Shown here: in pieces, positions 1-54,215 of the stretch
Position numbering within the stretch: position 1 is the stretch's first letter
Layout: each line of letters opens with the position of its first letter
Virus record (IMG/VR): IMGVR_UViG_3300044961_000053
Coordinates: 1 to 54,215 of that record
DNA from: a virus
Direction: 5' to 3' (one strand)
Length of the DNA: 54,215 bases
Program-made: the position numbers and the translations under genes
Notes under the pieces: model-generated
The model's database searches: none
Told to the model about the DNA's origin: nothing
Seen by the model: only the letters and a program-made list of their open reading frames with translations

Positions 1-127
1 ATGTGGGAGTTATAGGGGTGCGGGTTGTTGGACGGCGCCCCGGCACTCCTCATGGTCCGCATAGGGGGCCGCCACCTAGTAGCCGTCAGCTCACCACCAG
101 CTCACCACCAGCTCACCACCAGCTCAC
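1..127. repeat. Exact 127-bp terminal duplication (left copy)
   Basis: Bases 1-127 are identical to 54089-54215. A duplication of exactly 127 bases is what a circular molecule gives when a de Bruijn assembler with k=127 closes on itself, so this is most simply an assembly overlap that proves circularity. It does not show a physical terminal repeat of that size. The true ends (cos, pac or direct terminal repeat) cannot be told from the sequence. When the circle is closed, terS, the late promoter and the tandem repeats lie next to the terminators at 220-339. Confidence 0.95.
88..127. repeat. 11-bp tandem repeat, 3.6 copies
   Basis: The unit AGCTCACCACC is repeated head to tail at 88-98, 99-109 and 110-120, with a partial copy at 121-127. 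No gene covers it. It lies in the non-coding stretch upstream of terS, where packaging signals are often found in phages, but nothing in the sequence proves that role. Confidence 0.85.
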
Positions 128-195
128 ACACTGCGCAACACAAATCAGGAAACCGACTAGCTGCAATCCATGCGTGCAATAGAATGCGTGGTCCA

Positions 196-209
196 TGTTA
201 CATGTAACA
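196..209. promoter_or_regulatory. 14-bp perfect palindrome
   Basis: TGTTACATGTAACA is a perfect 14-bp palindrome in the gene-free stretch between the terminators at 220-339 and terS. It has the form of a dimeric repressor or activator operator. No regulator gene in the window can be matched to it. Confidence 0.45.
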
Positions 210-219
210 AACGCGAGGC

Positions 220-246
220 AATAAAAAACGCGGACAATGCCGCGTT
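220..246 (-). terminator. Rho-independent terminator (second of two)
   Basis: On the minus strand, AACGCGG and CCGCGTT form a 7-bp perfect stem with a 6-nt loop, followed by a run of T (the A-run at 223-228 on the plus strand). It lies just downstream of the terminator at 306-339. Together they would isolate the 369-767 transcript from the late operon that starts beyond the circular junction. Confidence 0.7.
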
Positions 247-305
247 ATCAAATCATGCAATCAAGTTCTGTGGCAATGTAATAATGCATTAGTACAAAAA
301 GGCAG

Positions 306-339
306 CAAAAAGGCTAGGGCTCCATTCGGAGCCCTAGCC
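306..339 (-). terminator. Rho-independent terminator after the 132-aa gene
   Basis: GGCTAGGGCTCC (312-323) and GGAGCCCTAGCC (328-339) form a perfect 12-bp stem with a 4-nt loop. Read leftward, it is followed by five T. It lies 30 bp past the stop codon of the leftward gene at 369-767, which supports that gene being real. Confidence 0.9.
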
Positions 340-368
340 TATGGCGGAAAGCGCTCCCGTAAGACAGC

Positions 369-767
369 CTAGCGCGTCCACGGACGCGCAATGCGCCTAT
401 CATCCTTCTTGGCAACCGACTGCGGCGGCGGCTCCGGAATATCGCCACCACGGAGCAAGTACAACGCGACCGCTGCGCAAGCCTTGTCAGCGCGCGCGGC
501 CTTTTCGGGGTTCAACAAGCCACGCCCGGTAGGCCAGACTTCCGGATACCCGTCGGCGTCGGGCGCCGCGGCGACCTTGATGGCAACCCTGAACAGGTCG
601 CCACTGTCGAGCAAGGCCCATTCCTTCATGCGGGGACCAGCCCAGAAAGAATAGACATCGCCCTGCGCGCTAGCGTCTTTCAGGACGTTAGCGTGGACGA
701 GTGCGGACAGGTTCGCAGCAAGGCGCGCTTTCGTGAGTTTCGCATTTTTCGTGAGTTTCGCATTCAT
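369..767 (-). CDS. Hypothetical 132-aa protein, solitary leftward gene
   Basis: I do not recognise the family. The start ATG (767) has AAGGAG nine bases upstream, a sigma-70-like promoter at 827-854 and tandem terminators beyond the stop, so it is a self-contained transcription unit. The protein opens with a duplicated NAKLTK hexapeptide (residues 2-7 and 8-13) produced by a short direct repeat in the DNA. A helical, Ala-rich body follows, and the tail is basic. GC content is clearly higher than in the rightward genes, which suggests a different origin. Its position, divergent from the early operon across the control region, is where a phage regulator would be expected, but no helix-turn-helix is obvious. 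Function unknown. Confidence 0.8.
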   Translation of the reverse strand: MNAKLTKNAKLTKARLAANLSALVHANVLKDASAQGDVYSFWAGPRMKEWALLDSGDLFRVAIKVAAAPDADGYPEVWPTGRGLLNPEKAARADKACAAVALYLLRGGDIPEPPPQSVAKKDDRRIARPWTR

Positions 768-826
768 GTCTCGTGACTCCTTGAATGGAATGCCCCGGAT
801 CGGAAGTGATCCAGCCGGCGAAGCGA

Positions 827-854
827 ACTATAGCGCAACCCTGCAAACCGTCAA
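827..854 (-). promoter_or_regulatory. Sigma-70-like promoter for the 369-767 gene
   Basis: Read on the minus strand: TTGACG (854-849), a 16-bp spacer, then TATAGT (832-827). This matches the TTGACA/TATAAT consensus at five of six positions in each box. Transcription would start near 820, leaving a leader of about 50 nt with the AAGGAG ribosome site. Confidence 0.8.
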
Positions 855-1032
855 CCCTTCGATCAACCTTCGTTTAAGTTTCGTTCAGGAAACCTCGCGC
901 CTAGCACATAAAACCTGAACAAGCGCTGAATATCCGAAGTCCTGGTGCAGCAGCGTTTAGCCGCCGTTCAGGTTGCATTTATCGCTTATCCGTCATCGCA
1001 CTATGCGATTTAGAGCCCTATATTCGGAGTTT

Positions 1033-1093
1033 AAGCGAGACTATACGGCGAAGTTAGCCCATATGAGTATTGAAGCGAGACTATACGGCGAAG
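1033..1093. repeat. Two 21-bp direct repeats, 40-bp period
   Basis: An identical 21-mer beginning AAGCGAGACTATACGG is found at 1033-1053 and 1073-1093. The 40-bp start-to-start spacing is close to four helical turns. Each copy contains CTATAC, which is weakly -10-like, but no -35 box is at the right distance. An operator or origin iteron is more likely than a promoter. Confidence 0.7.
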
Positions 1094-1360
1094 CCGCGAA
1101 ATGAATGCGGAAATCTTCCGTAAAATCAGTTTCTCTATTATCAAACTTAACGCGAGCCAACAGCGTCAGCGCTTGCTCCACCCTAGGCATCGTTGTAACA
1201 TTTATGTCTGTGACGGATTGTTACTTCGTTATGGTTACACTCTGTACCGAAGTGAGTGAGCAGGGACGCGGGCTACAGCTGTAATGTAATACAAACTGTA
1301 ATAGTTTCGGAATTCAGCTTATATTCAGGTTCTTTTAGAAACACCTATTCCCCACACCCC

Positions 1361-1384
1361 TATATATATATATATATATATATA
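1361..1384. repeat. (TA)12 microsatellite
   Basis: Twelve TA dinucleotides in a row in the non-coding control region. Such DNA melts and extrudes cruciforms easily. Its length is likely to vary between isolates through slippage. Confidence 0.95.
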
Positions 1385-1620
1385 CTAAAGATATTACAAC
1401 CCTATAGTTATTACAGCCTCTCGTGGGCTCTCTCACGAGCCCCTCCCGAACACCTGCACGTAACTGAATCCTCTCTGACTCCATATTATTACACTCTCTC
1501 CTAGGCCACTCCTAGTGCTGATGCGCTCTCCAAAGCGACCTGAACGCCCGTTCAGCTGGCTTATCTCTCCATTTACACGCAACTATTTACATATCGTAAC
1601 TTAACGCACAAAAACAAAAT

Positions 1621-1646
1621 ACACGCGCGCGCGTGCACACGCGCAC
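1621..1646. other. 26-bp alternating purine-pyrimidine tract (Z-DNA-prone)
   Basis: The sequence strictly alternates purine and pyrimidine for 26 bases, mostly CG and CA steps, the class of sequence known to adopt Z-DNA under negative supercoiling. It is followed at 1649-1667 by a perfect 8-bp stem (CGCCAGCC/GGCTGGCG) with a TTC loop but no T-tract, so that hairpin is not a classical terminator. Confidence 0.6.
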
Positions 1647-1722
1647 GACGCCAGCCTTCGGCTGGCGTTCAGCTTCCGTTCAGAAACCTCGTGCGATGCT
1701 TCTCGCCGCGGACCGCCCCGCA

Positions 1723-1755
1723 TATAAAAACCGATGCCCATTGGCGGCAATGGGC
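1723..1755 (+). promoter_or_regulatory. Candidate rightward early promoter and 5'-end stem-loop
   Basis: TATAAA at 1723-1728 is a good -10 box, but no good -35 lies 16-18 bp upstream. The GTTCAG pair at 1667-1683 could compensate through an activator. A start near 1735 would place the perfect hairpin GCCCATTG-gcgg-CAATGGGC (1736-1755) at the very 5' end of the mRNA, a known way of protecting transcripts from 5'-dependent decay. The combination is inference. Confidence 0.45.
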
Positions 1756-1773
1756 TTACAAGGAGTAGCAAAA

Positions 1774-1827
1774 GTGGACACATACGAAATCTTCACGTTC
1801 TTCACCTACAGCAAGGAGCACGAATGA
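1774..1827 (+). CDS. 17-aa leader peptide, coupled to the kinase gene
   Basis: GTG start with AAGGAG eight bases upstream. The ORF reads 17 codons (VDTYEIFTFFTYSKEHE) and its TGA overlaps the kinase ATG as ATGA, so ribosomes could pass straight to the next gene. It is rich in Phe, Tyr and Thr. It may be a real micro-protein or only a translational leader. Confidence 0.4.
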   Translation: MDTYEIFTFFTYSKEHE

Positions 1828-2225
1828 AAACTCTGGTCCTTCTTCGTGGGCTTCCCGGTTCTGGGAAGACCACGCTTGCTCAAACCCTCTGTAAGCCCAA
1901 CGCAAGTTGGACTTTCTCTGAGGCCGATAGCTATTTCGGCATCGGCCCTTTCTACAGGTTTGACCCCAAGAAGCTCCCTGATGCGCACAAGGCGTGTCAG
2001 GAAGCGGTCCTGTCGGCGTTTCGCCGACAGGACTGTGATGTAGTTTTTGTAACGAATACTTCCTCCACCGAGGAGGAAGTCGAAGTCTATCGGCGCATTG
2101 CCGATGAAGTGGGAGCGACCTTTGTGTCGCTCATTGTCGAAAATCGGCACGGAAACAAATCCGTGCATGGTGTGCCGGAGCGTACGATTGAGCGTATGCT
2201 TCGGCGATTTTCTGTCAAACTCTAA
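1824..2225 (+). CDS. P-loop kinase, AAA_33 / N4BP2L1-like
   Basis: 133 aa. Start chosen at ATG 1824 because AAGGAG lies five bases upstream. Walker A is GLPGSGKTT (residues 9-17). The SEADSYF and FDPKKLPDAHKAC segments and the C-terminal VHGVPERTIERM motif are those of small phage and bacterial ATP-binding proteins related to polynucleotide and zeta-type kinases. The family phosphorylates nucleic-acid ends or small molecules, and the substrate here cannot be inferred. It is the first full-size gene of the early operon, a usual place for host-takeover or RNA/DNA-end functions. Confidence 0.88.
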   Translation: MKTLVLLRGLPGSGKTTLAQTLCKPNASWTFSEADSYFGIGPFYRFDPKKLPDAHKACQEAVLSAFRRQDCDVVFVTNTSSTEEEVEVYRRIADEVGATFVSLIVENRHGNKSVHGVPERTIERMLRRFSVKL

Positions 2226-2234
2226 GGAGGTCAC

Positions 2235-2405
2235 ATGAGCGTCTACTACACTGACAACGGATACGAAAACCGCGAGGATTACTTGCGGTCTTTGGCCGAA
2301 GATTTTGGCATTGACGAATCGATTGTTTTTGCAATGGCCGATTTGCTTGGTCCTAATGAGGACTTCGACGGACTCATTACCATGTTGGAGGATTACTATG
2401 GTTGA
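2235..2405 (+). CDS. Hypothetical acidic 56-aa protein
   Basis: ATG 2235 with AAGGAGG seven bases upstream. The sequence (starting MSVYYTDNGYENREDYLRSL) is acidic and helical and ends LEDYYG. Its last codons overlap the next start by 8 bp. I recognise no domain. Location in a run of tightly packed small early genes suggests a host-interaction or regulatory micro-protein. Confidence 0.8.
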   Translation: MSVYYTDNGYENREDYLRSLAEDFGIDESIVFAMADLLGPNEDFDGLITMLEDYYG

Positions 2406-2517
2406 TAGTATCCTCCTTTTCATTTTAGAAGCGGCAAGAGCCCTTTGGGCTCTTGCCGATGTCATTTTCGTTTTGAGCATCCTGATTTGGATGCTTTTCA
2501 ACCTAGAGGAGTGGTAA
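2398..2517 (+). CDS. 39-aa single-pass membrane protein
   Basis: ATG 2398 with GGAG seven bases upstream, overlapping the previous gene. Nearly the whole protein (about residues 5-34) is hydrophobic (LLFILEAARALWALADVIF, then VLSILIWMLF), so it should be an inner-membrane peptide. It is far from the lysis genes, so an early membrane effector is more likely than a holin. No family recognised. Confidence 0.7.
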   Translation: MVDSILLFILEAARALWALADVIFVLSILIWMLFNLEEW

Positions 2518-2715
2518 ATGAACCGCGTTATTAACTATGTCATTGTTCCGTCCAAAGGAATGCAGGTATTAGGAACCTATCTTTCGCTTAACGAAGCGAG
2601 AGACGCGGCCAAGAAACTGGCCGCGCTTGAAGCGGCTGATGAAAACTCATACTATGTGTATGAGTTAAAGGCACGGTTTATGTGCCAAAAAACCGTAAAG
2701 GAGGCGCTTAGATGA
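2518..2715 (+). CDS. Hypothetical 65-aa protein
   Basis: ATG follows the preceding stop directly, with GAGGAG about five bases upstream. The predicted fold is alpha/beta (NYVIVPSKGMQVLGTYLS, then an Ala-rich helix), and the C-terminus is basic. Its stop overlaps the next ATG by 4 bp. Looks like a small conserved early phage protein; function unknown. Confidence 0.8.
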   Translation: MNRVINYVIVPSKGMQVLGTYLSLNEARDAAKKLAALEAADENSYYVYELKARFMCQKTVKEALR

Positions 2716-3068
2716 AGACTTCATACCGCGACGCTGTTACGTGTTTTGTTATGGGGCGCCCTTATAAGGGAGCTTCCGCGTGCCATTCTGGCGGCGCAAC
2801 GTTGTTTTCTTACAGTACTGCTATTGCAGTACGATGTAATGACGGCTTGTTCGTAATAAATACCACGCAATACAGTAGAACAACCAGCAAGCACCAGAAC
2901 AAGGCGACTGCGGCTATACGCAATCATAGCCCTGAACTCATAATCGAAGTAGATAATATTCCTAGAGGAGCGGATCGTGGTGATTTGCTTATAGCGGCGC
3001 GGACAAAAGTCCGCAAAATAAACGACCCGCATTTGGATACAAATGCGGTTCTGAAAGACCTCTGGTAA
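2712..3068 (+). CDS. Conserved hypothetical protein with LFSYSTAIA signature
   Basis: 118 aa, AAAGGAGG upstream, ATG overlapping the previous stop. The central segment GGATLFSYSTAIA, then VINTTQYSRTTSKHQNK, is a signature I know from many unrelated phage genomes (I recall a DUF8033-type annotation). No biochemical function is established for it. The protein is compact, polar and lacks membrane segments. The C-terminal third is basic (TKVRKINDPHL), which would suit nucleic-acid contact. Confidence 0.85.
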   Translation: MKTSYRDAVTCFVMGRPYKGASACHSGGATLFSYSTAIAVRCNDGLFVINTTQYSRTTSKHQNKATAAIRNHSPELIIEVDNIPRGADRGDLLIAARTKVRKINDPHLDTNAVLKDLW

Positions 3069-3073
3069 TCACC

Positions 3074-3187
3074 GTGTTATTCTTAGACATTCTGGACGCA
3101 CTGAAGTACGGTGCGTCCGTGTCAGACTACAGGGCAACGCTTCTGTCAGACGGTAAAACCGTCTACAATACCAACATAAGAAAATAA
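3074..3187 (+). CDS. Possible 37-aa ORF inside a hairpin-rich segment
   Basis: A GTG-started frame (VLFLDILDALKYGASVSD...) runs 37 codons to TAA 3185. No good ribosome site precedes the GTG, and two perfect hairpins (3094-3118 and 3148-3164) lie inside it, so the segment may act as RNA rather than code. Recorded as doubtful. Confidence 0.3.
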   Translation: MLFLDILDALKYGASVSDYRATLLSDGKTVYNTNIRK

Positions 3188-3248
3188 AACGCCCACTGTT
3201 GGGTGGTCTAAAAGACTGCGAAGTAGGGTACTATACTTCGCTTATAGT
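3094..3248 (+). ncRNA. Four consecutive hairpins: structured RNA or leader candidate
   Basis: Perfect stems follow one another: GGACGCAC/GTGCGTCC (3094-3118, 9-nt loop); AGACGGT/ACCGTCT (3148-3164, 3-nt loop); CCCA/TGGG (3192-3203); and GCGAAGTA/TACTTCGC (3218-3241, 8-nt loop). A -10-like TATAGT follows at 3243-3248. The mini-genes start just after, with a strong ribosome site at 3269. The density of perfect short stems is unusual for phage intergenic DNA and suggests a regulatory RNA, a processing site or an operator dyad near a promoter. Confidence 0.4.
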
Positions 3249-3277
3249 AAAATGCCCGGTGAAAAATAGGAGGTGTC

Positions 3278-3337
3278 ATGTTGCGCTTAGATGTTGAATA
3301 CGCGGCGTCGTTCACGGTCGGTTCAGCCGAGCCGTGA
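3278..3337 (+). CDS. 19-aa mini-ORF with strong ribosome site
   Basis: AGGAGG lies four bases before the ATG, the best ribosome site in this part of the genome, yet the frame is only 19 codons (MLRLDVEYAASFTVGSAEP). It could be a leader peptide controlling the downstream MoxR/VWA genes or a micro-protein. Confidence 0.4.
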   Translation: MLRLDVEYAASFTVGSAEP

Positions 3338-3384
3338 GAGCATGCCGTCGTGATCGGTCCTCACAACTTTCAAGGAGAAACGAC

Positions 3385-3489
3385 ATGGTGGTTTCTGTGG
3401 TTATTTACAATATTGAAGAAGCAGCCGACAGGCTGTCAGACCTTTATGGGTACTGCATCTATTCGTTCAACTACGTGATTCGGAGGTAA
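3385..3489 (+). CDS. Hypothetical 34-aa protein
   Basis: ATG 3385 with AAGGAG eight bases upstream. The sequence starts MVVSVVIYNIEEAADRLSDL and ends YVIRR. Its stop lies just before the GTG of the AAA+ gene, and the GGAGG ribosome site of that gene sits inside its last codons, so the two are probably translationally coupled. Confidence 0.65.
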   Translation: MVVSVVIYNIEEAADRLSDLYGYCIYSFNYVIRR

Positions 3490-3493
3490 AGCC

Positions 3494-4558
3494 GTGCTTT
3501 CAGACATCACTGGTGTGAGTGTTTTGACTGACCGCATTATGACTGCGGTCAATGCACGCAAGTCTCTGATTATTCAGGGACCGAACGGTGTGGGTAAGAC
3601 CAGTGCCGTTCATCAGGTGGCTCGCAAACTGAGTCGGCATGTCGAAGTGTTTCTCGGCCCTTCGATTCATCCGGAGACTTTCGGCATGAACGTGCCGAAT
3701 AGAGACTTCGATTCGTTTCGATACGTGTGGTCAGAACGCTTCGTCAGTGTTCCCGAGAATACGATCTTTCTGATTGACGAGTTTTCGTTCATGCCTCCGA
3801 CAGTGCAAGCGCTGTTGGGCGAGGCGGTACTTTCACACAGCATTCAAGGCCGACCGTTGCCTCATGGCACGGTATTCATTCTGACTGCAAACCGACTTGG
3901 TGATACGGCAGGCGTCAACGCCATTAGCCGGCTCATCAACACTCGATGCCCAACGGTCACATACTATGGTCCGACTGACGAGGAGTTCGTCGGTTCGGAT
4001 AAAATGCCGGGATATTTGGCCACGCATGGCCATCCGGCGATCAATACTGCTTTGCAGTATAATCCCGGACTCATTCACTTTCTTAAGGGAGAATATCCCA
4101 AGCAGGAACAGACAGCTGATAAACTGCCTACTCATCGTGGATGGGTGGAATGCAGTGCAGAACTTCGCGCTGCCGAAGAACTTTACAATGACGGCGCTAT
4201 TTCGTCGATTAATCGACTGGCGATTCTTGCCAGTCACGTCGGCGACAAAGCCGCCGCAAAGTGTGAAGTCATCGTGAGACTCTGGCAAGACCTGCCGGAC
4301 TTTAATAAGATGACTTCACAAAAACTTGGCACTATGGAAGTGCCGAAAAATCCGGTTGTTCGCAGTCTGATTATTAGTCAGGTTGCGGATGTTGCCAAGG
4401 AAGGCTTAATCGCTCACCTTGACCCGCTGATTTCTCGGTTTCCTGCCGAGGAACAAAAGGTTATGTGGGTTCGACTGCTGGAGAAGTCCTCACACTTTGC
4501 TAGCACAAGTGCGTACCAGAAGTTTTCTTCTGGTACAGGTAAGTTCCTTAACTCTTAA
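3494..4558 (+). CDS. MoxR-type AAA+ ATPase
   Basis: 354 aa from a GTG start with GGAGG seven bases upstream. Walker A GPNGVGKT (residues 29-36), Walker B FLIDEFSF (D95, E96), then an ILTANRLGD sensor-1-like segment and an arginine-bearing INTRCPTV region, as in the MoxR/AAA_5 class of AAA+ proteins. MoxR ATPases work with VWA-domain partners to remodel or activate other proteins or insert metals. The zincin/VWA gene at 4969 is the expected partner, with one small gene and a terminator between them. Comparable pairs occur in N4-like and other phages. Target unknown. Confidence 0.9.
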   Translation: MLSDITGVSVLTDRIMTAVNARKSLIIQGPNGVGKTSAVHQVARKLSRHVEVFLGPSIHPETFGMNVPNRDFDSFRYVWSERFVSVPENTIFLIDEFSFMPPTVQALLGEAVLSHSIQGRPLPHGTVFILTANRLGDTAGVNAISRLINTRCPTVTYYGPTDEEFVGSDKMPGYLATHGHPAINTALQYNPGLIHFLKGEYPKQEQTADKLPTHRGWVECSAELRAAEELYNDGAISSINRLAILASHVGDKAAAKCEVIVRLWQDLPDFNKMTSQKLGTMEVPKNPVVRSLIISQVADVAKEGLIAHLDPLISRFPAEEQKVMWVRLLEKSSHFASTSAYQKFSSGTGKFLNS

Positions 4559-4572
4559 TAGGAGAAACAGCA

Positions 4573-4908
4573 ATGCTGAATCTTGCAAACATTCAGACTT
4601 CGGACACTCTTGAAAGCCTCGATCTCGGCGATCCGACTATCGGAGAATCGATTTGGATTTACACTGATCGGTTCTTCTATATCGGCCGCTTTCGTGGTCG
4701 CTCCAAGGATGGAGAGTTCTGGGTTCTCGATCGCGCTTCCATGGTCATTCAAATGGGTGTCATAACTGACGCCATGGTGGATGGCAACAAGGCGCTGCAC
4801 GAAGTTCACCCGTTCGCGACTCCGTTTGTCGCGATTCGGTATAGCTCGGTTGTTGGATGGCATTACTACAGCCACCCGCTGCCCGAAAAGGCGATCACCA
4901 AGGGCTAA
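4573..4908 (+). CDS. Hypothetical 111-aa protein between MoxR and VWA genes
   Basis: ATG 4573 with AGGAG nine bases upstream. Predicted mostly beta (SIWIYTDRFFYIGRFRG, then DGEFWVLDRASMVIQMG), ending in an aromatic-rich strand (GWHYYSHPLPEKA). No membrane segment or catalytic motif is visible. Conserved position between the ATPase and the VWA gene suggests it belongs to the same functional unit. Family not recognised. Confidence 0.8.
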   Translation: MLNLANIQTSDTLESLDLGDPTIGESIWIYTDRFFYIGRFRGRSKDGEFWVLDRASMVIQMGVITDAMVDGNKALHEVHPFATPFVAIRYSSVVGWHYYSHPLPEKAITKG

Positions 4909-4917
4909 TGTTGCAAG

Positions 4918-4957
4918 GCACGGAGCGGCTACATAGCCGCTCCGTGCTCACTTTTTC
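4918..4957 (+). terminator. Strong Rho-independent terminator
   Basis: A perfect 14-bp stem, GCACGGAGCGGCTA with TAGCCGCTCCGTGC (4918-4931 / 4934-4947), is followed by TCACTTTTTC. It separates the MoxR gene from its VWA partner, so the partner may be read at a reduced level or from another promoter. Confidence 0.9.
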
Positions 4958-4968
4958 AAGGGGTCAAC

Positions 4969-6096
4969 ATGTTCGGACCATTTACACGAGTCCTATTTGA
5001 GATTCTCAATCGCAATCCGATTATTTACGGATTTGTAAAGATTCTTCCGATTGAGTTCTCGAACGACGTTCCTCCTGCTGCGGCAGCAAGTACGGACGGG
5101 CGCAGGATTAAGATCAATCCGGATGTATGGAACACGCTCGATATTGCTTCGCAAGCCTTTGTGCTGGCACATGAAGCCATGCACTTGGCATGGGATTTCT
5201 TTGGTCGCGTTCAAGGACGCGACGTTCACAAGTTCAACATTGCGCAGGATCTTGTGATTAATGAGTTTCTGCGTGACAATGGATTTAACTGTAGAGCCCT
5301 TAGCCGCTCGATTACCGCTAGGACTTTTCCCAAGATGAGGTTTGATCCCCAATCTTGGACGAGTGAACGAGTCTATCAGTGGCTTGTCGATAACCCTGAC
5401 AAGTGCCCTTTGCCCGGGCAAAATATACTTGACGGTTGTGGACAACCGTCAGCAGAAAAGCCGCTGACTTCCGAAGAAATTCAAGAACTTCGGCTAGCAA
5501 TTCAGTCGGTGCTTGTTGGAGCACCTGCTGGCAGTTTGCCGGGCGAGATCCGAACACTTGTCGAATCCGCTTGGGTGCCGCCGCATGACTGGCGGTCCGA
5601 CCTGTCGCGGTACTTCAACACGCTCGTTCAGGATGACTACAGCCTGAAACGGTACAGTGTGCAGGGGCTTGCCGTTCGCGGTGTCATCGGCCCAACGCTG
5701 CACAGTCCGGGACTCGACACACTCGGCGTCATCATCGATACTAGCGGGTCCATGTCAAGTATCTATGACGAAGTGCTGAGCCATCTGCAAGATATTCTGA
5801 CGCAGGTTGGTGTTCGCAAAGTAATCAGAATCGACGCCGATGCGAGAGTGACACATGAGGAAGAAGTGGAATCTTCTGCACTGCTTGAGCGCGGTGTGGA
5901 GTTTCATGGAAACGGTGGAACAGATTTTCGAGAAGCCATTGACGCTATGGAGAAATATAACCCTAGCGTTGTGGTTTATATCACTGATGGTGAGGGAGGG
6001 TTTCCGTCAAGTCCTCCAACGTATCCGCTAGTTTGGGCGGACGTGTCTGGGCATAGTAGCTACCCCTTCGGCGACGTTGTGCGCTGTAAGGAGTGA
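4969..6096 (+). CDS. Zincin-like peptidase fused to a VWA domain (DUF2201-like)
   Basis: 375 aa, ATG 4969 with AAGGGG five bases upstream. Residues about 55-140 form a zinc-peptidase-like domain with the HEAMH motif (H68-H72). The C-terminal half is a von Willebrand A domain whose MIDAS metal site is DTSGS (257-261), with later conserved Thr (GNGGTDFREA) and Asp (ITDGEGGF) positions. This domain order is typical of bacterial VWA-like metallopeptidases encoded next to MoxR ATPases. Loss of peptidase activity is common in the family, but here the HExxH is intact. Expected to act as the substrate-facing partner of the 3494-4558 ATPase. Confidence 0.9.
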   Translation: MFGPFTRVLFEILNRNPIIYGFVKILPIEFSNDVPPAAAASTDGRRIKINPDVWNTLDIASQAFVLAHEAMHLAWDFFGRVQGRDVHKFNIAQDLVINEFLRDNGFNCRALSRSITARTFPKMRFDPQSWTSERVYQWLVDNPDKCPLPGQNILDGCGQPSAEKPLTSEEIQELRLAIQSVLVGAPAGSLPGEIRTLVESAWVPPHDWRSDLSRYFNTLVQDDYSLKRYSVQGLAVRGVIGPTLHSPGLDTLGVIIDTSGSMSSIYDEVLSHLQDILTQVGVRKVIRIDADARVTHEEEVESSALLERGVEFHGNGGTDFREAIDAMEKYNPSVVVYITDGEGGFPSSPPTYPLVWADVSGHSSYPFGDVVRCKE

Positions 6097-6098
6097 GT

Positions 6099-6332
6099 AT
6101 GTACTTCGGTGGTGGAAGTGAGTTCACTTTATTCCGTAAAGACGATGCGCGTGTATTACGTTTTTTCGCTCATCGAACTCGTGTAAGAAAATCTTACACA
6201 TTGCCAAAGGTAAATAATAAAGTGATACTTTCTGCTATCATAGTAAAGATAGGCCCCGCACAAGTTAATTCACTAAATTCCATCACTATGATTAACGCCT
6301 CGATTTATAGCCTAGTTCATAGGGGCCTATAG
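6099..6332 (+). CDS. Hypothetical 77-aa protein ending inside a tRNA gene
   Basis: Start chosen at ATG 6099 because AAGGAG is five bases upstream and overlaps the stop of the VWA gene. The middle is basic (FFAHRTRVRKSYTLPKVNNK). The stop TAG (6330-6332) is formed by U8-A9-G10 of the following tRNA. No family recognised; a promoter-like sequence (6201-6229) lies within it, so the second half may not be under coding constraint. Confidence 0.5.
   Translation: MYFGGGSEFTLFRKDDARVLRFFAHRTRVRKSYTLPKVNNKVILSAIIVKIGPAQVNSLNSITMINASIYSLVHRGL
6201..6229 (+). promoter_or_regulatory. Sigma-70-like promoter for the tRNA section
   Basis: TTGCCA (6201-6206), a 17-bp spacer, then GATACT (6224-6229), in an AT-rich stretch about 90 bp before the first tRNA. 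It would allow the tRNA/small-ORF section to be transcribed independently of the terminator at 4918. Confidence 0.5.
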
Positions 6333-6399
6333 CTCAAGAGGTTAGAGCAGCCGCCTCATAAGCGGTTGGTTCTCGGTTCAAATCCGAGTAGGCCCACCA
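6323..6399 (+). tRNA. tRNA-Ile2 (anticodon CAU, probably lysidine-modified)
   Basis: 77 nt with encoded CCA. Acceptor GGGCCTA/TAGGCCC, D-arm GCTC/GAGC, anticodon arm GCCGC-CTCATAA-GCGGT, T-arm CTCGG/CCGAG. CAU could mean Met or Ile2. The acceptor is that of bacterial tRNA-Ile and the TTAGAGCAG...TTGGT body is Ile2-like, so I favour Ile2 reading AUA once C34 is made lysidine by host TilS. The D10-type stem lacks initiator features. Confidence 0.9.
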
Positions 6400-6414
6400 T
6401 AGTAAGGATTAATA

Positions 6415-6900
6415 ATGAACATTTTCATGCTTGACGAAACTCCAAATAAAGCGGCGCTTTATCATTGTGATAAGCACGTGCCGAAAATGATTCTCGAATC
6501 CGCGCAGTTACTCTCGACTGCGCATCGGTTGCTGAATGGAAGCGATCAAGTCTACAAGGCTGCGTATGTCAATCACCCATGTGCGATATGGGTGAGACAG
6601 TGTTCCGAAAACTACGAGTGGACGTATTATCTATTCATAGAACTTAATAAACAGTTTGTTAATAGGTTTGGTGGCAAAGACCACGCTTCATACGCAAAAC
6701 TTTCTGATATACTGTCAGTGCCACCACTAAATTTACCAAAAGGTTCGATGACTGATCCGGCACTTGCAATGCCGGACATTTACAAGATTCCACAAAAGCC
6801 TGTGGAATCCTACAGAAATTACTATAAGCAAGCTAAGACGTTTGCTACTTGGGACAGAATTTGTAAAGGCTGGACTCCAGATTGGTGGAACGATTTTTGA
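6415..6900 (+). CDS. Conserved phage protein, HCDKH..KMILE..QLLSTAHR family
   Basis: 161 aa, ATG 6415 with AAGGA six bases upstream. The N-terminal signature (MNIFMLDETPNKAALYHCDK, then VPKMILESAQLLSTAHRLL) is one I know from many T4-like, cyanophage and podovirus genomes as a conserved protein without assigned function. The histidines and the later HPCAIWVRQ segment suggest a metal- or nucleotide-binding site. The TGA stop overlaps the first two bases of tRNA-Lys, so gene and tRNA share a transcript that must be processed. Confidence 0.9.
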   Translation: MNIFMLDETPNKAALYHCDKHVPKMILESAQLLSTAHRLLNGSDQVYKAAYVNHPCAIWVRQCSENYEWTYYLFIELNKQFVNRFGGKDHASYAKLSDILSVPPLNLPKGSMTDPALAMPDIYKIPQKPVESYRNYYKQAKTFATWDRICKGWTPDWWNDF

Positions 6901-6973
6901 GACCGTAGCTCAACGGTAGAGCAGTGGACTTTTAATCCATTGGTTGCGAGTTCGACTCTCGCCGGTCTCACCA
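6899..6973 (+). tRNA. tRNA-Lys (UUU)
   Basis: 75 nt with encoded CCA. Acceptor GAGACCG/CGGTCTC, D-arm GCTC/GAGC, anticodon arm GTGGA-CTTTTAA-TCCAT, T-arm GCGAG/CTCGC. All stems are complete. Reads AAA/AAG. Its first base is the second base of the TGA stop of the upstream gene. Confidence 0.97.
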
Positions 6974-6983
6974 CAGGTGTGAT

Positions 6984-7181
6984 ATGATTCGTAAATACTC
7001 ACAGTCTCGAATTGTGTCAAAAGGACGCATATTTGATAACTTGTTTTTACATCAAATTAGGCGTGCTGGAATTCTTTTAGCGAGTGTCAGTTACTTAAGC
7101 CCTGACAAAAATAAGCGTGATTATGTAGTAAAATGCAACGTAAATAGGAAAACTTTCACTGGCGTAGAGAACGAATTTTAA
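6984..7181 (+). CDS. Hypothetical basic 65-aa protein beginning in the inverted repeat
   Basis: ATG 6984 with AGGTG upstream. Residues 1-17 come from the left repeat arm and the rest from the unique segment between the arms. The protein is basic (pI clearly high) with no recognised domain. If the segment flips, its C-terminal part would be replaced by the hydrophobic one now encoded on the minus strand (7244 down to 7095). Confidence 0.5.
   Translation: MIRKYSQSRIVSKGRIFDNLFLHQIRRAGILLASVSYLSPDKNKRDYVVKCNVNRKTFTGVENEF
7102..7129 (+). promoter_or_regulatory. Promoter-like sequence between the inverted repeats
   Basis: CTGACA (7102-7107), a 16-bp spacer, then TGTAGT (7124-7129). It matches consensus at five of six and four of six positions. 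In the present orientation it points at the ORFs at 7199 and 7492 and tRNA-Arg. Moderate evidence only. Confidence 0.4.
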
Positions 7182-7198
7182 TATAAACTGAGTGATGT

Positions 7199-7492
7199 AT
7201 GCACCACAGAGTCGTAGAGCCAGAATGGACATATTCACTGTCTGAAATATGCGTCCTTTTGACACAATCCGAGACTGTGAGTATTTACGAATCATATCAC
7301 ACCTTTAGATGGTTTTGGTCAGCATCATTACGCTATTTTAAACATTTTGAACGTTCTACAATTTCCTTACAAATCTGGTGCCCAAAGCTAAGAGTATATA
7401 CTCCATTCAAAGCCTTTGAAACTTGCATTGTATCTGAACCTACTACAAAACTTAAAGACTACATAGGCACTCTCGGCATTAAAGTTTTATGA
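7199..7492 (+). CDS. Hypothetical 97-aa protein, paralogue of the next gene
   Basis: Starts MHHRVVEPEWTYSLSE, which aligns with MYYRAVEPDGTLAVSD of the ORF at 7492, and both end in a similar segment (TKLKDYIGTLGIKVL versus CLKDCKEYVSITGVSFVPL), so the two are diverged tandem duplicates. About 20 internal residues are encoded by the right arm of the inverted repeat in another frame. Family and function unknown. Confidence 0.55.
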   Translation: MHHRVVEPEWTYSLSEICVLLTQSETVSIYESYHTFRWFWSASLRYFKHFERSTISLQIWCPKLRVYTPFKAFETCIVSEPTTKLKDYIGTLGIKVL

Positions 7493-7725
7493 TGTACTAT
7501 AGAGCTGTGGAGCCTGACGGAACCTTAGCAGTTAGTGATTGTAAATCACTTTGGCAGTCAGTTTTGGCTCAGCATACTAGACTCAGAATAGTACGACTTT
7601 TTTATCGCAGCGACTATGCTGCTACTATGTATGATGAAAGTTTTGTAGGTCGGTTTTCTACGACGTGTTTAAAAGATTGTAAAGAATATGTAAGCATCAC
7701 TGGAGTTTCCTTTGTGCCGCTATAG
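7492..7725 (+). CDS. Hypothetical 77-aa protein ending inside tRNA-Arg
   Basis: ATG 7492 chosen over ATG 7489 by alignment to the paralogue at 7199. The start overlaps the previous stop. There is no clear ribosome site, so coupling is likely. The TAG stop (7723-7725) is U8-A9-G10 of tRNA-Arg. No domain recognised. Confidence 0.6.
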   Translation: MYYRAVEPDGTLAVSDCKSLWQSVLAQHTRLRIVRLFYRSDYAATMYDESFVGRFSTTCLKDCKEYVSITGVSFVPL

Positions 7726-7792
7726 CTCAATGGGATAGAGCAATGGATTTCTAATCCATTCGTTGTAGGTTTGAATCCTACTAGCGGCGCCA
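7716..7792 (+). tRNA. tRNA-Arg (UCU)
   Basis: 77 nt with encoded CCA. Acceptor GCCGCTA/TAGCGGC, D-arm GCTC/GAGC, anticodon arm ATGGA-TTTCTAA-TCCAT, T-arm GTAGG/CCTAC. Reads AGA/AGG, codons rare in many GC-rich hosts but used in the phage late genes. Confidence 0.97.
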
Positions 7793-7796
7793 GTAC

Positions 7797-7876
7797 ATGC
7801 ACCGTAAGCGTACTACGGTATCCGCTGCAATGCGGATAACTCCTTGAACCTGAGCCGGCAGGGTGTACGCACCGGC
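7797..7876 (+). ncRNA. Structured segment after tRNA-Arg
   Basis: Directly after the tRNA CCA lie three stems: ACCGTA/TACGGT (7801-7819, 7-nt loop), ATCCGC/GCGGAT (7820-7837, 6-nt loop) and GCCGG/CCGGC (7854-7876), the last competing with GGTG/CACC (7862-7873). A linker CTCCTTGAACCTGA joins the second and third. No ORF fits and it is not a tRNA. It may be a small RNA released when the tRNA 3' end is processed, or a leader for the ORF at 7900. Confidence 0.4.
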
Positions 7877-7899
7877 ACTTATTGAATGGAAATCGCAAA

Positions 7900-8109
7900 A
7901 TGAATATCAACATAATGGCTTCTGCGTTTCGTTTAAACGTAACGCAAATAGATGGGGTAGACATGGCATCTATAGGTACCGAGCGTTACTATTCGTTTAT
8001 TAGTAACGTGTGCCAAATTTACAACCGCTCATGGATTCATATAAATAGCGGCCACTTACACGATATGTCTAGTGTACAATATTTTGAAGGTAGCGGCCAC
8101 AAAGAATAA
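7900..8109 (+). CDS. Hypothetical 69-aa protein
   Basis: ATG 7900 is preferred to ATG 7882 because only a weak GGAA lies at a suitable distance; neither start is strong. The sequence (MNINIMASAFRLNVTQIDGV...) has an aromatic, polar C-terminal half. It ends 6 bp before tRNA-Leu. Function unknown. Confidence 0.5.
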   Translation: MNINIMASAFRLNVTQIDGVDMASIGTERYYSFISNVCQIYNRSWIHINSGHLHDMSSVQYFEGSGHKE

Positions 8110-8115
8110 AATTGC

Positions 8116-8200
8116 GGGGCTGTGGCGAAATAGGTAAACGCAGCGGACTTAAAATCCGCCGACTTCGGTCTTAAGGGTTCGATTCCCTTCAGCCCCACCA
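8116..8200 (+). tRNA. tRNA-Leu (UAA)
   Basis: 85 nt class II tRNA with encoded CCA. Acceptor GGGGCTG/CAGCCCC, anticodon arm GCGGA-CTTAAAA-TCCGC, a long variable arm (CGACTTCGGTCTT region) and T-arm AAGGG/CCCTT. Reads UUA/UUG. Confidence 0.97.
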
Positions 8201-8230
8201 TATCAAAGACATTAGTAGGACCAATTATTT

Positions 8231-8443
8231 ATGCCTAATCAAAAGTCAAAAATTAGCGGCGTACAATATACGCTGATTAGAGAAAGGGATGCAAAGTACA
8301 GTATATTTTTGAACAGTCGCGTTTCCAGCTTTAGTGTGTGCGACTTTGTTATAAAAAATAGAAAATTAGTCTGTTATTTCAGAACTACAAAAGTTAACAG
8401 TTCCCCTGTAAGTACAGGGTGTGAAATAGCTTTAGTAGGGTAG
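8231..8443 (+). CDS. Hypothetical basic 70-aa protein
   Basis: ATG 8231 with AGGA about ten bases upstream. Starts MPNQKSKISGVQYTLIRERD. Predicted beta-rich and basic. No family recognised. Part of the series of tiny AT-rich ORFs that surround the tRNAs. Confidence 0.6.
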   Translation: MPNQKSKISGVQYTLIRERDAKYSIFLNSRVSSFSVCDFVIKNRKLVCYFRTTKVNSSPVSTGCEIALVG

Positions 8444-8450
8444 AACCAAC

Positions 8451-8669
8451 ATGAAGATGCACTTAGGTGTATCGTATGTTAGGTCTACAAGAATGGACTA
8501 CTTGATAGTAGATAAAACACAAGTAGTTTCAGTAGACGTAAGCAGAATAAGTACGCTATATTACAATCGTACTCGTTCGAGTACATCGAATTCAAGTGCG
8601 TTTTTAGGACACTTTGTAACTTGGCTTAGAAACGCATTCACTATTTCAAAAATTGAATGTCAGATTTAG
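8451..8669 (+). CDS. Hypothetical 72-aa protein
   Basis: ATG 8451, weak ribosome site. The protein is basic and rich in Ser and Thr (NRTRSSTSNSSAFLGHF), with a hydrophobic C-terminal segment. It overlaps the next gene by 13 bp. Codon use is AT-rich like its upstream neighbours and unlike the GC-rich gene that follows. Confidence 0.55.
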   Translation: MKMHLGVSYVRSTRMDYLIVDKTQVVSVDVSRISTLYYNRTRSSTSNSSAFLGHFVTWLRNAFTISKIECQI

Positions 8670-9031
8670 ATTGGTCTAATTGTTTGAAACAGTTGGGTGC
8701 GTGTCGGTCCTATGCCGATGACGCGGATGAGACAGTCTCGGCCAGAGTGGCGTGGGAACGCTGCGTAGACCCGCACAGGCTCGCGTGGCTGCTGGCCCGC
8801 CTCGGATACGGGCGGACTGTCGAAAGAGTTGTACAGCCCGTCATAGCGTGGCTCAACCCCGGTTCAGTCGAGGACTGCCAGACTCCCGAGGAAGCCGCCG
8901 AGCTGCTCGGTATCGCTGTGGGAAGGTCATACGGCAAACCCGGATATTGGGAAATAACTGACAAACTAAAATCGTTGTTCACTTACGAACAAGTTGAAGA
9001 AGCCATGAGGAGAGTTATAAATGGAAGATGA
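8657..9031 (+). CDS. Hypothetical 124-aa protein in a GC-rich patch
   Basis: ATG 8657 overlapping the previous gene. The central part (8690-8960) is markedly GC-rich, while both ends return to the AT-rich style of the neighbours. The protein is helical and acidic, with a Trp-rich middle (RLAWLLARLGYGRTV). It ends in EQVEEAMRRVINGR and overlaps the next ATG by 11 bp. Domain not recognised. The abrupt base-composition change suggests recent transfer of part or all of it. Confidence 0.7.
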   Translation: MSDLDWSNCLKQLGACRSYADDADETVSARVAWERCVDPHRLAWLLARLGYGRTVERVVQPVIAWLNPGSVEDCQTPEEAAELLGIAVGRSYGKPGYWEITDKLKSLFTYEQVEEAMRRVINGR

Positions 9032-9335
9032 AACCGAAGCCAAGGTTGAATTGTTTGGAAAATCATTTGAAGCACTGTCTGCTAATTGTACAGACGGATT
9101 GCATTTTATTTTAATGCTTGACTGTAAAGAAGAAAAACAGATTACTCAACAATTAGAAGGTTTAGCCTATTTAATGTACGTTTATACTACGCTTGTTAGC
9201 TATAAACTTGGAGGTCGCAGTTTGTCTGTTACAGAAATACTAAATATAGTTTCAAAATTAGAGGAAGCTCACGTTATTTACAACAAACTTTCAGGTATCG
9301 AGGATGAACAATCCAACGCTGCCAATGTACATTGA
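9021..9335 (+). CDS. Hypothetical 104-aa helical protein
   Basis: ATG 9021 with GAGGAG about six bases upstream. Acidic, predicted all-helical (EALSANCTDGLHFILMLDC, EEKQITQQLEGLAYLMYVY). It overlaps the helicase gene by 32 bp, so the two are co-expressed. It might be a small accessory of the helicase. No family recognised. Confidence 0.75.
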   Translation: MEDETEAKVELFGKSFEALSANCTDGLHFILMLDCKEEKQITQQLEGLAYLMYVYTTLVSYKLGGRSLSVTEILNIVSKLEEAHVIYNKLSGIEDEQSNAANVH

Positions 9336-10917
9336 AGGCCGTATATGGATGACAGCCTCGTTATTTCAGTATTTAGAGAGTCGATTCCATATAAGTCAAA
9401 TCTTGTCGGTCGAGCAGACCCACAAAGATGCAGTATCGATTCCGTACACTACAAATGCAGTATCGTTCCTCTACAACGCTTTAGGCACTTCGCCTCAACT
9501 ATTAGAAGTCTTACCCACCCCATTAAGTTTGTCCGTGACACAAGGTACGTGGACGTACTCGGGGACTCATCCGCCTATGCGTCATCAAAAAGTTACGTCG
9601 GAGTTTATCACCCTGCATGACGACATATTTGTATTTAACGATCCGGGTACAGGTAAGACACGATCCGTAATTTGGGCAATAGACTATCTACAAAAGTTTT
9701 GTAATGTTAAAAAAGTTTTAGTTGCTTGTCCAATATCAGTGCAGCCTGAATGGATGCGAGAGTTTTTTGAAGCGGCTCCGCACATTAGAGTCGCCAATTT
9801 ATTTGGCGACAAGAAAAACAAACTCAAAGCATTAGAACTTAATGCTGACGTAGACATCATCAATCACCATGGACTTGCAGTATTAAAAGACAAACTGATT
9901 GCTAAGCGTTATGACATGCTAGTAATCGACGAAGCAACAAGAAATTTCAAGTCTACTAGAACTAACGTTTACAAAGCAGCCGTTGCGATACGTAAGTCCA
10001 AACCTATGCGTACAGTCATTATGACTGGTACGCCTATGGCAAACAGCTTAATGGATGCGTATCCTTTGTTACATATGCTGTATCCTACGTTATCCGTTGC
10101 GCGTAACAAGGATGCGTTTCAAAACACTTTCATGTACAAACAAGGCCCATTTAAATGGGTACCAAAGCAAGGTGCATTAGAACGAGTTAAAGAGTTTTTG
10201 CGTCCAGTGGTGCGCTTTGCAGCCGAAGATTGTATAGACTTACCTGAACTTGTGTATGTTAATCGTCATGCTGAACTAACTAAAGAACAACGAGTGTATT
10301 TCAATGAAATGAAAGACTCGTTTGAAATGCACCATCCAGACGGACAGGTGCGAGCTATAACGTCCGCAACTAAAGCAACGAAATTGTTACAAATCTTGGC
10401 GGGCGCGGTAAAGAAGTCTGACCAGTCCGGCGAGGCCATCACTATACTTCCTGAACCTCGATTAAACGTAGTGCTTGACATTCTGGAAGGAACGCAAGGG
10501 CAGGTGTTGATCTTCTCACCGTTCCTTGCTACGATACCCTTACTGCTACAAGCCTTGCATGGCGCAGGCTACGAGGCGAAAGCAGTGTACGGAGCAACAA
10601 GTGCCGGAGAGAGGGCTACGACGTTCCAAGAGTTTCGGCAAGGACGCTACAAGGCGCTGGTCTGCCATCCTGATGTTGCAAGTCATGGGTTGACATTAGT
10701 TAACGCAAAGGCTACTGTGTGGTACAGTCCGGTCTACAATCAAGAGACATACGCACAAGCAAACAAGCGTATGCACCGCAAGGGACAAGTAGACCGAACT
10801 GTTGTGTATAACATTGGCGCTCATCCGTTGGAGTGGAAAGTCTATGACCTACTGAAAAAGAAAGAAGCCGTTCAACAAGAGTTGTTTAATCTTTTCCAAA
10901 ATCACATTGAGGACTAA
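9304..10917 (+). CDS. SNF2/DEAD-like superfamily II helicase
   Basis: 537 aa. Motif I NDPGTGKT (residues 112-119), motif II DEAT (D209-T212), motif III TGTPM, and the C-terminal domain with SHGLTLVNAKATVWYSPV and the QANKRMHRKGQ motif VI. This is the compact SNF2-like ATPase found in many phage replication modules beside polymerase A and VRR-NUC genes. It should translocate on double-stranded DNA, remodelling forks or displacing bound proteins. No C-terminal nuclease is attached. Start taken at ATG 9304, inside the upstream gene. Confidence 0.92.
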   Translation: MNNPTLPMYIEGRIWMTASLFQYLESRFHISQILSVEQTHKDAVSIPYTTNAVSFLYNALGTSPQLLEVLPTPLSLSVTQGTWTYSGTHPPMRHQKVTSEFITLHDDIFVFNDPGTGKTRSVIWAIDYLQKFCNVKKVLVACPISVQPEWMREFFEAAPHIRVANLFGDKKNKLKALELNADVDIINHHGLAVLKDKLIAKRYDMLVIDEATRNFKSTRTNVYKAAVAIRKSKPMRTVIMTGTPMANSLMDAYPLLHMLYPTLSVARNKDAFQNTFMYKQGPFKWVPKQGALERVKEFLRPVVRFAAEDCIDLPELVYVNRHAELTKEQRVYFNEMKDSFEMHHPDGQVRAITSATKATKLLQILAGAVKKSDQSGEAITILPEPRLNVVLDILEGTQGQVLIFSPFLATIPLLLQALHGAGYEAKAVYGATSAGERATTFQEFRQGRYKALVCHPDVASHGLTLVNAKATVWYSPVYNQETYAQANKRMHRKGQVDRTVVYNIGAHPLEWKVYDLLKKKEAVQQELFNLFQNHIED

Positions 10918-10922
10918 CTAAC

Positions 10923-11291
10923 ATGCTTAACTTCCAAGTGTTTGACAATATAGCCGTTCCCAAGACTGTGCGTGACACTAGCCATCTGCGTGGTGGCGGC
11001 GGTCGCAAGGCGATCTATCCGTTTGACCAGCTTGATGCTCCGGGTAAGGCAGCGTTCATTCCGCTGGAGCAGACTAAGGGACTCAAGGCTGTCACGTCGG
11101 CTGCAAATGCGTTTGCGAAGCGGACTGGTAGATATGTCTACGTTCGTCTCATTAACGAACAGACTGCGGCTAAGGACGAAACGACGGCACAAATCTTGCA
11201 GGCGTTTGACGGCGTGCCGCAGATTGGACTGTTCTACCGCGATCCGACTACGGTCAAGCCGCGTAAGCCGAGAACGTCGAAGGCGGCGTAA
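10923..11291 (+). CDS. Hypothetical basic 122-aa protein
   Basis: ATG 10923, GAGG ten bases upstream. Contains a Gly/Arg patch (HLRGGGGRKAIYPF), a RYVYVRLINEQTAAKDETT segment and a Lys/Arg-rich tail (KPRKPRTSKAA), which would suit DNA binding. It lies between the helicase and the TSCPD gene and ends 54 bp before a terminator. Function not known to me. Confidence 0.8.
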   Translation: MLNFQVFDNIAVPKTVRDTSHLRGGGGRKAIYPFDQLDAPGKAAFIPLEQTKGLKAVTSAANAFAKRTGRYVYVRLINEQTAAKDETTAQILQAFDGVPQIGLFYRDPTTVKPRKPRTSKAA

Positions 11292-11344
11292 TTCATTCAC
11301 TGTTAAGCTCCGTGCTCGTATACTGAACGAGCGCGAATGGCGGC

Positions 11345-11375
11345 ACCGCAGCGCTGAGCGAACTGCGGTTTTTCT
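11345..11375 (+). terminator. Rho-independent terminator
   Basis: ACCGCAG/CTGCGGT stem (11345-11351 / 11363-11369) followed by TTTTTCT. A second stem, GCTCGT/ACGAGC (11314-11332), precedes it. Confidence 0.75.
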
Positions 11376-11387
11376 ATTGGGAGTTTT

Positions 11388-11729
11388 ATGGAACGCCCAT
11401 ATCGTCTTGGTGGAAAGACTTATAAGGTCCGAGCGCCTCATATCGAAGGCGCTATTTATATCACCATAAACAATGATGAAAAAGGAAATCCTGTTGAGTT
11501 ATTTGCTAACACTCGAAACGCGGAGAGTGTCGCATGGCTCACAGCGGTTACGCGCTTGGCCACTATGGTGCTCTCTAATGGCGGCGACGCAAAAGCCGTT
11601 GCGAGAGAACTCAAATCAGTATTCGATCCGCGAGGAGGTTACTACGGAAACGGTGGGCATTTAACACTGTCTGTAGTAGCTGAGGTTGGTAGTCTACTTG
11701 AACGTCACATAGGAGATAGTAATGAATGA
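11388..11729 (+). CDS. TSCPD-domain protein (NrdJb-like)
   Basis: 113 aa, GGGAG four bases before ATG. KTYKVRAPHIEGAIYITIN, then LFANTRNAESVAWLTAVTRL and the VARELKSVFDPRGGYYG segment match the TSCPD domain found at the C-terminus of vitamin B12-dependent ribonucleotide reductases and in stand-alone NrdJb proteins. No catalytic reductase subunit is present in this genome, so the protein may work with the host enzyme or have another role. The Cys motif that names the domain is absent. Confidence 0.75.
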   Translation: MERPYRLGGKTYKVRAPHIEGAIYITINNDEKGNPVELFANTRNAESVAWLTAVTRLATMVLSNGGDAKAVARELKSVFDPRGGYYGNGGHLTLSVVAEVGSLLERHIGDSNE

Positions 11730-12267
11730 CTTAGCTAATCCCACGAATGCGCAGATTTTAAATCGCATTGACCTGTTAGAACAGCGCATCTTAGCCGCTC
11801 TTGGCAATGGTGAGAGTTCTAATAGACCTTTGCCGGAGTACATGACCGCGCCGTTGACTGAGGACGGAATGTATACACCGTCTTATTTACTAGAACTGAA
11901 TGAAACGGTGAGAAAAAATCATCCGTCAGGGTGGCTCAGTGCGTCTACTCGATTCCGTAACGCACCTGTTCAGTTAATTCGGTCCGTGTTCTGGTCTCAA
12001 GTCGTTAGACATCGACTCGAAAATGACTCTTTGATTGTTGGGAGATTCGAGGCAGAAAAGAACAGAGTCTTTTCTTTAGCGATTAGTTACTACGGTTCTG
12101 GAGTGTATATCATTCCATTAAACTATCCACCAGCTAACGAACCTTTTGGAATGTTCGATATTATCGTTCCGGGTTCTTATGTTGCAAATGTGCAAGATCC
12201 TATTGTTACAGACTCGCAATTGAAGTCTGCTATTGAACGATTCTATCAAGGAGCGGGCTACCTTTAA
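11722..12267 (+). CDS. Hypothetical 181-aa protein
   Basis: ATG 11722 with AGGAG six bases upstream, overlapping the TSCPD gene. N-terminal helix (NAQILNRIDLLEQRILAAL) likely forms a coiled coil. The middle and C-terminal parts are beta-rich (RVFSLAISYYGSGVYIIPLN). No catalytic motif seen. Family not recognised. Confidence 0.8.
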   Translation: MNDLANPTNAQILNRIDLLEQRILAALGNGESSNRPLPEYMTAPLTEDGMYTPSYLLELNETVRKNHPSGWLSASTRFRNAPVQLIRSVFWSQVVRHRLENDSLIVGRFEAEKNRVFSLAISYYGSGVYIIPLNYPPANEPFGMFDIIVPGSYVANVQDPIVTDSQLKSAIERFYQGAGYL

Positions 12268-12278
12268 TTGAAACGCAA

Positions 12279-12325
12279 GGTCGCTGCGCAGACTTTCGAG
12301 CGCCCGCCCGGTGCGACCAGCGGGC
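12279..12325 (+). other. Possible H-type pseudoknot upstream of the 91-aa gene
   Basis: GGTCGC (12279-12284) can pair with GCGACC (12313-12318). GCCCGC (12302-12307), which lies between them, can pair with GCGGGC (12320-12325), just before the GGAG ribosome site at 12329. The interlaced order is that of an H-type pseudoknot; alternatively the two hairpins are mutually exclusive. Such a fold beside a ribosome site could regulate translation. Confidence 0.4.
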
Positions 12326-12338
12326 ATTGGAGCCTCTC

Positions 12339-12614
12339 ATGCCGCGTCCACGTCAGCGCAAACTTCCTAGTGCAATAACCGCCTACATACGTGTACTGTC
12401 TCATAGAATTAGAATGGGCGAGATTGTACTTCCGATTTCTATATATTTGTCGCCTTCTGGAAATCGAATCTCTACAGTCAACAAATTGAATTGGAACAAG
12501 ATTGTCACGGTGGAGGATGTCGATCTTGCAGACTTTGAAATTCTCTACAGTGACGTAGAGACAGCCATAAACTCACCCTATAGGGATATACTAGACAATG
12601 TGGCTAGTAGTTGA
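12339..12614 (+). CDS. Hypothetical 91-aa protein before the polymerase
   Basis: ATG 12339 is preferred to the upstream TTG 12327 because GGAG lies six bases before it. Basic N-terminus (MPRPRQRKLPSAITAYIRVL), acidic C-terminus. Overlaps the polymerase gene by 17 bp. Family not recognised. Confidence 0.7.
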   Translation: MPRPRQRKLPSAITAYIRVLSHRIRMGEIVLPISIYLSPSGNRISTVNKLNWNKIVTVEDVDLADFEILYSDVETAINSPYRDILDNVASS

Positions 12615-14430
12615 CTTTGAAACCTACTATGATGATACGTACTCTCTTAAAAACTTAACTACGCAGGAATACGTTTACAGCGATTCTTTCAAAATTCATG
12701 GAGTAGGAATTGCACTACTTGATTGTTTGAACGATGCTCCAATCGAGCCTGCATATATTCCATGGACTTGTTCTGACGATTTCTTTAAAGTAATCGGTGA
12801 ACTTACAGCAAACTATCCGCTTGTAGTAGTTTGTCATAACACGCTGTTTGACGGAACAATTCTAGCAAAACTAGGAATACGTCCGGAGTTATTTGTTGAT
12901 ACTGCGGCCATGTCACGAGCCGTATTGGGCAATCTTTTAAAGTCGCATTCACTTAATTCAGTTGCTGAATACTTGTTTGGTGAGTCCAAGACTGATGGAC
13001 TTGTGCATACTAAAGGCATGCGTGAGTTACCATCGGACTTGCATACTAAACTTGCGGAGTATTGTTGTAAAGACGTAGAACTTACGGCAAGAATTACAAG
13101 AGAACTATACAAGTTCATGCCACAGACTGAGTTTATTGTGTCTGATCTAGTTACTAGAATGGCTACAGAACCGGCTCTTGTAATTGACAAAGAGCTTATC
13201 GAAAGCTACTACCAAAGAGTTATAGAACGAAAGAAAACAGCTCTAGTTAGAGCTGGCATAAACGATCCAAAACAGCTACGTAGTAGAGAGGCTTTTGCAA
13301 ACGCTTTGCGTTTACTAGGCGTAGAGCCCCCAACTAAGATTTCGCCTACGACTGGCGAAGTAACTTATGCTTTTGCTAAAAACGACGAAGGCTTAAAAGA
13401 GCTAATGAGCCATCCAAATTCGGATGTACAAGCCTTAGTCGCTGCAAAACTCGAAGCATCAAGTACTATCGAAGAAACTCGCGCTGCCAAGTTTCTTCGT
13501 CTAGCCGAACTCGGCCCTTTGAGTATTCCCTATCGGTTCTCCGGCGCTGTACAGACTCACCGTCTGTCGGGCAGTGACGGGCTGAACATGCAGAATCTGC
13601 CGCGTGGCGGCGGCCTACGCGCCGCTTTGCGGGCGCCGAAGGGGTACACACTGGTCGTCTCGGACCTGTCTCAGATCGAGCTACGAGTGACGCTGGCCAT
13701 GGCGGGACAGACTGACGCGCTTGAAGTTCTTCGTTCCGGTCAGGATTTGTATATATGGTTTGCAGAAAAAATGTATGGGAGGAAAATTGATCCAGAAGTC
13801 GATGCTGGAAAACGTCAAATTGCTAAATCAGCGGTCCTCGGCTGTGGTTTCGGTATGGGTGCCGCAAGATTCGCGGACTATTGCAAAACGTCGGGAGTCC
13901 ACATTACTTCCGAAGATGCGGATGCGATCGTCCAGAATTTCCGCGCAACGTTTAGCCGAGTACCGGTGTTGTGGAAGAATTTGGAACAAATCTTTTCCGA
14001 ATTTAAGGCCGGGAAATTTAAATCAATCCCTGTCGAATTTGGCCACGCCGGTTACGGAAACCATTATGGTTTTCGACTTCCGTGTGGTTTGCGAGTCAAA
14101 TATCCAAACCTTAGACGGGGAAATAACGGATTGGAATTTGAGTCGTCCGGTGCTAAAGAACATTTGTTCGGCGGTAAGATCGCAGAGAACTTAGCACAAT
14201 CGTTAGCACGCAACATACTGTTCGATAAAGTTCTAGACATTGCGAAAGAAGTACCTGCAAAGCTAGTGATGACAACGCATGACGAGCTAGTGTATGTTGT
14301 AGAAAATTCTGTACTCGATCGAGCAGTTCTTGAGATCGACAGGATTATGAATAGTCCTGTTGAGTGGTGGCCAGACGTTCCTCTGGCGTCGAAAACTAAG
14401 TATGCAATTTACTATGGAGACGTAAAATGA
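12598..14430 (+). CDS. polA: Family A DNA polymerase with 3'-5' exonuclease
   Basis: 610 aa. It has a DEDD-type proofreading exonuclease domain (VVDFETYYDD at residues 4-13, CKDVELTARI near 158) and a family A polymerase domain. Motif A is SDLSQIE (D356, E361), motif B is RQIAKSAVL (R406, K410, L414), and motif C is HDE (561-563). The N-terminal 5'-3' nuclease of bacterial Pol I is absent, as usual in phages. The residue matching E. coli Phe762 is Leu414; Phe, Tyr and Leu variants of this site are known in viral polymerases and affect ddNTP selection, fidelity and speed. It is the phage replicase. Confidence 0.95.
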   Translation: MWLVVDFETYYDDTYSLKNLTTQEYVYSDSFKIHGVGIALLDCLNDAPIEPAYIPWTCSDDFFKVIGELTANYPLVVVCHNTLFDGTILAKLGIRPELFVDTAAMSRAVLGNLLKSHSLNSVAEYLFGESKTDGLVHTKGMRELPSDLHTKLAEYCCKDVELTARITRELYKFMPQTEFIVSDLVTRMATEPALVIDKELIESYYQRVIERKKTALVRAGINDPKQLRSREAFANALRLLGVEPPTKISPTTGEVTYAFAKNDEGLKELMSHPNSDVQALVAAKLEASSTIEETRAAKFLRLAELGPLSIPYRFSGAVQTHRLSGSDGLNMQNLPRGGGLRAALRAPKGYTLVVSDLSQIELRVTLAMAGQTDALEVLRSGQDLYIWFAEKMYGRKIDPEVDAGKRQIAKSAVLGCGFGMGAARFADYCKTSGVHITSEDADAIVQNFRATFSRVPVLWKNLEQIFSEFKAGKFKSIPVEFGHAGYGNHYGFRLPCGLRVKYPNLRRGNNGLEFESSGAKEHLFGGKIAENLAQSLARNILFDKVLDIAKEVPAKLVMTTHDELVYVVENSVLDRAVLEIDRIMNSPVEWWPDVPLASKTKYAIYYGDVK

Positions 14431-14699
14431 AACGTAAACTGAAAACTAAAGAAGTTGTAAATGACGTGGAAGTTATTTGCCCGCCTGCAATCGTTCCTGA
14501 AACGGTAACTAATCACACCTCTACGGAAACTACGTTGTTGCTTTATAAAGGTAGGATTCTTAATACAATTGTTAAACAGCAGTATTCAACTCATAGTGTT
14601 TATAGTTGCGAAGGAAGGGACTACATTACATTAGACGATGCAATTAAGCACGAGACGGATCGTTTAATGTCTCGAATTTTTGACGGTTCTTGTTTATAA
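14427..14699 (+). CDS. Hypothetical 90-aa protein
   Basis: ATG overlaps the polymerase stop (ATGA), with GGAGA six bases upstream. Lysine-rich N-terminus (MKRKLKTKEVVNDVEVICPP), then a beta-rich middle (LLLYKGRILNTIVKQQYST). No domain recognised. Wedged between polymerase and nuclease genes, so likely part of the replication module. Confidence 0.75.
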   Translation: MKRKLKTKEVVNDVEVICPPAIVPETVTNHTSTETTLLLYKGRILNTIVKQQYSTHSVYSCEGRDYITLDDAIKHETDRLMSRIFDGSCL

Positions 14700-15379
14700 A
14701 GTATACTGCCTTGAAAATTCCTACTCTTTCTCACTCGCTTCTCGCGGCATATGAAACGTGCCCTCGTCAGTGCTACGAGATTCGTATTGCTAAAAATTTT
14801 GTGGAACCCGAATCACAACACATTATTTGGGGTAACTATGTTCATAAATGTCTTGAGGAGCGGGTGGGAAAGAGCGTTCCTTTGCCAGAAAACACCGCGC
14901 ACTTAGAGCCGCTAGCTACGTATTTATGTAGTTTATCCGGAGCTAGATACTGTGAACTTAAGCTAGCAATTGATGATAAAGGCTCGTCAGTAGAGTTCTT
15001 CGATAAACGCGCTTGGTTTCGTGGTGTTGCAGATTTGCTAATTGTAGATGGCAGTCGTGGCTCGGTATACGACTACAAAACTGGCAAACCTGTCAAAGAC
15101 GACAATCAGTTAGCCGCAATGGCGTTGCTTACGTTTGCTAAATATCCACAGATAGAAGAACTTGTTGCAGCATTTTTGTACCTTAAGTATGACGACGCTG
15201 TTGATACTTACTTCACTCGTGACCAGATACCTCAGCTTTTAGAAAGTATACGGAGTCGTGGAAGTAATATACTGCATAGCGTAGAAACTGGTACTTGGTA
15301 TCCTAAACCGAGTGGGCTTTGTAAAAATCACTGTGCTGTAGTCACCTGTGAATATAATGGGAGACGCAAAAATGGGTGA
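14690..15379 (+). CDS. PD-(D/E)XK nuclease, RecB/Cas4-like with Cys cluster
   Basis: Up to 229 aa; there is no ATG, and TTG 14690 or TTG 14711 are the available starts. The catalytic core is GVADLLIVDG (D115) and YDYKTG (D128, K130). The N-terminal CPRQC and C-terminal CKNHCAVVTC cysteines resemble the Fe-S cluster ligands of Cas4 and AddB-type nucleases. Equivalent genes sit in phage replication modules beside polymerase A, VRR-NUC and an SSB-like gene, and probably process DNA ends in replication-recombination. Confidence 0.88.
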   Translation: MFIKYTALKIPTLSHSLLAAYETCPRQCYEIRIAKNFVEPESQHIIWGNYVHKCLEERVGKSVPLPENTAHLEPLATYLCSLSGARYCELKLAIDDKGSSVEFFDKRAWFRGVADLLIVDGSRGSVYDYKTGKPVKDDNQLAAMALLTFAKYPQIEELVAAFLYLKYDDAVDTYFTRDQIPQLLESIRSRGSNILHSVETGTWYPKPSGLCKNHCAVVTCEYNGRRKNG

Positions 15380-15686
15380 GAAGCTAGTCAAAGCCCAGAT
15401 AAAAAGAATGCTTGACGCATACAAACCCCATATTTGGTATTTTATGCCGTATATGACCGGAATGGGCCGCGCTGGCATTCCTGATTTTATAATTAATTGT
15501 GCGGGCAAGTTTATTGCTGTCGAAGCTAAAGCAAGTCCGGAAAAGTCTCCGACCAGCATTCAGCAGCGCGAGCTTTCAGCTATCCTTCAGGCTGGCGGCG
15601 TATCACTGGTGATCCATTCAGAGAACCTTAAGGATTTGTCGGATACTCTAAACGATATACTAGGATTGGAGCGAACTGATGTCTGA
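15372..15686 (+). CDS. VRR-NUC domain nuclease
   Basis: 104 aa from ATG 15372, which has GGGAG eight bases upstream (earlier GTG 15348 and ATG 15357 lack one). Active-site residues GIPDF (D38) and VEAKAS (E51, K53), with a downstream Gln (TSIQQREL), are those of the PD-(D/E)XK VRR-NUC family, seen in phages and in FAN1. Stand-alone forms cut branched or flap DNA structures. Overlaps both neighbours. Confidence 0.92.
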   Translation: MGEKLVKAQIKRMLDAYKPHIWYFMPYMTGMGRAGIPDFIINCAGKFIAVEAKASPEKSPTSIQQRELSAILQAGGVSLVIHSENLKDLSDTLNDILGLERTDV

Positions 15687-16071
15687 CGAAGTGACAACCG
15701 ACGAGTTGATTTCCGCGTATCTCGATTTACGTTCATACCGTTCGGATTTAAAAAAGAAATACGAAGCAGACGACGCAGTGTATAAGTCTCAAATGGAGAC
15801 GATTGAGTTAGAGCTTCATAAGCGATTGCTGGAAGGCGGAGTAAAGAGTTTTGGCGGTTCTCGTGGTACAAGCTATCTTGAACTTAAAACTCGCGCTCGT
15901 GCTGATGACTGGAGTCTGGCTCACGACTTCATGGCTAAAAATGGCAGACTTGACATGCTGCAACGTAGACTAAGTGATTCAGTGATTAAGCAATTTATCG
16001 AAGAAACCGGAATGACACCGCCGGGTATTTCGGTGTTCCAAGAGTATGAGGTTGTAGTGAGGGCAAAATGA
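15679..16071 (+). CDS. Conserved phage replication-module protein, 130 aa
   Basis: ATG overlaps the nuclease gene by 8 bp. The N-terminal half is a charged coiled coil (YRSDLKKKYEADDAVYKSQM), followed by a beta segment and a C-terminal PPGISVFQEYEVVVRAK strand. Proteins with this layout and the PPG..V..EYEV ending are common next to VRR-NUC and ssDNA-binding genes in phages; their function has not been established to my knowledge. Confidence 0.85.
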   Translation: MSDEVTTDELISAYLDLRSYRSDLKKKYEADDAVYKSQMETIELELHKRLLEGGVKSFGGSRGTSYLELKTRARADDWSLAHDFMAKNGRLDMLQRRLSDSVIKQFIEETGMTPPGISVFQEYEVVVRAK

Positions 16072-16253
16072 TTACTGACCATCGCGCTAAAGTTAGTAGA
16101 ATTGAGAACGGATTTTTAGTCGAGCTTGAAGGCAATCAAGTAAGAGGAGATAAGGTATCTTACTATAGAAAAGAAATTTTCTGTAAGAATCTAGAAAAAG
16201 TTAGCGAAGTTCTCGAATCATTCATGCCAAGCGTGGAGGTGGAAAATGAGTGA
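16068..16253 (+). CDS. Hypothetical 61-aa protein
   Basis: ATG overlaps the previous stop (ATGA) and its end overlaps the next gene by 8 bp. Small beta-rich sequence (AKVSRIENGFLVELEGNQV) with an acidic end. Translationally coupled to both neighbours. Unknown function. Confidence 0.75.
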   Translation: MITDHRAKVSRIENGFLVELEGNQVRGDKVSYYRKEIFCKNLEKVSEVLESFMPSVEVENE

Positions 16254-17220
16254 TATGACTTTGTTTGAGTCTAACAACGCACTCGCTATTCCGGACTATC
16301 TTAAATTTGATGTCAAGCCGATCGCTCGCTCTATTGTTCCGGCGCAGGGTGCAGACTACATCAGCCTGAAAGGAAATCGTTTTCGTTGCGTTGTTGGTGG
16401 GCAAGAATTAGATCCATTCGATACTACCTACCTTGACGTTATTATCCTCGGCAGTTTGGGCAATGTCAGTCGTGTGTACTATGCAACTAAGTACGATCCA
16501 AATTCGGAAGCGGTTCCGCCGACTTGTTACAGCGCGGATGGAAAAACTCCCGCTGCAAATGTAGTAAACAAGCAAGCCGAGCGATGCGATATTTGTCCAC
16601 AGAACATCAAAGGTTCGTCCATTACCGGTGACGGTACTGGTAAGGCTTGCGGATACTTTCATCGACTTGCAGTCATGCTTGCCGACGATCCAGAAGGTCG
16701 AGTGTGGCGGCTTGATGTGAAGTCGAAAGGACTGTTTGGGCAGTCGTATGCACAAGCAAGAAAGTTCAACCTTAACGACTATGCACGAGCGGTGTCTCGT
16801 ACTCAGTTTGAGTTTCAACAGTTAGTTACTCGGCTGTCGTTTGATCCAAACGAGTCTGTTCCTAAGCTGTTGTTTGAGGCTCGTAGTGTCATTGACCAAC
16901 GGCAAGCAGAAGTAGTTAAGCGCTTGCTTGCTAACTATGCGATTGTGGAGGACGCATATCGAGTGGAGTACGGCACCGCAAAGGCAGAAGCGCCAGCAGC
17001 GCCGGCAGTGCCCGCCATGACGGGCTCGGTTGCTTCGCAGCCAGCACTCCAAGCTCCCGCCATTGCGCCAGTAATGGAATCTAGAGCGCCTGTCCAGCAG
17101 GGTTTGCCGCTCAGTTCGCCGCCTGCTGTGGCAAGTGGTAGCATTCCGTCCTCGGCGCCGGTTGCCGGTACGACTTCTAACATTCAGAAGATTCTAGAAA
17201 AGCTGAATGCCGGAAGATAA
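16246..17220 (+). CDS. Putative single-stranded DNA-binding protein
   Basis: 324 aa. The N-terminal 230 residues are a globular domain with a CDICPQN...CGYFHR cysteine/histidine set (about 108-130) that may bind zinc. Then comes an Ala/Pro-rich linker and a short conserved tail (SNIQKILEKLNAGR). A domain of this type between the nucleases and the primase-helicase is usually annotated as replication-associated or SSB-like (the role filled by DUF2815 in other phages). I infer ssDNA binding from position and architecture, not from a clear OB-fold match. Confidence 0.65.
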   Translation: MSDMTLFESNNALAIPDYLKFDVKPIARSIVPAQGADYISLKGNRFRCVVGGQELDPFDTTYLDVIILGSLGNVSRVYYATKYDPNSEAVPPTCYSADGKTPAANVVNKQAERCDICPQNIKGSSITGDGTGKACGYFHRLAVMLADDPEGRVWRLDVKSKGLFGQSYAQARKFNLNDYARAVSRTQFEFQQLVTRLSFDPNESVPKLLFEARSVIDQRQAEVVKRLLANYAIVEDAYRVEYGTAKAEAPAAPAVPAMTGSVASQPALQAPAIAPVMESRAPVQQGLPLSSPPAVASGSIPSSAPVAGTTSNIQKILEKLNAGR

Positions 17221-17229
17221 CTAAGTACA

Positions 17230-17285
17230 GTTCGGCGTACATTCCCGCGTCGTCACCCCCCGACGTGCCGAACAAGGGGGTTTTT
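17230..17285 (+). terminator. Terminator overlapped by a competing hairpin (attenuator-like)
   Basis: CCCCC (17256-17260) pairs with GGGGG (17276-17280), followed by TTTTTC, a terminator of modest strength. GTTCGGC (17230-17236) can instead pair with GCCGAAC (17267-17273), and CGTCG with CGACG inside it, which blocks the terminator stem. The two structures are mutually exclusive, or form a pseudoknot, so read-through into the primase-helicase gene may be controlled. Confidence 0.55.
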
Positions 17286-17306
17286 CTTTGCGACAGGGAC
17301 GCAAAG
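17286..17306 (+). promoter_or_regulatory. Hairpin presenting the ribosome site in its loop
   Basis: CTTTGCG and CGCAAAG form a perfect 7-bp stem ending 1 nt before the ATG at 17308. The 7-nt loop contains AGGGA, the ribosome-binding sequence. Exposure in the loop could favour initiation; a longer fold with the upstream T-run could hide it. Confidence 0.5.
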
Positions 17307-17307
17307 C

Positions 17308-20166
17308 ATGGACTTTCTAAAAGCAATAATGCCCTCAACGGGCTTCGTATGCGTTGCAGTGGGCAAACTTCAAAAGACCGCCCGAAAAGAAAAACTAGAT
17401 TCACTAAATCACATTCCGTTTCAAGATGTCGATACTCTAATTGCAGGTTTAAAAGACCTGCAAGCTGTAAGCACGGGAAAAGAAGTATACTTTTCTCCTG
17501 CAACCTACGCCAAAATAAAAGACCCTAATAACGGGTTTCGTAAAGGCGACAACGTATTGGCTTTAAAGTCTCTCTATGTCGATATAGACATTAGAGAGGA
17601 ACCGGCTTTTTGTCACAGCTATGAGGATGCTGTTAAAGACATAAGCAGGTTTTGCGAAGAAACCTCATTTCCGTACCCGTGGCTTGTGGATTCAGGCAAC
17701 GGCATTCATGCCTACTGGCCGCTTGAAAAAGAACTAAGTCCAGTAGAATGGGATGCGTATTCCGCCGGCTTTCTTGAATTAGTAAAATCCGTTTGCCCAC
17801 GTCTGGTAGCGGATTCTAGTCGTACAAAAGACAAAGCCGCGTTATTGAGGTTACCCGGATTTATCAATCATAAAAACGGGCGTAATCAAAAAGTTTCTGT
17901 ACTGTCCGAAGGTGGAGGTGAACTATCACTGTCCTTAGTTCCTACTAAGGAAATAGACCCTCTCGGTACGGTTGCAGACTACTCGCATATCGACCCTAAA
18001 GACAAAGTCGCCATCGAGCACGTCGTGTCGGCGTGTAATTGGATGCGCGAATACGTTGAACATAAAGAAACTGCCAGCGAACCGGAATGGTACGCTGCGC
18101 TTGCTGTTGGGCGCTTTACGTATATAAAAGACCCAAAAGAAACCTACGAAAGTGCGATGGCTCTATCAACTGGCCATCCGGGGTTTAATCCAACAGAGAC
18201 TATAAAAAAGCTAGACCAACTTGCTAAGGCTAGCATCGGCCCATCGACGTGCGTGCGACTGAGTGAGCTAGCTCCGGATCGGTGCCGTCGGTGTCCGTTA
18301 CGCGGCATGGTGAACAGCCCTGTCTCAGCAGGGCGCAAGATCGCTAACACCGATCCGCTTGACTTGGCAGTGATTACGGAGCCTTCTTTAGAAGAAGAAA
18401 CAATCGTAGTTTCTGGGTATGAGATTGCTCCGCCACCGGCACCGTTCTTTTTTAAGAATGACCAGATATTTATGAACAAAACAGACTCTATAGTCCGTGT
18501 TTTTGACTTCCTTGTGGTGCCTATCAACAGGTCGAAAGACGAATACACAGGCCAGGAAATTGCAGAGATTGCGGCACGGTTTCCGCACGACGGAGACAAG
18601 ATCATTCGCGTGCCGATGAGCCTACTTGCTGATGATAAAAAGCTCGGCATTTTCCTTGCTGACTATGGAATACTTCCAGACAGAACATACGCGCCGCATT
18701 TTTACAGGTATCTCGTAAGCTATATCAGAAGCATACAGTTGTCAAAAGCGGCTGCGCGTCAGTATTCACAATTAGGTTGGCGGTTTCCAGACATTAACAT
18801 TCCAGAATATGCAGAGTTTGTTTTGGGTGACATGGTGTACACAAAGCGCGGCTGGCTGGCCAATACTAGCATCAGCCCTACGCTCGCACCATCAAAAGCA
18901 GCTGCTACTGCATCTGGATCGTTGGAAGAATGGAAGCGTGCGTTTTCTATACTAAGCGATATTAAAGGTGCAGAACCGCTGATAGTAACTGCTCTTATGG
19001 GATTTGCTGCGCCTCTTGTCGAGTTTACTCCCTATAACGGCATACTTGTCAATTTATACGGAGGCTCTGGTAGAGGCAAGTCCACAGCGCAACGGTTTGC
19101 GACAAGTATTTGGGGAGTTCCAAATGAACGCATGATTTTAACGCACGACAACAGAATTCCAATGCTTAATCGCATTGGAGCCATGCGCAATCTACCAGTG
19201 ACGTTTGATGAACTCACTGAAATGGACCCAGAGGCTCTTGGCACTTTGTTGTACGAAATTACGGGTGGACGTGGAAAAGAGCGCGCAACAGTTACTGGCG
19301 TTACTAGAGCTAACGAGGCCACATGGAAAACAATAATTCTTGGAAGCTCTAATATATCCATCTACAGCAAAATTGCAAAGCTGCGTGCTGGCAATAATGG
19401 ACAAGCATACAGAGTTTTAGAGTTCGAGGTGTCTCCAGCAGTTGCAGAATACGCAATTGCTATTGATACAGCTAAGTCTATTATCGACTCTAACTACGGT
19501 ATGGCAGGCAGAGTGTATGCCGAATACTTAGCTAACAACGTAGTTTCTGTACGAAGGAAAGTTGAAGAAACTATTCGCGCGTTTACCAAAAGCTATCAAG
19601 AAGCTCCAGCAGAACGATTTTGGTTAGTAGCAGTAGCTACTATGTATGTTGGAGCTAGCATTGCCCACGAGTTAAAACTTCATACATACGACGTTGCTGG
19701 CATGGTGAATTGGATGGTAAACGCCATGAAGCAAGTTCGAGTCGAAATACAAGACACTCTGGGCGATGCGGGTAATATGCTCAACCAGTTCTTCCTTGAG
19801 AATCTTAATAACACTCTGCGTGACGATGGCAGTTCTTCAATTATGATAGTGCCGAATAACGCACGTAACATCTGTGTTAGATATTACGGTACACAGAAGA
19901 AGATTGAGTACGTAGCTGTTACAAAGAAAGCACTCATAGATTACTGCAAGTTCTTTAAGATTGAACTTGGGTGGCTGCTTTCTTCACTGAAAAACAGCAA
20001 AGCACTTCGTGGTGCGCGTAGGTTGGATATTTTAAACAAAACTGGACTGCCGCCAGTTGAAGTAGATTGCTACATTTTTGATGCCGAAGTTTTAATAGGG
20101 TCGCAAGAACCTTCGTTCATTCCAAAAGAAGTTAGTCAAGTCAGAAGCAGCACTTCAATAAATTAG
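17308..20166 (+). CDS. Primase-helicase (AEP-like primase + SF3/DUF927-like helicase)
   Basis: 952 aa. The N-terminal third looks like an archaeo-eukaryotic-type primase: YVDIDI (D92, D94), a conserved His in SGNGIHAYWPL (H134) and the RLPGFINHKNG segment. A short Cys cluster (CRRCPLRG) follows. The C-terminal half is a DUF927-like helicase with Walker A GGSGRGKS (585-592) and Walker B VTFDELTEMD (D634, E635). The fusion would prime and unwind for the phage polymerase. It is the largest early gene and has its own attenuator-like leader. Confidence 0.9.
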   Translation: MDFLKAIMPSTGFVCVAVGKLQKTARKEKLDSLNHIPFQDVDTLIAGLKDLQAVSTGKEVYFSPATYAKIKDPNNGFRKGDNVLALKSLYVDIDIREEPAFCHSYEDAVKDISRFCEETSFPYPWLVDSGNGIHAYWPLEKELSPVEWDAYSAGFLELVKSVCPRLVADSSRTKDKAALLRLPGFINHKNGRNQKVSVLSEGGGELSLSLVPTKEIDPLGTVADYSHIDPKDKVAIEHVVSACNWMREYVEHKETASEPEWYAALAVGRFTYIKDPKETYESAMALSTGHPGFNPTETIKKLDQLAKASIGPSTCVRLSELAPDRCRRCPLRGMVNSPVSAGRKIANTDPLDLAVITEPSLEEETIVVSGYEIAPPPAPFFFKNDQIFMNKTDSIVRVFDFLVVPINRSKDEYTGQEIAEIAARFPHDGDKIIRVPMSLLADDKKLGIFLADYGILPDRTYAPHFYRYLVSYIRSIQLSKAAARQYSQLGWRFPDINIPEYAEFVLGDMVYTKRGWLANTSISPTLAPSKAAATASGSLEEWKRAFSILSDIKGAEPLIVTALMGFAAPLVEFTPYNGILVNLYGGSGRGKSTAQRFATSIWGVPNERMILTHDNRIPMLNRIGAMRNLPVTFDELTEMDPEALGTLLYEITGGRGKERATVTGVTRANEATWKTIILGSSNISIYSKIAKLRAGNNGQAYRVLEFEVSPAVAEYAIAIDTAKSIIDSNYGMAGRVYAEYLANNVVSVRRKVEETIRAFTKSYQEAPAERFWLVAVATMYVGASIAHELKLHTYDVAGMVNWMVNAMKQVRVEIQDTLGDAGNMLNQFFLENLNNTLRDDGSSSIMIVPNNARNICVRYYGTQKKIEYVAVTKKALIDYCKFFKIELGWLLSSLKNSKALRGARRLDILNKTGLPPVEVDCYIFDAEVLIGSQEPSFIPKEVSQVRSSTSIN

Positions 20167-20174
20167 GAGTCGTT

Positions 20175-20486
20175 ATGGAAAAGTTTACTGCGTACAGAGT
20201 AACGGTTTCTCCTGAATTTAAAGGAGTCTTTAATAGTGACACACTGTTAATACATGCAACATCTTTTATATTTGAATACGAGTCATCGCCCGTTCCAATG
20301 GTAAGTTTTCAAGTAGCTGTAAGAGACGAAGAAAACGATGACTACGATTATGAAACAGTAGTGGCCATGCCAATGAAGGCTGTGGCTATGGTAGAAAGAG
20401 TATATATAGAAATAGAAGCAGAAGTTTATTACGCAGTTTCTGTTGAATGCCAACTTGTTCGCAACTTACCCCGTTTTGGAGGATAA
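20175..20486 (+). CDS. Hypothetical acidic 103-aa protein
   Basis: ATG 20175 with AGGAG five bases upstream. Predicted beta-rich, with a strongly acidic middle (RDEENDDYDYETVV) and acidic C-terminal half. It ends one base before the ligase ATG and contains that gene's GGAGG site. No family recognised. Confidence 0.8.
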   Translation: MEKFTAYRVTVSPEFKGVFNSDTLLIHATSFIFEYESSPVPMVSFQVAVRDEENDDYDYETVVAMPMKAVAMVERVYIEIEAEVYYAVSVECQLVRNLPRFGG

Positions 20487-20487
20487 A

Positions 20488-21372
20488 ATGATTCCGCATG
20501 GATTTCGTCCTATGCTTGCTGTAGATCATAACAAAGTTAGCATGCAACCTAAGACTTTGTATATGAGTGAGAAGCTAGACGGCGTGCGTGTTTTGTTTTT
20601 CGATGGCATAGCGTACAGTAGGGCGCTTAAGCCACTGCCAAATCGTAAACTTCAAGAACTAGCAAAGATACATAAAAAAGCTCTAGAAGGCTGCGATGGC
20701 GAACTTATCTCTGGTAGTATGTACGGGCCGGACGTTTTGCAACGTAGTGTGTCCGCTGCTATGTCTTTTCATTCGCAAGACCCATTTAAAATCTACCTAT
20801 TCGATAAGTTCGAGCCAAATACTTACTGGGTGAATAGATTTAAAAAGTTGTTGACAACTGAACTACCTGACTTTGTATCAGTTCTCGGCCACTACAAAGT
20901 TGATAGTGACAATGCTTTAGCACAGTTTGAATCTGAGGTGCTGAACAGAGGTGGCGAGGGTGTTATGCTACGTGATGCTGATGGAATGTATAAATTTGGA
21001 AGAAGCGGAACTCGCTATCCTGAACTACAGAAAGTAAAGAGATTCAAAGATTGCGAAGTTAAAATACTTGACTTCGCGCCGTTACAGCATAACGAAAACG
21101 AGCCGACTATTGACGATCTCGGTTACACTACCAGAAGCACGTCCAAGGAAGGAATGGTAGAACTCGACAAACTTGGTAGCTTGCATGTCGAGCTACCGAA
21201 TGGAGTGCGGTTCTGGGTCGGTGGCGGATTTACCGAAGCTCAGCGCGTTATGTATTGGAGAATGCGAGAAGATATTGTAGGCAAGCAAGCCACAATCAAA
21301 TACTTCCGCGAGTCGGCAGACGGTGTTCCGTTGCTGCCGACTTTTGTCGCGTTCAGAGACGATTTAGTTTAG
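20488..21372 (+). CDS. ATP-dependent DNA ligase
   Basis: 294 aa from ATG 20488, where GGAGG lies five bases upstream. The nucleotidyl-lysine motif is SEKLDGVR (K29). Motifs EGVMLRD and ELQKVKRF follow, and the C-terminal half has the OB-domain segment RFWVGGGFTEAQR. This is the small T7-type ligase that seals Okazaki fragments. Its stop lies inside the 3' end of the oppositely oriented giant gene. Confidence 0.95.
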   Translation: MIPHGFRPMLAVDHNKVSMQPKTLYMSEKLDGVRVLFFDGIAYSRALKPLPNRKLQELAKIHKKALEGCDGELISGSMYGPDVLQRSVSAAMSFHSQDPFKIYLFDKFEPNTYWVNRFKKLLTTELPDFVSVLGHYKVDSDNALAQFESEVLNRGGEGVMLRDADGMYKFGRSGTRYPELQKVKRFKDCEVKILDFAPLQHNENEPTIDDLGYTTRSTSKEGMVELDKLGSLHVELPNGVRFWVGGGFTEAQRVMYWRMREDIVGKQATIKYFRESADGVPLLPTFVAFRDDLV

Positions 21373-24300
21373 CATCGTCTGCGCTTGGCGCATTAAGCGT
21401 TCGCGCTCACTACGGTATCTAGTGGTGAGCGCTACCATTCTCGCACGCTTAGCTTCCTCAGACATCAGGCGATTCTCACGAATAGCTTTAGCGTCTGCAT
21501 TAAATTTCCGATTGAGACTGTCAATCTTGTTGTCAAGTTCTGCAAGTCGTCTGGTGCGCTCCGGTAGGCGGTTGAGAGTACCTTCTAATTCAGCTTGCTT
21601 AGCTTGAAAACTAAAAGTGTTCAACTGCCTACGAAGCGCATTGAACTCGACATTATCAGCGAACTGCAAATCACGAGCCGTAACTGCGTTAGTCACAGCT
21701 TTACTTAACGAAGCAAAATCAGCAGTCAGCCCGCCGACACGAGGTTCGACAAAGTTCTCAATATCACCAATAAACTGTTCGTTACGCGCTTCTTCTTTCA
21801 TCACCATTGTGATACTGCGCCCAACACCACCAAACCAAGAGTCCATACCAAACATAAACACTTCGGGCGCAACGTCTATACCAAGGTTGTCGTAAAGCCA
21901 CTTGCTCATATCAGTGAACATCTGCGGAGTGCCAAGTTTAGGTGAACTATACCACGGCACTCCTTCTTCTTTGTACTGATTATAAATAGTACCGACACCG
22001 AACCGCTTCCGATTTGCTGCCAAACTAAGCGCAGTGTCGCCTACCGGATTAAATCCAACCACGCCCATTAATTGAGCTTTCAAGAAGTCGTTAATGTCTG
22101 CCTGCTCAGGAATAGTATACGGTTGGAGTGGCGTAGTGTTCTTTTGCACATGGTCAATGAACGAGTAAATTGCATCCGATGGCGTGGTATAGCCATTGAC
22201 CACCATATACCCAAGTACGCCGAGAGACGGTAAAAGCTGCGGCATACCGTACCCAAGGGGTATCTTATAGAACGAATCGTCGCTTGCCTCAATCGGCAAT
22301 ACGAGGTTCATCAGCATTGTCTCGGGTCTGATCTTGCTCAGAACCGGCTCATCGTCCTCGTCGTCACCGAGCGAGGCGTCGAGCATCATCATCCACAGAA
22401 AGCCCATGGCAGTGCCCCAACCGAGCAGCGCTATCGCTTTGGCTTTGTCGATTCCACCCTCAGGCTTGCGAATCGCCATGTAGAGCCGGTCCGCACCGGT
22501 CATTGCTGCACGGAAGAACGGAATCAACGAGGCAAAGTTCGACGCCTCACTTCCAGACTGCGTGAAGTTCTGCAAATTACGCACGTAAGTAGCAGCATCT
22601 TGGTCGCCCATCGTTTTACGAAGAACGTTGAATGCTGCTATACGGCCACCGTACTCGGCCATTGTGCCCATCGAGTCAAGAATTTTAACTGCGGTGTCTT
22701 TGAACTTGTAGCCTATGCGTAAAAAGTCATTTGATCGCAGTTTAGCCAGTCGTGGGTCAGCAGTTAGCTCACGCTCTAACGACGACATGATTCCGTAGAA
22801 GTCCGCGAACTGCGAAGCGCCACCGGCATCCTCGAAGTCTACAATCATTTGAGCGGTCTTATCGCCTTTAGCTGCAAACTCACGCATTTTCTGCGGACTT
22901 GCAAACGCTCCCTTTAACGCAAGATCAAGAAAACGGAAATAGCCGCCGTTACTAATGTATTCTTCAATGAACTCAACTGACTTGCCAAGGCCATGATCTA
23001 TACCGATCATAGTCGGAACGTAATTAAAATCACGAAGCGCCTGTGTTACCATCATAAACACAGGATACGCCCACGTCTGAGCACGAGAATAGAACCGAGT
23101 AAGCGGAGCTAAGTATTTGAACAGGTACTCATTCGGTGGCTTGTGATTAGTGTTGACAAACGCCTGCGCTAACGAATCGTTATCACCAAGATCGAATATA
23201 GTAGCTGTCCCGTCAGGCTTACGCCACAGGATTTTATAGCGTCGGTCTATCTTGAGTATGTTTGCGCCTTGAGGGAAATCCGCGCTAGTCTCAAGATCGG
23301 TTTTTTGTAGCTTAAGTGCTTCGGCGTTTTTGACCATCTGCGGACCGATGACATTCATCAGTTTTGCAAACTCCATCTGATGAATAGACTGCGCAAAGAC
23401 TCGCTCAAGCATCAGCAGCGGATTTTCAGGCGGACTATGTCGTCCTTCCATGGCAACAACATTGCCAGTGGTCGGTAAAAGCTCATCTGACTCCGGATCT
23501 TCAATGACCGAAGATTGAGTTTGATTTATTTTACCACGTAACGGAACCCACCAGTCAAAGTTATAACTTTCAAACCGACGACGTTGCTCCGGAGTAATGT
23601 TGGATGCGAATATATTGTCGCGTATTTGGTTCGCTACTGCTTTTAAAACAGGCTGCAAAGTTTGCAGATCTTGCCGAGTAAGCCCTGTTTTATCTAACAG
23701 TCTGTTAAGAACTTCGTTAAGTGTGTCGGTGTCCGCACCGGAACGTTCTTCTTTTCTCCAATTTTCATTAAGAGCAAACCGATCAACTACAGCTTCAAGA
23801 CTGGTTCTGAACTCGTCGCGGCTCATGCTGCCATCTTTTTCATAGGCTTCGACAAGAGCTTCTCGAATTTCTTGACCTTCGTCAGTAAGCCTAGTGCGAC
23901 GTAATGCAAGATCGTAGTTACGCTCAACGCCATGAAGCGCCCACAGCATGGCTCCAAGTTCATCCATGAACTTGGCATTCGACTTACTGTTAGTTTTTGC
24001 TAACAGCTTTTCGATAGCTTCTTCAAGCGGACGAAGAACTTTTTCAGATTGAATCGAGATTGTGCTTGCAGTCTTAGCTTTAAAGTCTCCGAATGAATTT
24101 TCAAACCGCGTCTGAATGCCAGCCTTAGCCATAATCTCGTCCACCTTGCGGGCGGGCAAGAATTCGGCGGCGACCTTCTCCCAGAACCGACGCAGCCCAG
24201 AAACTTTTTCTCGGCTAAATTCGTTAGCTGGTTCTGGATTTCCGATTTCTTTTAGGATTTCATCAACAGGAGATTCTTCTTTATCAGTTAAACTAAACTG

Positions 24301-27300
24301 AATACCTTCGGCAGCCGCACCTTTAGATGCAGCGTTGTAAATATCATATCGCGCAACAGCCTGTGCAATAGTAACTAAGTTGTTAGTTGTTAGATAAGGA
24401 GGCTTTCCAAGGACAGACCTCCAAATATTAGTAAACAAAGTTCTAACAGCTTCGATAAACTTACTTAAAGTATTAGACTTTTTAGATAAATTAAGTTTGA
24501 CAGCTTCTTCGATCGCATAAGGCAGTATTTCGGACTCATAAAATCCGCTTGCCTTTGCGCGTTTGTTAGCAATTTGAAAAACTTTGTACTCGGGGCTATC
24601 AAATTTAGCGTTGGCCCACGATTTTACTTGAGCTTTAAGCTCATTATATTTTGCATCCGAGTTTAAATAGCGCGCAAGACTACGATGCGCAACTTCGTGC
24701 GCATAAACCGCTATGCCATCTTCGATAGAATCTAAGTTGCTTGCTACGACATAAATGTTTCCAGTTGATGAGTCAAAAACTCCTTTGACGCCAAAAGAAC
24801 GTAGGTCTAGCGATTGTTGAGTTCTTTGGTATACGCCATTCTTGTATCTTTTAGAAACAATAAAAGCTACTCTATGCGAAGGCTCTCTTTTTGAATCGAG
24901 TGCGCGTTCGATTTGTTCGGGTGTAAGAGTTATGTCTTCCCGTTCAGCAACAGCTAAACGAACATTTTCATTAGGCTCTCTTTCTGGATCAAGAGCGCGT
25001 TCGATTTGTTCGGGTGTAAGAGTTATATCTTCTCGTTTGACAACGGCTTCACGAACGTATTGACTAGGTTCTCTTTCTGGATCAAGAGCGCGTTCGATTT
25101 GTTCGGGTGTAAGAGTTACATTTTTTCGTCTAATAACCTCTATGCGAACAAGTCCATTAGGTTCTCTTTCTGGATCAAGAGCACGTTTAATTTGTTCAGG
25201 CGTAAGAATTACATCTTGCCGTTGAATGACAGCTGTACGAACTGCACTAGAATACCTACTTTTTGGATCAAGAGCATGTTCAATTTGTTTGGGTGTAAGC
25301 GTTATATCTTGTCGTCGAACGACAGCTAGATGAACGCGAGAATCGGGTTCTATTTCTGGATTAAGAACACGTTCAACTTGCTCAGGCGTAAGAATTACGT
25401 TTCTTTGTCCAGCAACACCTCTACGAATTTCTTTTGGTACGCTATTTGGGTCTAAATAATCGTATTTACCAGTAGAGTGCAGTGCTAAGTAGAGCGTGAT
25501 ACTAGCACTTTCACTTAAAGTGTAATTTTTAGTAAAATTCTGTATTTCTTCTGCGTATTCTGGAGGAATAGTGCCGTCGTTCCTCTGAGACTGAATCTCT
25601 ACAATTTCATCTCCTTGAAATCTAACTGCTAACAAAGACTCGTTGTCTTTGCGAAAAACAAACATCGGCCCTAAAAGAGCATATGTTTCTTCCACTCCTC
25701 GACTAGTACACCAGTCTTGTCTAGTTCCTTTAGCAAAACTTAGATTTCTCCAAATAGCAAACTTTTTATTGCGTTCTTCTTGAGAATCTGTATTTAAAAC
25801 TTGAGGCAACTCAATCCATCGGCCTCCTTCAAGGCCGACGATAGTAGTTTCAGCAATTTCTTCTGCAAAATTTTGCGCTATTTCAGCATACAATTTAAGA
25901 GCTTTTTTAGGCGTTGCAACTCTATTATTCTTAAAATTTAACGCTACTTCCGCTGTTGCAGCGGGTATTAATCTAGGCGGCAATTCAAATGTATTGCTGT
26001 CAAGACCAGCTATAGACATACGAAGCAAAAGAGACTGTAGTACAGGCTCTGTTGAATAAGCATTCTTTAAATAATTGTAATTAGCGTCGATAACTTCTTG
26101 CTGACGCGCTCTAGCTTGCTCCACAACTACTTCATCACGCCCGGCTATACGTCTAAGAGGGCTGCCTTTTATTCTGACATTTTCAAAATCCTGTCTAGCA
26201 AGCTCGTTAATATCTTCTAAAGTTTTTGCATTAGCAAACTCAACCCACTTACCTTGGTCTGCCAAAGTAATCCAGCTTGCGTACTCGTTTTCTGCTTTAA
26301 ATCGCGCGACTTTCTGGCTAAACTGAAGTTCAGAAGTTCCGTACTCAAACGGCAAGTCAGCTTCGGTATCGACTATACGAAATCGAGAACTTAGTAATTC
26401 AGGATTTTTAACACCAACCCAGTCAGCAATAGCGGACCAAAGTTGCTGAACTCGTACAGTCCTAAGTCCAGACGTGACTTCAAAACGCTGACTCAGTTCA
26501 ATAGGGCGCGAGCGATTCTCACCCTCCATTGACGGAAGATGCGTATCCAATGCCGCTTGAAGTTCAGTAGCGCCCACGCCATTGCGTTCGGCAATAGAGA
26601 TAATAACCTGCTCTTTTAGATCTCTAAAAAATTTTGGTGAAGCCAAAAAGGCCGCCCGCATCTTAGCAGGAAACCTACTTTTTGCTGCTTTTTTAGTTAT
26701 GTCTAAAATATCTACAGCAGACTTAACCCATTCAGAAACTCCATCGGCCGTTAAGTCAGTTGGTTTTGGAATATTTTTAAAGCCAATTTGAACAAAGTCA
26801 TTAATTAGTTCCGGCGTAATTTGAACAGACGCATCGGTCGGAGGCGTGGGAGCAGCCGGAGCGGAAGCAGCCGAAGGCGTGGAAGCAGACGGAGCAGCCG
26901 AAGGCGTGGAAGCGGCCTCAGCAACCAGAGGCACAGAAGCAGCCGGAGCAGAAGCGGGCGGAGGCGTGGAGGCAGCCGAAGGCGTGGGAGCAGCCGGAGC
27001 GGAAGCAGTCGAAGGCGGCGATACGTCAGGCCGCCGTCTCAAAACATCTTGACGAACTTGGTTAGTATTCGCAATCGCAGCATCATACGTAGCAACAATG
27101 TTACTAAGTTGTGTAGCAAGTCCACGTTGCGTATTCGACACTCTATTTTGCGGAACTCCAAGAGCTATGCCGGTATAAACAACATCCTCAGGAGTTATAA
27201 TTTCTGGGTTTTTAGTCAGCTCTCTAGCTGCATTTGCTATACGGCCAGTCATTTCATTGCGCGCTAAATTTTCTACAATATTTAAATTCACAGTATTAGG

Positions 27301-29004
27301 CCGTGAATTAAATGCACGCAAAAGAACAGCTTCGGCGCTTACAGCAGCACCGACCAAACCCTTTTCACGCAGTCTCAAGCTATCAAGATACGTGTTCATT
27401 TCATTCAGACCAGCGAGAATGTTTGTAACACGCTGCTGAATATCTGCACGAAGCGAATCACGTACTTGCGTATTAGCTAACGGATTTGTAGTTCCAGTTC
27501 CGTACTGAAGTTGGAATCTGTTATCTGTTAAAGTATCAACTAGCTGGTCGATAGATCGAACTTGCGCTGGCTGCGTCGTTTCAGGCTCAGAAGCGGGCTC
27601 AGAAACAGGCTCGGAAGCGGGCGCCGCGACGGACTCAGGTGCCGCCGAAGGCGTAGTAATGGATTCCTGTGAGGCCACTGAACCGCTCATCAGCGGGTTC
27701 TGAGGCGGGCTTTCCGGACTTTGCGGCGGCTCCACAGCCGAAGGCGCAACACCGCTCTGCGCGCTTGCAGAAGGCGGCTCGCTCGGCATCGCTTGAGGAG
27801 TCATCACACCCTGAACACCGCCAGCAATACCACCCGCCATGCCACCAGCAAGTCCACCAACCAACGCATTAAAGCCCGGGCGAATTTCTTGAGCTTGTTC
27901 TTGAAATTGAGGTCCAGCAGCCATAAGCGCGTTTTGTGCGCCAGAGGCTTCGCCGTATTCTTCAAATGCTTCTTGTGCAGCTTCAAGTGGAGCTTTGACA
28001 GCAGCGGTTTTAAGTCCGCGTGCAAGAGCGTTGCCACTCATTGCTGCACGTTTAGCATTCATCACAGTTTCAGCAATTGGGACAAATCCCGCGCCTGCTG
28101 CTGCAAGAGTCAACGGATCGGTTTGCGCAGACCGAGCTATTTGGTTGGCTTGCTCCGGCGTAGCTCCCGCTTCAATTGCACGTTCATAGGCTTCGTTACC
28201 AGCTAGACCCGGTATTGAAGTACCTTCGATGCCTGCTGTAATAGTACCCGCACGATTGCTAACTGCTTGGCCAACGCTACCAAGAGCTTTTACTCTACCA
28301 ATGACTTTAAGAATTGCGCCGGGAACGACAAACGAAAGCCCTTGACCTATTAACTCACTGCGAGTAATAGGATTGTCTGCCAGTATGTTTACTGCTTCTC
28401 CGTAGCGCCCGTTGTCAAAGGCTTCAATAGATCTACGCCACGCATCATCACGCGCGGCTTTAATGTTAGGATCGTTGTAATCAAATAACTGTTCTCCAAA
28501 TTCTTCGACAGCCGCGCCTGCTCTTGGCGAAGCTAAACCAACAATACCGCCGACAGTAGAAACTGTAGCTTGGCCAGCGCTTCGGAGAACATTTTTAAGC
28601 TGCGATCCAAGGCCGTATTCTTCGTTAGTCTTAGTTATTTGATCTTCTTCGGTGACGACAGGAGTTGGAAACATAGAAAGTAACGTATTGGCCGCATTAG
28701 TACGGCCAAACGAATACCACTCAGACATAGCACGATTTGCTACGTCAGCTTGCGTGGTTCCAAGAGCTTGTGCCAACGTGCCTGAACCAATGTCGCGCAC
28801 ATAGCTTTGAAATAGCTTGTCTAACTCCGGCCCTTCAACAAAATTTTTAATAGACTCAGGACTACCGTAACCGTTAGTTGTTAGCCATTGCCGAGCAAAT
28901 TCAGGAAATGGAATAAGCTGCGGCGGCTGAACAGCTTGCGGACTTACAGCTTGAGGTTGAAGTTCGGGATAGAGAGACAGCGGATCGGCAAAAGGACGAA
29001 TCAT
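21364..29004 (-). CDS. Giant 2546-aa polyvalent internal virion protein
   Basis: One ORF taking 14% of the genome, last of the late operon. Seen in order: helical N-terminus with a Gly-zipper (VGGLAGGMAGGIAGGV, about 385); two Ala/Pro/Ser linkers (about 391-488 and 657-728); a WCTS-containing domain (about 1095-1150); 31-aa tandem repeats (about 1200-1385); a zincin motif HEVAH (1436-1440); a long helical region; an LPD38-like segment (GGRIAAFNVLRKTMG, about 2115-2170); and a hydrophobic stretch near 2185-2210. Position after the transglycosylase equals that of T7 gp16, so it is probably an ejected internal protein. Very large multi-domain proteins of this kind are called large polyvalent proteins. 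Confidence 0.85.
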   Translation of the reverse strand: MIRPFADPLSLYPELQPQAVSPQAVQPPQLIPFPEFARQWLTTNGYGSPESIKNFVEGPELDKLFQSYVRDIGSGTLAQALGTTQADVANRAMSEWYSFGRTNAANTLLSMFPTPVVTEEDQITKTNEEYGLGSQLKNVLRSAGQATVSTVGGIVGLASPRAGAAVEEFGEQLFDYNDPNIKAARDDAWRRSIEAFDNGRYGEAVNILADNPITRSELIGQGLSFVVPGAILKVIGRVKALGSVGQAVSNRAGTITAGIEGTSIPGLAGNEAYERAIEAGATPEQANQIARSAQTDPLTLAAAGAGFVPIAETVMNAKRAAMSGNALARGLKTAAVKAPLEAAQEAFEEYGEASGAQNALMAAGPQFQEQAQEIRPGFNALVGGLAGGMAGGIAGGVQGVMTPQAMPSEPPSASAQSGVAPSAVEPPQSPESPPQNPLMSGSVASQESITTPSAAPESVAAPASEPVSEPASEPETTQPAQVRSIDQLVDTLTDNRFQLQYGTGTTNPLANTQVRDSLRADIQQRVTNILAGLNEMNTYLDSLRLREKGLVGAAVSAEAVLLRAFNSRPNTVNLNIVENLARNEMTGRIANAARELTKNPEIITPEDVVYTGIALGVPQNRVSNTQRGLATQLSNIVATYDAAIANTNQVRQDVLRRRPDVSPPSTASAPAAPTPSAASTPPPASAPAASVPLVAEAASTPSAAPSASTPSAASAPAAPTPPTDASVQITPELINDFVQIGFKNIPKPTDLTADGVSEWVKSAVDILDITKKAAKSRFPAKMRAAFLASPKFFRDLKEQVIISIAERNGVGATELQAALDTHLPSMEGENRSRPIELSQRFEVTSGLRTVRVQQLWSAIADWVGVKNPELLSSRFRIVDTEADLPFEYGTSELQFSQKVARFKAENEYASWITLADQGKWVEFANAKTLEDINELARQDFENVRIKGSPLRRIAGRDEVVVEQARARQQEVIDANYNYLKNAYSTEPVLQSLLLRMSIAGLDSNTFELPPRLIPAATAEVALNFKNNRVATPKKALKLYAEIAQNFAEEIAETTIVGLEGGRWIELPQVLNTDSQEERNKKFAIWRNLSFAKGTRQDWCTSRGVEETYALLGPMFVFRKDNESLLAVRFQGDEIVEIQSQRNDGTIPPEYAEEIQNFTKNYTLSESASITLYLALHSTGKYDYLDPNSVPKEIRRGVAGQRNVILTPEQVERVLNPEIEPDSRVHLAVVRRQDITLTPKQIEHALDPKSRYSSAVRTAVIQRQDVILTPEQIKRALDPEREPNGLVRIEVIRRKNVTLTPEQIERALDPEREPSQYVREAVVKREDITLTPEQIERALDPEREPNENVRLAVAEREDITLTPEQIERALDSKREPSHRVAFIVSKRYKNGVYQRTQQSLDLRSFGVKGVFDSSTGNIYVVASNLDSIEDGIAVYAHEVAHRSLARYLNSDAKYNELKAQVKSWANAKFDSPEYKVFQIANKRAKASGFYESEILPYAIEEAVKLNLSKKSNTLSKFIEAVRTLFTNIWRSVLGKPPYLTTNNLVTIAQAVARYDIYNAASKGAAAEGIQFSLTDKEESPVDEILKEIGNPEPANEFSREKVSGLRRFWEKVAAEFLPARKVDEIMAKAGIQTRFENSFGDFKAKTASTISIQSEKVLRPLEEAIEKLLAKTNSKSNAKFMDELGAMLWALHGVERNYDLALRRTRLTDEGQEIREALVEAYEKDGSMSRDEFRTSLEAVVDRFALNENWRKEERSGADTDTLNEVLNRLLDKTGLTRQDLQTLQPVLKAVANQIRDNIFASNITPEQRRRFESYNFDWWVPLRGKINQTQSSVIEDPESDELLPTTGNVVAMEGRHSPPENPLLMLERVFAQSIHQMEFAKLMNVIGPQMVKNAEALKLQKTDLETSADFPQGANILKIDRRYKILWRKPDGTATIFDLGDNDSLAQAFVNTNHKPPNEYLFKYLAPLTRFYSRAQTWAYPVFMMVTQALRDFNYVPTMIGIDHGLGKSVEFIEEYISNGGYFRFLDLALKGAFASPQKMREFAAKGDKTAQMIVDFEDAGGASQFADFYGIMSSLERELTADPRLAKLRSNDFLRIGYKFKDTAVKILDSMGTMAEYGGRIAAFNVLRKTMGDQDAATYVRNLQNFTQSGSEASNFASLIPFFRAAMTGADRLYMAIRKPEGGIDKAKAIALLGWGTAMGFLWMMMLDASLGDDEDDEPVLSKIRPETMLMNLVLPIEASDDSFYKIPLGYGMPQLLPSLGVLGYMVVNGYTTPSDAIYSFIDHVQKNTTPLQPYTIPEQADINDFLKAQLMGVVGFNPVGDTALSLAANRKRFGVGTIYNQYKEEGVPWYSSPKLGTPQMFTDMSKWLYDNLGIDVAPEVFMFGMDSWFGGVGRSITMVMKEEARNEQFIGDIENFVEPRVGGLTADFASLSKAVTNAVTARDLQFADNVEFNALRRQLNTFSFQAKQAELEGTLNRLPERTRRLAELDNKIDSLNRKFNADAKAIRENRLMSEEAKRARMVALTTRYRSERERLMRQAQTMLN
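24880..25410 (-). repeat. 93-bp coding tandem repeats, six units
   Basis: Within the giant gene a 93-bp unit encodes LTPEQIERALDPEREP plus a variable VR.AV..REDIT half, six times with a diverged copy before. The 31-residue period and the VR.AV..R pattern resemble HEAT-like or variant leucine-rich (LRV) repeats, which form helical solenoids. Some neighbouring units are almost identical in DNA, so copy number may vary. Confidence 0.9.
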
Positions 29005-29333
29005 TAGACGGCATCCACTAAATCACGAAGAAACTGACGAAGTTGCGCTCTGTCAACCGGCATAAATTCAGTATTCGGTCTATAATCAATAGGATTGTAA
29101 GCTACATAAGTAGCGCCATCTGGATTTAACACCACTCCCATTCGATCAAGACCGTACTTAGCTATAGCGGAAGGCTCTTTGTATTTAGGTTTTTTGCAAT
29201 CATCCGTAATTTCGTAACGCATAACTAACTCGTCATCAGCCAGCGCATTTGCTACAGCTTCGTCATACAGTTCTCTGTGTTCACGCGCTGCTTCGCTAAG
29301 TGACGACTCGTTATAAAGTTTAGAGTAGTCCAT
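29004..29333 (-). CDS. Hypothetical 109-aa structural-operon protein
   Basis: AAGGTG precedes the ATG, and the stop overlaps the start of the giant gene (TAATG). Acidic, helical N-terminal half (SEAAREHRELYDEAVANALA). The rest is mixed and ends in a helix (LRQFLRDLVDAV). Could be a chaperone or minor internal protein for the giant product. No family recognised. Confidence 0.8.
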   Translation of the reverse strand: MDYSKLYNESSLSEAAREHRELYDEAVANALADDELVMRYEITDDCKKPKYKEPSAIAKYGLDRMGVVLNPDGATYVAYNPIDYRPNTEFMPVDRAQLRQFLRDLVDAV

Positions 29334-29341
29334 AACACACC

Positions 29342-30784
29342 TTAATACGCAGCTAAGTTATCTTTTTGTTGAATTTCTGCTAAAGCCGCACGTACTTTAG
29401 GTATGTAATCTCTCGTTTCTTTTGGTAGAGCCGCTAAATTTAATATTCCTTGGTTAGCAGCTAAGTTGCTTTTAATTCTTCTTGGGCCGTAGTTGTATGC
29501 AGCGAGAGCCGCATCTTCGTCTCCAAAATTTCTCAGCAAGGCGTTATAGTACTCACTACCAAACTTAACATTAAGCTCCGGAATAAACAAAAGCCGCTTA
29601 GCTTCTTCAAGTGTTCGGCTTGAATAAGGAATGCCCATTTCATCTGCCATATCAAAAATAGATTTGACTCCAAGACCCGGGTCAACAGCAGTATTTGGCA
29701 TGACTTGCATTATACCGATAGCCCCTCTTGGACTTACAGCATTAGGGTTATTTCCGGATTCAACTCTGCTTATAGCTTCAATAATTGGACTTAACGTAGG
29801 TTGAGAAAGTTGTGGAGTTGAAATGTTGGATTGAATAGGCGACAGGTAAGAAGGAAGTTTAAATTGGTCTGGAAATGCATCAGCCGGGTTACGTAGGCGA
29901 GTTACAGTCTCATAAGGTGGTAGCCTGTTCGCTGATATAGAAGTGGGTCTTGGTCTAGAAAAAAGAGCCCCGCGTTCTACACGAGTATTATATGGACGTA
30001 AGTACTCGCTATCAAATGCACTATACTGATCGGTATAGTTTCCGGCGCTTCTATATATTGAGCTATCGTATAACATACTTGGGTTAAACTGCTCGGTCGG
30101 AGCAGCCGAAGCCGAAGGCATGGGAGCAGCCGGAGCCGAAGGCGTAGGTGCAGCCGAAGCAGTCGGAGCAGCCGGAGTACCCGACGGCATCGCGCCGCCA
30201 AGACCAAACATAGAACTTACAAGCCCAGTCGGCGTTCCGCTTGCATTAGATTGCCCTCTTCCTTGAATTTGAGCGGCGATTACAGCACGACGAAAACTTT
30301 CTGGATTGCCCCTAGCTAAGTCGTCCCAACTTAGCATTGTAGTTTTCCCATCTGGCGTAGTAATAGCAAGTCCGTCGTCATTCGGCGTAGCTTGCATTCC
30401 TTTATCAGCATAGAGCTGTACATATCCACTAGGATCGCCAAGTGTTAACCAACGAAACGCAGCGGCGTCAATAGCCTGTGTTTCAGCTTGAGCTTCAGGC
30501 AACTTAATTCTAGCTTCAAATTCTCTAGCAGCTAAAGAGTCACTAGGAATAGTCGATTCGCCCATGTTGTAGTAACGGCTGAGGGCGTCCCGCATTCTTT
30601 CCTGACTTACTTTAAGGGGATTCAGTTGTTCATTTAAACGGAAGTTCTGCTCATTAAGAGCACGTTGAAGTTCTTCGTTACGAAGCTGCGATCTAAGTCT
30701 TTTATTATTGCCAATAAGTTGGTCTGCCGCGGTGTAGCCAGCTATATAGCTAGTAAACGGCATAGCGAAAGTATTTCTGGCCAT
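29342..30784 (-). CDS. Internal virion lytic transglycosylase
   Basis: 480 aa, AGAGG five bases before ATG. The N-terminal half is helical, followed by an Ala/Pro/Ser linker (about 195-235). The C-terminal domain is an SLT transglycosylase: catalytic Glu342 in SRVESGNNPNA, then GAIGIMQVMPNT and AALAAYNYGPRRI. Such virion enzymes open peptidoglycan during DNA entry in T7-like phages, where the domain sits at the start of gp16. Here it is a separate gene beside the giant protein. Confidence 0.92.
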   Translation of the reverse strand: MARNTFAMPFTSYIAGYTAADQLIGNNKRLRSQLRNEELQRALNEQNFRLNEQLNPLKVSQERMRDALSRYYNMGESTIPSDSLAAREFEARIKLPEAQAETQAIDAAAFRWLTLGDPSGYVQLYADKGMQATPNDDGLAITTPDGKTTMLSWDDLARGNPESFRRAVIAAQIQGRGQSNASGTPTGLVSSMFGLGGAMPSGTPAAPTASAAPTPSAPAAPMPSASAAPTEQFNPSMLYDSSIYRSAGNYTDQYSAFDSEYLRPYNTRVERGALFSRPRPTSISANRLPPYETVTRLRNPADAFPDQFKLPSYLSPIQSNISTPQLSQPTLSPIIEAISRVESGNNPNAVSPRGAIGIMQVMPNTAVDPGLGVKSIFDMADEMGIPYSSRTLEEAKRLLFIPELNVKFGSEYYNALLRNFGDEDAALAAYNYGPRRIKSNLAANQGILNLAALPKETRDYIPKVRAALAEIQQKDNLAAY

Positions 30785-30797
30785 ATAAACCTCTAAC

Positions 30798-31463
30798 TTA
30801 TTGGGTTTCTAAACGCCGCCTTTCATTAAAACCAGCAGCAAAACTAAAGTCGTTTCTTAAAGCTCTAAATGAAGATTGTACTTGTCCTAAAGAACTTACT
30901 GCTCGACTCGTCATTTGAGCTAAGCCGGCGTTTGCAATGTTACCAGCTTGAATGCCCATATTAACTACCGCCTGCCGCCTTGCAATTCGTTTGATATTTT
31001 CTCGTTCTGCATAAGCGTAGTTAAATCTATATGCGAGCATTCTTCCCGCTGCTCTAGTAAGCATTTGCCTTTTTGAACTTTCGAGAGTTACTTTAAACCT
31101 AAATCCAGTTTGCCATTGAGGAGTGTTGTCAAGAAGTTCGCGTTCTTGTTTTAACACTTTAGGTAAGTCGAAAGCCTCTAGCCCAGAGTTTTCTTTATAG
31201 TTAGGGATAAAAGGCAGTACGCTAAAAACTTCATCACGTAAATCAGTTTCTTTAAGCCTGTAATTAGCCTTCCAAAAATCGAAATCTCGCTTAGCTACGT
31301 CATAATAAGTTTCTATCGTTCTACGCTGTTCACGAATTACACGAAGTTCTGCAACCGTAGCAATTGTATATCCCCATAAATGCAATCCGCCGAAAGATGC
31401 TCTTTCGACGCGATTCATTTTGGCGCCGTTGATAGCAAACTGCCCCGACTTTTCGTACTTCAC
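30798..31463 (-). CDS. Internal virion protein candidate (gp14-like position)
   Basis: 221 aa from GTG 31463, which overlaps the previous TGA (GTGA); TTG 31478 is the alternative. Basic, strongly helical, with an Ala/Gly-rich section near the end (NMGIQAGNIANAGLAQM) suitable for membrane insertion. Lies where T7 carries its internal core genes. Assignment from context. Confidence 0.65.
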   Translation of the reverse strand: MKYEKSGQFAINGAKMNRVERASFGGLHLWGYTIATVAELRVIREQRRTIETYYDVAKRDFDFWKANYRLKETDLRDEVFSVLPFIPNYKENSGLEAFDLPKVLKQERELLDNTPQWQTGFRFKVTLESSKRQMLTRAAGRMLAYRFNYAYAERENIKRIARRQAVVNMGIQAGNIANAGLAQMTSRAVSSLGQVQSSFRALRNDFSFAAGFNERRRLETQ

Positions 31464-32176
31464 GAATCTATATCCCAAGTCCTATTTACTACGCCAGTTT
31501 GATTTCTACTAACTTGAATATCAGGAATGCTAGTGTTAATTCGTCCAACAACTGGCGAGTCAAATCTGTAATCGACTCTATTTGATTCTAAAGCAGCTCT
31601 GTCTTTAAACCCTTTAAAAGAATACATTTCATTACTAAAATCTGCGTAAAAGTCCGCTTTATTATTAGACACGTCTTCTAAGAAAGCTAGAGAAGTATTC
31701 AACCTATCTCTAACATCATTCGCTAACCCTAAGCCTATGTTAATGACGTTAAGTCGATACTCAAATCTACGATCATCTTCAATACGAACTCGTTCTTTCT
31801 CAAAAGTAAATAAGTAATTGCCTAAATCAGCGTATATAGCTCCCTGCAAAATAGCCAACTCAGAAAAATTATACGCCAGCGTTGGGGAGTATATATTAAC
31901 CGATCCCGGCATTGGCGAAAGAAACGGGTTGTAAGGGATTCTGTTTCTCTGCCCTATAAAGTCATAGGCCGGAATTGGTAAAGCCCAAAGCTCGTTTATA
32001 TAGTCTAATTCAGCAACCGATCTAAACTGGCTATAATAATGGTCGTCCTTTTCCTTGTATATATCAGCATATCTCTTGGACACCTTAGCCATGTCCATGG
32101 ATTCGTCGATGGTTGCGACGGCTGCCGTAGCAGCCGCCACCTCCGCAGCTATCAAAAAGGCGGCATCAAATCCCAT
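31460..32176 (-). CDS. Internal virion protein candidate, 238 aa
   Basis: Start set at ATG 32176, directly after the previous stop; the upstream extension would overlap that gene by 80 bp and looks unnatural. N-terminal Ala-rich helix (FDAAFLIAAEVAAATAAVAT) is membrane-like; the rest is charged and helical. Probably an ejection-complex component like its neighbour. Confidence 0.6.
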   Translation of the reverse strand: MGFDAAFLIAAEVAAATAAVATIDESMDMAKVSKRYADIYKEKDDHYYSQFRSVAELDYINELWALPIPAYDFIGQRNRIPYNPFLSPMPGSVNIYSPTLAYNFSELAILQGAIYADLGNYLFTFEKERVRIEDDRRFEYRLNVINIGLGLANDVRDRLNTSLAFLEDVSNNKADFYADFSNEMYSFKGFKDRAALESNRVDYRFDSPVVGRINTSIPDIQVSRNQTGVVNRTWDIDS

Positions 32177-32177
32177 A

Positions 32178-32669
32178 TTAGTCGAATAGCAATTTGGCCA
32201 TTTCTTTTTTAGCTTCGACTGCGCCTGAAGTCGCCATCGAGTACCCGCCCAGAGCATACAGTATTACGCCGAAAACGTCCAGTACCGCATACTTACTAGC
32301 TAAAGCTAGTTCTTCTGTAAGCTCAGTTTTGTTAGGGAAATCAGCTTCTAAAGCATAACCTTCTGCCATTTTTAAGAGTGCATTTGCGAACACTGGGCTT
32401 ATGATTTGATTCGCTTTACGCCAGAATGGATTGTCCGCCATTACACCACAAAGCACGTACAATAGCGAAGACCTAACATTGGCTTTAGTAGGCTCCATAA
32501 ATGCTTTAGCTATTACGCTGACTTGCACCCAAACTTCTGTAGCCGCAACAGCATCAGCCATATAGGCAACATCTTTACGTAACTCTTCAGGCTGCAAATA
32601 CTTCATTGCAATTTCGCGCGCGCTAGTTACGAGGGCTGTGTGCCTAACGTTAGGATCGCTATGCGTCAT
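32178..32669 (-). CDS. Hypothetical 163-aa helical structural protein
   Basis: GAGG lies nine bases before the ATG, which is inside the end of the upstream gene. All-helical composition with long hydrophobic stretches (VFANALLKMAEGYALEADF; VLDVFGVILYALGGYSMA). Located between the tail hub candidate and the internal proteins. Function not recognised. Confidence 0.75.
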   Translation of the reverse strand: MTHSDPNVRHTALVTSAREIAMKYLQPEELRKDVAYMADAVAATEVWVQVSVIAKAFMEPTKANVRSSLLYVLCGVMADNPFWRKANQIISPVFANALLKMAEGYALEADFPNKTELTEELALASKYAVLDVFGVILYALGGYSMATSGAVEAKKEMAKLLFD

Positions 32670-34500
32670 TATTATAAACCTCTACTAATTCAGCCATGCT
32701 AGTTGCTATATGGACTTCTTCGACAACAGACTTACCACATAGTTCTATTTCCCACTCCAAACCTTTTCGACTTCTAGGTAATGTGAAGGGCCTACTATGT
32801 GTTATAGCCCTACTAAAAACTAACCTACCATCTAAATACAAATTCATGGCAAGCGGGCCTGATGCGTCATGCACAACTTTCGCAGCACTAAAAGCAGTGG
32901 GTTCATTTAAAACAAATTTTTTCGACCGCCACACATAGTTACTTAAAGAAGGGCTTACTGGAACGCCACTGCTTATAGCGTCTGTTCTATGTAAAAAGTA
33001 CACTCCATCATCAAAAAGTGCATAGACTCCGAACGGAGTTTCTACAGAAAAATACCTATTCCTTGATTGCAAAGTTAATTCGGGATGTTTAAAAGTAGTT
33101 AAAGCCCCGAAATCTACTGAGTGTTCATTAGGATCGACTTGTAAACAAACACCCTCCGTATTGCCCAATAAACCTAGTATATAGTATCGTCCGTCCCAAT
33201 AAAAAGCGTATTTTGGAAATCTATTAGGGTTACTGGGATTCCAAAAATTCGATCCAAATTCAAAAAGTTCTTTACTCAACATATTCTGTTGAGCTTGATT
33301 TATAGCCACTACACCATTATAGCTAGTATAAACTGCGCCAAAACTGGTACTGCATAGAGTATTTTTAACACAAGGCTCATCTAAAGAGAGAACTGTTTGA
33401 CTAAACGTTGGCCCATTTTCTGTATCTGTAACTTCTACAATAATAGGTTTTTCTACAGTGCCAAAGATTAAGCTGTTTCTAAAAGAAACAACATCGTACA
33501 CATGACTTGCCGTAGATACTGGTAACCTAGTAGAATAGAATGGAATTCGAGTATCGAAATTCAACTTCATTCTGTTACTAATCGGCCATGCGTATTTATT
33601 ATTCAACTTAGATACGCATAAAGTATTCGATTCGATCTCTCCATTATACTCTGTAGTACCGAACAGCCAATACCTACCACTCTCAAGTCTACCTAAATGT
33701 GAAAATGTACCGCAAGGTCCGGTGTTATCAAAAGAAGTTAAAGTTTCATTTTTTAAATCGGCATCAAACAGATCGTCTACAATAACCAATTTTCTAAAAG
33801 AAGGCGTAACAGACTGCGCCATTTGAAACGTATAGCTTCTTAACAGTAAAAAATCGGTGTTAAAATCATAAGTTAACTGCTCTCCAGTTCTTGGTTTAGA
33901 AACCGTTCTATATACTTTAAAAAACAAAGGAGTATGCGCGAATATTTCTTCTCTAATACCTATCTCTAATGAGAGAATGTCTCCTTCAAAAAACGGAGTT
34001 GAAGCGCTTCCGCTTTCTACGTCAAGAACTATAGGAGGAGATTCACCATCTCTATTTATATAAGTTATCGCATACGCTCTTGCAATAGGCGTAGTAGTTA
34101 AATTTCTTGAAGTTCTATTTTCAGAAATTACTGTAGCCCATGTGAAACCTGAAGAAAGAAAACTAGGAGGGTGTACAAGTGGAACTGGAAGAACGGGAAC
34201 GCTGGTACTTCCAACAACTTCGATAACATTAGACCCATTAACTATATTAGGGTTTAAAGCAAGGTCATTAAAATAAACATCCCATCTAGGTTGAGAAACA
34301 GGCGTAGTCCCAATACCTAAATCGCCTTTGATTAGACTATGAAATACGCCACTTTTGAAAAGTTTCCAATCAAAAGTGGGCCGCAACTTACCGTCTCGCA
34401 AAAGAACATTTTGCGCTATTTGAGCTTCGTTATTCTTAAGAAGTTTTGAACTAACCTTAGGACGAAGCCCACTAAAGTTAGTTATTCTAATTGATGGCAT
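32659..34500 (-). CDS. Tail hub / stabilisation-type protein, 613 aa
   Basis: Opens with IRITNFSGLRPKVSSKLL, then NNEAQIAQNVLLRDGKLRP, a segment I know from large structural proteins of many podoviruses that lie between adaptors and internal proteins (the gp12/tail tubular B or stabilisation-protein position). The rest is beta-rich, with many YYIL, FGVYALF and similar strands, as in a beta-propeller. Start ATG overlaps the previous stop (TAATG). Assignment by N-terminal pattern and synteny. Confidence 0.7.
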   Translation of the reverse strand: MPSIRITNFSGLRPKVSSKLLKNNEAQIAQNVLLRDGKLRPTFDWKLFKSGVFHSLIKGDLGIGTTPVSQPRWDVYFNDLALNPNIVNGSNVIEVVGSTSVPVLPVPLVHPPSFLSSGFTWATVISENRTSRNLTTTPIARAYAITYINRDGESPPIVLDVESGSASTPFFEGDILSLEIGIREEIFAHTPLFFKVYRTVSKPRTGEQLTYDFNTDFLLLRSYTFQMAQSVTPSFRKLVIVDDLFDADLKNETLTSFDNTGPCGTFSHLGRLESGRYWLFGTTEYNGEIESNTLCVSKLNNKYAWPISNRMKLNFDTRIPFYSTRLPVSTASHVYDVVSFRNSLIFGTVEKPIIVEVTDTENGPTFSQTVLSLDEPCVKNTLCSTSFGAVYTSYNGVVAINQAQQNMLSKELFEFGSNFWNPSNPNRFPKYAFYWDGRYYILGLLGNTEGVCLQVDPNEHSVDFGALTTFKHPELTLQSRNRYFSVETPFGVYALFDDGVYFLHRTDAISSGVPVSPSLSNYVWRSKKFVLNEPTAFSAAKVVHDASGPLAMNLYLDGRLVFSRAITHSRPFTLPRSRKGLEWEIELCGKSVVEEVHIATSMAELVEVYNNDA

Positions 34501-35963
34501 TATGCTTTGACAATTATATAACCAAGTTGGCTAGTCGTTAACGAAAAACCAGAGCCCAGTGTTGAATGCCTAAGTTCTAAAACTTTCGGACCTGCGCCTG
34601 TTATTTTCGCCATTACAGTGTGGATGTTACTTTGTACAATTCTAGTTCCTGACACTAAAGAACTATCTACAAAAATTCCTATACCAAATTCTGCTACAGA
34701 AGTTAATGGCGTCGTCGAGTGTGTAGCAATCGCCGACGCAATGGCAAAAATAGCTTCCCCCGCATTTAAATTTACGACTGTAGAGCTAGCTGTAACTGTA
34801 TAGGCAGCCGCAGCTTCGCCCGAGCTAGCTCCCAAGAGCCCGTTAGCAGACCCCGCCGTGAAGCCGCTCAAAACCGCGTCCAGACCGGCAGGCGATACCG
34901 CCCTTAGACTGTCTCCGGCGTCCCTCGATTCAGTCGCCGTGGGCGGCGCAAGCCGCACCACGCCCCACCCATCAGTAGCGGTGGAAGCCGCGTGCGCACG
35001 CAGCGTAACCGCGTGCCCCACTCGCGTTAGAGACAACGAATTTGCGGTCTCCAAACTTAGATGCAAGCTATAGTCAAATATCGGACCGCTATGTGGACCG
35101 GGAGGTACAGGAATCGCAGTAATACGCCCCTGAGCATCCACGATAAACCCGGCGTAATTACCAGAAACTACGCCAGTATTTGTTAAACTGACAATAGGAG
35201 ATACTGTAGGTAAGCCTGTAACTACAATTCCAGTTCCAGCAGAAACTTCAGTAACCGTACCAGACCCGCCTATCGGACCTGTGTAGCTTATTTCAAAATT
35301 AGGATACGTTCCAGTAACTGATATATTAGCCCCCGCAGTAATGTTCACAGGGTCTGCATTGATTACATACGTACCGTCTATATCGTTATAAACTACGTTA
35401 ACGATACCAGTCCCTAAAATAAGCTCCCCAACATCCGGCATCGGCAACATAGGCGGCGATGTTAAACCGCAACCTAAATTAAGCGCGCTTCTATCGAAAC
35501 AAATTGTGTAGTTAGGAAACGTACCTAAAACTTCTACTGGAGAATCTTCACAAGCCTGAATATTAACTGGAGGGACGTTAACTATATAATTACGTGGAGT
35601 TGGTTGTGTAACTGAGGCCGCTCCAGTACCCGTAATGCTAAGACTAGTATCAACACCACCTTGAGTCACTAAATCGAAAATAGCACTTGGGCCAAGAACA
35701 GAAGTAAAGCAGTCATTAATGGCCCACGCTCTTGCAGTAGTTCCGTCTTGAGCACGCACAATAGATGCAAAACTGCCGCTGACTCCGGTAATTTTTACAA
35801 CTTCACGATGCGGACCGTCTGCAAAAGCGACATATGTCCATGCTCCGCCAGTCAATTGCGATGCAAGAAACGCCGCATCTACCGGTGTCAATTGCATAGA
35901 CGTAGCCCCGCTAGCAAGTGGGGCCACTAATCTAGAAGAAAAAAGAGGAATAAATTTATACAT
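34500..35963 (-). CDS. Tail fibre protein, 487 aa
   Basis: N-terminal 120 residues form a receptor-independent attachment-like domain (RLVAPLASGATSMQLTPVDA, then VRAQDGTTARAW). Middle: Gly/Thr/Val-rich repeats typical of fibres (GTGIVVTGLPTVSPIVSL, VDAQGRITAIPVPPG). C-terminus: a compact beta domain (residues about 370-487), likely the tip. Host recognition is the probable role. It precedes the hub gene in transcription. Confidence 0.85.
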   Translation of the reverse strand: MYKFIPLFSSRLVAPLASGATSMQLTPVDAAFLASQLTGGAWTYVAFADGPHREVVKITGVSGSFASIVRAQDGTTARAWAINDCFTSVLGPSAIFDLVTQGGVDTSLSITGTGAASVTQPTPRNYIVNVPPVNIQACEDSPVEVLGTFPNYTICFDRSALNLGCGLTSPPMLPMPDVGELILGTGIVNVVYNDIDGTYVINADPVNITAGANISVTGTYPNFEISYTGPIGGSGTVTEVSAGTGIVVTGLPTVSPIVSLTNTGVVSGNYAGFIVDAQGRITAIPVPPGPHSGPIFDYSLHLSLETANSLSLTRVGHAVTLRAHAASTATDGWGVVRLAPPTATESRDAGDSLRAVSPAGLDAVLSGFTAGSANGLLGASSGEAAAAYTVTASSTVVNLNAGEAIFAIASAIATHSTTPLTSVAEFGIGIFVDSSLVSGTRIVQSNIHTVMAKITGAGPKVLELRHSTLGSGFSLTTSQLGYIIVKA

Positions 35964-35965
35964 AG

Positions 35966-36373
35966 TTACTCACATTCTGGGCAAAATGCTGCTTCACTAT
36001 TCTCAACAGTCAGCCCAATGGCTTCCATTGATTCGTCATAATCGAATTCTAAATACCCAACTAACTCTGTACCTCTATAGATCTTACCTTGATAGCGCCC
36101 ATACGGCTGCTGAAATAAAAGGTCATCGATAGGAAAGCATAACGTCGCGTGATTTATAGAGTACTGAGAATACTTAATGATTGGGCTGACTATTTTGCCG
36201 CCCTCAGGAACGAACTTGTGTACAAATAAAGCTACTTCATCGCCGGCGCAAACTATGTTTTCACAAACTTGTGCAGGAGCATTTTGACTAGGCGGAGCAT
36301 TACGCATAGCAAGTGTAACGCACAACTGAGTTATACGTTTTGTTACTTTTGGAATTGTGAATCTACGAATCAC
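35966..36373 (-). CDS. Hypothetical 135-aa structural-operon protein
   Basis: GTG start with GAGG five bases upstream, overlapping the adaptor gene by 4 bp. Beta-rich, containing a paired Cys ending (FCPECE) and CENIVCAG. Perhaps a small fibre-associated or tail completion protein. Family not recognised. Confidence 0.75.
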   Translation of the reverse strand: MIRRFTIPKVTKRITQLCVTLAMRNAPPSQNAPAQVCENIVCAGDEVALFVHKFVPEGGKIVSPIIKYSQYSINHATLCFPIDDLLFQQPYGRYQGKIYRGTELVGYLEFDYDESMEAIGLTVENSEAAFCPECE

Positions 36374-36963
36374 ACAAACCTCGGCGCAGTCATAGATAAA
36401 CCACGTTCGCTACCCTTCTTTAACTCTCTAGTACGCGCATTGTTAATTGCAGAACGGAACTCTCGTTCACGCATTACGGCCATATCAAGTGACGTAAATG
36501 CTTGGTCCGGAAGTTTGTGTATTTCAGCTAACGCACCAGCGGCTAAGTCTTTTGCATGAAGCTCATAGAGACTATCTTCAAGATAAAAGCAATCTTGATT
36601 TGGCACTACAACAAGTTCAACTTGCCCATGCTGACGTTTGCCAACACTACGAGAAAGATGGATGTGATGTGGCGGTCTAAACTCTATTTTTGGATTAATG
36701 CAATCCTTAGCAAAAGTAACTCCAACTACTCGGTCGATGTTATAGTTGTCTGTGGTATAGACGTTATAATCTAAAACATTTGGTTCTGCGTTAATTGTAG
36801 CTATGTCTCGAAGTATGCCAGTTTCTCTAGCAAACCTAATTGTAGCTTGTCGTACAAATTCAACGGCTAATTCTTCTGGCAATTGCGAAGCGAATGGTAT
36901 TACGTAAGGAAGAACGTCTACGTAAGTTCTAGTCGGCGTAGAGATATAAACGACAGATTGCAT
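36370..36963 (-). CDS. Tail/neck protein candidate (tubular A-like position), 197 aa
   Basis: Mixed alpha/beta protein with an N-terminal helix (LPEELAVEFVRQATIRFARE) and beta middle. A C-terminal helical arm carries YELHAKDLAAGALAEIHKLP. Proteins of this pattern (early helix about 'VR.A..RF.R.T.IL', late 'L...A...L') occupy the head-tail connector or tail tubular A position of podoviruses. Assigned from pattern and location after the adaptor. Confidence 0.65.
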   Translation of the reverse strand: MQSVVYISTPTRTYVDVLPYVIPFASQLPEELAVEFVRQATIRFARETGILRDIATINAEPNVLDYNVYTTDNYNIDRVVGVTFAKDCINPKIEFRPPHHIHLSRSVGKRQHGQVELVVVPNQDCFYLEDSLYELHAKDLAAGALAEIHKLPDQAFTSLDMAVMREREFRSAINNARTRELKKGSERGLSMTAPRFV

Positions 36964-36965
36964 AG

Positions 36966-37673
36966 TTAAACTCTAACCTTTGGATCGCCTTTTTGACCGG
37001 CATACCATCCACTATTCGCTTTAGCACGCTGCCTGTATTCAGCATCCATAAGCACAAGAAAATCTCGCATGTGGCCCCGCGCAAGTTCTTTCGATATGAC
37101 GGACTCGGTATTAAGTTCCTCAGCTCTCTTTAACATATAGCTTACAATAGGAGCTAAATACTTGAGTTCAAATACAACTGGCCGGTCCCAATCCGCAAGT
37201 GTCGTTTGAAGCGCAAGAGGACGATGGCGTATTTTAATACTAGGTGAAGCTCCAATAGGAACTGGCGGCCAGACAAAAAACACGTTGGGATCAGAGGTGT
37301 CAAACGACACGCTATTTACAACATACCCAAGCGGATTTCCATTACAGTCAAGTCGAACAGGAACAGGGCAGCATGAATCTTTCTTATATGACGATGCTAA
37401 AACTGCATCGGCGGTTCTTACCTGCCGACCGTCACCGCCATCAAGAATAGCGACAAAATCACCAAGTTCAGGAGGTAGCTGTTGCAATCTACCGGGGGCT
37501 AGTGTAAAAACAGAAACGACGCTAATCGCATCTGGACGAAGGCTCGCCAAAGCGGATATAGCGTCGTTATAGTAATTTACAAGAAGTTGTCTAGACCAGC
37601 GAGAGTATTCGTAACCCGGCTCTTGATCGTTAAGCTGCTCCGAAACGTACTTTACTAATTCGCGAAGGAGCAC
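36966..37673 (-). CDS. Head-tail adaptor protein, 235 aa (DUF6682-like)
   Basis: Starts with a helix (MLLRELVKYVSEQLNDQEPG) followed by YSRWSRQLLVNYYNDAISAL, the typical opening of podoviral adaptor proteins. Ends in helices with RAEELNTESVISKELARGHM. GTG start, weak ribosome site. Would dock on the portal to extend the neck. Family name is from memory. Confidence 0.7.
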   Translation of the reverse strand: MLLRELVKYVSEQLNDQEPGYEYSRWSRQLLVNYYNDAISALASLRPDAISVVSVFTLAPGRLQQLPPELGDFVAILDGGDGRQVRTADAVLASSYKKDSCCPVPVRLDCNGNPLGYVVNSVSFDTSDPNVFFVWPPVPIGASPSIKIRHRPLALQTTLADWDRPVVFELKYLAPIVSYMLKRAEELNTESVISKELARGHMRDFLVLMDAEYRQRAKANSGWYAGQKGDPKVRV

Positions 37674-37692
37674 GGCAGTTTTCCATAACTAT

Positions 37693-37887
37693 TTAAGAAG
37701 ATTCAAACAGCTTAGGCTTATTTAATTCTTGCGGTTTTTTGTCTACTGCAACATCAACTTTAGCAATATCCGACCCATCGTAAACAAACGCAATAACACC
37801 CGGTTTGTTAAGAAGGGCCGGAGTGGCTTGATAAATCAAGCCACTCGACAGTACTTTTACATACTGCACGCCTTTAACCAATTTCAT
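37693..37887 (-). CDS. Hypothetical 64-aa protein
   Basis: ATG 37887 with AGGTGGG five bases upstream. Small beta domain (VKVLSSGLIYQATPALLN, VIAFVYDGSDIAKVDVAV) with a Lys-rich tail. Follows the decoration candidate; perhaps a minor capsid protein. Confidence 0.75.
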   Translation of the reverse strand: MKLVKGVQYVKVLSSGLIYQATPALLNKPGVIAFVYDGSDIAKVDVAVDKKPQELNKPKLFESS

Positions 37888-38486
37888 TACGGCCCACCTG
37901 CAAGCGGCGAAATAATGATTGGAGAGATTAAAACTCTCGTATTGGTAGTAAAGGTTCCAGCAATAGGGTTATTGCCAGGAGTGCTATAAACAACTAGATC
38001 TAAAAGGTCCGATTGTTCAAAATACCGTGGGCAACATCCTTCTGCGGTATACTCAATTTGAGACCCATACACATCGCCAACAACTTCTCCATCTGCATTA
38101 AGAACAAACGAATTTACGACATCCATATGGTACACATTGGATGGAAAACCGGCACCGTTACGTAAATCAAGTAGAAAAGTAACACCCGGCGCAACACCCA
38201 CTACGTCAACGTGAATCGCAAGCAACAAAGTTTTAGCTGGAATGATGACAAGGCCAAGTCTATCACCAGTTGCTACAGTATGCCCATCAAAATACTGGAG
38301 ATGACTAGGCCCTCCTTCTCGCTTCTTATCGAAATGAAGGTCTCTCGTCAAGCTAAACGTTGCACCGCCACGGTGTCCAGCGGGAGCAGATTTAACAGCG
38401 TTGCTAAAAGTCGGTTTGGGAAACATACTCCCAACCGGATTCGATGTATTAGCAGGCCCGCCAATGTAAAGCTCGTGAATTGCCAT
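37887..38486 (-). CDS. Capsid decoration/minor head protein candidate, 199 aa
   Basis: Start at ATG 38486, with AGGAGA seven bases upstream; the longer frame lacks a site. Beta-rich throughout (GDRLGLVIIPAKTLLLAIHV, VTFLLDLRNGAGF). Lies directly downstream of the major capsid gene, where cement or decoration proteins usually are. Assigned by position only. Confidence 0.6.
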   Translation of the reverse strand: MAIHELYIGGPANTSNPVGSMFPKPTFSNAVKSAPAGHRGGATFSLTRDLHFDKKREGGPSHLQYFDGHTVATGDRLGLVIIPAKTLLLAIHVDVVGVAPGVTFLLDLRNGAGFPSNVYHMDVVNSFVLNADGEVVGDVYGSQIEYTAEGCCPRYFEQSDLLDLVVYSTPGNNPIAGTFTTNTRVLISPIIISPLAGGP

Positions 38487-38500
38487 GATGTGTTCTCCTA

Positions 38501-39427
38501 TTAAGCAGCGTAGACGTAACCAACGGCTAAACGCTCTGGATAGAGAACCTTCGTACCCCACAGAGCTAAACCTTGGAACAACGTACCAAAGTAATCCGAA
38601 CTGGTTTCATCACGAGTTTTATCAAGCTGAGCAGTAAAACCAGTAGCGGATTTCGATCCGGCAATAATCCACCAAGCCTGCTGGTTCACACCGGCATCAA
38701 TCACACTCGGAACATGGTTAGAAACATACACGTCAAACCCGGCAACTTTCGGAGGCGTGTGACCTTCGATAAGCGGCGACCACGTAGTACAGGTCGTAAA
38801 GCAGTTTGACAGTTCCGAAGTCATCAAGATAAGTTCAATACGTGGCGGAACGATAACAAACAAGTCATCTTCCGGAACGCAGGCTTCCTTAAGAACCATT
38901 TTCATCGAAAGCAAGAATGCTAAAACATTCTCACTATCAAGCGGAAATGGGTTGCCGGTTTCGCCAAGATTGTAAGACTGCGTTTCGGCACCAGCGTTAG
39001 CACCCTGATTTTCAGGAGCAACTTCGACAAACTGAGTGCCCATCACTTGCTTGTCGATTGTGACGCCGATCTTGTAAGCTGCACGACGGAAGATAGCATC
39101 CGTAAGCTGCGCAGAATTACAAATCTGCTTCATGTCCACATCATCGATTTTGACCGAGAAGTAGTAGCTCTGGTCAATGTTCATAACAACAGTGGACGTA
39201 TCCGGAGTAGTATGCTCAAGTTTTTGATTTTTGACATACGGACGGATTTCGACATCAGGCTCTTTACGGAAAATAGCTTGAGTACCACAGCTACTCAGTT
39301 CCGCACGAGTTTCTGAAATGTTAGGGTAGATCGTAGCACAATAGGTCAAGTCGAGAAACTTATCGACATAGACCGGATCGGTAAAAACATTAGTAAGTTG
39401 TGGATAACCACTGGCAGCGGGAATCAT
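38501..39427 (-). CDS. Major capsid protein
   Basis: 308 aa with the strongest ribosome site of the late operon (AAGGAG, spacing 7), as expected for the most abundant protein. It sits immediately after the scaffold gene. Mixed alpha/beta with an extended arm and a long spine-like helix (ENVLAFLLSMKMVLKEACVP), consistent with the HK97 fold. No N-terminal delta domain is obvious, in line with a separate scaffold. Confidence 0.88.
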   Translation of the reverse strand: MIPAASGYPQLTNVFTDPVYVDKFLDLTYCATIYPNISETRAELSSCGTQAIFRKEPDVEIRPYVKNQKLEHTTPDTSTVVMNIDQSYYFSVKIDDVDMKQICNSAQLTDAIFRRAAYKIGVTIDKQVMGTQFVEVAPENQGANAGAETQSYNLGETGNPFPLDSENVLAFLLSMKMVLKEACVPEDDLFVIVPPRIELILMTSELSNCFTTCTTWSPLIEGHTPPKVAGFDVYVSNHVPSVIDAGVNQQAWWIIAGSKSATGFTAQLDKTRDETSSDYFGTLFQGLALWGTKVLYPERLAVGYVYAA

Positions 39428-39438
39428 AGATAGGCTCC

Positions 39439-40404
39439 TTATTTACCTCGAATAATGCGGCCTTCTCTGACCGCTTCTTCTAACATTGAACGACGTTTTT
39501 TGTAAGTGGCGATGTCAATTTTACCAGTTCTAAAATCTTCACTTAACTTTCTACTGTCCGACTCTTTGAACACCGGCTTCCGCCCCTGAGTCGGACGAGT
39601 AGGGGCCGTAACTTGAGGATTTGCAGCAATCGTACTCGGCGCGCGCATAGATGCAGCAGCGTCTGGAGTATCCGCAGAATAGCCTTCAAAAATGCTCACA
39701 ACCGCTTCAAGATCGCGATTTTCGTGAGCAAGGTCAAAAATTTGCTTGCGAGTTAAGCCAGTACCGGGAACACGCTCGCTAAGGTATCTAATAAACCCCG
39801 GATCGCGAGTAAGCGTTCTAGCGTTTGCAACCTTTAACTGGACGGCATTTACAAACGAAGCAAGATCGTTTTTATTAGTTGTAGCAGTAATGTCGTCAAG
39901 TTTAGCATCTAAATTTGATTTAAACTCTTTTAAATGTCGCTTAACGATTTTCTCAATGACAGGCAGTGAATCTCCGTAGATTTCTTTTTCTTTATCAGAA
40001 AGCTGAATTTCTCTATCGTCAATTTCAACTGATTTTGAAACCTTAGATTGAGAAGCAACAGCGCTTAACCTATCAATCTTTTCGTTTAATTCAAGAACCA
40101 GATCGGTTAACTCACGATTTCGCTTGCGCTGATCTTCAAGCTCAGCAACATAGTCAGGAATGCGAGCAGGAGCCGCCGCTTCCGAAACCGGAGCAGGCGC
40201 CACTGCAAGAGGCGCAGCGGCAGGCGCAGTCGAAGTCTCAGTAATAGATTCCGCAGCCGCCCACGGATCGTCGTCAGGCATCTCGACAGTCGGAGTTTCA
40301 GCCAGTGGCGCAGTCGCACCATCGTCCACAGCCGCAGCAGGCTTCTCGGGATTCATCGCCGGAAGCGTTCGCATATTTCTGATTGATGCTGGTTTACCTG
40401 CCAT
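39439..40404 (-). CDS. Scaffolding protein
   Basis: 321 aa. Ala/Pro-rich acidic N-terminus (about 20-85), then a long coiled coil (VAELEDQRKRNRELTDLVLE, then further heptads), a helical middle and a basic C-terminus (YKKRRSMLEEAVREGRIIRG) suited to capsid binding. Length, composition and position before the major capsid gene are those of podoviral scaffolds. Confidence 0.88.
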   Translation of the reverse strand: MAGKPASIRNMRTLPAMNPEKPAAAVDDGATAPLAETPTVEMPDDDPWAAAESITETSTAPAAAPLAVAPAPVSEAAAPARIPDYVAELEDQRKRNRELTDLVLELNEKIDRLSAVASQSKVSKSVEIDDREIQLSDKEKEIYGDSLPVIEKIVKRHLKEFKSNLDAKLDDITATTNKNDLASFVNAVQLKVANARTLTRDPGFIRYLSERVPGTGLTRKQIFDLAHENRDLEAVVSIFEGYSADTPDAAASMRAPSTIAANPQVTAPTRPTQGRKPVFKESDSRKLSEDFRTGKIDIATYKKRRSMLEEAVREGRIIRGK

Positions 40405-40588
40405 TTGTCAACTCTTGTTTAATTTCATCAATTAATTGCGCTTTGCCTTGCAACAACTTTATATTCGCTTCGCCAGCGTATTTCCAACTAATTAACTTAC
40501 TTTCTTTTTCAGCTAAGTAGTCTAAAAATACTTTAAGATTAGGCGCGCGTCGTAATTCGGCAATGAGTTGTTGCTCTTTTTCAGTCAT
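40394..40588 (-). CDS. Hypothetical 64-aa helical protein
   Basis: ATG 40588 overlaps the TGA of the upstream mini-gene (ATGA), so it is probably translated by coupling. Charged coiled-coil sequence (MTEKEQQLIAELRRAPNLKV, then KLLQGKAQLIDEIKQEL). Overlaps the scaffold start by 11 bp. Possibly an assembly factor. Confidence 0.7.
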   Translation of the reverse strand: MTEKEQQLIAELRRAPNLKVFLDYLAEKESKLISWKYAGEANIKLLQGKAQLIDEIKQELTNGR

Positions 40589-40743
40589 CCTCTGCGTTTG
40601 CCACAAGTTTTACAACCGCCAGATTTCATATTAGACGCTTTTGACTGCGCAGCAGTATGGCTAAACAGACTACGATGCGTAGACTTAGAATGGTCCGCAG
40701 TCATACCCGATTTAGACGCTTTTCTTTTATCAGAGTATTTCAT
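40585..40743 (-). CDS. 52-aa basic protein with CxxC
   Basis: ATG 40743 with GGGA seven bases upstream. The sequence is Lys/Ser-rich (MKYSDKRKASKSGMTADHSK) and ends GGCKTCGKRRG, a lone CxxC like half a zinc ribbon. Coupled to the next gene by ATGA. Too short for most gene callers. Function unknown; small basic capsid-module proteins may bind DNA. Confidence 0.7.
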   Translation of the reverse strand: MKYSDKRKASKSGMTADHSKSTHRSLFSHTAAQSKASNMKSGGCKTCGKRRG

Positions 40744-40745
40744 AT

Positions 40746-41168
40746 TTAAGTCCCATAGTTGTTTGTAGGTTTACTTGTTCGTAATAAATCCGATGGGTAA
40801 GCATCTACATAAACTTCGCCTATTCGGCCCGTCAAGCGGGCTCTGTAGCGCCCGCTGACAGAAAGGATATGAGAGGGCCTAGTCGGTGTCAAGACAATCG
40901 CACTGCCATCAGGATGGACGGCAGGCGCATACATAGTACCCGACCCAACTCCAGCGACCATTTCAATAGTTACATACTCACCTGAGGTCAAATTAAAAGC
41001 TCGAATTGAGTACGGTTTGTTAACAACAGCAAATACTGCTGAAACATCGGTCAAGTTATCCGGACCAAACAAAATCCGAGAATCGCCATTTAAAATCTCG
41101 CCCGGCAACGCTAATGAATTGTCAGGTAAACTTTGCACAAATTGCCCCACTATATTAGCCATTACCAT
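40746..41168 (-). CDS. Hypothetical 140-aa beta-rich protein
   Basis: ATG 41168 has AAGG five bases upstream; ATG 41162, which forms TAATG with the previous stop, is the alternative. Predicted beta-sandwich (PYSIRAFNLTSGEYVTIEMV, SHILSVSGRYRARLTGRIGE). Could be a fibre-base or head-surface protein. No family recognised. Confidence 0.7.
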   Translation of the reverse strand: MVMANIVGQFVQSLPDNSLALPGEILNGDSRILFGPDNLTDVSAVFAVVNKPYSIRAFNLTSGEYVTIEMVAGVGSGTMYAPAVHPDGSAIVLTPTRPSHILSVSGRYRARLTGRIGEVYVDAYPSDLLRTSKPTNNYGT

Positions 41169-41434
41169 TTAACCTTGTCAGCCCAATAGGCAGCAGACAA
41201 CCTACCTTTTTTAATATTTCTAGCGTGCCGAGCTTTAAAAGCCTCGCGTCTTTTTCTATAAGAATCAGACTCTCCATCTTTCTTAGGAGAGCCCTTTACG
41301 CCTTGCTGTCCAAAACGAATTAACTTCACTTCGTCGCCAACTTTTGCAAGTACGGCGTGCGACTTAGTTGGGTGCCGTGGCGTTCTTTTCGGTTTGTTAT
41401 AACCAGAAAAAGTTTCATTTCCGCGCTTAATCAT
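41162..41434 (-). CDS. Conserved basic 90-aa phage protein
   Basis: Starts at ATG 41434 or upstream TTG 41443. The pattern KPKRTPRHPTKSHAVLAKVG, IRFGQQGVKGSP, RKRREAFKARHARNIKKG and AAYWADKVKW is a sequence I know from many podoviral structural operons near portal and capsid genes. Very basic; no function assigned. Overlaps the next gene. Confidence 0.85.
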   Translation of the reverse strand: MIKRGNETFSGYNKPKRTPRHPTKSHAVLAKVGDEVKLIRFGQQGVKGSPKKDGESDSYRKRREAFKARHARNIKKGRLSAAYWADKVKW

Positions 41435-41435
41435 A

Positions 41436-41693
41436 CTATTCAACTAAAATGTCTAAGATTCTACGCCATTTAGGAGCTAACGGTCTGACATCTTCTTGAT
41501 TTGTATTAACTCGCGCTCTAGCGGCACTAACCTCATTTGGAGTAAAAAGAAGCGGAACCATATTACCCGAAACTTCTCTAAGGTACGCTCTAATTAAACA
41601 GGTGCTAGCAAAAACTGCTGGCTGTTTAGAATCGGGGTTAGGAATAAACTCGTTTTTAGTAGTATCTCTAATATCAATAACACTGCGAGTCAT
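41436..41693 (-). CDS. Hypothetical 85-aa protein
   Basis: Start at ATG 41693, with AGGAG seven bases upstream. Compact sequence with a C-terminal helix (ARVNTNQEDVRPLAPKWRRI). Lies at the border between the GC-rich fibre fragment and the capsid module. No family recognised. Confidence 0.7.
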   Translation of the reverse strand: MTRSVIDIRDTTKNEFIPNPDSKQPAVFASTCLIRAYLREVSGNMVPLLFTPNEVSAARARVNTNQEDVRPLAPKWRRILDILVE

Positions 41694-41725
41694 AAAACAA
41701 CTCCTAATATTATGTCTGTAGAACA

Positions 41726-41926
41726 CTAGCTGCAATTTGCATGTGTTAAACGCAATATACCTTCCAGTTGCGCCACGAAATCCATGCTGATGGGACGATC
41801 ATCCGACCACCAGTTAAAGCCGTCGGACCAAACAGGCACCACTGATGAGCCGCCAATCGAGACCTGTTGTAAAAACCCCGCTTGCGATGAATCGACGACA
41901 ATATATCTCGCTCCTATACCAGCCAA
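41726..41926 (-). pseudogene. Fibre-like ORF without a clear start
   Basis: The frame ending at 41726 gives a protein-like sequence (GARYIVVDSSQAGFLQQVSI, PVWSDGFNWWSDD) but has no convincing start. TTG 41926 is the first plausible one, and further upstream the frame is Arg-rich shadow. It may be the broken C-terminal part of the fibre gene at 42090-42398, reached by a frameshift, or a remnant. The real boundaries are uncertain. Confidence 0.4.
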
Positions 41927-42093
41927 TGACGCCGGCGGCAGTGGGTCACCGTTATCCCGACCTTCCGGCCTTCCTCCACGGTCTGGGCTGCAACCGCCAG
42001 CGGCGCCAGTACGCCCTCGCAAGTCGGGCAGCCGCGCTTCTTCGATTCGCTCAATTTGTTCATGGCTTCTGCGAGCATGGATTCCCGGCTCAC
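41914..42093 (-). CDS. 59-aa Cys-containing protein in a GC-rich patch
   Basis: GTG 42093 overlaps the TGA of the upstream fibre ORF (GTGA); ATG 42078 is the alternative. Sequence KRGCPTCEGVLAPLAVAAQT has a CxxC, with a later HC pair (TVTHCRRRHW), so metal binding is possible. Base composition is much richer in GC than the capsid genes. Unknown function. Confidence 0.5.
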   Translation of the reverse strand: MSRESMLAEAMNKLSESKKRGCPTCEGVLAPLAVAAQTVEEGRKVGITVTHCRRRHWLV

Positions 42094-42398
42094 GGCACAC
42101 CCCCGAGCATCGCAGCGACCGACGCCAGCGCCGCAGCGTCCGCGTAGGACCAACGTGCAAACGGTTGTTGACCGCCTGCCGGATCGTCTTTCCAACCTCT
42201 CGCGCCGCTGCTGTCCGTGCCGTAGACCTTGTTCGGCCCGGGACTGGCCGTGTCGCCGGCGAGCGAGAGCGTGCGGTTGGCGCTCAGGTCGCCACCACCG
42301 GTCAGACTGTGTTGCGTCGCAACTTCACGTGACGCAGGAACATCCCCACCTCCACCACCAGCAGGTTCATACATTACATTGTTTTGAGTAATAGTCAT
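42090..42398 (-). CDS. Short tail-fibre protein or fragment, 102 aa
   Basis: ATG 42398 overlaps the previous stop (TGATG), with GAGAG upstream. After a Gly-rich joint (PAGGGGGDVPA) comes HSLTGGGDLSANRTLSLAGD, then KVYGTDSSGARGWKDDP, repeat motifs common in phage fibre proteins. It stops much earlier than usual fibres. It may be a small fibre-tip adaptor or a truncated fibre acquired with the GC-rich patch (41930-42340). Confidence 0.65.
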   Translation of the reverse strand: MTITQNNVMYEPAGGGGGDVPASREVATQHSLTGGGDLSANRTLSLAGDTASPGPNKVYGTDSSGARGWKDDPAGGQQPFARWSYADAAALASVAAMLGGVP

Positions 42399-42748
42399 CA
42401 CTTACTCTCGACAGAGGTTCCTATAACAACGCCTGCTGCATCAGACGAACTCCAGCCACTACCAACTTTCGCTCGAACCTGCCACTCTCCACCTAAATAA
42501 ATAGTAGCAGCAAAACCGTTTGCCGTTTGCGTATGTACAGTAGACCACTCATCGTCTGGAGACGGCCAAGGAGTTTTATCGAAATTAAAATATGGTCTAA
42601 TCTGTAGTTCTACTGGAGCCGGAAGCGGATCGTATTCAACATCATACAATCCAGCAGCAAACATAGTAGCTTTACCGTTAACAAGTCTAACGGCTGGAGT
42701 AGCTGGAGCGCTCGAAGAAAGCACAAAGTAAACTTCATTACTGCTCAT
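42398..42748 (-). CDS. Hypothetical 116-aa beta-sandwich protein
   Basis: GGAGAG five bases before ATG. Beta-rich with a Pro/Trp-rich middle (YFNFDKTPWPSPDDEWSTV) and an Ig-like end (EWQVRAKVGSGWSSSD). Lies between the glycosyltransferase and fibre fragment; likely a surface-exposed accessory fibre or head protein. Family not recognised. Confidence 0.75.
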   Translation of the reverse strand: MSSNEVYFVLSSSAPATPAVRLVNGKATMFAAGLYDVEYDPLPAPVELQIRPYFNFDKTPWPSPDDEWSTVHTQTANGFAATIYLGGEWQVRAKVGSGWSSSDAAGVVIGTSVESK

Positions 42749-43332
42749 TATAGCTCTCCAATAAACGCACTGAACTTTTGTTTATTCATCCAACGCATCC
42801 ACGAAGCTCTTGTAGCATTTCGTCCGTGAATAACTCGATGTAATAAAAACTCCGGACTTATAGTACCCTTATGGTTTTTAGCTAGTGCAAGCCATAAAAG
42901 CGCATCTTCAACAACTCTACATCGTTCCAATAATCCGTAGTATTTTTCTACTACACTACGTTTAATTAATTTAAAACCTTGGAAGTAATAAAGCCGCTTT
43001 TTAGCTACATTAAAATCAGTCGAAGATGGTATTACACCGGCTTTGGTGTCACCCTCTATTGAATAGCCAGAAATTATAAAATCGTTGTCTTTTATTCTGT
43101 CTAATTGAGTATCAACGGCGCCGGGTAAAAGATAGTCGTCGTCATCAATAAAACTGACATACTCTCCATCGCCCTGCTTAAAACCTTCTACACGCAATTG
43201 CCCGAAGTGCGGGTCAGAGTTACCGATGACTTCGTGAATTCTAACTTTTGGATGCGCTAGAGATTGAGCACAGCGTTCAAACCACTCAGGTTTAGCTAAA
43301 GAATGGTACCGAATGACGTGTATATCGATCAT
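42748..43332 (-). CDS. Family 2-type glycosyltransferase
   Basis: 194 aa. Rossmann-like start (MIDIHVIRYHSLAKPEWFER) and the DxD metal site in SFIDDDDYLLPG (D63-D66), followed by VVEDALLWLALA with the general-base region (E/D) of GT-A enzymes. Expected to move a sugar from a nucleotide donor to an acceptor. Encoded inside the late fibre cluster, it may modify virion fibres or the host surface. Shorter than cellular GT2 enzymes but with the core motifs intact. Confidence 0.85.
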   Translation of the reverse strand: MIDIHVIRYHSLAKPEWFERCAQSLAHPKVRIHEVIGNSDPHFGQLRVEGFKQGDGEYVSFIDDDDYLLPGAVDTQLDRIKDNDFIISGYSIEGDTKAGVIPSSTDFNVAKKRLYYFQGFKLIKRSVVEKYYGLLERCRVVEDALLWLALAKNHKGTISPEFLLHRVIHGRNATRASWMRWMNKQKFSAFIGEL

Positions 43333-43463
43333 AATCTACCTGAATAAAAGCCAAGTAGAAACGCTATAGAAATGGAAAGTCCTATACGCCATCCTATACA
43401 AACAGAACAATCTGTTCCTAAAGTAAACAGATTAAAGAGAAACACACCTATCTTCTCGATCAT
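43329..43463 (-). CDS. 44-aa membrane protein
   Basis: ATG 43463 overlaps the previous stop, and its TGA overlaps the glycosyltransferase ATG (ATGA at both ends). Two hydrophobic parts (VFLFNLFTLG and IGLSISIAFLLGFYSG) with two Cys between. Position before a glycosyltransferase suggests a membrane anchor or partner for it; a holin is also possible but the lysis cassette lies elsewhere. Confidence 0.7.
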   Translation of the reverse strand: MIEKIGVFLFNLFTLGTDCSVCIGWRIGLSISIAFLLGFYSGRL

Positions 43464-45076
43464 GGCGGAGGTCCGGACGGTAAAATTTCACCTTCAAAAA
43501 GCACTGTATTATTGCCAATATTCGGTTCAGAAATTCCACTAACAGTAAATATATGAGAAAACAGCCCCGGCTCAATAGGCGTAAACCACATTCTAACGAA
43601 TATAAATCCACCGGGAGGTACGTTTTCAACAGTATAGCAATCGTTAAACTCAGCTTCGGTTAAAACAATATCCGGGCCTTCTTCCCAACTCTTTCCTATA
43701 ATATACATGCCTTCTCCAAACGGAAATTCTTGAAATTCCGGTCTAGGAATCGGCATACAAATAGTAACTTCATTTGCAACTGAAACGCCATTATTTCTGG
43801 CGATGACATCAACCCAACTATCAACACCAGAAACAAAAGTGTAGCTTTGTTCAACTATCTCAATACTTAAATCTTCGGTATCAACAGAAACGTGTAAAGT
43901 AGCTGAATCAAATGACTGCCCTTCATTAATATACAAAGGTAGTAAATCAACGAAGGTGGTGTTAGTATAAGTGCCAGGTTCCCAAGGGTACACTTGATAA
44001 CTAAAAGTTACCTGACCTCCAGCAGGTATGCCACAATAAAACCCCGCTACTAATTGTGTTGAAGTCACAGAAGCGGGACCAAAAGCGCCGCCAGTGTACG
44101 AAATTAAAATAGGCTCAGAAGTTGAATAATTACCCGCTAAGTTATCTCTAACCAAAGCGTCTACAGCATCTTCTGGACCGGCGTTAGATATAGTAACAGT
44201 AAAAGAAGAGATTTGACCATAAACGATGCTGCTTGGAGTGGCGACTTTATTCACTGTAAGGTTTACAGTTGGTGTGCAATCCACATTGCATAGGTATCTA
44301 GCTATATCACTAGCCGGAATAGAGACTATACAATTAAACTCATTTAAAGCAAGTAATCGTAGAGGGAACCTATCAGGCGAGGGTTGTATAGTACTTCCAA
44401 AATTACAAGGGTCTAAAAGCGAGCTTAAATTAACATAAAGCCCGTCAGGTCTAACCTGAATTAAATTACCTTCGTAAGGAGAAACTAAAACGTCCGAAGA
44501 AAGAATTCGTATACCAGCAATTTCTGTTACAGTATGGTCGATAGTGGTAGTATCTGCTACATCAATCGCAAAAGTATTAGCTATGTGCCATGTAATATCG
44601 TTTAACTGCCGAACTTCAATACCTCTACCTGCCACAATTTCAAACGGCGGTGGACGAAGGCACTCACAAAGCCTACGCAGTCCATTAGATAAAACTTCAT
44701 TAGCCCACTCATGGGTCATACTAAACTGCCACCAAAAGCAGTGCATGAACCCGTGAGAGCCTACAAAACGCAGTCTATATCTGCCTGACTTATGAAGAAC
44801 TATCTCATTTTGATCTTGAGTAAGCGTAAGTTCACCGTCAAATGGCTTATACGCCTCGAAATTATCACCTGAAAGTTCTCCAACAAGTTGAAGAACTTCA
44901 ATGTACTCATTTTCTCGCAGACCAAACGCGACTACTTTTACCGGTTCTCTGTCTACGTTTATATTTGCAGACATGAAACTGGTTGACGTTGGAGAGAACG
45001 CCATAGAAAAAGGTTGGCGCTCTCGCCCGGCAGCCCACGGCGTAGGTATCGGATGCGTTGATTTCTTGTTTGCCAT
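43460..45076 (-). CDS. Fibre-like protein with DUF11/CARDB Ig-like domains, 538 aa
   Basis: Residues 1-270 are homologous to the N-terminus of the 847-aa protein at 45078 (NVDREPVKVVAFGL; FSMTHEW; LCECLRPP). The C-terminal half has Ig-like domains of the DUF11/CARDB type (about 285 on: VNLTVNKVATPSSIVYGQIS; about 420 on: LSIEIVEQSYTFVSG). Ends in Pro-rich PSGPPP. Ig-like domains on phage virions usually bind sugars or mucus. A head- or tail-fibre role is inferred. Confidence 0.8.
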   Translation of the reverse strand: MANKKSTHPIPTPWAAGRERQPFSMAFSPTSTSFMSANINVDREPVKVVAFGLRENEYIEVLQLVGELSGDNFEAYKPFDGELTLTQDQNEIVLHKSGRYRLRFVGSHGFMHCFWWQFSMTHEWANEVLSNGLRRLCECLRPPPFEIVAGRGIEVRQLNDITWHIANTFAIDVADTTTIDHTVTEIAGIRILSSDVLVSPYEGNLIQVRPDGLYVNLSSLLDPCNFGSTIQPSPDRFPLRLLALNEFNCIVSIPASDIARYLCNVDCTPTVNLTVNKVATPSSIVYGQISSFTVTISNAGPEDAVDALVRDNLAGNYSTSEPILISYTGGAFGPASVTSTQLVAGFYCGIPAGGQVTFSYQVYPWEPGTYTNTTFVDLLPLYINEGQSFDSATLHVSVDTEDLSIEIVEQSYTFVSGVDSWVDVIARNNGVSVANEVTICMPIPRPEFQEFPFGEGMYIIGKSWEEGPDIVLTEAEFNDCYTVENVPPGGFIFVRMWFTPIEPGLFSHIFTVSGISEPNIGNNTVLFEGEILPSGPPP

Positions 45077-45077
45077 A

Positions 45078-47621
45078 TTAGTCGCAAATAGCGTCGCAAT
45101 TAAGAGTAGGCGAGCCTATAACAGCCACATCAGAATATAAAGTCGGAGTACCGCCTATATAAGAACCCGCCTTGCTTACACAACCACCAGAGAAACTTAC
45201 ACCAACGTCATAGATATTTTGTTGCGGATCGCACTGTACAGCACGCAATTGGACAATGTATTTCCAACCGCTGACATTCCACGTTCTAAAATCAACTCCG
45301 TTTCTTGCATCAAACGGTGCTGGCGATCCGTCTAATAACTGAGTTTGTTCACTAATTATCTGGAACCTTGGCACGAAATTTCCAACAAGCGCAAAAGGCC
45401 CGGTCCGCGCTGCGCATTCAGGAGTTGGCGAATTAGACTCTGCTCTAAACACTACAGTAGCTATTTCGCATTTCGCCCCTACAGGAATGACACTTTCAAC
45501 TTCAAAATTTAAACCACAACAATTTGGCGATGGGCCAGACCCACTTTGAGTAACAGCCGGGAACTGAATCGGAATAGTGTAACTAATGTTAGTGCCAGGT
45601 ATTAAATTACCTAAGTTATCTACACATCTTGCACCAACAGTGAAATTAGTAGACCCTCCGCTATTTAGCGCAGACGCGGTAAAAGTGTAACGTACAGTAA
45701 AAGAAGTTACATTAGCGAAGTAAAAATCTACTTCAGAAGTTGTGGGGTTAAACGAACTCGGAAGCCCGAATACGTCTATTTCGGAAACTGTCCACCCGCT
45801 CGGAATTGGAAATGGCTGCGATAATGCAAAGTTTTTAGTACGAGCCAAAACTGCATTCTGTCCGGTTAAAGTAACTTCTAAGTAGAACGAATCTCCAACA
45901 GAAACTGGCGCGGATATAGACGAGAAAGTATGGCTATAAGCACTTGAACACGTAGGCGGAGGCTCACCTTCGCAGTTTGCGTTAACTTGCGGAAACGAAA
46001 TAGTAACGCTCTCACTAACAAAAGTATCTCCAAGTTGGTTTCCAAAAGAATTAAAGCACGCTCCGCTAACCGTAAATGTTCTAGTAGTAGAAGAAACGCA
46101 AGACACAGCTCGAAGTCGAATTACATTAGTTACAAAATTAGTTCCAGCAGTGCTATGGTTAACGCCAAATCTAATATCCTGACTAGCAGGAGTACTTGTA
46201 ACGCTATCAATAACCCAACCCGTTGGAGTCAAGTCACTTAAATCGTTGACAAATAAACGGCCGTGACAGTTCGGATTAAAGGCTGCGATTGAAATCACAG
46301 TTACATCGAACGTAGCACCAACGGCAACCGGCACAGTCGGCGGTGTAGAGCTTATGTTAATAATTAAAGCGCAGCAACTCGGTGGAGGCGGCGGTTCTTC
46401 TCCACAATCTTCCGTAATTGCAGGTAGGTTAACAGAAACAGGGTAGGAAACTTGCGATCCGTCAATCAACTGTCCTGCATTGTTTCTGCAATTTCCAGTG
46501 GCTGTAAAAGCGACATTTCTACCGACTGGGTTGCATTCAACTGCAACAAACGTAAAGACTACAGACCAAGACGTTATATTGGCTGTATGAAAATCAATAC
46601 TGGTATACGGATTTTGCCCGGTAAAACTGGTGCCTTGGAATCGCCAACCATTGATAGTCTGCCCAACTATCGGGGCAAACGTGAGCGGATTTGTAAACGC
46701 TCTACATATGGCTGCATTAGAACCAGTAGCAGTAAGCGTTATATTAATAGTCGTTCCAACTCCAATACTTTCAAGAGTCTGAACTACATGACTGAAAGTT
46801 AAAGCGCAGCAGTTTGGAGGAGGCGGTTCTTCTTCGCACTCAAACTCACAAACATAGTTAGCAAGAGACCGTGCTCTTACCCAACGAATGCAACCTTGAT
46901 TATCTAATACAAGAAAGCGCGCATTTCTTACAAGCCCATTAAATGGCTGAACAAGCGTGCCTAAATTGCATGGAGCGTTAGGGTCGGAAAGCGTTGCATA
47001 CAAGCCATCATCACGAGCAAACATTTCATTGCCCGGATCTTCCGACAACTTAACATGCGAACTCAACACTCCTTCAACTATCTGATGATCTACAGTAGTA
47101 GAATCATCAGCAGTATGGATGGCGGTGTTCGTAACTCGCCAAGTTCCTCCACCCAAATCCTCGACTAAGATGCCGTTTCCAGCAACTAACGTAACTTCAT
47201 TGGGACGAACGCAATCGCACAAATAACGAAGTGCTTCTGCAATTTCATCATACCACTCATGCGTCATACTAAAAGTCCACCAAAAAGCGGTGGACTCTGT
47301 AGAACTGCTAACTAACATTTCAAGCTGGTATCTTCCCGATCTATGAAGAATGACTTCATTTCGGTTTGCGTTAAGAACGATACCTTCTGGATAAGGAAGG
47401 TAAGGCTCACTTAGCAATTCATCGTTTACACCAACAACTTGATTTACACGAATCTCTGCATCACCAGTCAGCCCCATAACAACGACTTTGACTGGCTCAC
47501 GATCGACGTTTATTATAGGCGACGTAGTTGCCGTCGGCGAAAAGACAAACCTACTAATTAAAACCTCTGATTGCCCAGAAGCAAGAGTAGGAGTCGGAGT
47601 TTTAGAAATTTCGTTAGCCAT
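45078..47621 (-). CDS. Cys-rich fibre-like protein with four Ig-like units, 847 aa
   Basis: Residues 1-265: attachment module shared with the 538-aa neighbour. Then four units of about 140 aa (about 266-405, 406-551, 552-696, 697-847). Three of them start with a Pro-rich joint and a CC pair (PPPPNCCALTFSHV, PPPPSCCALI, SPNCCGLNF), and the third has TCSSAYSHTF instead. Each carries further paired cysteines (CRNNAG, CFNSFG, CVDNLG, CVSKAG). This suggests disulphide-stabilised beta domains on the virion surface. Ends CDAICD. Probably a host-contact fibre. Confidence 0.82.
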   Translation of the reverse strand: MANEISKTPTPTLASGQSEVLISRFVFSPTATTSPIINVDREPVKVVVMGLTGDAEIRVNQVVGVNDELLSEPYLPYPEGIVLNANRNEVILHRSGRYQLEMLVSSSTESTAFWWTFSMTHEWYDEIAEALRYLCDCVRPNEVTLVAGNGILVEDLGGGTWRVTNTAIHTADDSTTVDHQIVEGVLSSHVKLSEDPGNEMFARDDGLYATLSDPNAPCNLGTLVQPFNGLVRNARFLVLDNQGCIRWVRARSLANYVCEFECEEEPPPPNCCALTFSHVVQTLESIGVGTTINITLTATGSNAAICRAFTNPLTFAPIVGQTINGWRFQGTSFTGQNPYTSIDFHTANITSWSVVFTFVAVECNPVGRNVAFTATGNCRNNAGQLIDGSQVSYPVSVNLPAITEDCGEEPPPPPSCCALIINISSTPPTVPVAVGATFDVTVISIAAFNPNCHGRLFVNDLSDLTPTGWVIDSVTSTPASQDIRFGVNHSTAGTNFVTNVIRLRAVSCVSSTTRTFTVSGACFNSFGNQLGDTFVSESVTISFPQVNANCEGEPPPTCSSAYSHTFSSISAPVSVGDSFYLEVTLTGQNAVLARTKNFALSQPFPIPSGWTVSEIDVFGLPSSFNPTTSEVDFYFANVTSFTVRYTFTASALNSGGSTNFTVGARCVDNLGNLIPGTNISYTIPIQFPAVTQSGSGPSPNCCGLNFEVESVIPVGAKCEIATVVFRAESNSPTPECAARTGPFALVGNFVPRFQIISEQTQLLDGSPAPFDARNGVDFRTWNVSGWKYIVQLRAVQCDPQQNIYDVGVSFSGGCVSKAGSYIGGTPTLYSDVAVIGSPTLNCDAICD

Positions 47622-47625
47622 GCGT

Positions 47626-47901
47626 TTAGAGTATCGCGTTATGTAAACTGGCTTTTATTTGAGTAAAAAGCTGCCACTTATCAGCGCTTTTCGGTACAGG
47701 CAGTGAGTCAATCGGATCACGCCAAAATAAAGTTTTTCTATTAAAATTTCCAACTCCGCCTAAAGTATAGCCAACATACCTATCGCCAAATTTAACTACG
47801 AAGCGCTGTTCTTGAGGCTTAAGCTCAACAACAATTCCCGGTCCGTACGCCAAATCGTGGACTGAATCGCCAACTAAAATTGGGCTCCCATCAAACTGCA
47901 T
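47626..47901 (-). CDS. Conserved small protein after portal, 91 aa
   Basis: GGGAG seven bases before ATG, located in the end of the portal gene. SH3/Tudor-like beta sequence (VGDSVHDLAYGPGIVVELKP, FVVKFGDRYVGYTLGG). Proteins of this form follow the portal in several podoviruses; function unassigned. Might bind the portal or packaged DNA. Confidence 0.75.
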   Translation of the reverse strand: MQFDGSPILVGDSVHDLAYGPGIVVELKPQEQRFVVKFGDRYVGYTLGGVGNFNRKTLFWRDPIDSLPVPKSADKWQLFTQIKASLHNAIL

Positions 47902-47903
47902 TA

Positions 47904-49880
47904 TTACGCTCCCGTAGGTAGATTAACTGGCGTCGGAAACGCCGGGTCCACGTTAGGCGGCTGACTCTGCGGCGGTAATGGTACAGGCGTCGAGGTGCCC
48001 CGAGCAAGGCCGTTGACGACTCCAAGCCGACTCAAAGCGGACTCCAATTCTTGCATTCTATTTGGGTCAGGAATAATGTCGTCAACTGGCAATCCTGTAG
48101 TTTTAAGTATTTCTCGCAAGAGAATTTTAATTGACTCCATGTCAAGAGCTCCAGCTTGAACGTATGGAGTAAGCAGATTTAAAATCTCAATAGTACGAGT
48201 TTGAGCTAGTTCTCGCTGCAACAAGCCTGACGCACCACGGGCAACTATTTGGGCATCTGCTTTAATATCTTCGTCGTCACCCATGGCCATGTTTAAAACG
48301 TAGTAAGACTCGACCATGGGTTCTATGATGTCTCTATCGATATTTAAAAGCACTTGTTTAATGCCTTTAGCTGCATTGCCCATCAACATCGAAAGTCCGC
48401 CAAGAGTTCGCCCTGCTCCAGCAACTTGCGGATTGCCTAATACATAAGCTGGAACTTGGCTAAAATCGTCAGCCAGTTTCATGTAATACGCAAAGGCTTC
48501 CATAAGTTGGTTGGCAACGTTTGGAACAACCTTAAACCGCATAGCTTCGCCGTTTTGCCCGCTGTAATCCGGCTTGACACTATAAATGCGGAAAGGTTGA
48601 ATTTCAGTAAAATTCTCTCCAGCTTCAAATCTTTCGGCTACGGCTTCTGCAATCGGACCAGCGGAATACGCAAAATTACGCAGTGCAGCACGCATCGACG
48701 CATTAGCCATGCGTTCGATGTCTCTAACTAAATCAACAACACCTTGCCCCGCAAAAGTACCGGGAACCTTGCTAAAGCAAGTTGAGTAAATAGGGCGAGA
48801 AAGCAGTGGGTGAGTATTTAAAACTGCACGAATGCAAATGTTGTCAACTACCCAAATCTCACTTTCATAGTGCTGCTGTAAGTCAGGAACAATAACTCCG
48901 TTATCAAAAAGAAGATCGCCCGGAACAAGTCCGTTCATTATGAGGACTTCAACTAGATTTCCATTGAACAGCGTTTCTTCTTTTTCTTCAAGGCTATCAC
49001 GAGTGCTGTCGCCTTGAACTTCTAACGAATACCCATGTTTGTAGGTATCTAAAACCTGTCGAATGGCTTCTTCATTAAACCCCGGAAGTCCAATGCAGTT
49101 GTATAACTGTGGATGTCCAAGCCTTGCTCTTTGAATGAAATACTCGCCGTCTTGTGGCGAAGTAGAGTCCGGCGACCAGAAGCAATCGAACGGAGATATG
49201 TTTTTAACGGACCAGACGGGTTGTTGAGTTACTTTAAACTTATCTCCATCCCACCGCCCCATGGGTTTTGCAGTTATGACAGGCGCTCGAATAACTGCAA
49301 ATGGGAAAACAGTAAGATTGTGAATAAAAGCCGCAAACTCAGTTCTCCAACCGCCTTCAATTAGTTGATCCTCAATATGCCGTTCCATAGCAGCAGAAGC
49401 ACGTTCTGCTTTTGCAAAGGCATATTTCAAAGTCGCAGTTTTTAACTCTTTAGCTTTATCCATAAGGGCGGACATGTTTTCCATTCCACCCAATGCCGCT
49501 AATTCCTCCTCCAACATATCAACAACCTGATCTTTCATCCACTCAGGAAGATCGGGAATAGGAGTAGGTTTAAGAGTAAACGGTTTATCAATCGAACTTA
49601 GAAGAATGTCAGTTATCCACGACTCGGCGCCTTTACTTTTTAAGTCGCACAGACCGACGTAAATGTCTATGCCATTATGAAGCTGCAATTCTTCTTGAGT
49701 ATACTCACGTTTTTTAGCACGAAGGCACGCTTCTAAGCGTGAAGTCAGCCCGATTTCAACTCGATGCCTTTCAGCTTGTTCAAACTTCGACTTAACATAC
49801 TGTCCTAAAGCCTGCTCAACAGTCAACTGAGCCATGCTCTGTTCGTACAAAACAAATGGATCATCACTCGTTTTGTCCAT
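47904..49880 (-). CDS. Portal protein
   Basis: 658 aa, GGAGG eight bases before ATG. Large alpha-helical protein with features of podoviral portals: VEIGLTSRLEACLRAKKREY at the N-terminus, an FPFAVIRAPVI wing, SPFDCFWSPDSTSPQDGEYF, and the late RTLGGLSMLMGNAAKGIKQV stem region. The C-terminal 40 residues are Pro-rich. Forms the dodecameric DNA gate at the vertex and pairs with TerL. Gene order (terL, lysis, portal) is unusual in placing the lysis cassette between them. Confidence 0.92.
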   Translation of the reverse strand: MDKTSDDPFVLYEQSMAQLTVEQALGQYVKSKFEQAERHRVEIGLTSRLEACLRAKKREYTQEELQLHNGIDIYVGLCDLKSKGAESWITDILLSSIDKPFTLKPTPIPDLPEWMKDQVVDMLEEELAALGGMENMSALMDKAKELKTATLKYAFAKAERASAAMERHIEDQLIEGGWRTEFAAFIHNLTVFPFAVIRAPVITAKPMGRWDGDKFKVTQQPVWSVKNISPFDCFWSPDSTSPQDGEYFIQRARLGHPQLYNCIGLPGFNEEAIRQVLDTYKHGYSLEVQGDSTRDSLEEKEETLFNGNLVEVLIMNGLVPGDLLFDNGVIVPDLQQHYESEIWVVDNICIRAVLNTHPLLSRPIYSTCFSKVPGTFAGQGVVDLVRDIERMANASMRAALRNFAYSAGPIAEAVAERFEAGENFTEIQPFRIYSVKPDYSGQNGEAMRFKVVPNVANQLMEAFAYYMKLADDFSQVPAYVLGNPQVAGAGRTLGGLSMLMGNAAKGIKQVLLNIDRDIIEPMVESYYVLNMAMGDDEDIKADAQIVARGASGLLQRELAQTRTIEILNLLTPYVQAGALDMESIKILLREILKTTGLPVDDIIPDPNRMQELESALSRLGVVNGLARGTSTPVPLPPQSQPPNVDPAFPTPVNLPTGA

Positions 49881-50148
49881 TTACAGAGCCTCCATTAACT
49901 CTTGACTGCAAATCTTCCAGAGACAGAATGCAACTTCTATACGCACCTGCCGCATAGATATAGAAAATGATTGCTTCTTCGTCAGTTTTGATTGTACTGA
50001 CTGGTGGAAACGGCAGTACGGGCTTTGCTACAACTTGCGGGCATACTGTCGCCACGGGCAATTCTTTCTGCTTGCTCCAAAATGCACAACTCGTCAGGAG
50101 TAAGCAGACGAGGCTCACTGTCACTAATTTTAGCGGATACTTTTGCAT
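49864..50148 (-). CDS. rz1: Outer-membrane spanin subunit, Rz1-like lipoprotein
   Basis: 94 aa. Signal peptide (LKLVTVSLVCLLLTSC) with lipobox LTSC, acylated Cys21. The middle is Pro-rich (VAKPVLPFPPVSTI), as in o-spanins. It overlaps the i-spanin gene by 167 bp in another frame and reaches into the start of the portal gene. With the i-spanin it fuses inner and outer membranes at the end of lysis. The C-terminal tail is longer than in lambda Rz1. Confidence 0.85.
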   Translation of the reverse strand: MQKYPLKLVTVSLVCLLLTSCAFWSKQKELPVATVCPQVVAKPVLPFPPVSTIKTDEEAIIFYIYAAGAYRSCILSLEDLQSRVNGGSVNGQNE

Positions 50149-50425
50149 CTTGAATTACTCGCTGAAGTTCATCGAATCTTCTGATATAAGTACGATCCAA
50201 TTTAGCACTTTTATCTGCAATGCCTTCGAGGACTGCACTTTTTGCAGTAGCGACGTTTTCTTTAATTTCTGCAATCTCTTTATCTTTCATCGCCAGCATA
50301 GCGCCGTATCTTACATCCTGAATAGTCCAAGAAGTAAACCCACCGGCAACTATGCCTAAAATCGCTAAACTTGCGCACAATTTAGCCATCGTGGACGCTG
50401 AAAGCAGCTTTACTGGTGTAGCCAT
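49982..50425 (-). CDS. rz: Inner-membrane spanin subunit, Rz-like
   Basis: 147 aa from ATG 50425 (TGATG overlap with endolysin stop; GAGG six bases upstream). One N-terminal membrane helix (LCASLAILGIVAGGFTSW, about 16-34), then a long periplasmic coiled coil (DKEIAEIKENVATAKSAVLE...). This is the classic i-spanin layout, with rz1 embedded in the 3' half. Confidence 0.88.
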   Translation of the reverse strand: MATPVKLLSASTMAKLCASLAILGIVAGGFTSWTIQDVRYGAMLAMKDKEIAEIKENVATAKSAVLEGIADKSAKLDRTYIRRFDELQRVIQDAKVSAKISDSEPRLLTPDELCILEQAERIARGDSMPASCSKARTAVSTSQYNQN

Positions 50426-51138
50426 CACACACCTCGCTCTTTATAGACACGAAACCGCCCCCATGCAGCGATTCCAATACCTACTAGCGTAAGAACCACG
50501 AACACCGTTTTAACGACATCCGAGTACACTACAAGCGGTGCAACCTCACTCGCTAACTGAGCGGCCTCCGTACCAACTACTCCTACAGCACTAACTGCAA
50601 GTCCTGCATTAGTTGCAGACTTTAATGGGTATCGAGGATTTTCTTCGGGAGTTTCTGACGCAGGTTTTGGATTTCCCATCAACTCCAGCATTCCTCTCTC
50701 AAACATCTGCCTTTCTTTAGCACGTCGAGCTACTAAACCCGGCAAAGGTTCAAGTTTTCCAGTCTTGGGGTTTCTTGAATTAACCCATCTGCCAAACTGT
50801 TCAGCAGCTTTTACATACTCTCCTTCGTTGAGATACCGAAGAAGCGTCGAAGTTTTAAATCTCTCACACCCAAAATTAAAGACAAAACTCACCAGCGCAT
50901 CGAACATCAACTGATTTATTTTCTGTGACACGTGCGTATTCACACACTGCTCACAAAGCATAATGTCTCTTGCAAGCAAATTTTCTGCTTGCGCCTCATC
51001 AATGCGCATTCCTTCTCTAGCAGTTCTAGTATGCCCATACCCAATGGTCCACTTTCCTGCCGGACATCTGTAGGCTGAGAGCCGCAGTCCTTCACTCTGT
51101 TTTATTAGAGCCGCTCCGTGTGCGCTTATCTTGTGCAT
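50425..51138 (-). CDS. GH24 endolysin (T4/P21-type lysozyme) with C-terminal membrane segment
   Basis: 237 aa, GGAG six bases before ATG. Catalytic motif E16-8aa-C25-5aa-T31 (EGLRLSAY, CPAGKW, TIGYGHT); Cys instead of Asp at the second site is a known variant in lambdoid and P21-like lysozymes. Residues about 1-160 form the muramidase. A linker and an extra C-terminal part follow, with a strong transmembrane segment (VFVVLTLVGIGIAAWGRF, about 212-230). There is no N-terminal SAR signal, so the enzyme might be held at the membrane until the holin acts. Confidence 0.92.
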   Translation of the reverse strand: MHKISAHGAALIKQSEGLRLSAYRCPAGKWTIGYGHTRTAREGMRIDEAQAENLLARDIMLCEQCVNTHVSQKINQLMFDALVSFVFNFGCERFKTSTLLRYLNEGEYVKAAEQFGRWVNSRNPKTGKLEPLPGLVARRAKERQMFERGMLELMGNPKPASETPEENPRYPLKSATNAGLAVSAVGVVGTEAAQLASEVAPLVVYSDVVKTVFVVLTLVGIGIAAWGRFRVYKERGV

Positions 51139-51406
51139 ACATCACTCCATTAGCTACCAAAAGTTTTCTGTACTCATCTACAATACTTTCTAACTCGGTA
51201 ATGTATGCCTCGCGCTCATCCAGTTTTCTAACTAACTCGTCTCTTAGTTTTAAGTTAATCTGGAGCGTCGCTCGTATTTCATTGACGACGTGCAACAAAA
51301 ACTTATACGTGACGTACAATAACGTCACCGCACCACTAAGTAGTACCAAACTTAGAGGCGCGCGTATTAAAAAGTCCCACCATTTCTCTATATTACTTGG
51401 AGTCAT
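51092..51406 (-). CDS. Holin candidate
   Basis: 104 aa, overlapping the endolysin start by 47 bp. One strong membrane helix near the N-terminus (LSLVLLSGAVTLLYVTYKFL, about 18-38), then a charged coiled coil (LKLRDELVRKLDEREAYITE) and a basic tail. Size, topology (possible class III) and position directly before the endolysin support a holin. No close family match is evident to me. Confidence 0.6.
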   Translation of the reverse strand: MTPSNIEKWWDFLIRAPLSLVLLSGAVTLLYVTYKFLLHVVNEIRATLQINLKLRDELVRKLDEREAYITELESIVDEYRKLLVANGVMYAQDKRTRSGSNKTE

Positions 51407-51598
51407 GGTGGAGGCTTGACGAGTCGCGTGGCATGAGTATACTCTGAAGCTGAAAGCACGGCTACTGTGTCTGAGTCACCTCCCCCTACGCTCAGGCATC
51501 CCACAGCGCCTCTCCCCCTTAGGCGAAGTAGCGCCGGACGGCGTAACCGGCTTCTAGCTCGTTCTGAGCGGTCTGGCGAGCCTTCGGCGGGCTCTCGG
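51407..51598. other. GC-rich intergenic stretch in the lysis region
   Basis: 192 bp, visibly richer in GC than the flanking genes. A minus-strand frame ending in LSASEYTHATRLVKPPP overlaps the holin ATG (ATGA) but has no start or ribosome site, so I do not call it. TATACT on the minus strand (51443-51438) could be a -10 for the lysis genes, without a good -35. A short GAGCC/GGCTC stem (51579-51595) lacks a T-tract. Confidence 0.4.
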
Positions 51599-51844
51599 CT
51601 ACTCTGGCTCGGACGACTCGAACTGCTCGATCATGTTGTTTTTCAGCATAGCGAGCGCTCCTAGCATACTCAGCGATAAATAGTCACCAATTAAGTGGTA
51701 CGCATACCCTTCATTGGGCGTGCTTAGCACAAGCACCGCCGACTCCAAAGCCTGGTTTTTGTCGATATACGAATCGGCAACTTGTCTTAAGTGCTCAGCC
51801 ACACTTCGCGGCCGTTTGTCAGACATTTTGACAATATTACTCAT
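51599..51844 (-). CDS. Hypothetical 81-aa protein after terL
   Basis: Start at ATG 51844, just after the terL stop (ATG 51826 possible). Opens MSNIVKMSDKRPRSVAEHLR, sharing the MSNIVK start with terS. Helical, acidic, with a hydrophobic helix (SLSMLGALAMLKNNMIEQF). No family recognised. Position suggests a packaging or lysis-timing accessory. Confidence 0.7.
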   Translation of the reverse strand: MSNIVKMSDKRPRSVAEHLRQVADSYIDKNQALESAVLVLSTPNEGYAYHLIGDYLSLSMLGALAMLKNNMIEQFESSEPE

Positions 51845-51849
51845 GCGCT

Positions 51850-53331
51850 TTATGCCCAAGCGTAGCTTTTTTGAACAGTAGTTGAGTCCGTATCGCGCTT
51901 TGTTCCGCCTGAGATACCGAACCGGACGTAGAGGCATAAATACTGAAGGGCATCCGCAATATGCGAATACGGGTTCTGTTTATCCGGTTTCTCTCTATAC
52001 GAAGCTGAATTGCTGAGCTTAGCGTAACAGTATCCTCCTCCAAGTGCTTCACGGAGCATTCGTAACCGAGGATCGATACTAACCCCGTTGGTACGATTGA
52101 GAAAGTAATCAACGGCTTCCTTTCTTGTGACGAACGAGTTATTACCTATCGGACGAACTAGTATTCCTCTAGTCCGCACTACGTCCAGTGGCGTGCGTTT
52201 GTCAAGCGCAGAGCGGCCTCGACCCGCCGGATCGCCAACAGCTTCGATCTTAAATCCATTGTATTTAGTCCTCAAAAGCGGCAGCACATAGTCGTCAAGA
52301 AAGGACTCTAAATCCTCGTTCTCCGGACTAAATTCATCAAGAATATGCAGCCTGCCCATTGGAGTAAGCTGCGCTGCGACCATTGCTGGATTTAGGCCCC
52401 AATCAAAGCCAAGAATTAACGGCAATCCGCGTAGCGGTGTAAGAGGTTGCTTTGCTACGTGAAGCGATTCCGAGTATTGAGGAAAGACCGGCATTCCATG
52501 CCGAACCATGCCGTACTCGTTTGCAAGGTAAACTCGAATCTCATCTTCGGACAGTCGATCTAGCTGCTGTCGATAGTAGTCATCTGGTAGATTGGCTAAG
52601 TTCTCGGCTTCGGAATTTAGCGCCCATTCCTTCGACTCGTAGTCGTAATAAACTGCTGGCGGAAATTTAAATAGCACAGACTTTTTGGAATCCGGGCGCT
52701 TGTTCTCGAACTCGTCGTATAGCCAATGGCTCGTTTTTGGAGGGTTTGTATCGGCGATCACACCCGTCCATGTGGGTCCATATAATTCTTTGCCTTGAGC
52801 GTCCTTGACCGTTTGAGGAAAACGCAGTCGAGTGAAGATTCTTTCAAAAATAGCACGATTAATTTCCGACGCCTCGTTTAACCACGCGCCTGTATATTCA
52901 GACGAAAGCAGCTTATTGGCATCTTCGGGCCGATCCAAGGCCATAAAGATAAACCGTGCATCCACTCGCGTACCGTCTCCCGACGGATGAGGGCAGTTTA
53001 TTCGACCTTCGATTGGATAATCGTAGGTCATCTTGCAAATTGTAGGCGGAATCCAGCGAATAAACGTCTCAACCGTGGTTGACTCAAGCATCGGGTACGT
53101 ATTTCGCACAATCAGCCACTTTGTCTCGCGCACTCCACTTGCATTTGGCTTCTGATTTAACGCGCGAAACAGTAATTCCATGACGCACGCGACTGATTTT
53201 CCGCATCCAACCGGCCCCATTAAACACCGAAAGCCCACATTTGAACTGTGAAAGTCCGATCCTGTGGGCGTAGCATTGTAATTTATCTGGTTTTCCGGCT
53301 GTTTTGGACTTACTGCATGTTTAGGCTTCAT
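51850..53331 (-). CDS. terL: Terminase large subunit
   Basis: 493 aa. Start set at ATG 53331, overlapping terS by 11 bp; the longer frame runs into terS. ATPase Walker A GPVGCGKS (39-46), then an acidic region FIFMALDRPED and AWLNEASEI with the Walker B/Glu function. The nuclease domain has GFDWGLNPA, then VGDPAGRGRS and a late HIADALQYL, i.e. the usual Asp triad. Drives DNA packaging through the portal and cuts concatemers. Confidence 0.95.
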   Translation of the reverse strand: MKPKHAVSPKQPENQINYNATPTGSDFHSSNVGFRCLMGPVGCGKSVACVMELLFRALNQKPNASGVRETKWLIVRNTYPMLESTTVETFIRWIPPTICKMTYDYPIEGRINCPHPSGDGTRVDARFIFMALDRPEDANKLLSSEYTGAWLNEASEINRAIFERIFTRLRFPQTVKDAQGKELYGPTWTGVIADTNPPKTSHWLYDEFENKRPDSKKSVLFKFPPAVYYDYESKEWALNSEAENLANLPDDYYRQQLDRLSEDEIRVYLANEYGMVRHGMPVFPQYSESLHVAKQPLTPLRGLPLILGFDWGLNPAMVAAQLTPMGRLHILDEFSPENEDLESFLDDYVLPLLRTKYNGFKIEAVGDPAGRGRSALDKRTPLDVVRTRGILVRPIGNNSFVTRKEAVDYFLNRTNGVSIDPRLRMLREALGGGYCYAKLSNSASYREKPDKQNPYSHIADALQYLCLYVRFGISGGTKRDTDSTTVQKSYAWA

Positions 53332-53848
53332 TGCAATCAATAGCGTCCAAGTCGATAGTGGGCTTATCGCGACGATCAAATGACACATTTAGCACAAAAG
53401 GCGCTGTAGTAGTGCCTTTTATCTCTTTTCGCTCACTGAAAAGCTCCTTGTTATACGACTTTGCCATAAATCGAAGGTGTTCGGCCATGGCCGAAGCACG
53501 TGCAACATCGGCTTTCGAGTTGATGTCTGCGTTTTCAAGATCGTCAATGGCCTTAAATGCAAACTCCTCGCCCGCAATTTCAAGTGCAGTGTTATAAAAC
53601 TCAAGCCTTTCAGAATCTTCTTTAATCCAACGCTTGAGAATTACCGGACTTATTTGTAAGTAGTTAGACACATGGCGCGTACTTACACCATAGCATAGCA
53701 TTTCTGCTATGCGGCGAATGCCCACTTCTTCAAGATATTGCTCAGGAATTATGTGGCGCGCAGGAAAGTTGTACAACGCCTCCGGAGTAAATCCGGATTG
53801 CGTGACATAACTCTGTAATCTGCGGCTGGATTTGACTATGTTGCTCAT
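53321..53848 (-). CDS. terS: Terminase small subunit
   Basis: 175 aa. The N-terminal half has a helix-turn-helix (RIAEMLCYGVSTRHVSNYLQ, then ISPVILKRWIKED) for recognising the packaging site. A central helical part for oligomerisation and a beta-rich tail follow (APFVLNVSFDRRD). Directly upstream of terL. ATG 53848 has no ribosome site, and the promoter at 53855-53883 predicts transcription starting at or within a base of that ATG, so translation may be leaderless. Confidence 0.85.
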   Translation of the reverse strand: MSNIVKSSRRLQSYVTQSGFTPEALYNFPARHIIPEQYLEEVGIRRIAEMLCYGVSTRHVSNYLQISPVILKRWIKEDSERLEFYNTALEIAGEEFAFKAIDDLENADINSKADVARASAMAEHLRFMAKSYNKELFSERKEIKGTTTAPFVLNVSFDRRDKPTIDLDAIDCNEA

Positions 53849-53854
53849 GGCGCC

Positions 53855-53883
53855 ATAGTACGCAATGCGTTGCGAAATTTCAA
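53855..53883 (-). promoter_or_regulatory. Late promoter, sigma-70-like
   Basis: On the minus strand: TTGAAA (53883-53878), a 17-bp spacer, TACTAT (53860-53855). Six bases (GGCGCC) then separate the -10 from the terS ATG at 53848. The spacer contains CGCAA/TTGCG, an inverted repeat that could be an operator. It is the only good promoter found upstream of the whole late block. Confidence 0.65.
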
Positions 53884-53936
53884 GAGGCAGGAGGTAAACA
53901 GCAAAGGGCCGGGTGCCTTGGTCCGCATGGGGGTAG

Positions 53937-54085
53937 GCTAGAAGTGACGTGGATGAAGTGATTAGGGGCTAGAAGCTGGAGGCTAGAGGTTACGTGAGTG
54001 TAGTAATTGAGGGCTAGAAGCTGGAGGCTAAAGGTTACGTGGGTGTAGTAATTAAGTACTAAAGGTCGCGTGGATGGGGTTGTGG
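53937..54085. repeat. Imperfect 45-bp tandem repeats
   Basis: Units beginning GCTAGAAG recur at 53968 and 54013 (45-bp period), with diverged copies at about 53937 and 54058. Inside each full unit the 8-mer GCTAGAAG/GCTAGAGG is itself repeated (nested). They are non-coding and lie just upstream of terS and the late promoter, so an iteron-type packaging or replication site is possible. Confidence 0.8.
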
Positions 54086-54088
54086 AGG

Positions 54089-54215
54089 ATGTGGGAGTTA
54101 TAGGGGTGCGGGTTGTTGGACGGCGCCCCGGCACTCCTCATGGTCCGCATAGGGGGCCGCCACCTAGTAGCCGTCAGCTCACCACCAGCTCACCACCAGC
54201 TCACCACCAGCTCAC
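54089..54215. repeat. Exact 127-bp terminal duplication (right copy)
   Basis: Second copy of bases 1-127. It should be removed once when the genome is circularised, giving 54,088 bp. Confidence 0.95.

Follow-up and report, generated by a model that had tools for sequence, protein, structure and literature searches.

A cysteine-rich phage protein of four Ig-like units as a putative capsid fibre

The minus-strand ORF at positions 45078-47621 of IMG/VR virus record IMGVR_UViG_3300044961_000053 (54,215 nt, called the window here) starts with ATG and encodes an 847-aa protein, P0001, the last 584 residues of which consist of four homologous units. The Cys residues of this protein are nearly invariant across its relatives, which suggests that each unit is a bead stapled by internal disulphides. 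We consider it likely that such bead-internal disulphides are present in the mature virion and reasonably probable that P0001 sits on the capsid rather than on the tail. The mechanism taken as a whole, in which P0001 is a Hoc-like capsid fibre whose Ig beads are stapled by disulphides, is on balance our preferred explanation, in an estimate that treats the pairing of the Cys residues and the place of the protein as only loosely correlated.

The four units of P0001 and their predicted fold

An initial annotation had described a Cys-rich fibre of four units of about 140 aa, three of which begin with a Pro joint and a CC pair. Both statements were borne out: P0001 has 28 Cys (3.3%), its units span 141 to 154 residues each, and the CC pairs at residues 271/272, 416/417 and 701/702 follow the Pro-rich joints that open U1, U2 and U4. 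U3 opens differently, with one Cys after its Pro joint, and has only two Cys in all. The description was incomplete in that it passed over the N-terminal ~265 residues, which hold six further conserved Cys. The gene and its units are as follows.

45078..47621, minus strand: Cys-rich fibre gene P0001 (ORF; homologues with the same gene order in IMG/VR contigs)
46398..46832, minus strand: unit 1 (264-408), 6 Cys (C271 C272 C306 C363 C378 C406)
45966..46397, minus strand: unit 2 (409-552), 6 Cys (C416 C417 C452 C508 C522 C550)
45543..45965, minus strand: unit 3 (553-693), 2 Cys (C558 C666)
45081..45542, minus strand: unit 4 (694-847), 8 Cys (C701 C702 C718 C736 C797 C814 C842 C846); the most divergent unit and presumed tip of the fibre

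The Cys content of P0001 was compared to that of 25 other late-strand ORFs (65 of 9107 residues, 0.71%; Fisher p 1.5e-9), a set of our own choosing that includes some non-virion proteins and omits ORFs that are short or overlap others, including two spanin-like ones at 49864-50428 with 3 and 4 Cys. When the units of P0001 were aligned with one another, all six pairs scored higher than 500 of 500 shuffles, the narrowest margin being that of U3-U4 (score 54 versus 53 for the best shuffle). Masking of Cys left five of the six pairs above every shuffle, and the U3-U4 score was reached by 8 of 500; for this pair in the homologues L003 and L004, the best shuffle was not exceeded even without masking. 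U3 and U4 were nevertheless grouped as homologous because each clearly resembles U1 and U2. A profile built from 18 units gave exactly four matches in each of the six records, out of eight, that hold the gene, and none in the remaining two, which are fragments. At least three CC pairs occurred in 4.4% of 20,000 shuffles of the P0001 composition, which makes the motif only mildly unusual, while at least three including one pair at the unit pitch occurred in 0.39%; the CC motif alone is therefore weak evidence, and it is its register with the units that is decisive.

Relatives of P0001 were found in seven IMG/VR contigs (L001 to L007), and a profile search returned the identical seven. The full-length homologues were 99.9% (L001), 72% (L002), 50% (L003) and 50% (L004 and L005) identical to P0001, L004 and L005 being 99.0% identical to each other, and the copies in L006 and L007 are cut off. 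P0001 matched no Pfam family at E <= 1 and no PHROGs family at E <= 0.1. The proportion of nonsynonymous differences (pN) between the window and L002, L003 and L004 was 0.16, 0.27 and 0.28 in the N-terminal base and 0.27, 0.50 and 0.51 in U4. The base ranked lowest or nearly so and U4 highest; U1 and U2 fell between them or near the base, and U3 came close to U4. Such a gradient would be expected if the base is fixed and the tip is exposed and adapting.

An AlphaFold model of U1 made from the 18-row alignment is a seven-stranded Ig-like sandwich (pLDDT 91.8, pTM 0.85; strands 12-17, 28-36, 43-47, 63-71, 88-97, 105-116 and 128-136). Its best PDB matches by Foldseek and VIA were mostly Ig-like surface domains and included those of pilins, a fibrillar adhesin, integrins and TRAP subunits. 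Because the highest VIA Z was only 7.6 (rmsd 3.0, 113 residues) and none reached 8, the unit family can be named no further than Ig-like. Among viral models, Foldseek returned nothing for the unit at E <= 0.001 and 10 matches for the base. Podoviridae sp. ct53O25 has both a 639-aa protein resembling the unit (E 0.031) and a 150-aa protein resembling the base (E 7.9e-5), an 877-aa protein of ctBev14 resembles the unit (E 0.0013), and a 485-aa protein of ctUS21 resembles the base (E 0.0012). By sequence, the whole P0001 family matched no solved structure at E <= 1; the best solved match of the unit profile, 5y9h (a SafD fusion; E 0.026), was set aside.

The N-terminal base and its genomic setting

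The first ~265 residues of P0001 comprise a jelly-roll-like base, a helix and a stretch modelled with low confidence. These parts and the neighbouring genes that bear on them are listed here.

47268..47561, minus strand: jelly-roll-like base domain of P0001, residues ~21-118 (AF2 block pLDDT 68-89; VIA matches; hhalign to the 140-aa protein)
46836..47267, minus strand: helix (125-137) and low-confidence stretch of P0001, residues 119-262 (six Cys common to P0002)
43460..45076, minus strand: paralogue P0002, 538 aa (same ~265-aa base, C-terminal DUF11)
42748..43332, minus strand: family 2 glycosyltransferase (Pfam E 9.2e-7; adjoins the fibre genes; same place in L001-L005 by ORF starts)
40746..41168, minus strand: 140-aa stand-alone jelly-roll paralogue (hhalign to the base; third base-profile match in the record)
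38501..39427, minus strand: major capsid protein, context (phrog_267, E 1.8e-32)
47904..49880, minus strand: portal, context (phrog_332, head-tail adaptor, E 2.6e-32; SU10_portal, E 5e-9; matches annotated portal proteins)

In the base model, residues 21-118 were well predicted, residues 120-266 fell below 50, and the prediction was weak beyond 21-118 (mean pLDDT 52). The low values at 120-266 may reflect an obligate oligomer, and residues 119-262 perhaps form an oligomeric shaft. The best VIA match of the base was YomS (Z 9.4, rmsd 3.5, 100 residues), with the phage 7-7-1 capsid chain (Z 7.7, rmsd 3.9, 101 residues) and the KHP40 cement protein (Z 7.1, rmsd 5.0, 99 residues) lower; these scores are only moderate, and many unrelated jelly-rolls reach similar ones. 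The jelly-roll domain matched no Pfam or PHROG family.

P0001 and P0002 are 42% identical over residues 1-262, and the six base Cys, with spacings C135-X-C137 and C258-X3-C262, are invariant in 9 of 9 aligned base sequences. After this common base, P0002 continues with a DUF11 domain (PF01345; Pfam E 1.6e-7, 32.1 bits versus a gathering cut-off of 24.6) and P0001 with the CC units. P0001 did not reach the PF01345 gathering cut-off, a Pfam scan of its seven relatives gave one weak BatD DUF11-like match (E 0.15), and the CC units had no detectable profile similarity to the P0002 family, its DUF11 part included. Homology between base residues 23-111 and the 140-aa protein was found with hhalign (E 6.2e-10, probability 96.6). 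The latter is a candidate capsid cement protein; used as a query it found five loci, and its best match among solved structures had an E value of only 0.35. No similarity to the base was detected in the 116-aa protein at 42398-42748. Base-profile matches numbered three in each of G000-G003, two in G004 and in G005, and one each in the small fragments G006 and G007, the counts for G004-G007 being those of partial genomes.

The order portal, small gene, fibre, paralogue and glycosyltransferase recurred in L002, L003, L004 and L005, as judged from ORF lengths and starts. The reading of P0001 as a fibre is reasonable, and since the jelly-roll-like base also makes up a short protein encoded close to the capsid gene, a capsid (head) fibre seems likelier than a tail fibre. 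The position of P0001 in the gene order is compatible with a tail fibre as well, in which the same stapled beads would serve in host adsorption and the base would dock on the portal or the tail. Such an arrangement would suit the succession of portal, one small gene and P0001, the likeness of the beads to adhesin and pilin domains, and the high variability of the tip. However, the base is also found in that short protein near the capsid gene, capsid and cement chains are among the jelly-roll matches, and a separate protein at 34500-35963 weakly matches a tail fibre family (phrog_8469, E 1.9e-4), and we regard a tail-borne fibre as possible but doubtful. The family 2 glycosyltransferase next to the fibre genes might modify virion proteins.

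Identity to matching records was 23-30% for the portal (20 listed of 36) and 24-28% for the capsid protein (15 listed of 27). Among those listed, Rhizobium phages RHph_TM were the best matches of both, and HMO-2011-kind phages were included. Genes for DNA polymerase A and DUF927 are found in the early region. These identities and early genes suggest a podovirus-like phage that is distant kin of the RHph_TM and HMO-2011-kind phages. The Puniceispirillum phage HMO-2011 group has the portal, small gene(s), a large protein and the capsid genes in the same order, but the large protein at the fibre position has only 3, 1 and 1 Cys in HMO-2011, CRP-9 and ctYwJ313. Compared with these same-place proteins by blastp, P0001 had no similarity (HMO-2011, no match; CRP-9, E 3.8; ctYwJ313, E 2.5). 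No homologue of P0001 or P0002 was found by tblastn in phage records, nor of unit 1 in plasmids, and none of the 47 stretches of species genomes that fit a pattern encodes a P0001 relative. When the capsid protein was used as a query, five loci were found in viral contigs, which belong to the IMG/VR data sets that had supplied the P0001 relatives.

Several further features of these genomes were recorded. A tail-fibre-like gene near the fibres (42090-42401 and 41726-42160, minus strand) contains a 128-base segment that is absent from the near-identical L001, a difference that reflects either true variability at this spot or faulty assembly. This gene is represented by shorter ORFs in the window and L001 and by one ORF of ~350 aa in L002 and L003, and in L004 (10007-11219) and L005 (13302-13753) it starts with collagen-like GPPGPQGPQGP repeats, of which the window ORF has none. 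The 2546-aa product of a giant ORF (21364-29004, minus strand), which contains an LPD38 domain (Pfam E 4.2e-11) and only one Cys, is probably an internal virion protein. A cluster of four tRNA genes (Met, Lys, Arg and Leu) lies at 6323-8200 (plus strand). The first 17 residues of the ORFs at 6984-7181 (plus strand) and 7095-7295 (minus strand) are identical, which points to an inverted repeat. A 273-aa ORF between the terminase and lysis genes of L005 and L007 (2638-3459 in both), with no counterpart at that place in the window, has a DLFSGT motif and presumably resembles a DNA methyltransferase.

Conservation and predicted pairing of the cysteines

Cys conservation was compared across four distinct homologues (window, L002, L003 and L004). 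Of the 28 Cys, 26 were invariant, versus 261 of 819 other residues (p 5e-11), and even in U4, the fastest unit, six of eight Cys were invariant versus 18 of 146 other residues. No Cys outside the 28 columns was found in L002, L003 or L004. Synonymous differences were near saturation (pS 0.63-0.82 across comparisons) and both Cys codons were found in 24 of the 26 invariant columns, indicating that the Cys residues have been kept by selection.

The number of Cys residues that come and go together is also even. Unit columns 11 and 141, which are C272 and C378 in U1, hold Cys in 18 of 18 units, while columns 10, 55, 123 and 169 are jointly absent from U3 in all four homologues. The pair C718/C846, found only in U4, is present in the window, L002 and L004, its first Cys in L004 lying a few columns off in one alignment but matching in another, and L003 lacks both. 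Total Cys numbers were 28 in the window, L002, L004 and L005 and 26 in L003; L001 has 29, with one odd extra from R58C. Because only two evolutionary events lie behind the even-set pattern, it is weak when taken alone.

Prediction of the structure of a single unit, which had been proposed as a check, gave a confident Ig-like sandwich with a strand order compatible with pairing. When the U1 strand limits are combined with the generic Ig topology, an established one, Cys 8, 9, 43 and 115 of U1 would be gathered at one end of the sandwich, with Cys 100 and 143 at the other. A pairing of C272 with C378, C271 with C306 and C363 with C406 fits the model because these Cys would sit at common ends, the predicted strand order allows all three bonds, and C718 and C846 of U4 would also share an end. 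The claim that the domains are disulphide linked is well supported, if indirectly, by the near-complete Cys conservation despite almost saturated synonymous divergence, the even sets and the confident sandwich model; the bonds themselves we infer.

Bonds between chains, within an oligomer or from fibre to shell as in phages Milano and 7-7-1, would leave the beads without internal staples. Most of the bonds listed for those two phages in the cited parts of their reports do join different chains, and the six base Cys common to P0002 could link chains. Against this, each bead has an even number of Cys, the core pair is present in 18 of 18 aligned units, and the location of Cys close to strand ends suits intra-bead bonds, which leaves interchain bonding as an unlikely explanation. 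Conservation of the Cys for a metal (zinc or iron-sulphur) instead of for disulphides is very improbable: CC and CXC motifs do occur in metal sites and the six base Cys (C135-X-C137, C258-X3-C262) could form one, but U3, with just two Cys, could not furnish a zinc site by itself, and the Cys within units are spread along the chain, near strand ends. The reading that we prefer remains that of bonds inside the beads.

Known systems and a proposed mechanism

T4 Hoc, an Ig-string capsid fibre as described in the cited part of its report (PMC10385173), has the same overall design as P0001, which has a string of Ig-like domains in its four homologous units, each taken to follow the seven-stranded U1 model. 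Hoc binds the capsid through a C-terminal domain (PMC10385173, cited part), whereas the base of P0001, with its jelly-roll-like model, is N-terminal and its C-terminus is bead 4. Compared through family profiles, P0001 had no match to any Hoc family in Pfam or PHROGs. The words "disulfide" and "cysteine" are absent from the available portion of the Hoc paper (PMC10385173), and "disulfide" is absent from the main text, as far as available, of a review of decoration proteins (PMC7602432) and of the roseophage R4C paper (PMC10276861).

Disulphides had been taken to be uncommon in phage. According to the portions of the reports cited, they have been resolved in the virion of Agrobacterium phage Milano (PMC10491603, PMC10811340), where DTT abolishes the sonication resistance of the disulphide-rich particle (PMC10491603), in Agrobacterium phage 7-7-1, with nine bond classes in the capsid hexamer (PMC12796354), and in crAss001, in the tail hub, ring proteins and portal-vertex protein (PMC10172136). 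With these precedents the premise of rarity is dated, although, in the same portions, the bonds are mostly between different chains. Milano and 7-7-1 resemble this phage in having Cys-rich virion proteins, and the 7-7-1 capsid chain resembles the P0001 base; unlike in those phages, where bonds join several proteins in the parts cited, the Cys of P0001 lie inside Ig-like beads. The 7-7-1 linker protein has an Ig-type domain without further Cys (PMC12796354, cited part). A Cys-rich structural proteome of the Milano type was not found here, the 25 late-strand ORFs, some of them non-virion, having 0.71% Cys, and the capsid protein has 6 Cys in 308 residues. The crAss001 head fibres gp21 and gp29 are alike in that gp29 has an Ig-like C-terminal domain and, judging from the numbering, the gp21 gene probably follows that of portal gp20; they differ in that their anchors, residues 1-38 and 1-58, sit in a hexon pocket and the disulphides described lie outside the head fibres (PMC10172136, cited part). 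In literature on disulphide, Cys-rich or Ig-like virion proteins, a limited coverage with few subscription papers, we found no phage fibre whose Ig beads are bonded internally. Ig-string capsid fibres and disulphide-rich virions are known already; within that coverage, internal bonds in the Ig beads would be new to phage fibres.

We propose that the jelly-roll-like base (~21-118) docks on the capsid shell and that the helix and shaft (119-262) lead the chain outward to four Ig-like beta-sandwich beads separated by Pro-rich hinges. Each bead would be stapled by internal disulphides that close once the protein exits the reducing cytoplasm, presumably by oxidation after lysis or in an oxidising host; no thiol oxidase or thioredoxin was matched by Pfam in the 28 ORFs scanned, with most short ORFs outside the scan. 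The core staple of U1 would be C272-C378, with an equivalent in every aligned unit, and further U1 pairs would be C271-C306 and C363-C406, with U2 arranged likewise; U4 would have the extra pair C718-C846, and U3 would retain only C558-C666. Such staples would hold small, isolated beads in their folded state once outside the cell and give these thin, exposed structures resistance to unfolding and to proteases in water. The outer bead, the most variable, may bind a surface (host, other bacteria or particles), akin to what has been proposed for T4 Hoc.

A broader and quite speculative idea is a modular capsid display, in which a jelly-roll socket, three per genome, would bear nothing, DUF11 or stapled Ig beads. 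Complete folding of the beads would require oxidation outside the cell, which would leave the fibre soft during assembly and stiff on release without any bond-forming enzyme of the phage.

If the proposed mechanism is correct, bead-internal disulphides would join the repertoire of phage capsid fibres, and P0001 would offer a simple system for learning when and where a virion protein made in the cytoplasm is oxidised. The strict Cys pattern yields exact predictions of which Cys pairs with which, and the common socket may be useful for the display of domains on capsids.
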